From a virus: a stretch of DNA of 30,391 nucleotides. The position numbers and the translations under genes were made by a program. Below, piece by piece: positions 1-30,391 of this stretch; positions within the stretch are counted from its first letter, which is position 1, and each line of letters opens with the position of its first letter. A model generated the notes under the pieces. It was not told where the DNA came from. It did no database searches and saw only the letters and a program-made list of their open reading frames with translations. The DNA is taken from IMG/VR virus record IMGVR_UViG_3300023179_000359, positions 1 through 30,391 of that record; one strand, given 5' to 3'.

Positions 1-17
1 ACAAGTATATGCGTTTT

Positions 18-25
18 TATTTATC
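18..25 (-). promoter_or_regulatory. Possible late promoter for a gene left of the window
   Basis: Minus-strand GATAAATA, one mismatch from the T4 late -10 box TATAAATA, lies just after the stop of the 60-1628 gene and would drive whatever follows off the left edge. It is short and A+T-rich, so a chance match is possible. Confidence 0.3.
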
Positions 26-59
26 ATTGCAACCTCAAAGATTGCCTAAACGTGATTTA

Positions 60-1628
60 TTATGCCAAACCAGCAAGACGCATGATTCTCTTAGATTCGA
101 ACACTTGTCCAAGTTCTGCTATAACTTTTTCAGCTAACTGTCCAGCACCCTCGCCGAATTCTTTTTCTACAGCAATCTTAACACCTTCTTCTCCTTTAGG
201 AAACTGTCCGGTGTTTTCATCAAACATGCTGCGAATAAATTCAACTATTTCGCCGTTGCTCTTGCCTTCTGTAAAGAACTCATCAGCATCAAGACCAATC
301 ATGGCTGCTGCTTCACCAAGGGTCATATCCTTACCTGCAATGTTAATAACTGTTTCTTTTTTGGCGCCTGCTTTTTTAGCCTTTTCCATTGCTGCCTTAG
401 CAAGATGTTTGGCTTGACTATGCCCACCGTGTTCTGCACCATCACCAGCAGGTTTCTTTTTCTTAGGAGGATCTGGATCAAATGGTGGATCATTTTCGTC
501 GTAGTCTTTTTCTGATTCTGTCACAGCAAGCTCATGCATATAGGCTTCAAAATCATTGAGTTCTTGAAGTTCTGCTTCGATTTGTTTAACAGGGTCTAAT
601 TCTGATTGTAGTCCTATAATATCATTAGGCGTAACTTCTTTAACTGGACTGACATGTTCGCCTACAAGTTTATAGATATAAGGAAAAACATTTTTCAGTT
701 CTTCATTAAAACTACGAACAGTTAATCTATCAACCCAATCGTTTATAATATCTTCTGGAATTTCAAACTTTTCTTGTTCAGTAAAACTTTCAGCAAATGA
801 CTCGTAATATCCACGACTTTGCAGGCTATGTATTTCTTTTTTAACTTCCTGTATACGCTCTAACACACGATTGTTGATAGGACCCATTGCTTCGCTAACC
901 ATTTCATTGCGGTCTACATAACCTTTGAACATGCGAAGTTTATTTAATTCTTCACTTAGTCCAATGATATGTTGTCCAATACTATCATAGCTTGTGCCAC
1001 CGTGTGCTACATGCATGGCTAATGCTCTTGCACCGTTCAAATGCTTGTAAGGATAACGGAAACGTTCTCCGTTACTGCTTTCTACAAAGATGCTTTCAAT
1101 ATGCATTGAACGACCTGCTGGTGCATTATAGTTCACTGGTTTGCTATGCTTTACAATTAATTTTGCCTCGCCCATTTCTTGAAAACTGGTTCTCGAGGTT
1201 CCCCATAATTTACTTTCACTCATTGCGCCATCTCCGCGATTATTGGCTAGATATAGTTGTTGTCTTTGATCCAGATTCGACTTTGTAATATCACGAACAT
1301 TATAGTCCATCATGTTACGACTAGCAAAATCACTTAGACTTTCTAAAAATCTAAACCATTGATGCTTCACTAAACTTGGTTGATTTGCTACTATATCTTG
1401 ACTATACATGACTACTAACCCATCACTTTCGCCGTCTGGATTATCGTCTATACTAATATTAATATTACCTAAGTTTATATTATTTTTTACATAATTAAAT
1501 TCGAAAAATCTGGCATCTTTAGGACGATCAGTAGGCTCTTCATCCTTATCTCGTAATTTTATACTTGGGAACTGTGTTCTAAGTTTACCAAAAAGTTCTA
1601 CTGCCACATTTTCGAGGTTTTTTTCCAT
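60..1628 (-). CDS. Conserved marine T4-like phage protein, probably virion or head associated
   Basis: This 522-residue protein follows the large terminase. I recognise it as a conserved protein of T4-like marine phages, usually annotated as hypothetical or structural, with the signature GERFRYPYKHLNGARA about one third of the way in. It is acidic in the middle (DENDPPFDPDPPKKKK), followed by an Ala/Lys-rich helical stretch and a C-terminus ending RIMRLAGLA. It is not the portal: portal-type sequence is absent. I chose ATG 1628 (MEKNLENV) over an upstream in-frame TTG at 1643. That TTG overlaps the terminase stop and sits inside a late-promoter-like box. No Shine-Dalgarno is visible. Its biochemical role is unknown. 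Placement in the head gene block suggests a capsid or assembly role, which is inference. Confidence 0.75.
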   Translation of the reverse strand: MEKNLENVAVELFGKLRTQFPSIKLRDKDEEPTDRPKDARFFEFNYVKNNINLGNINISIDDNPDGESDGLVVMYSQDIVANQPSLVKHQWFRFLESLSDFASRNMMDYNVRDITKSNLDQRQQLYLANNRGDGAMSESKLWGTSRTSFQEMGEAKLIVKHSKPVNYNAPAGRSMHIESIFVESSNGERFRYPYKHLNGARALAMHVAHGGTSYDSIGQHIIGLSEELNKLRMFKGYVDRNEMVSEAMGPINNRVLERIQEVKKEIHSLQSRGYYESFAESFTEQEKFEIPEDIINDWVDRLTVRSFNEELKNVFPYIYKLVGEHVSPVKEVTPNDIIGLQSELDPVKQIEAELQELNDFEAYMHELAVTESEKDYDENDPPFDPDPPKKKKPAGDGAEHGGHSQAKHLAKAAMEKAKKAGAKKETVINIAGKDMTLGEAAAMIGLDADEFFTEGKSNGEIVEFIRSMFDENTGQFPKGEEGVKIAVEKEFGEGAGQLAEKVIAELGQVFESKRIMRLAGLA

Positions 1629-1633
1629 AACTA

Positions 1634-1641
1634 TATTTATC
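1634..1641 (-). promoter_or_regulatory. T4-type late promoter box, 5 nt from ATG
   Basis: Minus-strand GATAAATA is followed by TAGTT and the ATG at 1628. In T4 late promoters transcription starts about six bases after the box, which would place +1 on or beside the start codon and give a leaderless mRNA. It overlaps the end of the terminase gene. Confidence 0.45.
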
Positions 1642-2464
1642 AAAGGGTAGATGAAATGAATATTGGCATAGGAGGTTCGAAATCTTCCTCTTCAAACCCT
1701 TCATTTGTAGTGTAGGCATCAAATACCCTGTTGTCCCAATCGGCTAATACTTGACTCATACGCACTACTAATAAACAGGCTGCTACCAAGTCGTCTTGTT
1801 CTTCTAACTTACCTTTAAATGTTATTCCACTTGCTATAAAGTTTTTTAGTTCACTGATTAGGGGTTTACTATTGACTTTCATCTTGTTTGATTCTATCAA
1901 ATACTTTAACCTGGCGCAAGCACTGATTTTAGTCTTGTGTGTTGTATTAAATCCTTTACGAAACTTACGAACATGTCCTTTACGAATAGGTTCGCTGACA
2001 AAAAGCCCAGGAAAACTTTCTTCTCCTAAATCTCGTATACAGATAAGACCTGCTTCACCTATATTATTATTTTCAATACTCCAATAGATATTATTAGCAT
2101 TATCTTCTCCTATACACTCTAAAATATATTTTAAAATATCTCTCATTATTTTAACTTGTTGACTGATTGGAGTTAAATTGTGCTGCCATTCTCCGACTTG
2201 AGTAAAACTAGGTAGTTCAAATATTTCAATAGCAGCATTATTGCCGCCTGTTCCAAGACTTGGATCTAGTGCTACTGCATAGATAGAATCTTTGTTAGGT
2301 TTTTTATACCAACGTATCTGTCCTACATTAAAGATAGGAGCAGAGCCCTCCATACCAGCAAGATGGATACTGTTGATTAGTGTTTCATCATAGACTAAAA
2401 ATTCGCAGTTATATTCACGACGAAATCTTTCCTCACCAATGCGACCTCGTTCTTCTGTTCCCAT
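1640..2464 (-). CDS. 17: Large terminase, C-terminal nuclease part (downstream half of a frameshifted gene)
   Basis: This ORF encodes the RNase H-like nuclease domain of a T4 gp17-type terminase, which cuts concatemeric DNA during packaging. Acidic residues matching the expected catalytic positions are visible: D67 in YAVALDPSLG, E131 in YWSIENNNIG, and D224/D225 in EEQDDLVAACLL. Residues from about EERGRIGEERFRREYNCEFL continue the upstream ATPase ORF without loss if the ribosome slips -1 at CAG (2455-2457). The formal ATG at 2464 lies inside that overlap and has no good ribosome binding site, so it is probably not a natural start. The combined protein would be about 530 residues, somewhat shorter than T4 gp17 (610). 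A sequencing or assembly indel is the simplest explanation; a genuine split or recoding is the alternative. Confidence 0.85.
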   Translation of the reverse strand: MGTEERGRIGEERFRREYNCEFLVYDETLINSIHLAGMEGSAPIFNVGQIRWYKKPNKDSIYAVALDPSLGTGGNNAAIEIFELPSFTQVGEWQHNLTPISQQVKIMRDILKYILECIGEDNANNIYWSIENNNIGEAGLICIRDLGEESFPGLFVSEPIRKGHVRKFRKGFNTTHKTKISACARLKYLIESNKMKVNSKPLISELKNFIASGITFKGKLEEQDDLVAACLLVVRMSQVLADWDNRVFDAYTTNEGFEEEDFEPPMPIFISSTL

Positions 2465-3231
2465 GCTTCATCTCTATCTGGGTGTTCATCCCAGTTACAA
2501 GTAAATGGATAAAAACCGTTCACTCCAACTTCTCGTTCGTTACCAAATTCGTCAAATTTTTTGTTTGCTTCTTTCCATATACTGGCAAAGGTATCCTCGT
2601 CACTATTAGGTGTGCTGGTTATTATGCACTTACCACCAGTCGCCAATGTAGGACTTATTGAAGTCCAAAACTCGGCCGCTATATTAGGTGGCACAAAGGC
2701 AAACTCATCACAATATAATAAAGAAATACTCATACCACGACCTGTGTTTTCAGTAGTGGTTGTGCTGACTATACGGCTATTGTTATCGAACTCTATACTG
2801 CCTTTATTATAGTTTGTTACACCGCATCGAATATGATCAGGACATAATTCATAAGCATATCTAATACGCTGCATGATTTCTTGAGAACCAGTGTATTTGT
2901 GTGCTGAAATCAATATGATTTGATCAGGATGAAACATAGCATACCACAACAAATATCCAGCGGCACAGGTAGTTTTACCCATTTGGCGAGGTAACAGATT
3001 TACGTTGAATCTATGATAATGATAAGCATCTAATAATCTTGTTTGATAATCATAAGGCTCGAATAACAATTTACCTTTTACTGGATGTTGTATATAAAAA
3101 AAGTTATCGCAAAAAAAATGATAACCGTTATCGGCACTACATTTTAACAAATCATTGACTTGCTCTTCTGTATATTTTACTTGCTTGTGTGCCTTTTTAA
3201 TTAGCACACCATCTAAACTTTTTCCTGCCAT
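2395..3231 (-). CDS. 17: Large terminase, N-terminal ATPase part (upstream half of a frameshifted gene)
   Basis: This 278-residue ORF is the packaging ATPase domain of a T4 gp17-like large terminase. Visible motifs are the Walker A-type LLPRQMGKTT (K86, T87), Walker B LLYCDEFAF (D175, E176) and the coupling motif TSTP at 205-208. Homology runs to DEAWEQ (Q259). The following residues KNEVALVRKDF are unlike a terminase and end at a stop at 2395, whereas the -1 frame resumes the expected sequence. It starts at ATG 3231 with no Shine-Dalgarno. A terminator and a TAAATA box lie immediately upstream, so it probably begins its own late transcript. The protein would couple ATP hydrolysis to DNA translocation into the prohead together with the gp16-like small subunit encoded at 4518-4988. 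Confidence 0.9.
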   Translation of the reverse strand: MAGKSLDGVLIKKAHKQVKYTEEQVNDLLKCSADNGYHFFCDNFFYIQHPVKGKLLFEPYDYQTRLLDAYHYHRFNVNLLPRQMGKTTCAAGYLLWYAMFHPDQIILISAHKYTGSQEIMQRIRYAYELCPDHIRCGVTNYNKGSIEFDNNSRIVSTTTTENTGRGMSISLLYCDEFAFVPPNIAAEFWTSISPTLATGGKCIITSTPNSDEDTFASIWKEANKKFDEFGNEREVGVNGFYPFTCNWDEHPDRDEAWEQKNEVALVRKDFVVNITANF

Positions 3232-3236
3232 AATAT

Positions 3237-3244
3237 TATTTAAA
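3237..3244 (-). promoter_or_regulatory. Late-promoter-like box, 5 nt from the large-terminase ATG
   Basis: Minus-strand TTTAAATA is followed by ATATT and the ATG at 3231. It lies directly downstream of the terminator at 3246-3272, as expected for a new transcription unit, and would give a leaderless terminase mRNA. It matches the TAAATA core only. Confidence 0.4.
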
Positions 3245-3245
3245 G

Positions 3246-3272
3246 AAAAAAATAGGCTCTATGAGCCTATTT
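3246..3272 (-). terminator. Intrinsic terminator after the 3288-3881 gene
   Basis: There is a perfect 10-bp inverted repeat, AAATAGGCTC / GAGCCTATTT (3250-3259 and 3263-3272), with a 3-nt loop. On the minus strand it is followed by a run of seven T. It ends the transcript coming from the small-terminase and head-protein genes just before the large terminase gene. Confidence 0.85.
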
Positions 3273-3287
3273 GAAAGTTTGATAACT

Positions 3288-3881
3288 TTATTTCATTGAA
3301 CTATAAAGTTTTTCTAATGTTTCTCTAATCCTTGCTACAGCCATAGGGTTATCCCCGGGTTGTGTAGCTGCATAAGCCCCGTGTGGACGATGTAGATCGT
3401 CGCCTGCCATAGGCAGTGGCATGTGGGTTTCTTGTGGTTCGTTAGCATACTCGTCTACAGGTTGATCGTCACCGATTACCAGTGCTTTTTTAGCCATGTC
3501 CATACCTGGTTCTTCATGATCGTGATCTGGATGATCCATATTGCCTATCATCTTACCAAGGTCGTCTTCTCCACCGTGTTCACCTTCAATGTTCTTAAGA
3601 ATATCAATAAGATCTCGTATACCTCCAGCACCACTACCACTCATGTTAACATTCATACTAACATTATCTGGTTGAGATGAGCTTTGAGGCATATCTGGAC
3701 CGCATTCATTCGATAAAGAGTCTTCTCTTTTAATGTCTCCGGTCCCTTTTCCGTTAATTTTAATTTCTTGACCTTTTGGAGTATTTTGAACAGCTTGACC
3801 ATATGCGTTACCTTCATTTGGTTCTTCACTCATAGGTCTATCTAATTCTCGCATACGATTATATAATTCTTGAAAATTCAT
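3288..3881 (-). CDS. Conserved acidic Met/Gly-rich phage protein, probably head or scaffold associated
   Basis: This is a 197-residue, strongly acidic protein. The N-terminus MNFQELYNRMRELDR is helical. A low-complexity middle contains the conserved NMSGSGAGGIRDLIDILKNI element, then a His/Asp-rich stretch (DHPDHDHEEPGMD), DEYANEP, and a helical C-terminus ending LEKLYSSMK. I recognise the GSGAGGIRDL element from conserved hypothetical proteins of marine T4-like phages; the exact function is not known to me. The start is well supported by AAGGA upstream of ATG 3881. It lies between the gp16-like small terminase and the large terminase and is followed by a terminator. A role as scaffold or internal head component is inference. 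Confidence 0.65.
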   Translation of the reverse strand: MNFQELYNRMRELDRPMSEEPNEGNAYGQAVQNTPKGQEIKINGKGTGDIKREDSLSNECGPDMPQSSSQPDNVSMNVNMSGSGAGGIRDLIDILKNIEGEHGGEDDLGKMIGNMDHPDHDHEEPGMDMAKKALVIGDDQPVDEYANEPQETHMPLPMAGDDLHRPHGAYAATQPGDNPMAVARIRETLEKLYSSMK

Positions 3882-3890
3882 TTTATTTCC

Positions 3891-4496
3891 TTATTTGCTG
3901 CTATATGATTTAAGGGCACTACGAGCAGGGCCAGGCTTGGCCATTTCATTTGCTTTTTCTCTGTGAGCCTTCTTAGCCAGTAGTTGATCGTTTACGCCTT
4001 TATACTGCTGAGGCTCATTATCTTTACGTGTCTTAGATAGTTCTTTTAAGAACTTAGCTACATATTTTTCACCTACCAAATCTTGATGATTTTCTTTGGG
4101 GTAATCACACTGCCCAATGAGTGCCTTCCCTGACTTTGTTTCTTGATTTTCTTCTACCTGTGCTGCTTCTTCTTCGCGCAGACTACGAACTCTGATATGA
4201 CTTGCTGAGATTCCGGTATGCTCTGAAATATAACCGCTGAGAACTGTGCTGGTAGTAGGATATTTTAAATCGACATCAAAAACACTAACTTCTAAATTTT
4301 TTAAATCTACAAAGTCAGGAAGATTTTCTTGAATAGGCACTGTTTTACTTTTACTAAACTTCGAACATTCATATTTTTTAAGACAAGTTTCCACTACATC
4401 ATCAAAGTTATCAGGCAAATCACCAGCAATCTTTAGTTTAAAACTATAGATTTTTTCTTCTTGACTTTCCATTAAGTATTCTTTAAAAGATTTCAT
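3891..4496 (-). CDS. Conserved phage protein with a T4-like capsid-targeting N-terminus
   Basis: This 201-residue protein begins MKSFKEYLMES. That closely resembles the T4 capsid-targeting sequence of internal proteins (MKTYQEFIAE) and includes an L-x-E site of the type cut by the gp21 prohead protease. The middle (about residues 15-110) is a compact domain with the YSFKLKIAGDLPDNFDD and SHIRVRSLREEE segments, recognisable from conserved hypothetical proteins of marine T4-like phages. The C-terminus is Lys/Ala-rich and basic, as in DNA-contacting internal proteins. It sits in the head block between the two terminase subunits. Packaging inside the head is an inference from the N-terminal motif; the function is otherwise unknown. 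Confidence 0.65.
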   Translation of the reverse strand: MKSFKEYLMESQEEKIYSFKLKIAGDLPDNFDDVVETCLKKYECSKFSKSKTVPIQENLPDFVDLKNLEVSVFDVDLKYPTTSTVLSGYISEHTGISASHIRVRSLREEEAAQVEENQETKSGKALIGQCDYPKENHQDLVGEKYVAKFLKELSKTRKDNEPQQYKGVNDQLLAKKAHREKANEMAKPGPARSALKSYSSK

Positions 4497-4514
4497 ACCT
4501 TGATCCTATTATAT

Positions 4515-4522
4515 TATTTATT
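4515..4522 (-). promoter_or_regulatory. Possible late promoter for the 3891-4496 gene
   Basis: Minus-strand AATAAATA lies 18 nt before ATG 4496 and overlaps the stop codon of the upstream small-terminase gene. The expected start of transcription would leave a short leader containing AGGATCAAGG. The match is partial in an A+T-rich region. Confidence 0.3.
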
Positions 4523-4988
4523 TTAAATTCTTAAGTTTTTCAATTAGGCTATTTCGATCACTAACAATCATACCTGTTCCACTAACATCTATACTATCGT
4601 TGGTAGTTTCTTTGTCTAATTTTTCTTTCTTTATCTGCAATTCAATCATTTTAAGTTTTTTATCTATCTTAGCAGCTTTGGCATCTATAGCATTTTTTAA
4701 CATTGTGCTAGCTACTTCAAATACCCGCCCGCTATAACGTGCTTCTACATTCATTCCTAGGTCCATTAAATCATCAAACGCATCTGTAGCACGTTGAGCA
4801 AGACTATCAAATTCCCCGTCGCTCATATCTCCAAGACCTTTAACTTGTGGTAGTGCAGCACTAATTTTATCAAACTCTCCTATGTCTCTAAGTAAAGGTT
4901 GATTAGCTTGTTTAATTTCTTCTCGCTCGGCTTTTTTAATAGTTTTTTTAGTTTCAGGTAAATTAAGTATTTCTTCGAGTTTTTTCAT
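4518..4988 (-). CDS. 16: Putative small terminase subunit (T4 gp16-like)
   Basis: This 156-residue, mostly helical protein has a Lys-rich N-terminus and an acidic central helix (FDSLAQRATDAFDDLMDLG). Then comes the arrangement typical of gp16 proteins: RVFEVASTMLKNAIDAKAAK followed by a long coiled-coil-like segment with KKLKMIELQIKKEK. Length is close to T4 gp16 (164 residues). Small terminases form rings that stimulate the large-subunit ATPase and recognise DNA for packaging. The gene follows the gp4-like nuclease by 8 bases and precedes two head-associated genes and the large terminase, which fits. The primary sequence is divergent, so the call rests on pattern, size and neighbours. Confidence 0.65.
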   Translation of the reverse strand: MKKLEEILNLPETKKTIKKAEREEIKQANQPLLRDIGEFDKISAALPQVKGLGDMSDGEFDSLAQRATDAFDDLMDLGMNVEARYSGRVFEVASTMLKNAIDAKAAKIDKKLKMIELQIKKEKLDKETTNDSIDVSGTGMIVSDRNSLIEKLKNLK

Positions 4989-4996
4989 ACAAATAC

Positions 4997-5428
4997 TTAT
5001 CTATTGGTAAACAAATCATTTTCGGTTAAGATTCGAAATTTTATTCCTTGTTTACCGCACCATTCATAAGCCGCACGCCATTTGTATTGATTTTTAGCAT
5101 ACTGAATCTGATTATGTTTACTACGTCCTACATTTTCTTTCAATGTTTGACTAGCAGGTTTAACTTCTATAAGCTCGGTATTAATTTTGTTATTTTTGTC
5201 TGTGTATTGTATAAAAAAATCCGGAACATAGATTGTTTGTCGTCCAGTAAAGGGATCTTTATAGGGAATTTTAATTGCTTCACTAGCCCATTTCATAATA
5301 TTAGGATTTGAATCGCAAAACCGCATAAAACTCCATTCCCAACTACTTCTATATGTAGGTTGATGATTACCTACATATTTTTCTGGATTCATTAGAGAAT
5401 ATTTGCCCTGAGCATAATTTCGTTTCAT
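4997..5428 (-). CDS. 4: Head-completion nuclease-like protein (T4 gp4 family)
   Basis: This 143-residue protein (T4 gp4 is 150) has a PD-(D/E)xK / TnsA-like endonuclease pattern. It reads YRSSWEWSFMRFCD with a conserved Glu, then VPDFFIQY, then LIEVKPASQ, giving E...PD...ExK. T4 gp4 acts at head completion, making DNA-filled heads competent for tail joining; the nuclease fold suggests trimming of DNA ends. The start overlaps the stop of the preceding gene by an ATGA junction at 5425-5428, indicating translational coupling. All visible active-site-type residues are intact. Confidence 0.85.
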   Translation of the reverse strand: MKRNYAQGKYSLMNPEKYVGNHQPTYRSSWEWSFMRFCDSNPNIMKWASEAIKIPYKDPFTGRQTIYVPDFFIQYTDKNNKINTELIEVKPASQTLKENVGRSKHNQIQYAKNQYKWRAAYEWCGKQGIKFRILTENDLFTNR

Positions 5429-5799
5429 TGAGCAATATTTCTACTTTCATAGTTTTCATCGATTATTGGATCTTTAAAACCAATGCTACTTGTTTTTTCA
5501 CGATAGGCATTAAGAATTTCCGAAACTACTCCGCTTAATTGTAAATCAGTTAGACCTTTTAAAGTTTCTAATATTTTAAAAACATTTATATTTTCTAATC
5601 TACTTTGTGTAAGTAAAACTATTGCAACACTTTTTGCCGCCAGTTCATCAAAGTCTCGTTTTAAAAAAAATCCGACAACAGCATCAATCTGTTCTGCCGG
5701 AAATGTAATTTCGTGTAAAAAATATCTATCGAAAAACTTTCTAACTTTTTCAGAACTATCTTTTCCTTTAATTATTGGTAAATTTTGTTTATCTATCAT
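5425..5799 (-). CDS. Conserved small phage protein between tube-like protein and gp4
   Basis: This 124-residue, mainly helical protein has the segments LPIIKGKDSSEKVRKFF, AVVGFFLKRDFDELAAKS and NVFKILETLKGLTDLQLS. I recognise it as a conserved hypothetical of T4-like marine phages that travels with tail tube and gp4 genes; no biochemical role is known to me. ATGA overlaps at both ends (5796-5799 and 5425-5428) put it in a coupled trio with the tube-like protein and the gp4-like nuclease. A tail or head-completion assembly factor is possible but unproven. Confidence 0.6.
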   Translation of the reverse strand: MIDKQNLPIIKGKDSSEKVRKFFDRYFLHEITFPAEQIDAVVGFFLKRDFDELAAKSVAIVLLTQSRLENINVFKILETLKGLTDLQLSGVVSEILNAYREKTSSIGFKDPIIDENYESRNIAQ

Positions 5800-6869
5800 A
5801 TGCCACCTGGGGTATTGTTTCCTTGATAGGGTGTAGCTCGTGTTTCATTATTAGTTGTAGAAGGTATTTGAAATATAGAATTTCCTATACTTCCTGGTCC
5901 TGCACGAGCAGCAGTTTGCAATCCTTTTACTGCTATATTTTGTAATTCATTTGAAATACCAGATTTTGTAAGACTTTTAGCATTTTGATATGTGTTTATA
6001 GTCTGTATAGCAGTAGTTATTAAATTAGCAGGACTTTCAAATGCCTTGCCACTTGCTACATTACCAAACACTGTTTCCATTCCTGCTAAAACGCCGCCTG
6101 TTCCGAATAAGCTTTCTGTGCCTCCACCTGCGACAGATAATGGGCTAGGCACATGATCATAATGATCTTGAGCGAAACCTGGAGGATTACCTTTGCTTAC
6201 ACTGCCATAATCATAGGTCACAGCCTCATAAGCTACTGTCATAGAGTTTTGGCTCGGTCCCGTATCTGCATAATTCATAGTGTCATGATTGAAAGCTGTA
6301 ACAACAGGATTTATTAGTTTCGCCATACTCCAATATTTTCTAGCCATCAAATAAATGGAAATAGAACTAAAGAACGGTACCGTACTACCATTATCAAACC
6401 CATAAGGGCTTTTAATCGAACTAGCTCCTAGCATAGCAGTTCTATTGTAGTTTCCACTTACTTTTGCTGCTTCGTTATCAGCAAAATAATAGCTGTAATA
6501 ATTTTCCCAAAACATTCTTACTACATTGAAGTTATCTTCATGAAATATTATATTAACAGGTTGATAATCTAACTTAACATGAACTACTTTTCTTCTATTA
6601 TACTGATTCAAAGTTTCGGTTTGTATTGAAAATTTAGGTAAATCCGCAGACTTTACTAACATATTAAATTCTTGTTGATGCCGATAGTTAAAATTCATGC
6701 TCTTTAATGCTTGCGGATTTATTACAAAACTAACATGATATTGAAACTTTAACTTTGGGGCTAATCTAATATCATCGTCATCAAATAATCGTGCAGCATG
6801 TCTAAAATCAGAAAGATGACCTTTCGGATTAGTTAGAGATTTTAAATATGAAGTAGATTTAGAACCCAT
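5796..6869 (-). CDS. Tail-tube-like virion protein (gp19/gp54-type, tentative)
   Basis: This is a 357-residue protein. Its N-terminal third (LAPKLKFQYHVSFVI, then VKSADLPKFSIQTETLNQYN and VVHVKLDYQPVNIIFHED) has the beta-rich layout of myovirus tail tube and tube-initiator proteins. A Gly/Ala/Ser-rich C-terminal part follows. It lies directly after the gp19 gene. I chose ATG 6869 (MGSKSTSY). The longer in-frame start at 6929 lies inside a strong terminator hairpin and would add an implausible hydrophobic leader. No Shine-Dalgarno is visible, and a perfect TATAAATA lies four bases before this ATG. It could be a baseplate-proximal tube adaptor or a second tube paralog; the family assignment is by pattern only. 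Confidence 0.6.
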   Translation of the reverse strand: MGSKSTSYLKSLTNPKGHLSDFRHAARLFDDDDIRLAPKLKFQYHVSFVINPQALKSMNFNYRHQQEFNMLVKSADLPKFSIQTETLNQYNRRKVVHVKLDYQPVNIIFHEDNFNVVRMFWENYYSYYFADNEAAKVSGNYNRTAMLGASSIKSPYGFDNGSTVPFFSSISIYLMARKYWSMAKLINPVVTAFNHDTMNYADTGPSQNSMTVAYEAVTYDYGSVSKGNPPGFAQDHYDHVPSPLSVAGGGTESLFGTGGVLAGMETVFGNVASGKAFESPANLITTAIQTINTYQNAKSLTKSGISNELQNIAVKGLQTAARAGPGSIGNSIFQIPSTTNNETRATPYQGNNTPGGI

Positions 6870-6873
6870 AATA

Positions 6874-6881
6874 TATTTATA
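6874..6881 (-). promoter_or_regulatory. Consensus T4 late promoter box, 4 nt from ATG
   Basis: Minus-strand TATAAATA is followed by TATT and the ATG at 6869. It sits just downstream of the terminator at 6907-6940. The exact late-promoter octamer together with the missing Shine-Dalgarno predicts transcription starting at about the start codon. Confidence 0.55.
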
Positions 6882-6906
6882 TAATATAATATATAGGTAT
6901 TTTATC

Positions 6907-6940
6907 AAAAAAAAACACCATATATACATATGGTGTTTTT
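6907..6940 (-). terminator. Intrinsic terminator after the tail tube gene
   Basis: There is a 13-bp perfect stem (6911-6923 with 6928-6940; core CACCATAT / ATATGGTG) and a 4-nt loop. On the minus strand it runs into a stretch of nine T. It separates the abundant sheath/tube transcript from the genes downstream. A near mirror-image T run on the plus strand means it could work both ways. Confidence 0.88.
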
Positions 6941-6952
6941 GAAGATTTTAAA

Positions 6953-7591
6953 TTAGCCTAAACCAGCAGAGCCAGTAGCAAATTCGCCAATAGTACGAGC
7001 AACAACTTGTCCGACACCTTGTGCGATCGGAGTTTGAGTACAGTTATCCATTTGTATTGTTAGGGCAATAGTTACTGGATTACTATCACTGTAGGCAAGA
7101 TTCTGATAGTTAGCTGTCTGAATGTAGCAGCCCACAACATCCCATGTTTCTAAAATAAACCCTGATCCGTCTAAGCCATTTCCACCGTCAAGAATTTCTA
7201 TTAACATCTGAAATTTATAATTACTAGCGGCTGCTGCTGAACTTTGCTCTAAGAAGTCGAATTGCTTCTGAAGCTGAGCACCAACAGCTTTACTAATGTT
7301 TCCATTAGCATCGTCACGTAAATTAAGCGTCATTGTACTCCATGTATGCTTACCTGCATAATTAACTTTACTGTTATAAACTTCGATAGGTACATTCGTA
7401 AAGCTAACATTTGGTCTAGTAACATCAATAACTTGTTTTGTTAATTCGTTTAAAGCTTGTCCACCTGTTCCAAAGCTAATAAAGCTTACCCTAAAGCGAT
7501 ATTTCAGCTTAGGCATTAGCATACCCTGAGATGTTGCACTCTGGTTACTTGCTAATGGAACTGTAAATTTTGATAATGAAGCAATTGCCAT
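6953..7591 (-). CDS. 19: Tail tube protein (T4 gp19 family)
   Basis: This 212-residue protein follows the sheath gene by 16 bases, as in T4 (18 then 19). Beta-strand-rich sequence with MPKLKYRFRVSFISFG near the N-terminus, a central DVTRPNVSFTNVPIEVYNSK, and the C-terminal AYSDSNPVTIALTIQMDNC is typical of the gp19 tube. The usual length is about 160-210 residues. Hexameric rings of this protein would form the inner tail tube through which DNA passes. ATG 7591 is preceded by AGGAG at good spacing, in keeping with high-level expression. The terminator at 6907-6940 closes the sheath-tube unit. Confidence 0.9.
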   Translation of the reverse strand: MAIASLSKFTVPLASNQSATSQGMLMPKLKYRFRVSFISFGTGGQALNELTKQVIDVTRPNVSFTNVPIEVYNSKVNYAGKHTWSTMTLNLRDDANGNISKAVGAQLQKQFDFLEQSSAAAASNYKFQMLIEILDGGNGLDGSGFILETWDVVGCYIQTANYQNLAYSDSNPVTIALTIQMDNCTQTPIAQGVGQVVARTIGEFATGSAGLG

Positions 7592-7607
7592 TTATAATTC
7601 TCCTAAA

Positions 7608-10600
7608 TTAGCCTAAGCTCGCAATTTCACCGGTATTCTTAATTCTCAATGGAATATAGATAAATTCAACAGCCTTTACTGGCTCAATTGCAACATCTAA
7701 CCATAATTCATTGCGATCAATTCTACTTGGTGTATTATTTGACTCATCACAAACAACAATATAATCATATAAAGCTCTTTGTCCTACAAGTTCAACTAAT
7801 AACGACTCTGCTGCTGCTTTTAGTTGATCTCTAGTAATCTTATCATTTGGTTCAAAAATGTAAGGTTTAGCTAAAATGTTTAATTGTCTTCTTAGATACA
7901 CAATCAGTCTAGCAACATTTATACGATCTAATGCACTAGCTCCTCTTGCTCTTGTTTTTTGGCCATAACAAACTAATCCTGTTCCTGTTAGGAATGTAAT
8001 AGGATTAACTTTTTGTTCATACAATGTATCTCTACGACCAGTGTTAAGAGCTACACTTCTAAATTCGCCTTCACTTGTTATATAGCCAACGGCAGTTGCA
8101 TTTGTAATACCGCCTCTACGAACACCGGCTGGAGCGAACCAAGGATAAGCAACTTGATCATTTAACGCTATTGTTCGCAGCATCATATGACTTGGTGGCA
8201 CAACAATATTGTTTCCGAAGTTATCACTTGTGAATCCCCATGGATAATACATTGCCATGTATTCATCAAAGCTTGCTGCACCAATATCGTTATCTTCGAC
8301 AGCGATATCTTCGTTACTTGCCCATCTTAGTAAACTTGTGGCACTAGAGTCCAATCTTGCTGGACTATCGCCAACAACAAATCCTGTTAAAGCACGATCA
8401 TAATTTAGTGTAATTAGTTCACCTATTAGTTCAGGATAACCTGGACAGGCTAATAAATTAAACACACGACGCTCTTCATCTCTAAGGTCTTCGTTGCTAT
8501 TCACTGCTGCTTGTAGAGCCTTGACAACCACTTTTCTTTGAGCTTTGCGACCAAAGCTTCCAGAGCCGTTATCCTGGTTACTACTAATCGTTACCCAACG
8601 ATGTGGATAGTAGTTACCCATTGGAAGATTATCACGCGGATTATCTGCTGTAGGATCGATATAGTCACGCTTAAACTGTTTAACATTAAATCCACTTCTT
8701 CTTAGGTTCCATAGTAACATACCTTTTGGATATAATGCAGGGTCCGGAGAATCTGGATCTAGAAAATCACTAGTAAGTAAATCTTCTATACTACTAGCTT
8801 CTGCTTCTGCACTATCACCAACGACTGTCCAACGAGCATCGCCGAATAATACGCCATCTTCAGTTGTTTGATCTGAAGTATCACGCTTTACCCAACGCTT
8901 CACAACTGGTAAATTTGTCAATGAAGCATTATATACATAAATTTGTGGGAAGTTTTCTAAATCGCTGGTATCAATCCAAATATCTCCATTTACTAATCCT
9001 GTTACATTGTCGGCCTGTGTCTCTGGAGCACTAGCACTAACTATAGGACCGTTAACCCCTGGATAAACATTTTTATAACCTTTCCATGTAATTCCATTAT
9101 GTACCATAATGTCTACTTCATCAATAATACTGCTATACCAAATTTGTCCGTCATCAGGAATACGCTCGGGTGCTGATCCAGAAGCAGCATAGGCCAATGG
9201 TTCCCAATTGCTTGCAATATATTCGTTTACTGCATCCGGAGCATCATGTAAAAATCTTGTTTTACCTGTATTAATTGCACCTGGTTCATAATCAAATACA
9301 TCAAAAATTAACGGTAATGGGCTAGATCCACCGCCATTATCAAAACGCATTTCTCCGCCATTTAGATGCTTAATGACTAAACGATTTTGTGAATCGACTT
9401 CTGCTTGTACAAATGTAAAACCTACATTGTTAATTGCTGCGGCTAAACTATCAGCATCAAGAACTGGTTCTGTTGAATCATCTGCTACAGTTGTGGCAGC
9501 AGTGAAGGAAACAACTTGTGAAGCGCTCATTGTTCCATCGAGTAGGCTTTCCTTCATACTAAAGGAATAAAGTGTACTGTCTGTAAAAGTAGTTGCTCTA
9601 ATAGGATTACTTACAATTGTAGTAGGACCAGGAATTCCGCGCTTCCAAATCTTGAAGTTAACAATTGCAGGACTGGCTTCTGTATGATTAGTTTGAGCAT
9701 ATAATGCACCTGTTAGGATGTTTTGGCCGCCTCCGGTTTTATCTAAACCATAAACTGCTTTTTCACCGCTACTAAAAATTGGACAATCGACTCTTTCCCA
9801 AACTAATGTTGTGCTATTAAACCGCTGTACATAGATAAAAGCACCTGCATTTGGATTTGTTGTTTTTATCCAGACACTTCCTGTAGGTTTATTAGTTGCA
9901 TCTGTTACTTTCCATTCAGGAACCTCTGTATGCGGACTCATTTGCAGTCCTAATGTGCCTCCACTCCATGCAGATGAACCTACTTCTACCCAGCCAGTAC
10001 CAGATTTTTTGTAGTATAAGGCATGTTCATAAACATTTCCATGCGAAGTTGTAAGAGTAGATGTTGTATTATCCGTATCAACACTGACAATAGCATAATC
10101 TCCATTACTGCCTACAGCTGCTTTAGGAGCACCTGTTGAAGCATTAACTTTACTGGATTCTGTGATTATTAAAGGTGTTTTGCTGACAAATTTTTGTCCG
10201 CCTGATTGTACTGAAGAATTATCCCATTCGAAAATACCGAACTTTGTTAACCCTGTATGCAACCAGTGAGTACCACCTATTGGTGTACTGGAAGGCTCGT
10301 TAGCGGATGGTTCTAGTTGATTTAAATCAATGTCTGCTCTAACTACATAAACCCGATTGCTAACACCTAAAAAGCTATAGGCTGCTTGCAAACCATACTC
10401 ATTAAGTTCTCCAGCATGTACCGGATTTCCACTTATATCTGTTTTAAATATTGGATCTCCAAATAGATCCGCAAGGTCTCTTTGGCTGGTTAATAAATAA
10501 ATCTCTCCAGCATTAGCTTTTAGAGTACCCAATGCAACACCTGCACCGGATCCGTTAGTTTTGTTTTCAGCTGATGCCACTACAATTAATGGAACTGTAC

Positions 10601-10670
10601 CAGGTTCAGCTGGTGTGTAAAATGACTCGTCAATAACTTTGACTTCTACGCCTGGTGAACTTAATGCCAT
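7608..10670 (-). CDS. 18: Contractile tail sheath protein (T4 gp18 family), enlarged
   Basis: This 1020-residue protein is much longer than T4 gp18 (659). The N-terminus MALSSPGVEVKVID and the C-terminal portion (residues about 880-1020, with LDRINVARLIVYLRRQL and FIYIPLRIKNTGEIA) are typical of myovirus sheath subunits. The extra length lies mostly between residues about 120 and 630. It contains four imperfect copies of a GD-x-W / aromatic-Trp module (residues about 188-229, 262-296, 505-531, 560-597). These probably project from the outer sheath surface. The protein forms the contractile outer tail. AGGAG precedes ATG 10670, and a consensus TATAAATA lies about 33 bases upstream. Confidence 0.93.
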   Translation of the reverse strand: MALSSPGVEVKVIDESFYTPAEPGTVPLIVVASAENKTNGSGAGVALGTLKANAGEIYLLTSQRDLADLFGDPIFKTDISGNPVHAGELNEYGLQAAYSFLGVSNRVYVVRADIDLNQLEPSANEPSSTPIGGTHWLHTGLTKFGIFEWDNSSVQSGGQKFVSKTPLIITESSKVNASTGAPKAAVGSNGDYAIVSVDTDNTTSTLTTSHGNVYEHALYYKKSGTGWVEVGSSAWSGGTLGLQMSPHTEVPEWKVTDATNKPTGSVWIKTTNPNAGAFIYVQRFNSTTLVWERVDCPIFSSGEKAVYGLDKTGGGQNILTGALYAQTNHTEASPAIVNFKIWKRGIPGPTTIVSNPIRATTFTDSTLYSFSMKESLLDGTMSASQVVSFTAATTVADDSTEPVLDADSLAAAINNVGFTFVQAEVDSQNRLVIKHLNGGEMRFDNGGGSSPLPLIFDVFDYEPGAINTGKTRFLHDAPDAVNEYIASNWEPLAYAASGSAPERIPDDGQIWYSSIIDEVDIMVHNGITWKGYKNVYPGVNGPIVSASAPETQADNVTGLVNGDIWIDTSDLENFPQIYVYNASLTNLPVVKRWVKRDTSDQTTEDGVLFGDARWTVVGDSAEAEASSIEDLLTSDFLDPDSPDPALYPKGMLLWNLRRSGFNVKQFKRDYIDPTADNPRDNLPMGNYYPHRWVTISSNQDNGSGSFGRKAQRKVVVKALQAAVNSNEDLRDEERRVFNLLACPGYPELIGELITLNYDRALTGFVVGDSPARLDSSATSLLRWASNEDIAVEDNDIGAASFDEYMAMYYPWGFTSDNFGNNIVVPPSHMMLRTIALNDQVAYPWFAPAGVRRGGITNATAVGYITSEGEFRSVALNTGRRDTLYEQKVNPITFLTGTGLVCYGQKTRARGASALDRINVARLIVYLRRQLNILAKPYIFEPNDKITRDQLKAAAESLLVELVGQRALYDYIVVCDESNNTPSRIDRNELWLDVAIEPVKAVEFIYIPLRIKNTGEIASLG
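8880..10109 (-). repeat. Four imperfect GD-x-W surface modules within the sheath
   Basis: Protein-level repeats include NGDYAIVSV...ALYYKKSGTGW, TGSVWIKT...FIYVQ...LVW, DDGQIWYSS...IMVHNGITW and NGDIWIDT...QIYVYN...RW. Each has a short acidic/aromatic strand pair and a terminal Trp. They fall in the part of the sheath that is absent from T4 gp18. Similar modules occur in the gp14-like and gp15-like proteins of this window. Confidence 0.5.
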
Positions 10671-10702
10671 CTTGGATTCTCCTAAGTGTTCTGTTCTAAT
10701 AT

Positions 10703-10710
10703 TATTTATA
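10703..10710 (-). promoter_or_regulatory. Consensus T4 late promoter of the sheath-tube operon
   Basis: An exact TATAAATA on the minus strand ends 32 bases before the sheath ATG. With the usual start about six bases downstream it gives a leader of about 27 bases that carries the AGGAG ribosome binding site. It fits the high late expression expected of sheath and tube. Confidence 0.75.
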
Positions 10711-10765
10711 GTATTCCTTCAAAAAGAATCAGTTATAACCATTAGAAAAGGGAAGGAAAAGGGCA

Positions 10766-10773
10766 ACTAAATA
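10766..10773 (+). promoter_or_regulatory. Late-promoter-like box, 7 nt from the HNH-like gene ATG
   Basis: Plus-strand ACTAAATA is followed by GTAAATT and ATG 10781, so the predicted leader is only one or two bases. A purine-rich stretch (GGAAGGAAAAGGG) lies upstream of the box, too far from the ATG for a normal Shine-Dalgarno. Confidence 0.35.
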
Positions 10774-10780
10774 GTAAATT

Positions 10781-11119
10781 ATGCGCCCTTTATGTATTTG
10801 TAAACAACGACCTGCTGCTGTAAACTACCATAAAGACGGTAAAGTTTACTATAGACGCCGGTGTGAAATATGTATACGGTATGGTGGTATAGGAAAAGGA
10901 TACCCTAAATGGTATCAGGAAGGATATAGACCTAAACTAACCTGTGACAAATGTGGATTTAAAGGTAAACACAAAGATCAATTCAATGTGTTTCATGTTG
11001 ACGGCAATTTAGATAATAATAGATTTGCTAATTTAAAGACAGTATGCGCGAATTGTCAAAGGATTCTACATCTTGAGAATTATCATTGGAGGAAGGGTCA
11101 ACCTCAACCAGATTTTTAA
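10781..11119 (+). CDS. HNH-like zinc-finger endonuclease-family protein
   Basis: This 112-residue basic protein has two likely zinc sites: C5-x-C7 with C28-x2-C31, and C55-x2-C58 with C89-x2-C92. Between the last two pairs is FHVDGNLDNN (H72, D74, N76) leading into NLKTVCANCQ, the ββα-metal layout of HNH nucleases. Very similar small proteins are widespread in T4-like cyanophages and are usually annotated as HNH endonuclease or hypothetical. It is transcribed against its neighbours, divergent from the sheath and convergent with the dNMP kinase, whose last 92 bases it overlaps. It could be a free-standing homing-type nuclease or a DNA-binding regulator; activity cannot be judged from sequence. 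Confidence 0.8.
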   Translation: MRPLCICKQRPAAVNYHKDGKVYYRRRCEICIRYGGIGKGYPKWYQEGYRPKLTCDKCGFKGKHKDQFNVFHVDGNLDNNRFANLKTVCANCQRILHLENYHWRKGQPQPDF

Positions 11120-11726
11120 GCTGACCGAACAAATGATCCATGCTGCCGTTGTTATCTATAATATGATCTATGTCGCCGCCGACCCAGCTTGTTTCACTGG
11201 AGTGGATATTTAATTCTGACATTCGTTGTTTACTAATTGCCCAACTCATGTTAGTAGGACCTTTGTTCATGTTGACAGCATCATCATACCAGTCAGGATC
11301 AGGACCTCTGCGAACTCTAACAACCAACCCTTTAGCATTGTGTATTGCTTGAATTTCATTTGGGAATCTTACATCACTAATAACAATATTATCTTTAGTT
11401 TTCCTCAGTTTATTTTCTAGACTGGCGATCCAGATATCATCGTGAAATCCCTGACGACAAACTTCAGTGCCCCAATATTGTAAAACCCAGCGTGGAGTAA
11501 TTTGTCTACCTAGACGATTTGACCACCAAAAATCTACTTGATCACGCCAAGCACGACTTTCTGCTGTGCGTCCTTCTAATAGTGTTCGGTCCCAACCAAA
11601 TACTGCTGCTACAGCATCTTTTAAAGTATTGGCGAAACTATCACGCCTAAATTCATGAAAGTTAACAAGATAATCTGCTGCGGTATCTTTACCGGATCCT
11701 ATAAATCCAACGAAGCCAATAATCAT
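11028..11726 (-). CDS. 1: Deoxynucleoside monophosphate kinase (T4 gp1-like)
   Basis: This 232-residue protein (T4 gp1 is 241) has the P-loop GFIGSGKDT at residues 7-15, with K13 as the ATP-binding lysine. DSFANTLKDAVAAVFGW follows, then ISDVRFPNEI and VRVRRGPDPDW, all typical of phage dNMP kinases. The enzyme phosphorylates dGMP, dTMP or hydroxymethyl-dCMP-type substrates to diphosphates for phage DNA synthesis. AAGGAG precedes ATG 11726, and a near-consensus sigma70 promoter lies upstream. The last 30 or so residues (DPSSNDNSQDVESF...) are antisense to the HNH gene and look like a low-complexity extension. This nucleotide-metabolism gene is surrounded by late structural genes. Confidence 0.9.
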   Translation of the reverse strand: MIIGFVGFIGSGKDTAADYLVNFHEFRRDSFANTLKDAVAAVFGWDRTLLEGRTAESRAWRDQVDFWWSNRLGRQITPRWVLQYWGTEVCRQGFHDDIWIASLENKLRKTKDNIVISDVRFPNEIQAIHNAKGLVVRVRRGPDPDWYDDAVNMNKGPTNMSWAISKQRMSELNIHSSETSWVGGDIDHIIDNNGSMDHLFGQLKNLVEVDPSSNDNSQDVESFDNSRILSLN

Positions 11727-11748
11727 AGTATCTCCTTAGTGAGACTAT

Positions 11749-11777
11749 ATTTTACGTAATTTATTCTATATTGTCAA
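11749..11777 (-). promoter_or_regulatory. Sigma70-type promoter for the dNMP kinase
   Basis: Minus-strand TTGACA (11772-11777), a spacer of exactly 17 bases, and TAAAAT (11749-11754). The -35 is perfect and the -10 has one mismatch. The predicted start near 11742 leaves a short leader containing AAGGAG. This suggests early or middle expression by host RNA polymerase. Confidence 0.75.
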
Positions 11778-11780
11778 GAA

Positions 11781-12137
11781 TTATACACCATATTTGTTGA
11801 GTTTTGGCTTGGCTACCGGGCTTGTTTTATTCACGGTTTTGAGTTCTTGGCTTGGGCCTTTACCCACAATAGTCTTTCCTTTTATACCTTGATTTTTTTG
11901 AGCTTGGTTTACTATGTCTTCTTCCCCCTTACTGTACATCCATACAGCAGGAACATCTTTGGCAGGACCTTCTTTAGCTATGGGCTTGTCCGGAGCTCCT
12001 GCCATTGCAATTCCAAAACGATACATTCCATAATATTGGTCAATATCTCCGTATTGTTTAGCATGTGAGCCGGATTGTTTGATATTTTTTCCTAACTTCT
12101 TTTCTGCTTTTTCAACTAATATGTCCCTAACTTTCAT
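11781..12137 (-). CDS. Conserved small marine T4-like phage protein
   Basis: This 118-residue basic protein begins MKVRDILVEKAEKK. The central segment YGMYRFGIAMAGAPD and the C-terminal TSPVAKPKLNKYGV are recognisable from small conserved proteins of T4-like marine phages of unknown function. The N-terminal ILVE could be a gp21-type (L-x-E) processing site, as in capsid-targeted internal proteins, but this is weak. It lies three bases after the stop of the 12141-12902 gene with only a poor ribosome binding site, so it is probably coupled to it. Its 3' end carries the sigma70 promoter of the kinase downstream. Confidence 0.65.
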   Translation of the reverse strand: MKVRDILVEKAEKKLGKNIKQSGSHAKQYGDIDQYYGMYRFGIAMAGAPDKPIAKEGPAKDVPAVWMYSKGEEDIVNQAQKNQGIKGKTIVGKGPSQELKTVNKTSPVAKPKLNKYGV

Positions 12138-12140
12138 AAT

Positions 12141-12902
12141 TTAACCTATAATAAAAGTATATCCTGTTCCGCCAGGAATTAAATCAAACAATTCTTTTTC
12201 CAATTTTTCTATTTCTTCTTTCCCCGCAGATTTAAGATCACCACCGTTAAGTTGGCCGCCACCTTGAGGTCCAGCAATATTAGCAAATTTACTTCTCGCT
12301 TCGCCCAGCATCATTTTACAATTTGCTAAAGTATAATCTAATATCCATTGTTTTGCATACAAGTCATTGATTATAACAAAATCAGGTTTAAAATTTTGAA
12401 CTCTTAACATAATTACTTCACCTTCTGAGAAAGGACGCTGTAATATTCTAAATGTTCTACTATGTTGAATCCATTGAAATTCAATAAAACTACCAAACAT
12501 TTTACCTATCATTTCCTGATAACTGGCAAACATATAATATGTAGCTATGCCGCCTAACATAGTACTGTTTAATAGATAGGTGTTAGTATAGGCTAAATTA
12601 AAAGGTTCGAAATTAGTTCCCGTTCCTCCGCCTGTTCTACTACCCATTGTTCGTCTAAAACAACTTTGAACATTGGTGATTTCATCACTTAATTTATAAT
12701 CGTTTTTATCTTTCTCTAGAGTAAGAAAACAATAACTTTCTTCTACGCTGTTACTACTACGCTGACGAAATTTAGCTAATGAACGATTAAGAGCAGTTTC
12801 ATAATGTGCAGGATCTAATTCAACATCAATCATGCCATCACCTAACATTGTACGGCAATAATCGTAAACTTTCTGTCGTTCTTCCTGCGGATTGTCATTC
12901 AT
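12141..12902 (-). CDS. Putative neck / head-tail connector protein (gp13-like, tentative)
   Basis: This 253-residue protein is conserved in T4-like marine phages. The N-terminal region DVELDPAHYETALNRSLAKF is followed by a beta-rich domain with a cluster of aromatic residues (MFGSFIEFQWIQHSRTFRI). The helical C-terminal segment is DYTLANCKMMLGEARSKF, then NIAGPQGGGQLNG and ending FIIG. Its position beside gp14-like and gp15-like genes fits a neck protein such as gp13, but I do not see a decisive motif. GGGAGA upstream of ATG 12902 is a good ribosome binding site, and a GATAAATA box lies 15 bases from the ATG. Confidence 0.55.
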   Translation of the reverse strand: MNDNPQEERQKVYDYCRTMLGDGMIDVELDPAHYETALNRSLAKFRQRSSNSVEESYCFLTLEKDKNDYKLSDEITNVQSCFRRTMGSRTGGGTGTNFEPFNLAYTNTYLLNSTMLGGIATYYMFASYQEMIGKMFGSFIEFQWIQHSRTFRILQRPFSEGEVIMLRVQNFKPDFVIINDLYAKQWILDYTLANCKMMLGEARSKFANIAGPQGGGQLNGGDLKSAGKEEIEKLEKELFDLIPGGTGYTFIIG

Positions 12903-12917
12903 AAGGATCTCCCGTAA

Positions 12918-12925
12918 TATTTATC
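12918..12925 (-). promoter_or_regulatory. Late promoter box, leftward arm of a divergent pair
   Basis: Minus-strand GATAAATA lies 15 bases before ATG 12902, with the ribosome binding site GGGAGA in between. It sits back to back with the plus-strand GGTAAATA at 12927-12934, so one 39-base intergenic space appears to serve both directions. Confidence 0.5.
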
Positions 12926-12926
12926 T

Positions 12927-12934
12927 GGTAAATA
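12927..12934 (+). promoter_or_regulatory. Late promoter box, rightward arm, 7 nt from ATG
   Basis: Plus-strand GGTAAATA is followed by TATTACT and ATG 12942. The predicted leader is one or two bases, and no Shine-Dalgarno is present. Confidence 0.42.
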
Positions 12935-12941
12935 TATTACT

Positions 12942-14243
12942 ATGCCGCGATTATCATTATACCGTCCAGAAAAAGGCAAGGATTATAGATTCTTGGATCG
13001 TAACATCTCAGAAATGTTTCAAGTAGGAGGAACAGACTTATACTTTCATAAGTATATAGGTCCTCTTAATACACCAGAAAATCAGTCCAGTCCCGAACAA
13101 CCCCATTATGCAGAACAAAAAGAAACTAATATACAAGATTTATTATTTTTAGAAAATCGTGATAGAAAATACGATTCCAGTGTTTATGTAATGAGAGGTA
13201 TCTATAATGTAGCTGACATTGATTTTAATTTAAGCCAATTTGGGTTATGGTTAGATAATGATACTCTTACAATAACTGTTCATATTAATGATACTATTAA
13301 ACTTATAGGAAGAAAACCGCTTAGTGGTGATGTTGTTGAATTACCCCATTTAAGAGATGAATTTGCACTTAACGAATTTGATCTTGCTTTACCGAGGTTT
13401 TATGTTATTGAAGATGTAAATAGAGCTGCTGAAGGATTTAGTCGTACTTGGTATCCTCATTTATATCGTTTAAAATTAAAGAAAATAACAGATAGTCAAC
13501 AATATGCAGATATACTAAGCAAACCGTCCAATACAGATGTGAATTTTGTGGGAGACTATTCAGCTACTGCTACTTATACTCAAGGTCAGATAATTCGTTA
13601 TGAAGGCAAATTGTATAATGTACTGACTACTATTTCTGGTCAAGAACCTCCAGATAGCACATATTATACTTTATATGAATCGACTAGTTTACAGGATCTT
13701 TTAAGTACTCAAAATAAAGCTCTGGAAATTAACGACGCTATTATCGCAGAAGCAGAAGCCAATGCTCCTAAAAGTGGTTATGAAACTAGACAGTTTTTTA
13801 CTTTACAGGCCAATGAAGAAGGACAACCTGCTTTAATTACAGCAGATGACACTATTCCGCCACCTGATGCAAGCTCTACTACTATGGATGCCAGTCGCAT
13901 TATGGAACGACCGTTAAGAACAGGATATGCAGGTTACATGCTAGGTGACGGAGTACCTGACAATGGAGTTCAATTTGGTTTTGGGATAAGTTTTCCTCAA
14001 GGAGCTGTCGAAGGAGATTTCTTTTTGCGTACTGATTATAGCCCAAATCGTTTGTTTCGATATACCGGAAAACGTTGGATTAAGAGAGAAGATAATGTTA
14101 GACATACTTTAACTAATACTGATACAAGAAAAACTCGTAAGACTAGCTTCATTAATAATACAAATACAGCTGACATCGGTGGTGATGTTGTGGAAGAACG
14201 ACAACCTATCAGTAAAGCATTTAAACCTAAGGCAGATTTATAA
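12942..14243 (+). CDS. 14: Neck protein-like virion protein (gp14-like) with added surface modules
   Basis: This is a 433-residue protein. The first 185 residues (MFQVGGTDLYFHKYIG, FGLWLDNDTLTITVHINDT, SGDVVELPHLRDEF, YPHLYRLKLKKI) resemble T4-like gp14 neck proteins, which are about 250 residues and seal the head-tail joint. Residues 203-246 (GDYSATATYTQGQIIRYEG, with LYNV) look like a small aromatic carbohydrate-binding-type module of the kind that follows a Y/W..G..Y..G pattern. Residues 357-383 (EGDFFLRTDYS, LFRYTGKRW) repeat the GD-x-W module seen in the sheath. It starts the plus-strand island and ends in a TAATG overlap with the gp15-like gene. The gp14 identity is moderately supported; the added modules are my inference. 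Confidence 0.65.
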   Translation: MPRLSLYRPEKGKDYRFLDRNISEMFQVGGTDLYFHKYIGPLNTPENQSSPEQPHYAEQKETNIQDLLFLENRDRKYDSSVYVMRGIYNVADIDFNLSQFGLWLDNDTLTITVHINDTIKLIGRKPLSGDVVELPHLRDEFALNEFDLALPRFYVIEDVNRAAEGFSRTWYPHLYRLKLKKITDSQQYADILSKPSNTDVNFVGDYSATATYTQGQIIRYEGKLYNVLTTISGQEPPDSTYYTLYESTSLQDLLSTQNKALEINDAIIAEAEANAPKSGYETRQFFTLQANEEGQPALITADDTIPPPDASSTTMDASRIMERPLRTGYAGYMLGDGVPDNGVQFGFGISFPQGAVEGDFFLRTDYSPNRLFRYTGKRWIKREDNVRHTLTNTDTRKTRKTSFINNTNTADIGGDVVEERQPISKAFKPKADL

Positions 14244-15889
14244 TGCAATTTTTCTATGACGGTCAAATAAGACGATATATTACACAGATTATTAGAATAT
14301 TAAGTAATTTTGTAGTAAGATCAGGAGATGGAACTCTAACAAGAGTGCCTGTGATGTACGGGGATCCTGATCGACAAGCAGCTAATATAGTTAATCAAAA
14401 CAGTGAAAATACTATTCCTAGTGTTCCAAGAATAGCAGTTTATATTACCGACTATGATTTAAATCGTAATAGAATTCAAGAACCTACTTTTATTAGTAAG
14501 ATGCATATAAGAGAAAGAGCTGTAGAAATAGATCAGTATGGAAATGAGTATTACACCAGTGAACAAGGAAAGCAATTTACAGTTGAAAGAATGATGCCTA
14601 CACCATTTGATCTCACAGTTAAAGCAGACATTTGGGCTTCTAACACAGAACAAAAATTACAGATATTAGAACAAATTTTAGTTTTATTCAATCCTAGTTT
14701 GGAAATTCAAACTACTGATAATTTTATAGATTGGACTAGTCTAAGTGTATTAGAATTAGAAGATGTTAATTTTAGTAGTAGATCAGTGCCTATAGGAACG
14801 AATAGTACAATAGACGTAGCCAGTATTACTCTTAAAACTCCAACATGGCTCAGTCCTCCCGTTAAAGTTAAAAAGCTCGGTGTTGTAACTAGTGTTATTA
14901 CTAATTTGTACACAGGAGTAGATCCAGGAATTGGAGATTATTTAGAAGGGTATGGTATCGACCCTGCTGCCTATGAGATGGGCTTAACAAATTATGAGTT
15001 CACAACAACCACAACTATAGGAAATTTTGAAATAAATGTTTCCCCTGAAGGAATACGAATGTTTAGTAAAGCAAAAGGAGAGGATGATAATATTCCGTGG
15101 ACTACTTTGCTAACTCAGATTCCTGGAGAATTCAAAGCAGGACTAAGTAAAATTTTCTTAACACAGGTAAATGGTGTAGTGGTAGGAACACTGAGTTTCA
15201 ATCCGTTGGATCCTACTTTACTAAGCGTTATATGGGATCCGGATACTTTTTCTAGTAATTCTTTATTGGATGATTATGGTAATATACAAGGAATAGATGT
15301 CGATTATGATGTTGCAACAGGCAAGGGCACATTTGATGCTATCATTAACCCGCAAACTTTTAATCCTAAAAGGCCTAACGGGGAACATACTGATCAAATT
15401 ATTACTACAGGAACAAGATACTTACTGGTAGATAATTGCGGAGGTGGAGTACGCGAAACTTTTTCAGCACCACGAACTTCCAAAATTATTAATACTGGTG
15501 AACAATTTAATCTTATAAATCATAGTAAACTATTTGTAAACGGATCAATAACTAGTCATATATTAGATAATGTTAACGGTATTTGTCATATAAAAACCGC
15601 TGTTTCAATTAGTAAAAACAGCATTGTTACATATATTTTAAATTACAACCAAGATGGACCAGATGCTTGGAAAAACGCTAATGGGGATGATACTATTGCA
15701 TATGCTAACGACATTATTATGTGGACCGGTTCCGAGTGGAGAGTGATATTTCAAGCTCAGGATAGAACCGATGCTATAGTTTATCAAACTAATTATTATA
15801 CAGGAACTCAGTATAAATGGAATGGTATAAATTGGGAAAAATCATTTGAAGGGGACTATGACAGAGGAAACTGGCGTTTACAACTCTAA
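14243..15889 (+). CDS. 15: Tail sheath stabiliser / completion protein (T4 gp15-like), extended
   Basis: This 548-residue protein is about twice the length of T4 gp15 (272). The N-terminal 220 residues match the gp15 layout: FFYDGQIRRYITQIIRILSN, then RVPVMYGDPDRQAA, PRIAVYITDYDLNRNR, PFDLTVKADIWASNTEQ, QILVLFNPSLEI and LKTPTWLSPPVKV. The protein caps the finished tail so that the neck can join it. The remainder is beta-rich, and its last 60 residues hold two Trp-rich GD-x-W-like units (MWTGSEWRVIF and YKWNGINWEKSF). The start ATG 14243 overlaps the previous stop in TAATG. The last 32 bases overlap the Nudix gene. Confidence 0.85.
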   Translation: MQFFYDGQIRRYITQIIRILSNFVVRSGDGTLTRVPVMYGDPDRQAANIVNQNSENTIPSVPRIAVYITDYDLNRNRIQEPTFISKMHIRERAVEIDQYGNEYYTSEQGKQFTVERMMPTPFDLTVKADIWASNTEQKLQILEQILVLFNPSLEIQTTDNFIDWTSLSVLELEDVNFSSRSVPIGTNSTIDVASITLKTPTWLSPPVKVKKLGVVTSVITNLYTGVDPGIGDYLEGYGIDPAAYEMGLTNYEFTTTTTIGNFEINVSPEGIRMFSKAKGEDDNIPWTTLLTQIPGEFKAGLSKIFLTQVNGVVVGTLSFNPLDPTLLSVIWDPDTFSSNSLLDDYGNIQGIDVDYDVATGKGTFDAIINPQTFNPKRPNGEHTDQIITTGTRYLLVDNCGGGVRETFSAPRTSKIINTGEQFNLINHSKLFVNGSITSHILDNVNGICHIKTAVSISKNSIVTYILNYNQDGPDAWKNANGDDTIAYANDIIMWTGSEWRVIFQAQDRTDAIVYQTNYYTGTQYKWNGINWEKSFEGDYDRGNWRLQL

Positions 15890-16316
15890 ACAAATTACTT
15901 GCTCAGGTGCAATTATATGTGCCAAAGAAACAAGACGAGTTCTACTACTACAAAAAACTTCGGGAAAACATAAAGGCACTTGGGGACTAGTAGGAGGAAC
16001 TCATAAAAGTGATGAAAATAAATTACAAGGTCTACATAGAGAGATAGAAGAAGAAATTTCTTTCATTCCAGATTTAACAAAAATTATTCCGTTAGAAAAA
16101 TTTGTAAGTAATGATAGTTTGTTTAATTTTTCTACTTATTTTTGTGTAGTTCAAAATGAATTTATTCCTATATTAAGTCAAGAACATTCAGCATGGGGTT
16201 GGTTTGATTTAAATAGTTTACCTAAACCTTTACATAGAGCTTTAGAACTAAGTTTAAAAAATAAAATTATTCAGACTAAGATTTCGACCATTATAGAAAT
16301 TATAGATGCTTTGTGA
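15858..16316 (+). CDS. Nudix hydrolase
   Basis: I start this 152-residue protein at ATG 15858 (MTEETGVYN), which has GAAGGGGA just upstream, rather than at an upstream TTG. The Nudix box reads G-THKSD-E-x7-REIEEEI-S-F, matching GX5EX7REUXEEXGU except that the late Gly is Ser. The residues that bind the metal and pyrophosphate (REIEEE) are present, preceded by the usual GTWGLVGG strand. Nudix enzymes cleave nucleoside diphosphates linked to another group. The substrate here (dNTP, ADP-ribose, NAD-type or capped RNA) cannot be read from the sequence. It overlaps the gp15-like gene by 32 bases, so it is expressed with structural proteins. Confidence 0.85.
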   Translation: MTEETGVYNSKQITCSGAIICAKETRRVLLLQKTSGKHKGTWGLVGGTHKSDENKLQGLHREIEEEISFIPDLTKIIPLEKFVSNDSLFNFSTYFCVVQNEFIPILSQEHSAWGWFDLNSLPKPLHRALELSLKNKIIQTKISTIIEIIDAL

Positions 16317-16325
16317 GAATTTAAA

Positions 16326-16607
16326 ATGAGTTTATCAATAGAAAAAAGTGATGTATTTCAAAAAGAATATTCTTCTTGGAACATGAAATTAGAAAAAATA
16401 CAAAATGAATCGATTAAAAAAGAATTAACAGGACTGCTCAACAGTCTAGTAAAAACAGTCAGACTATTAGATACCTGTCACAATGATCTAGGAACTGCTA
16501 ATCGTATTAGTGCAAATGCCTTAGAATTTAGACAGTCTATATACGAATTAAGAACTAATATTCATAAGAAATTTCAAGAGGTTGAAGCAGTAGAAGGTCC
16601 ATTATAA
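16326..16607 (+). CDS. Small helical, coiled-coil-like hypothetical protein
   Basis: This 93-residue protein of unknown family is predicted almost entirely helical from its heptad-like spacing (WNMKLEKIQNESIKKELTGL, LVKTVRLLDTC, FRQSIYELRTNIHKKF). It follows the Nudix gene by nine bases with no clear ribosome binding site. It converges with the halogenase gene, their 3' ends overlapping by 34 bases. It ends the plus-strand island. The consistent reading frame and codon use resemble its neighbours, so I take it as real. Confidence 0.55.
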   Translation: MSLSIEKSDVFQKEYSSWNMKLEKIQNESIKKELTGLLNSLVKTVRLLDTCHNDLGTANRISANALEFRQSIYELRTNIHKKFQEVEAVEGPL

Positions 16608-18079
16608 ATCATTTCTAAATACTGATAATGATTAGGAAAACAGTCAATTTCCATATTAGTCCTAACTTTTAACATTTCTTTTTGAATATTATAATAATCT
16701 ATATCAGTTATATTTCTTTTTTCATTTAGATATTGCCCACAGGCATTTATTACTTGAAACCATTGCCCACTATGAAACATAGTGAAATTATATTCTTTAA
16801 ATAATTCTTCTGGAGGGGTTGGTATAAAATTCCTAAGTATTTCTTTGATAAATTCGGGCATAGGAACATCGTCAAAATATTTCCAAAAATCTGTATCTTT
16901 TTTCGAATTAGTTTTATAATGAATATGTATAAAAGCCAATATCTCTCTGAATAAATCACTGTATAAATCGTTTATACTATCTTTTAGAGCATCACAAAAC
17001 TCTAAATTAAAACTCTTTAGGTATGAAACCAACATTTCTAAAGATTTAGTAGTAAATGTAATGCCAGTAGCTTCTAACGGTTCGACGAACCCTCCGCTTA
17101 GACCAACAGCTATGACATTTTTATAACAAATTTGCTCTTTATAACCGGTTTTCATATCTAAATGAATTACATCCGTAGTATAATCGTTAACACTTTGTCT
17201 AAACTCTAATTCAGCTTGATCCTTAGTAATGAAGCTTGAACTATATACATAGCCATTTCCAATTCTTCCAAAGGTAGGAATAGTCCATTTCCATCCGCTA
17301 TTCATCGCTGTTGACTTAGTGTAAGGATGACATTCATTATAAGGATTCTTGTAGTTTGTAGGCATAGCTATAGCTTTGTCGCATGGCAATAAACTATCAA
17401 TCTTTAAATGTTTTATTCCTAAGTATTTTTCTAATAATAATGATTTAAATCCGGTACAGTCGAGATATAAATCAGACTTTACTGTTTGAGTTTCTAAAAT
17501 AATCCCATCGATTCCCTGATGTGTCACTTTTACATCAACTATTTCTCCATCAATGTAATTAATCTTATCTTTAACTTTATCTTGTAAAGATTTAACAATT
17601 TTTATAGCATTGAAATGAACAGCTTCTGAAGATTGAACTTTTGAACCAACTACAAAATCTAAATCCTTTGAAAATTTAGGACTTTTATTAGCCTTAGCTA
17701 ATCTATAGGCGGGTAGCCAATCATAATACTCATTAGGATTTATACCTACCCAATAATTATGTACTAGCCTGCTTGGAGATACTATGTGTGTCAAAGTACT
17801 ATCGTTGTCGACAAAAAAAGAATCTTTTTGCCATCCTATAAATTCTACTCCTAGTTTGTAAGTGGCATCACTACTTTTCATCCAATCTTCAGGATTTAGG
17901 CCGCAATTCCTTAAGAAAGTAGTGGTGTAAGGTTGAGTTCCTTCTCCTACACCAATTGTTCCAATTTTAGTGCTTTCTATCAAAGTAACATTTAAGCTGG
18001 GTAGATTATGATTAATATAACAAGCAGCAAGCCAACCACTGGTTCCACCGCCAACTATACAGACAGATTGAACCCTCAT
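16574..18079 (-). CDS. Flavin-dependent tryptophan-halogenase-family enzyme (copy 1)
   Basis: This 501-residue protein (PrnA/RebH about 530) has the FAD-binding VGGGTSGW at residues 9-16 and GVGEGTQP at 43-50. The lysine matching PrnA Lys79 is K75 in DATYKLGVEF. The family motif WxWxIP is W263/W265 in SGWKWTIP. FVEPLEATG at 331-339 places E336 at the PrnA Glu346 position, with the Thr-Gly of the halide site kept. Such enzymes use FADH2, oxygen and halide to form a HOX equivalent that halogenates indole or phenol rings. Cyanophage relatives exist, and one (VirX1) has been shown to be an active halogenase. The substrate is unknown. No dedicated flavin reductase is visible, so a host one would be needed. 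It is the last gene of the fibre-adhesin operon. Confidence 0.9.
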   Translation of the reverse strand: MRVQSVCIVGGGTSGWLAACYINHNLPSLNVTLIESTKIGTIGVGEGTQPYTTTFLRNCGLNPEDWMKSSDATYKLGVEFIGWQKDSFFVDNDSTLTHIVSPSRLVHNYWVGINPNEYYDWLPAYRLAKANKSPKFSKDLDFVVGSKVQSSEAVHFNAIKIVKSLQDKVKDKINYIDGEIVDVKVTHQGIDGIILETQTVKSDLYLDCTGFKSLLLEKYLGIKHLKIDSLLPCDKAIAMPTNYKNPYNECHPYTKSTAMNSGWKWTIPTFGRIGNGYVYSSSFITKDQAELEFRQSVNDYTTDVIHLDMKTGYKEQICYKNVIAVGLSGGFVEPLEATGITFTTKSLEMLVSYLKSFNLEFCDALKDSINDLYSDLFREILAFIHIHYKTNSKKDTDFWKYFDDVPMPEFIKEILRNFIPTPPEELFKEYNFTMFHSGQWFQVINACGQYLNEKRNITDIDYYNIQKEMLKVRTNMEIDCFPNHYQYLEMIYNGPSTASTS

Positions 18080-18080
18080 T

Positions 18081-18740
18081 TTAATTAAAACTTGTTGTGC
18101 CAGCAGTGCCTACACCGTAATTAAATTTTTCATCACCGTGATAATCAACATTAAAAGTTTGTCGTAATCCTGGACCTTGTGGATATACTCCATGTAGCAT
18201 AAAACTTGGAAAAATTATAAGCATTCCTTCATGAGGAGTAATATGCATTACCCTAGTCCCAGGAATAGATATTTCACTATAACTTCCTCCATCCATGATA
18301 AAATACACTGATCCGGTTGTATAAGGAGGATCGTTATCATTTTTTTTAGGAACAGCAGTGTAAGTTATAGTGCTAATAGACCCCGGACCATGCTCGTGTA
18401 CAGTATGCCAGCTACCTTGTTCTCCTTTTACTGTCCAGGCACTCTTAGCATAGAGTCTGTTCCAACTAAATGGCATTATACCGTGATGAATTAATTCTTT
18501 TTGTACAACCATTGCATACTTTTCTTTTATGGTGTCCCACTGTTGAGGATACGTATGATCATTACTTGGCATCCAAGTCGGTGGTATAATGTAATGTTGT
18601 TTAGAATTTATTCCTTTAGCACTGGTAAATTCTGCATAATTTTGTTTGTCAACATCTTCTAGCATTTCTTTTATATCAGAAATATTGTCTATCTGTGTTA
18701 TAATTAACCAGTTTTTTCCTTGGCGAAAAATTTGTGTCAT
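18081..18740 (-). CDS. 2-oxoglutarate/Fe(II) oxygenase-like protein
   Basis: This 219-residue protein has the double-stranded beta-helix pattern of the 2OG-Fe(II) oxygenase superfamily, close to the putative-oxygenase group common in marine phages. SWHTVHEHGPGSIS (H112, H115, H117 as possible iron ligands) is followed by strands ISTITYTAVP and GSVYFIMDGG. Then comes PHEGMLIIFPSFMLHGVYP with distal H183 and R193 as the likely 2OG-binding arginine. Such enzymes hydroxylate proteins or small molecules. The start overlaps the end of halogenase copy 2 (ATGA at 18737-18740), and halogenase copy 1 begins one base after its stop. It is therefore sandwiched between the two halogenases, suggesting a shared substrate or pathway. 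Confidence 0.75.
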   Translation of the reverse strand: MTQIFRQGKNWLIITQIDNISDIKEMLEDVDKQNYAEFTSAKGINSKQHYIIPPTWMPSNDHTYPQQWDTIKEKYAMVVQKELIHHGIMPFSWNRLYAKSAWTVKGEQGSWHTVHEHGPGSISTITYTAVPKKNDNDPPYTTGSVYFIMDGGSYSEISIPGTRVMHITPHEGMLIIFPSFMLHGVYPQGPGLRQTFNVDYHGDEKFNYGVGTAGTTSFN

Positions 18741-20227
18741 ACAGTCTCCGGATTATCCATCAGCCATTGTAATGCTTGTCTATGACTAAATGCCTTGCCT
18801 TTAGAAATTCTTAGTTCTATATCTTGTAGCATATTTTTGTAGTTTATACCTATAGAGTCTTGGACATGCTTAGGTTGTCTTAGTAACTCTTTCATTGCAA
18901 TTTCCTTACTGATAAGTCCTAGACCATGTAAAACAACTATATAGTTAGATTCTTTAAACATCACTGTTCGACTAGGAAACTCACTTACACTAGGAAATTT
19001 ATTTTTCCATATCTCAAGTTTTTCTTCTAAAGATGGAAATTTAGGCAAATTTTTTACACTTTTCCAAAAATCAGTATCTTCACGAGGAGTCATATAGTGA
19101 AGTTGAACAAATTCTACGATATTTTCTAGCAGTTCGTCGGATAATTTATTAAAAGTTCTTTGAGCATAGTCTATTGTAGAACCTGGTATATAAGATGAAA
19201 TAGCAGTTGAAAAATAATATGCTTGTTGAATACTAGATCCAATACTACTTGCTTCTAATGGTTCAATAAAACTACAACTCAGACCTATTGCACAGCAATT
19301 TTTTACCCAGGATTTTTCTAAACATCCCGCATCAAATTTAATTTTTTTAGCTATTTCAACTTTTTGACCATATAATTTCTCTACTTCTAATTGCGCTTGA
19401 TCAAAATCCATAAATGAATCTTGAAATACATATCCATTGCCGAATCTTTCTTGAGTGGGAATTCTCCATAACCATCCGCTATCCATGGCTTTTGATAATG
19501 TCCAACTAGGAATGTCATCTTTCTTTTCAGTTGGAAAAGCTATCGCACTATTCATTGGCAAATATTTGTTGTAGCTTCTCCAAGGAACACCCATTGCTTT
19601 ATGTAATAATAATCTATGAAATCCTGTGCTATCAATATAAAATTGATATTTTAATTTATTACCTTCTTGATCAATAAGATAGTCAACAGCTCCTGTTTCA
19701 TCTAATTTAACTTGTTCTATTTCAGCACGAATAACTCCAATATCTCTTTCTTGACAAATAGTATGCAAATAATTATTAAGTTTAAAAGTATTAAAATGAA
19801 ACTGGTTTACTCCCCAGAACGGTTCAAGATGAAGGTTTTGTTCTATATAAGGCATGACAAGACTTTTCGGACCTAGTCCTTCGCTTATTGGATATACATA
19901 CATTATTTTACTGTGTGTTTGTGTTTCCACATTCATATTACCTGAAACATTATGTATATAATTTGTTCCATCTCCGAGCCAATTTGAAAAATTAATTCCG
20001 TATTTAAATGTACAATCTGTATGGGTAATTAATTCTGACATACTGATACGGCAATCACCTGTAAAATTTGCCCAATGTTCTGTGCTACCTTCACCTACAC
20101 CTACAATACCAATTTTTTCAGATTCGATTAAATCGATTTTTAAATTAGGATGAGTTTTCCTAAGAATTAAGGCGGTGACTAAACCTGCTGTTCCACCGCC
20201 TACAATAGCGATATTATCTAATAGCAT
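18737..20227 (-). CDS. Flavin-dependent tryptophan-halogenase-family enzyme (copy 2)
   Basis: This 496-residue protein starts at ATG 20227 (MLLDNIAIVGGG), which has CGGAG seven bases upstream. A longer in-frame ORF to 20311 would run through the previous gene. Motifs are VGGGTAGL at 9-16, GVGEGSTE, the catalytic-type lysine K75 in DCTFKYGINF, WxWxIP at W252/W254 in SGWLWRIP, and IEPLEASS with E325 at the PrnA Glu346 position. The halide-site Thr-Gly of copy 1 is replaced here by Ser-Ser. The downstream helix (IGSSIQQAYYF) also differs, so the two copies are diverged rather than recent duplicates. It overlaps the methyltransferase-like gene by 14 bases and the oxygenase by four. Confidence 0.88.
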   Translation of the reverse strand: MLLDNIAIVGGGTAGLVTALILRKTHPNLKIDLIESEKIGIVGVGEGSTEHWANFTGDCRISMSELITHTDCTFKYGINFSNWLGDGTNYIHNVSGNMNVETQTHSKIMYVYPISEGLGPKSLVMPYIEQNLHLEPFWGVNQFHFNTFKLNNYLHTICQERDIGVIRAEIEQVKLDETGAVDYLIDQEGNKLKYQFYIDSTGFHRLLLHKAMGVPWRSYNKYLPMNSAIAFPTEKKDDIPSWTLSKAMDSGWLWRIPTQERFGNGYVFQDSFMDFDQAQLEVEKLYGQKVEIAKKIKFDAGCLEKSWVKNCCAIGLSCSFIEPLEASSIGSSIQQAYYFSTAISSYIPGSTIDYAQRTFNKLSDELLENIVEFVQLHYMTPREDTDFWKSVKNLPKFPSLEEKLEIWKNKFPSVSEFPSRTVMFKESNYIVVLHGLGLISKEIAMKELLRQPKHVQDSIGINYKNMLQDIELRISKGKAFSHRQALQWLMDNPETV

Positions 20228-20699
20228 TTGGGTTCTCCGAAAGATCTGATGGCCGTGGGTTATGAGGAATTTTACAAGTGTGCAAAGTTGATTCTGCCAT
20301 AAAAATTTCATTTACTAAATCAAAGTGTCTCTGTAAAGTAAATGCTAGTCCTATAGTTTTCCAATGCTGTTTCCAGGCAGGATCGGTATTTGGCATTAAG
20401 TCATATTTGTATTCATATATACAAACAGTTTCGGATAAGTTTTTAATTTTTTCTATGAAACTAGCTGGTTGTTCTATTATTTCAAGGCCTGCCGACACAA
20501 CAATAGTATCAAATCCACTAATCTTTTCTAGATCAAAATCGGAATTAAAGTCTATTTTAACATCCGATTTATCTTCGATTCCTGCTGTCTTATAATTGGT
20601 AAAATTATTATATTTGTCTAACCGTTCTTCATTAAATGCGACATGAAGTATAGTTTGATCTGAGCTTAAAAGTTTTGATAAAACTTCAATGTGATTCAT
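20214..20699 (-). CDS. Rossmann-fold, methyltransferase-like protein (tentative)
   Basis: This is a 161-residue protein. The C-terminal half has the shape of a class I methyltransferase: SGFDTIVVSAGLEIIEQP, a helix, ETVCIYEYKYDLMP, and DPAWKQHWKTIGLAFTLQRHF, ending MAESTLHTC. The N-terminal half is short and lacks an obvious Gly-rich SAM-binding loop (LHVAFNEERLDKY at that position), so catalytic ability is doubtful. AAGGAT precedes ATG 20699. It follows the adhesin array by 54 bases and overlaps the start of halogenase copy 2, making it the first gene of the modification cassette. It could be a degenerate methyltransferase, a substrate-binding partner or something unrelated. Confidence 0.5.
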   Translation of the reverse strand: MNHIEVLSKLLSSDQTILHVAFNEERLDKYNNFTNYKTAGIEDKSDVKIDFNSDFDLEKISGFDTIVVSAGLEIIEQPASFIEKIKNLSETVCIYEYKYDLMPNTDPAWKQHWKTIGLAFTLQRHFDLVNEIFMAESTLHTCKIPHNPRPSDLSENPNAIR

Positions 20700-20753
20700 C
20701 TATAATCCTTTCTAATATATAGCAAGAACTATAGATGAAGTTGCTAGAAGTGA

Positions 20754-21266
20754 TTATACAGGAACATATTCTTCAATTATCATCTGACCTGGGCAGTCAT
20801 AAGCATTACCGCCGCCGTCCCAGTATTGAGTATGCCATAAATGAGCATTATGACTTCCTTCATTATAACTACGACATTTAAACCCTATTCTTCCATATGC
20901 TTCTGCTCCCCAACTAGGAACATCATATTGTATTGTATTAGTATTCTCTACGTGATGACCGCCTCGTGTAAACCGTCCAATTTCAACTTCGTCAAGATAA
21001 AAAATATAGTGCATGATCATATGTTGTCCCGCGCCGTACTGACGAGTGAATATGTTATAGCTAGCTCTTATCCGTGTATCACCTCGAATTGGTCTATAAT
21101 CCATGTAAGCGCCAGGAACCCAATAATAGGCATTATTTCCTCTCCACCATCCGCTACGATGTATATAATTCGTTCTCTGAACTATTCGTCTTTTAAAATG
21201 ATCTGCTGTTATACTAAATGTATTGCCTTCATTAGTAAGTGTATCAACTTGTAAAATGCCGGTCAT
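20754..21266 (-). CDS. Family-A Trp/Tyr-rich adhesin-like protein, copy 1
   Basis: This 170-residue member of the six-copy family starts at ATG 21266 (MTGILQVDTL), which forms ATGA with the upstream stop. Family marks are RRIVQR, GNNAYYWVPGAY, DVPSWG, GRIGF and QYWDGGGNAY, ending IIEEYVPV. It is one of the more diverged copies. The GG-WNP motif is changed to SGWWRGNN, and the middle segment carries IFYLDEVEIGRF rather than the usual HWxFYAN. The N-terminal M-T-x-L-x-V-x-T-L start is shared with short tail-fibre/receptor-binding proteins of marine T4-like phages. Its location at the end of the fibre operon supports a virion adhesin; no enzymatic motif is seen. Confidence 0.65.
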   Translation of the reverse strand: MTGILQVDTLTNEGNTFSITADHFKRRIVQRTNYIHRSGWWRGNNAYYWVPGAYMDYRPIRGDTRIRASYNIFTRQYGAGQHMIMHYIFYLDEVEIGRFTRGGHHVENTNTIQYDVPSWGAEAYGRIGFKCRSYNEGSHNAHLWHTQYWDGGGNAYDCPGQMIIEEYVPV

Positions 21267-21772
21267 GCTGCTGTCCACTCCTCTACGCTAACCCAACTAG
21301 GAACACCTCTAGTACTATCTGCTCCGTCTATAAATCGTCTTGCATTGTAATGAATGCTGTGATTACTGTCGGTATATTGTCTAGTAGTATAGCCCATTGC
21401 GCCTGTTTTACCGGCACCCCAACTTGGCACTTCCCATCGCCGTATAGACCCTTGTTCATTATGATCATTACTTACACTATGCCTTGCAAATTCTAGACCG
21501 TTGGCATAAAATATCCAGTGGCTTATACTATGGGCGGCACCCCTATGTCCCAACGGACACATCCATGTATAAATGAGATAACTGTTACTGTATAAAGGAG
21601 TAATGCTTAACCAACTTCCTGGAACTTCATAGTAATTGTTACCCGGATTCCAAGCACCACCTTTAAACCAACGAGTAGTTCTTTGTATAAGTCGTCTATT
21701 AAAGTTTTTTGTACTAAGATTTACTGAATTTGCAGTATTTCTAACAGTATTAACTATTAAAGTTCCGGTCAT
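21263..21772 (-). CDS. Family-A Trp/Tyr-rich adhesin-like protein, copy 2
   Basis: This is a 169-residue paralog. GGAWNPGNNYYEVPG and HSISHWIFYANGLEFARHS match the family closely. The C-terminal YWDGGG is degraded to RFIDGADS, and the protein ends VSVEEWTAA. It begins one base after the stop of the 21774-22103 gene and overlaps copy 1 by four bases. This is the most unusual C-terminal half of the set, so its binding surface may have changed. Function is inferred only from position and similarity to its neighbours. Confidence 0.65.
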   Translation of the reverse strand: MTGTLIVNTVRNTANSVNLSTKNFNRRLIQRTTRWFKGGAWNPGNNYYEVPGSWLSITPLYSNSYLIYTWMCPLGHRGAAHSISHWIFYANGLEFARHSVSNDHNEQGSIRRWEVPSWGAGKTGAMGYTTRQYTDSNHSIHYNARRFIDGADSTRGVPSWVSVEEWTAA

Positions 21773-21773
21773 A

Positions 21774-22103
21774 TTAGGGCTTTGGGTAATCTTGTTTTAT
21801 CTGTTCTCGTCTAGCCTGCAATTCATTGGCCATCTCTGGGCGATTTTCTACTACTTTTTCCCATAGAGCAACAATCATATCATCTCTGCTGGGGTACCTA
21901 CCAGGCATACTACGAGCTTCGGCAACTTTTCTCAATGCTACCTGATCTTTAATAGTTTCCCATTTTGCTGTGAGTTCTTCGACAGAAGGTTTAGGTTCAA
22001 CTTCCATCCATGTAATATCGTCATACCTTGGACCTCTTACTCCATATTGACGGCCGGCATAGAATTTATGCATAACTTCACCGAAATCAACTTCATCAGT
22101 CAT
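21774..22103 (-). CDS. Putative tail-fibre assembly chaperone-like protein (short)
   Basis: This 109-residue acidic protein has an internal coiled-coil-like helix (VEELTAKWETIKDQVALRKV). The segment RYPSRDDMIVALWEKVVENRP resembles the YPS-x-x-(E/D)QLDALW element found in small proteins encoded next to phage tail fibres. AAGGAG precedes ATG 22103. It interrupts the family-A array between copies 2 and 3. A chaperone or accessory role for fibre folding is inferred from the motif and place. Confidence 0.5.
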   Translation of the reverse strand: MTDEVDFGEVMHKFYAGRQYGVRGPRYDDITWMEVEPKPSVEELTAKWETIKDQVALRKVAEARSMPGRYPSRDDMIVALWEKVVENRPEMANELQARREQIKQDYPKP

Positions 22104-22125
22104 TCTATTCTCCTTATTCCTTTAT

Positions 22126-22683
22126 TTACCTTGCTGTAATTGTTTGTCTTGTAGCATCGCCTACTGCTGTTGGTTCTCCTGCTCCTAGGTACTCTTCTAC
22201 TATTAGTTGTCCACGAGAATTTTGAGCACTACGACCACCACCGTCCCAATAATATGTAGTATATAACCTAACTTCATGGTTATCATTTGAATATGATCTT
22301 ACTTGATAACCTATACGGCCGGCACTGGTTCCCCAACTAGGAACATCCCATTGAATAATATTACCATCTTCTATATGAACACCCGATTGACTATGCCAAT
22401 AATACAAAATATTATTAACGAAAAACCTCCAGTGACTGATACCATGACTAGCGACTACCCATGCATGGGGCACTCTCCACATGAAATGAATTCTAGATTC
22501 TGCGCTTCTTGGAGTAAAATCTACAAATCCTCCTGGAACCCAGGTACTGGTATTATCCGGGTTCCATTCACCACCGGTATAAGTATTTTCATATCTTTGT
22601 ATAACGCGAGCTGTTAATTCTTCCAAAGGCACAACTATGGTACCTAATCTGTTAGAAATAGCATTTAGTCTAAGTGTACCCAT
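22126..22683 (-). CDS. Family-A Trp/Tyr-rich adhesin-like protein, copy 3
   Basis: This is a 185-residue paralog with nine Trp by eye. Conserved elements in order are RVIQRYENTYTGGEWNPDN, TWVPGGFVDFTP, SESRI-type SAESRIHF, HGISHWRFFVNN, WDVPSWGTSAGRIGYQVRSY, NDNHEVRLYTTYYWDGGG and LIVEEYLG. It has a 15-20 residue C-terminal tail (GEPTAVGDATRQ...) that the other copies lack. It starts at ATG 22683 in a TAATG overlap with copy 4. It shares long, nearly identical DNA blocks with copy 4. Confidence 0.7.
   Translation of the reverse strand: MGTLRLNAISNRLGTIVVPLEELTARVIQRYENTYTGGEWNPDNTSTWVPGGFVDFTPRSAESRIHFMWRVPHAWVVASHGISHWRFFVNNILYYWHSQSGVHIEDGNIIQWDVPSWGTSAGRIGYQVRSYSNDNHEVRLYTTYYWDGGGRSAQNSRGQLIVEEYLGAGEPTAVGDATRQTITAR
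22214..22289. repeat. Near-identical 76-bp DNA block, copy in adhesin 3
   Basis: This block matches 22717-22792 with a single mismatch, an offset of 503 bases. It encodes the NDNHEVRLYTT / YWDGGGRSAQNSRG part of copies 3 and 4. A second identical 27-bp block at the same offset lies at 22444-22470 and 22947-22973, with more diverged sequence in between. Confidence 0.9.
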
Positions 22684-23186
22684 TAGTAAAGTAACTCCTC
22701 AATTATCATGTGTCCCCGAGAATTTTGAGCACTACGACCACCACCGTCCCAATGATATGTAGTATATAACCTAACTTCATGGTTATCATTTGCATGTGAT
22801 CTGTGCTGAAGACCAATGCGACCAGAGCTTGTGCCCCAACTAGGAACTTCAAACTGATAGGTTTTACCGTTTTCAATATGAGTTCCGCTTTCACTCCAGT
22901 TATAGTATAAAATATTATTAGCATAAAAATACCAATTACTAATAGCATGACTAGCGACTACCCATGCATGGGGAATTCTACAAGTGAATTTTATTCTGCT
23001 GTCTGCTCGTCGAGGAGTCATATCATAAAAGGCACCTGGTATCCATGTATATGTATTATCAGGATTCCATTCTCCCCCAGTATATTGTGCTTGATAACAT
23101 TGTATCACTCTTTGTTTAAGTTCTCGTGCAGGAATATTCACTGTGCCTGCTACATCTCGTAATGTTTCAACTGTTAAGGTTCCCAT
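22683..23186 (-). CDS. Family-A Trp/Tyr-rich adhesin-like protein, copy 4
   Basis: This 167-residue paralog starts at ATG 23186 (MGTLTVETLRD), which overlaps the stop of copy 5 in TAATG. The longer in-frame start at 23231 lies inside copy 5 and is rejected. Marks are RVIQCYQAQYTGGEWNPDN, YTWIPGAFYDMTP, HAISNWYFYANN, VPSWGTSSGRIGLQHRS, YHWDGGGRSAQNSRG and MIIEELLY. It is closest to copy 3, with which it shares almost identical DNA in the 3' part, while the regions facing the loops differ. Confidence 0.7.
   Translation of the reverse strand: MGTLTVETLRDVAGTVNIPARELKQRVIQCYQAQYTGGEWNPDNTYTWIPGAFYDMTPRRADSRIKFTCRIPHAWVVASHAISNWYFYANNILYYNWSESGTHIENGKTYQFEVPSWGTSSGRIGLQHRSHANDNHEVRLYTTYHWDGGGRSAQNSRGHMIIEELLY
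22717..22792. repeat. Near-identical 76-bp DNA block, copy in adhesin 4
   Basis: This is the partner of 22214-22289, with one mismatch. Such a match is far stronger than the protein-level family similarity requires and points to recent duplication or gene conversion. Confidence 0.9.
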
Positions 23187-23695
23187 TATACACCTACCAA
23201 ATATTCTTCTATTACGAGCTGTCCAATACATACCTGGGCGCTGGCGCCGCCGTCCCAGTATTGAGTCGTATATACTCTTACTTCATGATTATCATCTGCA
23301 TAGGATCTGTTCTGATAGCCTATACGACCAGTACTAGTTCCCCAACTGGTAAAATCCCAAATATAGGTACTCATATCTTCGAGATGATTTCCGCTAATAC
23401 TATGCCTACCAATTTCCACACTGTTAGCATAAAATACCCAATGACTTATTCCAAGAGCGTTGCCACTATTTCGCGAATATGGAATATGGCAATAAGTTCT
23501 AATTCTACTACTGGCACTAGCCGGAGTATAATCAAAAAACATTCCAGGGATCCATTGGTAAGTGGTTGTTGGATTCCATTGTCCGCCATTATAAGTTTGA
23601 CGATAACTTTTGATTACTCTATGACTCAATTCAGTTAAAGGAATCTGAGTTCTAGTTTCATCGACTGTTAAATTATCTACTATTATAGTACTCAT
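23186..23695 (-). CDS. Family-A Trp/Tyr-rich adhesin-like protein, copy 5
   Basis: This is a 169-residue paralog. Marks are RVIKSYRQTYNGGQWNPTT, YQWIPGMFFDYTPASASS, LGISHWVFYANSVEIGRHS, GTSTGRIGYQNRSYADDN and YTTQYWDGGASAQVC, ending VIEEYLVGV. ATG 23695 overlaps the stop of copy 6 (ATGA). It shares a 53-base DNA block, one mismatch, with copy 6 over the GMFFDYTPASASSRIRT region. Otherwise it resembles copies 3 and 4 at the C-terminus, so it is a mosaic of the family. Confidence 0.7.
   Translation of the reverse strand: MSTIIVDNLTVDETRTQIPLTELSHRVIKSYRQTYNGGQWNPTTTYQWIPGMFFDYTPASASSRIRTYCHIPYSRNSGNALGISHWVFYANSVEIGRHSISGNHLEDMSTYIWDFTSWGTSTGRIGYQNRSYADDNHEVRVYTTQYWDGGASAQVCIGQLVIEEYLVGV
23496..23548. 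repeat. 53-bp DNA block shared with adhesin copy 6
   Basis: This block matches 23993-24045 with one mismatch, an offset of 497 bases. It encodes PGMFFDYTPASASSRIRT in copies 5 and 6. Confidence 0.85.
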
Positions 23696-24192
23696 GGTAT
23701 TGCAAAATATTCCTCTATTCTGAATTCAGCCATGGCATTTTGATTGCTGCCACCGCCGTCCCAATGATGTGTTCCATGGATTCGTGGCTGGTTACTGCCG
23801 GAATAGGCTCTCATTTGATAACCAATACGGCCGGCACTGGTTCCCCAACTAGCGAAATCCCAAACATAGGTATGTCTATGTTCTGGGCTTTGTCCGGCTA
23901 TGCTATGTCTTCCTATCTCAGTTCCATTAGCATAAAAAATACAATGACAGATTGCATGTCCACTAGCATGACTATAGCTAAAACAAATAGTGGTTCTAAT
24001 TCTACTACTGGCACTGGCCGGAGTATAATCAAAAAACATTCCAGGAGCCCAATCATACGCTGTACTAGGGTTCCAAGATCCGGCATTGTATGTAGACCTA
24101 TAATCTTTTATAGTTCTTTGTCGAAGTTCACTTAAAGGAATTGTAAACTCCGATGTAACGCCTTGAATGTTATCAACTCTTATTGTGCTCAT
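23692..24192 (-). CDS. Family-A Trp/Tyr-rich adhesin-like protein, copy 6
   Basis: This is a 166-residue paralog. Marks are RTIKDYRSTYNAGSWNPST, YDWAPGMFFDYTPASASS, HAICHCIFYANGTEIGRHS, DFASWGTSAGRIGYQMRAY and HHWDGGGSNQNAMAEF, ending RIEEYFAIP. The usual HWxFYAN Trp is Cys here. ATG 24192 overlaps the stop of the 24189-24620 gene (ATGA). It is the first family-A gene in transcription order. Confidence 0.7.
   Translation of the reverse strand: MSTIRVDNIQGVTSEFTIPLSELRQRTIKDYRSTYNAGSWNPSTAYDWAPGMFFDYTPASASSRIRTTICFSYSHASGHAICHCIFYANGTEIGRHSIAGQSPEHRHTYVWDFASWGTSAGRIGYQMRAYSGSNQPRIHGTHHWDGGGSNQNAMAEFRIEEYFAIP
23993..24045. repeat. 53-bp DNA block shared with adhesin copy 5
   Basis: This is the partner of 23496-23548, with one mismatch, lying in the middle of copy 6. 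Confidence 0.85.
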
Positions 24193-24620
24193 CTAAGATG
24201 CCTATATCTTGCATGTCCCGCAGGTTCACCATCTGGTCTTATGGGCCAATCTACACCTAACAATTCTCCTGATTCTAATCTAGGAGTAGCTGTTTTTGTA
24301 ATATCTGCCAATGCTTGAAAATAGTCACGCCATTCTTGAGAAATTTCTTCACCTGTTCTCATGGCTCTAATTACTACCCAATCTACTTCTCTCATTCTAG
24401 CATCACGAACTCTTCTTAGCACTCTCATTGGAGCAGCTGATAGTAATTCTTCGGCTTTTGCTAGGATCGCTTCATCAGTAGGTCTTAACGTGGGGTCTGA
24501 TTCCCAAACAAGTCCTTCTAGTCCATCACCCTCTATTCTCCATGTTGCATTAGGCTGTAAAGCATGGATAGCATCCGGTATGGGTAAAATTCTTCTACTT
24601 GAATTCCTTACTTCAGTCAT
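24189..24620 (-). CDS. Putative tail-fibre assembly protein-like (XkdW/TAC-type region)
   Basis: This is a 143-residue protein. The C-terminal half reads VLRRVRDARMREVDWVVIRA, then EEISQEWRDYFQALADI. This follows the R-x-x-RD-x-L-x-x-(T/S)DW...W-x-x-Y(R/F)-x-AL pattern of small proteins encoded beside phage tail fibres and often called assembly chaperones. Marine T4-like phages carry similar ones. It lies exactly between the family-B and family-A adhesin sets and overlaps copy 6 by four bases. AAGGA precedes ATG 24620. The role is inferred from the motif and context. Confidence 0.6.
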   Translation of the reverse strand: MTEVRNSSRRILPIPDAIHALQPNATWRIEGDGLEGLVWESDPTLRPTDEAILAKAEELLSAAPMRVLRRVRDARMREVDWVVIRAMRTGEEISQEWRDYFQALADITKTATPRLESGELLGVDWPIRPDGEPAGHARYRHLR

Positions 24621-24638
24621 GTTCTAATTCCTTCATAC

Positions 24639-24646
24639 TATTTATG
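24639..24646 (-). promoter_or_regulatory. Possible internal late promoter for the family-A array
   Basis: Minus-strand CATAAATA (one mismatch) ends 18 bases before ATG 24620, leaving room for the AAGGA ribosome binding site. It overlaps the stop codon of the preceding gene. It could give the array and halogenase cassette separate late expression from the main fibre gene. Confidence 0.4.
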
Positions 24647-25256
24647 ATGCTATTTCTTGAGCAATAGCAAAACTTACTCCTTGTTCGTAGGCGTCTGCAC
24701 CATTTTGATAATTGGTAAATGTGCAATTTAGTGTAAATGTTTGATTGCTACCTCCAGAACTTTTCACAGCCAGGCTATAAGTAACCCATTCTGTTGTACC
24801 TGGACGATCTACCCAAGGAACTTGAATATAATGTGGTGTACTATCATTGTTATTATCATATATAGAAACACCGATTCCCTGTTGTCTACTTGCCCCGTAA
24901 AAACCTATTACGCTAGCATCAGGTTGTGCTACTCCTACCATATTCATATCTCGTAATATAGTATACACTGTATCCTGTCCGGCTTCATAAAAAACATTAA
25001 ATTCTACAAAGATAAAACTATCTGCACTCATAGGACGAATGCTTACATCTAGTGGTCTTATAATTACTCCACCTTCGTGCACACCTTCTGCAAATATGTC
25101 CGCTCTCATTCCACCGTCGTTATTAGGTATTGAATAATATAGTCTTTCCATAGACACTGTATGTCTTACTTGAACTATATGGCCAGGAGCATATATTCTG
25201 TTAGGATGATTTACCCTTACTGGTCCGGTGATTGTATCAACTTTTAAAGTGCTCAT
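24642..25256 (-). CDS. Family-B adhesin-like / short tail-fibre protein, copy 1
   Basis: This 204-residue protein starts at ATG 25256 (MSTLKVDTITG), which forms ATGA with the upstream stop and has GGGAG upstream. Marks of the family are YAPGHIVQVRHT, RPMSADSFIFVEFNVFYEAGQD, DSTPHYIQVPWVDRPG, TYSLAVKSSGG and a C-terminus ending GVSFAIAQEIAS. The GHIVQV start followed by a beta-rich globular part is typical of fibre-tip proteins in T4-like cyanophages. It carries an extra loop (RADIFAEGVHEGG) compared with the other two copies. Receptor binding is inferred. Confidence 0.7.
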   Translation of the reverse strand: MSTLKVDTITGPVRVNHPNRIYAPGHIVQVRHTVSMERLYYSIPNNDGGMRADIFAEGVHEGGVIIRPLDVSIRPMSADSFIFVEFNVFYEAGQDTVYTILRDMNMVGVAQPDASVIGFYGASRQQGIGVSIYDNNNDSTPHYIQVPWVDRPGTTEWVTYSLAVKSSGGSNQTFTLNCTFTNYQNGADAYEQGVSFAIAQEIAS

Positions 25257-25801
25257 CCTGCAATCTCCCTTGCAAATCCCCAACTATGACCTACTTCGTT
25301 TCCGTCGGTGCCAACATTTCCAATTGGTCTATTGAAAGCAAATGTATGTGTACCACTACTACTACTTCTTACTGCTAAACTATAAGTTCTTGCTGCGGTA
25401 TTCAAAGCAGGATCAAACCAATTAACAGTGCTAATCAAAGGAGTACTACTGTCATCGCCAGCATAATTAGGAGCTAGAATTCCTGACCACCTAACATTGC
25501 CTCTTAGTGTGTTATACCCTATTAAATTTCCATCCTTATGAACTAAAAACATATTATCTTGTTGTAATTCATAAAATATTGTCCATCTTAACCATATAAC
25601 ACTATCGGCTCTTACTGGTGTTATAGTTAAATTCAATTGTGTAATTGCTACTCCATTTCCGCTAGGACTTGATGTATAAGTTGTTCTGACACTTGAACTT
25701 GCTTGTACATATTGAATAATAGTTCCTTGTTGTATGAGGCCATTATTTACAGTTAGTTGCGTTCCAGTGGACGGAGCCAGTCCACCTACTGTAACAGTCA
25801 T
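25253..25801 (-). CDS. Family-B adhesin-like / short tail-fibre protein, copy 2
   Basis: This 182-residue paralog starts at ATG 25801 (MTVTVGGLAPS), preceded by AGGAG and overlapping the upstream stop by ATGA. The longer start at 25825 lies within copy 3. Marks are QQGTIIQYVQAS, TPVRADSVIWLRWTIFYELQQD, YNTLRGNVRWSGI, SSTPL, TYSLAVRSSSSG, and HSWGFAREIAG at the end. The NVRWSGI segment is shared with copy 3 but not with copy 1. Confidence 0.7.
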   Translation of the reverse strand: MTVTVGGLAPSTGTQLTVNNGLIQQGTIIQYVQASSSVRTTYTSSPSGNGVAITQLNLTITPVRADSVIWLRWTIFYELQQDNMFLVHKDGNLIGYNTLRGNVRWSGILAPNYAGDDSSTPLISTVNWFDPALNTAARTYSLAVRSSSSGTHTFAFNRPIGNVGTDGNEVGHSWGFAREIAG

Positions 25802-26364
25802 ACCGCAATCTCCTGTAAAATACACCAGCTTACTCCGCCTTCGTGATCATCTTGAAAGGCACCCCAGGCACGATTAATTCTAATATCATAATTTGTACCA
25901 GTGCTGCTTCTAGACCCTAAACTATATGTATGAGGACCCACACTTCCTGGTTGATCAACCCAGCACATGTGTTCGTAAGCAGGAGTACTACTTAAATCAT
26001 GCTGATGAGAATATTGACCAACACCTATACCGCTCCAACGAACATTACCTACTTCTGTATTATATCCTATTACAGTATTATTTCTCTTAGCTTGGAATGT
26101 TACATCATGATGACATTCATAAAACAACCACCATTGACAAATTACTCTGCTATTAGCTCTTTTAAGGGTTATAATAGTATTCAAACCTGTAATATCTCTA
26201 CTATTATTGTCATTATAACTGTTATAGGTAGCATGATTGTCCATCTTTGTCCATACTGTTTGAATACAATGTCCTGGGGCATATAGTATACTTCCTCTAG
26301 GGAACCCTATAAGATGATTCCCGTCTTGCCTGCCAGCCAGTTCGTCTACTACCAGTGTACTCAT
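25798..26364 (-). CDS. Family-B adhesin-like / short tail-fibre protein, copy 3
   Basis: This is a 188-residue paralog beginning MSTLVVDELAG. Marks are YAPGHCIQTVWTKMD, TLKRANSRVICQWWLFYECHHD, YNTEVGNVRWSGIGVG, DLSSTPAYEHMCWVDQPG, TYSLGSRSSTG and GGVSWCILQEIAV. ATG 26364 overlaps the stop of the 302-residue fibre protein by one base (TAATG). The family-B core (ANSRVICQWWLFYE) has the same layout as the family-A core (S-R-I...HW-x-FYAN), suggesting both families share one fold. Confidence 0.7.
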   Translation of the reverse strand: MSTLVVDELAGRQDGNHLIGFPRGSILYAPGHCIQTVWTKMDNHATYNSYNDNNSRDITGLNTIITLKRANSRVICQWWLFYECHHDVTFQAKRNNTVIGYNTEVGNVRWSGIGVGQYSHQHDLSSTPAYEHMCWVDQPGSVGPHTYSLGSRSSTGTNYDIRINRAWGAFQDDHEGGVSWCILQEIAV

Positions 26365-27272
26365 TAAACTATACTCCAGTCACCGTTAACTGTAACAGTT
26401 TGTCCACTAGCAATTGTGATAGGTCCTGCGCTCATTCCATTAGTTCCTGATGGAATTGTGATTGTTTCATTAATGGTACTAGAGTTAGTTCTAATTATGG
26501 CATTAGTTCCTAGTGTAGGCTGTAGTGTTCCTAGAGAACTTTGAGTAACTACCGTAGAACTGTTCATTACAATATTTCCGCCTACATTTAGGCCTCCGCT
26601 TATACCTACTCCACCTGTTACTACCAGTGTTCCTGTAGTCGTAGAGGTAGAAGTTACATTATCAGACATCAAAACACTGGCTGTTGCCTTAGTTGCATTA
26701 GTGGTGCCGTTGATAGTTAGTGTGCCGCTAGCACCGCTACTTCCTGTAACTGTTGGATGTTGTCCAATACTGCTGATTAATCTATTTTCGCTAGGGATAA
26801 ATGTTAATCCAGTATCAACTCGCATGGTACTTTGAGCACCGGTAGGAGCACTACCCTCTGTGGGTGTACTAGTTCCGAAATATAAAAAATGCGTATTTGA
26901 GTTAGATCCTGCGTCGCTAACTGTCAAAGCTGCTGTAGGAACTGCTTGCCAACTTGTTACTCCGCTGCCGTCTGTTTGCAAAAAAGCACCAACAGCACCA
27001 TTGCTATTAGGTAATTGAAAAGTAGTATTCGCACCTAAATTACTAATAGCTTTTACTGCGCTGTAGAAAGTATTGGCAGTATTATACGCCCTCATTTCAC
27101 CGTTAGTTCTAAGTTGAAGTCCGCCTAGAAATTGAACAGTACCAGTTCCGTTAGGATCAATAATAATATCTTGATTAGTTACTGCTGTAGTCAAGGTATT
27201 TTGACCGGATGCATAAATCGAGCCTAACCCTGCTCCACTTCCTGCCACACCTGTGCTTATTTGTCGTCCCAT
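26364..27272 (-). CDS. Tail-fibre-like structural protein
   Basis: This is a 302-residue protein, rich in Gly, Ser, Thr and Asn. It has repeated short beta-strand units such as TGTVQFLGGLQL, GGVGISGGLNVGGNIVMN and PSGTNGMSAGPITIASG, ending VTVNGDWSIV. This is the pattern of fibrous, trimeric phage tail-fibre shafts, and related proteins lie beside fibre genes in T4-like cyanophages. AAGGAT precedes ATG 27272. It lies between the 113-residue structural protein and the family-B adhesins, so it may form the stalk on which adhesin tips mount. That last point is inference. Confidence 0.7.
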   Translation of the reverse strand: MGRQISTGVAGSGAGLGSIYASGQNTLTTAVTNQDIIIDPNGTGTVQFLGGLQLRTNGEMRAYNTANTFYSAVKAISNLGANTTFQLPNSNGAVGAFLQTDGSGVTSWQAVPTAALTVSDAGSNSNTHFLYFGTSTPTEGSAPTGAQSTMRVDTGLTFIPSENRLISSIGQHPTVTGSSGASGTLTINGTTNATKATASVLMSDNVTSTSTTTGTLVVTGGVGISGGLNVGGNIVMNSSTVVTQSSLGTLQPTLGTNAIIRTNSSTINETITIPSGTNGMSAGPITIASGQTVTVNGDWSIV

Positions 27273-27284
27273 AATTTATCCTTC

Positions 27285-27626
27285 TTAGACTGTTGTTGTT
27301 TCTATGCCCATGATTACCACACTCAAACCTAATCCAGTGCCTGCACCTCTCACACTGATATATTTCCCAGAATCTAGCACTAGACCGGTTCTTTCAAGCA
27401 CACCATTTGCCAATATTTGTGAATCGTATTCTAAAAATTCTCCATCTGTTGGGGCAGTAGGAGCAATTGTATTAGTAACTGCTAGTCTTATACTTGCAAC
27501 ATTTGTACTGCTTCTATTCGCAATGCTCACTGTTACTACACTGAATGTATTAGCCGGTACCTGATATGGAGTATAGTAGGTATTCGCTGTTGTAATATCT
27601 TGGATTCCCAATCTTCCTGTAGCCAT
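27285..27626 (-). CDS. Small conserved virion protein of marine T4-like phages
   Basis: This 113-residue beta-rich protein has the recognisable pattern MATGRLGIQDITTANTYYT, VPANTFSVVTVSIANRSS, and ANGVLERTGLVLDSGKYISV, ending VIMGIETTTV. Close counterparts occur next to fibre genes in many marine T4-like phages and are annotated as structural or hypothetical. The size and strand pattern suggest a single jelly-roll-type domain. GGAGA precedes ATG 27626. It lies 11 bases after the large fibre gene. Confidence 0.7.
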   Translation of the reverse strand: MATGRLGIQDITTANTYYTPYQVPANTFSVVTVSIANRSSTNVASIRLAVTNTIAPTAPTDGEFLEYDSQILANGVLERTGLVLDSGKYISVRGAGTGLGLSVVIMGIETTTV

Positions 27627-27637
27627 TTAAATCTCCG

Positions 27638-30391
27638 TTAATTGTTTAAGAAATAATTCCAGGCTATCGGTAACCCTTTAACCCCGCCTGTAAAATTAAA
27701 GTTAGCCTTCATTGTAATTGCCTGTCCTGTTGTAGTCGAAATAGTAGTTCCTGCAATTTCAATAAATCCTGCTACTACACTATTTACGTTAATCGAAGCG
27801 CCACCACCACCGATTTGTGCAGCAATATATGATCTAATTGCTCGCTGAGTTGGCACGACACTATCACTGTTTGCTGTAAAGAACGGATCTGTGCTAAATT
27901 CAGTAATAGTAGCACTTGTTCCTCCTAATGTCACAGCACCAAGTGTAAGTTCACTAAGCCCTGCAATATTAAATGCATCTGCATTCAATGTAGCAACACC
28001 AGTGCTTTGTTCAATAGTGAATAGTTCACCTACTCTAAAATTACCATCTTGATCAGTACTTGTATAGAATACACGACCACCATTATTATCAACAGTTTCA
28101 TTAGCTTGGCTTGGAACTTGGCTTGGAACACCAGGATAATTAGTTTCTGCAAAACTTCCTGTACCTATATCTAAGAAATCATGTCCTGTCAAACGAACTT
28201 GACTATATCTGATTCTAGTCACTGCTCCTGTACCGTCTTCTGGAGAATCATATAAGGTTAGATCTGGACTTATTTGTAAGAAAGCTTTAATAGAACCATC
28301 ATTAACTCCTTGTAAACTTAATACTTGAACAAGTTTATATGTCCTGTTTGGTAAGTTAGAAAATACGACATTAGCACCTGCCTGAGGAGTTCCAGTTAAC
28401 CTTCTAACTGCTATAAACTTTCCGCTTTGGTAGTTGTTAGCATAACCGTCACCTGTGTCAATACTTACAATTACATTGTTATAACCAGTTCCTCTATTTC
28501 TAAAACTTGGCTGTGCGATTACTCCGTTACCTACTCTCACTGTGAATGGAGCTTCATAAATGTTATTAGGGTCAGTGATAGTCATGACAGGAACACTACC
28601 ATAACTAGATCCTGGTTCTATTATTCGTATATCATAGATTTTTTCATCTTGCACATAACATCTAGCTTTAGTTCTACATCCTAAAACTGCTCTACTTGCA
28701 GCACTAGTGCTTGCACTAGGAACTACTACCCAACACGGAACTGCTGTTGGATTTCCGTGAACTGCTTTTTTAAATCCTGTCCCACTTGCTCTTGTAAGTA
28801 TTCTGTCAGTCCAGTTTATACCATCTTCTGAACTTGAAGCAGTATTAGTATTGTTGACAGCTAAAAATACTCCTTGTCCGTAACTTATATTAGTATAACT
28901 TGCACTCTCGCTTAGAGTAACACTGACCCAATTGACTCCACCGTCAATAGTGTAAGCAGCAGTTGTTCCTGTATCTGCACTTATTGCTATAAATCTATTA
29001 TTTCCATATGCAATTCTGGTCCATTGATTTGTACCCACATTGGGTAGTTGGCCGCCAGCAGTCCATGTTGTTCCTCCATCTGTGCTATAAGCACTATTTC
29101 TAGAACCGTTAGCTATAGCTACCCATTTACCTTGTCCGTATGTTACAGCACTCCAATTAGAAGCAGTAGGCATTACACCTCCTGTTTGCCATGCTCCTAC
29201 ACCTCCAGTAGTGCTCCAGTTTGTTTGAGTAGTTCCAGATTTTACTACTACCCATCTTCCTGCGCCATTAGCTAATTTTCCATAAGCAATTGCAGTATTG
29301 GTAGTAGCAGCACCTGTTAGACTCTGCCCTGCTGTCCAACTTACTCCTCCGTCTTTGCTGTAAGCAGTTGCATTGCTACCATTGGCTATAGCCACAGTTA
29401 ATTTTTCAAAAGCTGTAGCAGTACCTGTACCTGTACCTGTACCTGTTGCTATAAAGTAATCTCCAAGTTTGACTTGTAGGTTAGTTGCTGCTGGATGCCC
29501 TATTAGTGTCCATTGTGTAGTTGCAAGAGCAGTAATTTTATAACTCCGTCCTACTACAAAAGATCCTGCTTGAGTCGGAGTTGTTTCGATCACTTCACCG
29601 GTTGCCATTGCAGTCCATGTCAAACTACTAGGTAATACACCAGTTCTAGTAACCCAATTAATTCCATCAGATGAAGTTATAGGAGTTTGGCCTGTGTTAG
29701 GTAAAGCAATAAAATTTCCTGTTAAAGCATTACCTACATATTCAAACTCGATTATTGAACCATTAGTACTGTTTACTGTAGTTAAAGTTATTGTGATGTC
29801 ATGTACTCCTGTTACACCTCCAACATCTGCACCAACAATAGTAATAGTATCTAATCTAGCATAATTTATTCCAAGATAACCTGGAATTAAAGTTAGTGAG
29901 CTATACTTTCCGGCACGCTTTACAACTACAAATCTTGCTCCTGAACCACCTCCGTTACTTGTTCCAGTAATTGGATAAAAGACTCTAAATGTTTCTGCCC
30001 ATACTGTATCATTATAAATTTGAGCATTTGATAATGTCATATTGACGCTTGTATAGCTAGGACTTGCAAAGCTTATTCTTGGTTCGATAGTGTAACTTGA
30101 ACTTGCGTCAGGCGCAACTATTGTAGTTCCTGGTACCCAATGATCCCAGCCTGCTGTTCCATCACTTTCTTTTATGATAGTTAAATCTTTAGTACCAATA
30201 TTATAAGCAGTAATTTGAGCATATTGTCCTGCTCCGGAACCTGATGTAATCACAATTCTCATACCAACATAAGCAGCAGCAATTTCGGCATCGACAGCAG
30301 CAATTTTTATTCCTGTAGTAGTTCCTGATTGTGCCACATTACTGTTAGTGAGATATCCAAATCCTCCAAAATTACCAAGTGCCTCTGGAGC
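27638..30391 (-). CDS. Large tail-fibre / structural protein with Asp-box repeats (5' end outside window)
   Basis: At least 917 residues. The frame stays open through the 54 bases upstream of the GTG at 30337 to the window edge, so the gene begins to the right. The middle holds five Asp-box (BNR/sialidase-type) motifs: SSDGINW, SKDGGVSW, STDGGTTW, TIDGGVNW and SEDGINW (28811-29674). They are interspersed with YGxGxWVAV-type strands, which suggests a beta-propeller. A VGRSYKITALATTQWTLIG unit with a TGTGTGT run is inserted between the first two. The C-terminal 200 residues (DQDGNFRVGELFTIEQ, LNADAFNIAG, SDSVVPTQRAIRSYI) are typical of virion structural proteins of T4-like cyanophages. No catalytic sialidase residues are evident, so a binding role is more likely. 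Confidence 0.85.
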   Translation of the reverse strand, partial: APEALGNFGGFGYLTNSNVAQSGTTTGIKIAAVDAEIAAAYVGMRIVITSGSGAGQYAQITAYNIGTKDLTIIKESDGTAGWDHWVPGTTIVAPDASSSYTIEPRISFASPSYTSVNMTLSNAQIYNDTVWAETFRVFYPITGTSNGGGSGARFVVVKRAGKYSSLTLIPGYLGINYARLDTITIVGADVGGVTGVHDITITLTTVNSTNGSIIEFEYVGNALTGNFIALPNTGQTPITSSDGINWVTRTGVLPSSLTWTAMATGEVIETTPTQAGSFVVGRSYKITALATTQWTLIGHPAATNLQVKLGDYFIATGTGTGTGTATAFEKLTVAIANGSNATAYSKDGGVSWTAGQSLTGAATTNTAIAYGKLANGAGRWVVVKSGTTQTNWSTTGGVGAWQTGGVMPTASNWSAVTYGQGKWVAIANGSRNSAYSTDGGTTWTAGGQLPNVGTNQWTRIAYGNNRFIAISADTGTTAAYTIDGGVNWVSVTLSESASYTNISYGQGVFLAVNNTNTASSSEDGINWTDRILTRASGTGFKKAVHGNPTAVPCWVVVPSASTSAASRAVLGCRTKARCYVQDEKIYDIRIIEPGSSYGSVPVMTITDPNNIYEAPFTVRVGNGVIAQPSFRNRGTGYNNVIVSIDTGDGYANNYQSGKFIAVRRLTGTPQAGANVVFSNLPNRTYKLVQVLSLQGVNDGSIKAFLQISPDLTLYDSPEDGTGAVTRIRYSQVRLTGHDFLDIGTGSFAETNYPGVPSQVPSQANETVDNNGGRVFYTSTDQDGNFRVGELFTIEQSTGVATLNADAFNIAGLSELTLGAVTLGGTSATITEFSTDPFFTANSDSVVPTQRAIRSYIAAQIGGGGASINVNSVVAGFIEIAGTTISTTTGQAITMKANFNFTGGVKGLPIAWNYFLNN
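28811..29674 (-). repeat. Five Asp-box (BNR-like) repeats in the large fibre
   Basis: The motifs sit at 29654-29674, 29336-29359, 29063-29086, 28928-28951 and 28811-28831, each S/T-x-D-G-(G)-x-x-W. A degenerate copy (STTGGVGAW) lies between the second and third. Spacing is irregular because of inserted units. Confidence 0.75.
29421..29446. repeat. Hexanucleotide tandem repeat (GTACCT)4 plus partial
   Basis: There are four perfect copies of GTACCT followed by GT. On the minus strand it encodes the alternating Thr-Gly run TGTGTGTAT in the large fibre. The unit length keeps the reading frame if copy number changes. Confidence 0.85.

Follow-up and report, generated by a model that had tools for sequence, protein, structure and literature searches.

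A fibre-tip array and three adjoining genes, which encode a methyltransferase-like (MT-like) protein, a flavin-dependent halogenase (hal2) and a 2-oxoglutarate (2OG)-Fe(II) oxygenase, are shared as one block by two phage lineages, and this joint possession is the new finding reported here. In the window, as we call the whole stretch of 30,391 nucleotides that was analyzed, a second halogenase gene (hal1) completes a four-gene cassette. Our preferred reading, to which we give a probability of about 40%, is that the cassette supplies enzymes for oxidative tailoring, produced late together with the tail-fibre genes, and that their most likely target is the array of fibre tips preceding the cassette.

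Organization of the cassette and the fibre operon

The cassette occupies positions 16574–20699 of the minus strand and comprises, in the order of transcription, the MT-like gene, hal2, the PF13759 2OG oxygenase gene and hal1 (Table 1). It comes after an array of paralogous fibre-tip proteins (20754–27272), itself behind a large fibre gene, and is attached to this fibre operon through gene overlaps. The MT-like gene and hal2 overlap by 14 bases, hal2 and the oxygenase gene overlap by 4 bases, and 1 base separates the oxygenase gene from hal1, exactly as described in an earlier account made from the letters alone (the sequence-only reading). Ribosome sites are found for three of the four genes, hal1 being without a strong one. 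The mechanical open reading frame of hal2 starts at 20311, and the start at 20227 was adopted because a GGAG ribosome site is present, the family match begins there and the same start is found in contig L014. Scans for promoters and terminators performed no better than shuffles and have no bearing on co-transcription, and it is the position of the cassette that suggests late expression. The exact four-gene order is present in one further contig (L014) and probably in a third, assembled from two contigs, so that it is not confined to the window. The arrangement is not due to chance, as the order is kept in L014 at 55–77% amino acid identity. Comparison with L014 resulted in dN/dS values of 0.09–0.18 for all four genes, with dS near saturation, and both halogenases are under purifying selection.

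Table 1. Genes of the cassette, the fibre operon and the adjoining border in the window
Feature	Position	Strand	Remarks
NUDIX hydrolase	15846..16316	+	overlaps gp15; far border of variable site, convergent with hal1
p93, small protein	16326..16607	+	3' end overlaps hal1 3' end by 34 bases (convergent)
hal1, flavin-dependent halogenase (PF04820)	16574..18079	-	501 aa; G10xG12xxG15, K75, W263xW265xIP268, E336 intact
2OG-Fe(II) oxygenase (PF13759/TIGR02466-like)	18081..18740	-	219 aa; invariant H115, H117, H183, R193
hal2, flavin-dependent halogenase (PF04820)	18737..20227	-	496 aa; G10xG12xxG15, K75, W252xW254xIP257, E325 intact
MT-like protein	20214..20699	-	161 aa; class-I methyltransferase fold, glycine-rich SAM motif lost
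fibA, array protein (fibre tip)	20754..21278	-	W/Y/H-rich
fibB, array protein (fibre tip)	21263..21772	-	
p109, phrog_9114 protein	21774..22103	-	always at same place in array
fibC, fibD, fibE, fibF, fibG, fibH, fibI, array proteins	22126..25825	-	
fibJ + fibK, array proteins	25798..27272	-	fibK C-terminus 80% identity in cyanophage copy
Large tail fibre protein (phrog_9851)	27638..30337	-	head of operon

The array proteins contain 4.1% Trp, 6.7% Tyr and 4.4% His, compared with 1.6, 3.8 and 1.4% in the other window proteins. The distant arrays L201–L204 have no halogenase, yet they are Tyr-rich with somewhat raised Trp, a comparison that is suggestive at most because this sole halogenase-free array type differs in other ways. 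Glycan-binding tips are also expected to be rich in Trp and Tyr. Among 50,697 phage records no match to fibC was found, and p109 is possibly a fibre-assembly helper.

Conserved sites of the halogenases and the oxygenase

Both halogenases cover almost all of the PF04820 model (E = 1.8e-97 and 1.4e-97). The sequence-only reading had listed an FAD motif, a catalytic lysine, a WxWxIP motif and a catalytic glutamate in each, and all are intact. Gly-10, Gly-12 and Gly-15 of the GxGxxG motif are invariant in both halogenase alignments, and the tryptophan motif reads W263KW265TIP in hal1 and W252LW254RIP in hal2. Lys-75 of both proteins aligns with the catalytic lysine of the solved tryptophan halogenases (Lys-79 of Thal and PrnA), which is essential in Thal (PMC7948982), and the invariant Glu-336 of hal1 and Glu-325 of hal2 correspond to Glu-346 of PrnA and Glu-358 of Thal. 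The residue following this glutamate is alanine (PLEA) in hal1 and hal2 and serine in BrvH and VirX1. With these residues in place, both enzymes are probably active, as had been proposed. The free-tryptophan halogenase Thal carries a helical lid over its tryptophan pocket at residues 445–466 (PMC7948982), and the sequence matches to Thal end at about residue 441 for hal1 and 446 for hal2.

The description of the pair as diverged and placed on either side of the oxygenase, where the fibre operon ends, is borne out: hal1 and hal2 share 30% identity and fall in separate clades of the family tree, and a recent duplication is rejected as their origin. Since they come from different clades, they probably have different target sites. 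Neither groups with VirX1/Syn9 gp42, both being placed in other supported clades (SH-aLRT 97–100). BrvH (PDB ID 6frl) and VirX1 (PDB ID 6qgm) are full-length homologues of hal1 (E = 8.9e-66 and 1.9e-61, respectively), with low identity (30% for the VirX1 orthologue). Used as single sequences against viral_contigs, hal1 and hal2 gave no matches, whereas alignment queries did find relatives.

The oxygenase matches PF13759 (E = 7.6e-12), and its histidine ligands His-115, His-117 and His-183 and the 2OG-binding Arg-193 are invariant in eight sequences. The AF2 model (pLDDT 84) predicts the double-stranded beta-helix fold expected of an oxygenase and matches PolD, 3bvc, 2rg4 and prolyl hydroxylases; judged by sequence and model, the enzyme is intact. 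For the MT-like protein, previously read as methyltransferase-like, the fold stands and the cofactor motif does not. Its own sequence gave no meaningful family match, and the fold was recognized via relatives and an AF2 model (pLDDT 82), which is Rossmann-like and has Foldseek matches at E < 1e-3 that include many class-I methyltransferases. The glycine-rich SAM-binding motif I is degenerate, reading LHVAFNEER in the window and LHFSHNEER in L014, compared with VHFGSGDQS in L019. No relative of the protein was found in cultured phages, and none was found in bacterial or archaeal genomes with the alignment. The small gene that precedes the halogenases in cyanophages (Syn9 gp40, S-RIM44 gp166, P-TIM40 gp45, P-RSM6 185) was considered as a counterpart and rejected, as no similarity was seen.

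Joint occurrence with the tip array and comparison with known systems

The proposed coupling to an adhesin array proved stronger than had been claimed. The MT-hal2 pair is present in all 13 array-bearing contigs that extend past the array (about eight distinct lineages), and the oxygenase gene is present in all 11 that extend further. The MT-hal2-2OG order is maintained at 26–65% amino acid identity, and it occurs in two phage lineages. One is jumbo-like (sheath 79% in the contig of L014 and 53–56% in G004); the other is represented by G003, a psbA-bearing T4-like cyanophage, in which the sheath, terminase and adjoining fibre are all of Kyanoviridae type. The array and MT-hal2-2OG are syntenic in both, indicating that array and cassette travel together. 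A chimeric contig behind the cyanophage copy is rejected, as on L197 the array lies about 0.5 kb beyond the end of a cyanophage fibre gene and the same block is seen on a contig from a second metagenome. In L016 and L190 another fibre-like gene comes after the oxygenase gene, placing the cassette inside a fibre operon. Hal1 is missing from L015, L016, L017 and L019, where other genes occupy its site.

Cyanophage halogenases have been noted since at least 2010, and VirX1 is a characterized biocatalyst. A table published in 2010 lists a cyanophage genome with two prnA genes, whose lengths of 1593 and 1524 equal those in Syn9 (PMC3037559). VirX1, cited in the sequence-only reading as an example of a single phage halogenase, is identical to Syn10 CPUG_00131, the second member of a tandem pair. 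The view that a paired set with an oxygenase, coupled to adhesins, was undescribed as a system mostly fails: Syn9, Syn10, P-RSM6, S-RIM44 and P-TIM40 (Kyanoviridae) have two PF04820 halogenases with 2OG-Fe(II) oxygenases nearby, directly behind fibre and fibre-assembly genes and with minimal gene overlaps. In contrast to the window, their halogenases adjoin each other (11-base overlap) with the 2OG genes afterwards, both belong to clades other than those of hal1 and hal2, and neither the MT-like gene nor such a tip array is present. In Pelagibacter phage HTVC008M a 2OG gene likewise overlaps a halogenase gene within a tail/packaging module, but the halogenase (34% identical to hal2) is single and lies beside the terminase instead of fibres. 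The P-SSM2 type halogenase (PSSM2_217), among the closest to hal2 in cultured phages (40–42%), has fibre-assembly and 2OG genes beside it but is also single, with an unrelated gene between halogenase and 2OG and no MT-like gene. Nor is the idea of a system new, as the halogenase/2OG/methylase cluster of S-SSM6a in jumbo cyanophages has been predicted to be one tailoring system by Iyer et al. (PMC7824862). The S-SSM6a/S-SSM7 cluster differs from the cassette in its carbamoyltransferase and sugar genes and in a halogenase of a distant clade; no such carbamoyltransferase core with sugar genes was seen among the window proteins scanned, which cover part of the fibre ORFs.

In IMG/VR, at least two halogenases were found at 44 of 127 non-redundant halogenase loci, and 2OG genes account for 32.5% of the bases that lie up to 1 kb from a halogenase, decaying clearly with distance to 4.6% at 7–8 kb. 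At 14 multi-halogenase loci the other neighbours most often match tail fibre, fibre assembly and sheath-stabilizer families. Many multi-halogenase phages are without this tip array, and in S-H38 and S-SCSM2R the halogenases are located apart from fibre genes; both observations speak against the tips as the target. MT837902, a faecal "phage" with two halogenases, was set aside as it looks like a bacterial chromosome fragment with glycoside-hydrolase-like genes around.

Proposed function and alternatives

If the tips are the substrate, FADH2 would come from a host flavin reductase, a supply we infer because not one of 12 related contigs encodes PF01613 (flavin reductase). Hal1 and hal2 would form a flavin hydroperoxide and from it hypohalous acid, which would act via the Lys/Glu pair to halogenate an electron-rich ring, the route established for the halogenase family and one for which the residues are seen in both proteins. 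The oxygenase would hydroxylate a residue of the same client, and the MT-like protein, whose SAM motif is not canonical, would serve as a partner in binding or presentation and not as a methylase. The modified tips may have altered receptor binding or virion stability. The joint movement of enzymes and tips between phages hints at such modification. It is possible, though less likely than not, that the whole forms a mobile module of adhesins and the enzymes that finish them chemically, in which the halogenases, the oxygenase and the MT-like helper halogenate and hydroxylate the tip array on the virion and the block is exchanged among distant phage lineages of the same host. We know of no phage halogenase that acts on a protein, which counts against modification of the tips. 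Within the enzyme family, tryptophan halogenation at the peptide level is known from ChlH (PMC12518702) and from a proteusin brominase (PMC10858898).

VirX1, of the same family, is active on small aromatics (PMC8407142), which also counts against the tips and favors an auxiliary metabolic cassette, in our view unlikely, in which a small molecule of the host (indole, tryptophan or a compound derived from an amino acid) would be halogenated and hydroxylated to a signal, toxin or protectant and the fibre operon would be a mere expression site. A halogenated amino-acid/sugar metabolite was predicted for the S-SSM6a cluster (PMC7824862), and pyrrolnitrin-like protection has been proposed (PMC2984593, PMC9964418). 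However, precursor, assembly-line and export genes are absent from the cassette, no flavin reductase was found in the related contigs, and the cassette accompanies one fibre array while other clusters often have fibre-gene neighbours. Exchange of unrelated cargo at a hotspot between fibres and neck genes, with halogenase, oxygenase and array co-resident without joint function, would fit the variability of the site, including the replacement of hal1, and the hyperplastic regions known near such genes in cyanomyoviruses (PMC2984593), but is improbable given the constant MT-hal2-2OG order across two lineages and the crowding of 2OG genes around halogenases. Least probable is that a surface glycan of the host cell (as a superinfection block) or the virion is decorated, an aromatic or sugar substituent being halogenated and hydroxylated: capsule decoration is the alternative given for the S-SSM6a cluster (PMC7824862) and the S-SSM7 halogenase and 2OG genes adjoin sugar kinase, heptose and epimerase genes, but no glycosyltransferase or nucleotide-sugar gene was found among the window proteins scanned, and among close relatives only L015 has an ORF resembling a glycosyltransferase, and it lies 6 kb downstream of the oxygenase gene.

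Multi-halogenase/2OG clusters are, according to our survey, widespread in uncultivated, mostly jumbo-like phages. Because the cassette accompanies a single defined set of small tip proteins, these stand out as specific substrate candidates that are accessible to mass spectrometry. If the tips are indeed modified by a block exchanged between lineages, this would, as far as we know, be the first case of a virus particle halogenated by enzymes, and it would supply a function for many phage halogenases.

Cassette genes and their conservation

The four minus-strand genes of the cassette were recovered with the positions and junctions proposed in the sequence-only reading (see table). In family searches both flavin-dependent halogenases, hal1 and hal2, matched PF04820 across almost the full model (~327 bits each) and the oxygenase matched PF13759, with no meaningful family match for the methyltransferase-like (MT-like) protein when searched with its own sequence. 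Alignments with relatives and solved halogenases show GxGxxG and WxWxIP in both halogenases, Lys75 in each, and Glu336 in hal1 or Glu325 in hal2, confirming that the FAD motif, catalytic lysine, WxWxIP, and catalytic glutamate are retained, as had been claimed. In Thal, Lys79 is not replaceable (PMC7948982). The residue after the catalytic glutamate is alanine in hal1 and hal2, in contrast to serine in Thal, BrvH, and VirX1. Comparison with the closest relative, IMG/VR locus L014, resulted in dN/dS values of 0.09 (hal1), 0.10 (hal2), 0.16 (2OG), and 0.18 (MT-like), which are rough because dS is near saturation. In the halogenase tree hal1 and hal2 sit in separate supported clades, and many other tandems likewise combine members of differing clades, indicating that tandem partners are not recent duplicates.

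The AF2 model of the 2OG oxygenase (pLDDT 84, pTM 0.85) matches PolD, 3bvc, 2rg4, and prolyl hydroxylases, and residues H115, H117, H183, and R193 are kept across eight relatives. The description "methyltransferase-like" agrees with the class-I methyltransferase fold of the AF2 model (pLDDT 82), but the glycine-rich motif is lost in the window (LHVAFNEER) and in L014 (LHFSHNEER). It is still present as VHFGSGDQS in the distant relative encoded in L019. The MT-like protein is probably not a working methylase.

Positions of cassette genes and of other features discussed in the text
Feature	Position	Strand	Remark
MT-like gene	20214-20699	minus	14-base overlap with hal2
hal2	likely start 20227	minus	4-base overlap with 2OG gene
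2OG gene	cassette, between hal2 and hal1	minus	1 base separates it from hal1
Tip array + MT-hal2-2OG	L197 5956-14618 (contig IMGVR_UViG_3300008107_000003)		psbA-bearing phage classed as T4-like cyanophage; behind cyanophage fiber gene
Large terminase	1640-3231	minus	termN, termC
Sheath	7608-10670		1020 aa
gp15	14243-15889		
NUDIX gene	15846-16316	plus	
p109	21774-22103	minus	phrog_9114
L205 terminase	8989-10581		530 aa
L190 Methyltransf_24 protein	15297-16946		549 aa
L015 DUF6065 protein	6749-7546		
L098 inverted halogenase + 2OG gene	11330-13403		

Related loci in cultured and uncultivated phages

Two alignment scans of IMG/VR (80 loci listed each) gave 127 non-redundant halogenase loci among the matches listed, picked on halogenase similarity only, with neighbors not a criterion. 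Among these listed matches, 44 of 127 loci carry two or more halogenases; a 2OG gene lies inside flanks reaching up to 8 kb in 104, halogenase and 2OG gene adjoin in 72, and a halogenase-2OG-halogenase sandwich occurs in 8. The share of bases covered by 2OG genes falls from 32.5% within 1 kb of a halogenase through 26% at 1-2 kb to 4.6% at 7-8 kb. The longest rows contain four halogenases (L054, L088). In the uncultivated phages of L025, L041, L054, and L088, three or four overlapping halogenases of differing clades follow one another, accompanied by several 2OG genes. The other neighbors in 14 multi-halogenase loci most often match tail fiber, fiber-assembly, and sheath-stabilizer families.

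The complete gene order is not confined to the window: L014 has all four genes in the same arrangement, and L094 and L176, a pair of contigs from a single metagenome that both break off within hal2, appear to be two parts of a third example. Five loci (L015, L016, L017, L019, and L190) have MT-hal2-2OG with other genes at the hal1 position, which in L016 and L190 is another fiber-like gene, with collagen-like repeats in L016. Directly before MT-hal2-2OG, L190 encodes a protein with a C-terminal Methyltransf_24 domain and an N-terminal half that has no domain assignment; in L015 the gene of a DUF6065 protein separates the array from the MT-like gene. In L098 an inverted halogenase and 2OG gene, adjoining the NUDIX gene, face another halogenase-2OG set, so the site may accept cassettes from both sides.

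Syn9, Syn10, P-RSM6, S-RIM44, and P-TIM40 have overlapping tandem halogenases and then 2OG genes directly behind fiber and fiber-assembly genes, HTVC008M has an overlapping 2OG gene and halogenase within its tail module, and S-CREM1 has a halogenase and four 2OG genes behind a fiber gene that is a 72% match to that of IMG/VR contig G003. VirX1, a characterized halogenase cited as a single cyanophage gene, is identical to CPUG_00131, the second gene of the Syn10 pair. A 2010 table lists several 2OG genes per genome and one genome with two prnA genes of 1593 and 1524 bases (PMC3037559), the lengths of the two Syn9 prnA genes. Iyer et al. predicted the halogenase/2OG/methylase/carbamoyltransferase cluster of S-SSM6a to be a biosynthetic or decorating system (PMC7824862). 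Given these loci and that prediction, the proposal of a system not described before is not confirmed, and the locus is a variant of an already known phage locus type.

Possible substrates

This halogenase family depends on FADH2, O2, and halide and halogenates electron-rich rings (PMC8407142, PMC7948982), and halogenation of peptide tryptophan by relatives is documented (PMC12518702, PMC10858898). The array proteins contain ~4% Trp and ~7% Tyr, about two to three times the content of other window proteins, and W40, W48, W117, and W146 are invariant in the array family alignment. Together these points favor tailoring of the fiber tips by the cassette enzymes, a tentative reading with a probability of about 0.4, where hal1 and hal2 would halogenate aromatic residues of the tips. 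Modification of small molecules is not far behind tip tailoring in probability, given that small aromatics are the substrates of the only characterized phage halogenase that we found (PMC8407142). Decoration of a glycan and simple hotspot cargo are both less probable.

Phage lineages sharing the fiber-tip array and cassette

The closest cultured relatives of the window sheath and gp15 are jumbo phages (33-48%), namely PA5oct-like Pseudomonas phages, Atu_ph07, and Phosso, and by these proteins the window phage is placed among their relatives and not among T4-like cyanophages. By sheath (46-60%) and gp15, the window's lineage also takes in most multi-halogenase contigs tested (G006, G007, G008, and G010), as well as G004 and G009. 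A search for the flavin reductase PF01613 in 12 contigs of this kind, several being fragments, found none. The NUDIX gene overlaps the end of gp15, a neighborhood common to PA5oct-like phages, where no halogenase is annotated. The large terminase consists of two overlapping ORFs, whereas that of the relative L205 is a single intact ORF, so the record contains either a misassembly or a frameshift at this gene.

MT-hal2 comes next in all 13 array-bearing IMG/VR contigs that extend past the array (13 contigs that include near-copies and represent about eight distinct lineages), and 2OG follows in 11 of the 11 reaching further. The array protein fibC has no match among 50,697 phage records. The p109 gene has a fixed position within the array across all relatives and ranks with the better conserved array members (61-78%). 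G003 (176.7 kb), one of the 13, has a psbA gene, a sheath-sized ORF of 755 aa, and 71-75% DNA identity to Synechococcus phages in the terminase and sheath region, and is classed as a T4-like cyanophage. Its cyanophage fiber gene ends ~0.5 kb before the array. Relative to the window, the array proteins are 40-61% and hal2 54% identical, with the order unbroken although the remainder of the virion belongs to a different lineage, which argues that array and cassette were transferred between lineages as one, or retained jointly over very long times. Since receptor choice usually depends on the fiber tips, sharing of the tip block suggests that the window phage infects a cyanobacterium. The finding worth following is that a fiber-tip array and a putative tailoring cassette are kept together in two phage lineages.

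Follow-up and report, generated by a model that had tools for sequence, protein, structure and literature searches.

Why a freshwater phage should carry nine short, related genes behind its tail-fibre genes is the question raised by the window analysed here, the whole 30,391-nucleotide stretch of IMG/VR record IMGVR_UViG_3300023179_000359. The genes could supply a mixed set of receptor-binding tips or a stock of adhesins held in reserve, as the initial annotation had proposed, or they could be parts of one structure.

The array covers positions 20754-26364 on the minus strand and comprises nine open genes, six of family A and three of family B, nearly all of them overlapping (Table 1). It had been described as an uninterrupted tandem run; all nine members are real, but they are not contiguous, with a chaperone gene (C1) between B3 and A1 and a chaperone-like gene (C2) between A4 and A5, in the order B1-B2-B3-C1-A1-A2-A3-A4-C2-A5-A6. 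Start codons were corrected to inner ATGs for B2 (25801), B3 (25256), A3 (23186) and A6 (21266). The ATGA and TAATG overlaps reported between adjacent family members were found again, four of the former and two of the latter in six junctions, and the stop of the upstream gene cap2 overlaps the B1 start via TAATG. Pairwise identity is 28-66% among the six A members (blastp E 1e-21 to 1e-83) and 32-39% among the three B members (E 5e-22 to 5e-28), well above what chance would give. The N-terminal motif said to be common to both families, M(S/T/G)TL-x-V-x-(T/N)-L, holds only approximately, since B2 starts MTVTVGGL and in several members the motif closes with I or V, while the proposed S-R-(V/I)...W-x-FY core is present in most A genes and looser in B.

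Table 1. Features of the array and its flanks, by descending position
Feature	Position	Strand	Description
Long tail-fibre gene	27638..30337	-	Upstream of array; phrog_9851 tail fiber protein, E 3e-49; runs toward contig end
cap1	27285..27626	-	Small fibre-associated gene; phrog_11338 tail fiber, E 7e-7
cap2	26364..27272	-	Fibre-associated gene; phrog_7459, E 5e-7; phrog_5342 tail fiber, E 2e-4
B1	25798..26364	-	Family B, 188 aa; predicted TNF/C1q-like jelly roll; orthologues form own clade, support 100/99
B2	25253..25801	-	Family B, 182 aa; family-B representative for structure model
B3	24642..25256	-	Family B, 204 aa; clade 100/99
C1	24189..24620	-	Tail-fibre assembly chaperone; PF16778, E 8e-12; phrog_4912 tail fiber assembly, E 6e-10
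A1	23692..24192	-	Family A, 166 aa; orthologue clade 98/95
A2	23186..23695	-	Family A, 169 aa; family-A representative for structure model
A3	22683..23186	-	Family A, 167 aa
A4	22126..22683	-	Family A, 185 aa
C2	21774..22103	-	Chaperone-like gene, 109 aa; phrog_9114, E 1e-6
A5	21263..21772	-	Family A, 169 aa; orthologue clade 100/98
A6	20754..21266	-	Family A, 170 aa; orthologue clade 94/83
Small gene	20214..20699	-	Between array and halogenase; tblastn match in 7/7 relative loci tested
Trp halogenase 1	18737..20227	-	Flavin-dependent; PF04820, E 1e-97; VirX1 (6qgm), E 6e-40
2OG-Fe(II) oxygenase	18081..18740	-	PF13759, E 8e-12
Trp halogenase 2	16574..18079	-	PF04820, E 2e-97

The suspicion that both families have one fold is supported: profile-profile alignment lines up A and B collinearly along 156 columns (E 1.3e-5, from this one comparison), and separate AlphaFold2 models of one A and one B protein match the same TNF/C1q-like structures, two-sheet beta jelly rolls. 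These single-chain models, of A2 (pLDDT 88.1, pTM 0.78) and B2 (pLDDT 88.6, pTM 0.81), are the two predicted structures on which the fold matches rest, and matches were compared by VIA Z scores. The A2 model matches the TNF-like lectin PLTL (Z 13.0, rmsd 2.4, 123 aa), the C-terminus of Pgp3 (Z 12.3), the N-terminus of BC2L-C (12.2) and C1q (9.9), and the B2 model matches the C-terminal domain of Pgp3 (Z 14.3, rmsd 2.2, 132 aa), PLTL (11.6) and C1q (9.4). PLTL, Pgp3, BC2L-C and C1q are trimeric proteins, and the TNF/C1q-like jelly roll is usually trimeric around a three-fold axis. Spore coat proteins were also among the fold matches, placing the TNF-like fold in non-receptor roles as well. No match to TNF/C1q families was obtained in Pfam for eight of the A/B genes (all but A3) or in NCBIfam for any of the nine. 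Family B matches residues 494-656 of 'orf22' in PDB 9efk by sequence (E 1.5e-7), where orf22 is present in 18 copies; a literature search on the 9EFK entry found nothing. On the models and the profile alignment, every A and B protein is predicted to be a TNF/C1q-like jelly roll.

The initial reading of these proteins as tail adhesins is supported by their position directly behind fibre genes, by the embedded chaperones and by the resemblance of B to the C-terminus of a tail-fibre PHROG. C1 scores 45.3 bits against PF16778, above the curated gathering score of 26.6. C2 gave no PF16778 match in the Pfam scan and is linked to C1 in the array solely by phrog_9114, which C1 also matches (E 1e-4); in relatives, the profiles of C1 and C2 show weak matches to each other, and C2 is 61-78% identical across lineages. 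B1, B2 and B3 match the last ~180 residues of phrog_6942 (E 2e-12, 8e-15 and 1e-10), a domain that is fused there to a fibre of ~700 residues, whereas B stands alone in three copies; in family A, A5 alone gives a score against phrog_6942, and a marginal one (E 0.046).

Known phage systems resemble this arrangement in part. In Pam3, the chaperone gp25 binds the trimeric, TNF-like fibre protein gp24 in a 3:3 complex (PMC9608196); a TNF-like domain at the distal fibre, predicted for the array, and a dedicated chaperone are common to both. However, a single chain makes up the gp24 homotrimer and bears a glycine-rich tip (39% Gly over 125 residues; PMC9608196), whereas the array consists of separate short chains with 8-11% Gly, at most 8 Gly per any 40 residues and no glycine-rich domain. 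HMO-2011 likewise has a long fibre gene followed by an overlapping run of many short 'tail fiber' genes, with PF16778 chaperones interleaved among them, but the families and copy numbers are others. One HMO-2011 member matches phrog_6942 and another is a Pfam C1q protein, and none matched the A and B profiles; the layout is analogous, with homology seen in the one phrog_6942 member only.

Relatives of the phage show how stable the array is. Every complete array found (12/12, from about seven other lineages) has three B genes and six A genes in one fixed order, with B1-B2-B3 as three consecutive, position-conserved paralogues in every case; among these arrays C2 is degraded in L046/L040 only. 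The A tree requires 6 label changes, where 5 is the lowest possible number and shuffles give 27.8, and its genes group by position and not by phage, in the paired lineages (A1,A2), (A3,A4) and (A5,A6); the exception is L010, where A3 and A4 are each other's closest relatives. Window-type B1, B2 and B3 likewise form one group each in the B tree. Orthologues are 48-82% identical, compared with 37-40% for other pairs, their best match is mostly at the same position, and dN/dS of ~0.02-0.05 indicates strong purifying selection on array genes. No sign of recent array growth was seen. Family A gave no match in named phages when searched with A1 and A2, nor did it turn up in 84,980 genomes of bacteria and archaea. 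One relative (L022) carries C-terminal Ig-like additions, Big_5 on A1 and He_PIG on A6, both above Pfam gathering scores. L054, a phage of simpler make-up, has an A-like domain joined to its collagen-like fibre chain and one B-like gene behind it, an arrangement also found in L023, so proteins of this fold are evidently able to function as homotrimers.

Distant relatives carry these nine genes in an identical order, which suggests one composite tip rather than interchangeable spares, and we consider it an even chance that the array codes for a distal tail-fibre tip that is fixed in composition and hetero-oligomeric. Each A or B protein would then be one TNF/C1q-like subunit preceded by a short, flexible peptide at its N-terminus. 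Since the fold usually assembles as trimers, the likeliest arrangement would be a heterotrimer of B1, B2 and B3 at the end of the fibre and two more heterotrimers drawn from the deep A lineages, three in number (A1/2, A3/4, A5/6), each taking, for instance, one chain from every A pair, with both embedded chaperones serving to place the trimers. The conserved jelly rolls would be the base, with the variable binding parts in loops or, in one relative, in the Ig-like domains fused to A C-termini. We infer that the A and B proteins trimerise, as hetero- rather than homo-oligomers, that the trimers are stacked, and that they sit on the fibre and bind receptors.

Heterotrimers of paralogous chains are known elsewhere. 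The globular head of complement C1q, in which three paralogous chains form one heterotrimer, has the same broad fold and offers an analogy of how such a tip might work, although the eight A/B genes scanned have no sequence match to Pfam C1q. In the virophage DSLV2, the products of three consecutive tail genes, which are related to tail proteins of Synechococcus phages, were co-purified as one heterotrimer of 1:1:1 composition (PMC12724248). DSLV2 and the array are alike in having three consecutive paralogous tail genes (~200 residues in DSLV2) that group by position, but the DSLV2 proteins are of another family and have a collar domain of the gp37 type, PF07484 (PMC12724248), for which B1-B3 gave no match at E up to 1 in the Pfam scan, and the array has nine genes, two families and embedded chaperones. 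Within family B itself, two unrelated cyanophage groups, the S-WAM2-like phages and ACG-2014j, each have exactly three consecutive B genes behind a long fibre gene, followed by a chaperone-like gene as in the array (a PF16778 chaperone in ACG-2014j), but no family-A genes were found there and their paralogues fall into lineages other than those of the window. Because the S-WAM2 trio stands apart from the window-type trio (support 99/97 in the tree with long-branch rows dropped), B trios probably originated on two or more occasions, separately in cyanophages, although in topology tests of the trios some pairings were not rejected (p-AU 0.07-0.18).

The most serious alternative, possible but rather doubtful in our view, is that the genes encode nine separate homotrimers, either as discs stacked on one fibre or on different fibres as mixed receptor-binding tips, which comes nearest to the first of the two readings in the initial annotation. 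Solved TNF-like relatives are mostly homotrimers, the single A-like fusion and lone B-like gene of L023 and L054 point the same way, and a place of its own for each disc in a stack would also give position-wise orthology. Paralogue-specific positions (0.23 in the inner sheet, 0.22 in loops and 0.19 in the outer sheet) are not concentrated on the sheet expected at the trimer interface, which would suit homotrimers; with no enrichment there, residue patterns do not discriminate between hetero- and homo-assembly. Nine homotrimers would, however, leave unexplained why B comes in threes in three phage groups and A as three pairs, and a tandem paralogue trio does form heterotrimers in the virophage (PMC12724248). 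It is quite unlikely that the proteins belong to another virion part with the same fold, for instance a head fibre, a neck fibre or a baseplate decoration: non-receptor roles like that of spore coat proteins would allow this, but direct operon linkage to tail-fibre genes, the PF16778 chaperone inside the array, the match of B to a tail-fibre C-terminus and the same layout behind a long fibre gene in Kyanoviridae all speak against it. Least probable is the suggested stock of reserve adhesins from which the host range could shift through recombination or a change in copy number, for although marine-phage C1q-like domains have been called hypervariable in metaviromes (PMC3909814) and one relative has added C-terminal domains, the invariant copy number and order, the position-wise phylogeny and the low dN/dS argue against a reservoir or recent expansion.

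Downstream of the array lie a small gene with no confident family match and then halogenase and oxygenase genes (Table 1). Trp halogenase 1 accompanies the array in every lineage; of seven relative loci, six contain the 2OG-Fe(II) oxygenase and the seventh ends before its position. An elaboration of the composite tip, which we regard as very improbable, is that the nine chains would stack as three pseudo-three-fold heterotrimers (B1B2B3 and two A trimers) and have Trp/Tyr-rich heads halogenated and/or hydroxylated by these enzymes. The idea is weakened by the halogenase neighbourhoods of S-H38 and P-SSM2, where no annotated tail-fibre gene adjoins; in S-SRM01 and Syn9 halogenases are located among tail-fibre genes. 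The literature found on phage halogenases states no natural substrate, and such a modification, if real, would give them a protein one.

Phage fibre tips are usually pictured as a homotrimer, or as a homotrimer plus one adhesin. If the array does encode a composite tip, some aquatic phages would build asymmetric, hetero-oligomeric tips, much like C1q, and this would explain why the small 'tail fiber' gene clusters of aquatic phages stay together.

The array of nine genes in two families (A and B) proposed in the initial annotation proved real, but two genes lying inside it, C1 and C2, had been missed. In order of transcription, the long fibre gene and two small fibre-associated genes are followed by B1, B2, B3, C1, A1, A2, A3, A4, C2, A5 and A6, and every within-family junction is an ATGA or TAATG overlap. 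The suggestion that both families share one fold also stands, given that their profiles are collinear over 156 columns (hhalign, E 1.3e-5 for a single comparison, probability 81) and that the AlphaFold2 models of A2 and B2, confident apart from the first ~20 residues, each contain eight main strands, arranged in the same order. Among solved structures, both models match TNF/C1q-like jelly rolls best, namely those of PLTL and BC2L-C (two TNF-like lectins), chlamydial Pgp3, BclA and C1q. These proteins form trimers, and some of them (several) are glycan-binding. The B sequence also matches the C-terminal domain of PDB chain orf22 (9efk, 18 copies). Judged from context and predicted fold, we consider the array to be a conserved adhesin-type tip module.

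Coordinates of the tip-gene array and of other features in the window and two other phages
Feature	Sequence	Position	Strand	Remarks
Nine-gene array	window	20754-26364	minus	
Long fibre gene	window	27638-30337		upstream of array
C1, tail-fibre assembly chaperone	window	between B3 and A1		PF16778, E 8e-12
C2, chaperone-like	window	between A4 and A5		
Large terminase	window	1640-3231		two overlapping ORFs, frames differ; Terminase_6N in 2395-3231, Terminase_6C in 1640-2464
TnsA-like endonuclease	window	4997-5428		PF08722, E 1e-22; flanked by the terminase and tail-tube genes
Weak CBM_5_12 (carbohydrate-binding module) match	window	12942-14243	plus	E 2e-4, under curated cut-off; adjoins tail-sheath stabiliser gene
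Two Trp halogenases, 2OG-Fe(II) oxygenase	window	16574-20311		behind array
Short tail-fibre genes (about a dozen)	L066 (HMO-2011)	3339-10028		PF16778 chaperones among them; one Pfam C1q protein
A2	L022	10461-11300		extended at C-terminus

The window spans the whole of an IMG/VR virus record (30,391 bases) that probably covers part of a larger genome. It encodes a myophage (tail sheath, tube, terminase and tail-sheath stabiliser), whose 1020-residue sheath has its closest counterparts, judged by coverage, in jumbo phages (PA5oct and Agrobacterium phage Atu_ph07 among them). The two-frame terminase could be a frameshifted or a split gene, or its layout could stem from misassembly.

Scans of viral contigs showed that about seven other lineages also carry the array (L007-9, L010-12, L018, L019-21/24, L022, L032/33 and L040/46). 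Wherever it is not cut by a contig end, B genes number three and A genes six, the gene order is unchanged and C1 and C2 occupy their places within it, C2 being degraded in L046/L040. The A tree consists of six position groups, not of groups by phage (sole exception, A3/A4 of L010), which form the pairs (A1,A2), (A3,A4) and (A5,A6), and the B tree likewise of three position groups. Identity to the window genes is 48-82% for orthologues and 37-40% for other pairs, and dN/dS between the close relatives L007 and L009 is ~0.02-0.05 for A and B genes, figures that are rough because synonymous sites are near saturation. Together, these data argue that the duplications are old and that every copy was kept for its own role.

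The constant part is a ~165-residue jelly roll, to whose C-terminus display domains attach. Five of the six A genes of L022 are lengthened (280-568 residues), with additions including Ig-like domains in A1 (Big_5) and A6 (He_PIG), and A6 of L019 has a sub-threshold galactose-binding-like match. The L022 A2 extension, which has no Pfam match, contains the motif H...C..H..M, reminiscent of a blue-copper (cupredoxin-like) site; that of A5 resembles it, without the ligands.

Behind the array, every lineage has a small gene without assigned function and then a Trp halogenase (the first of the two in the window), with a 2OG-Fe(II) oxygenase next wherever the contig extends far enough. VirX1 of cyanophage Syn10, an enzyme whose active site is open and whose substrate range is broad (PMC8407142), is a relative of the window halogenase. 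Trp (1.0-5.3%) and Tyr (3.3-8.8%) are abundant in most A and B proteins. Conceivably, the tip proteins are connected with these enzymes. In two named phages the halogenase has no annotated tail-fibre neighbour.

Because the TNF/C1q-like fold is usually trimeric, the B genes number three and the A genes form three pairs, heterotrimers are favoured, and a composite tip, in which a B1/B2/B3 heterotrimer and A-protein heterotrimers would form the fibre end, is the best supported of the readings considered, with roughly an even chance of being correct. Exactly three B genes also stand directly behind the fibre gene in two groups of cyanophages, one comprising S-WAM2 and viral contigs L055-60 (L060 is cut by the contig end), the other ACG-2014j, and in both a chaperone-like gene comes after the trio. 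The S-WAM2 trio separates from the window-type trio (support 99/97, long-branch rows removed). One-to-one pairing of their members is rejected in most cases (p 0.002-0.043; S-WAM2 B2 pairings are not, p 0.07-0.18), so that a set of three probably arose more than once. An experimental precedent comes from a virophage in which three tail genes in succession encode proteins that co-purify 1:1:1 and also group by position (PMC12724248). These proteins belong to the collar-domain (PF07484) type, which was not found in B1-B3, so the resemblance is in way of working, not family membership. In Pam3, a trimeric chaperone loads a TNF-like fibre domain (PMC9608196).

Homotrimers are a possible alternative to the composite tip: the simpler L023/L054 have an A-like domain at the end of a collagen-like fibre chain, then one B-like gene, which is possibly the ancestral, homotrimeric arrangement, and paralogue-distinguishing residues show no concentration on the presumed interface sheet. 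The earlier idea of a reservoir for host-range change is rejected by the constant gene set and order of the uncut arrays found, the clustering by position and the low dN/dS.

In the isolated marine phage HMO-2011, PF16778 chaperone genes lie scattered among short tip genes, forming an array analogous to that of the window and apparently non-orthologous, so the general layout was already known in genomes; no explanation of it was found in the literature. HMO-2011 would provide a cultivable system for tests of the composite tip.
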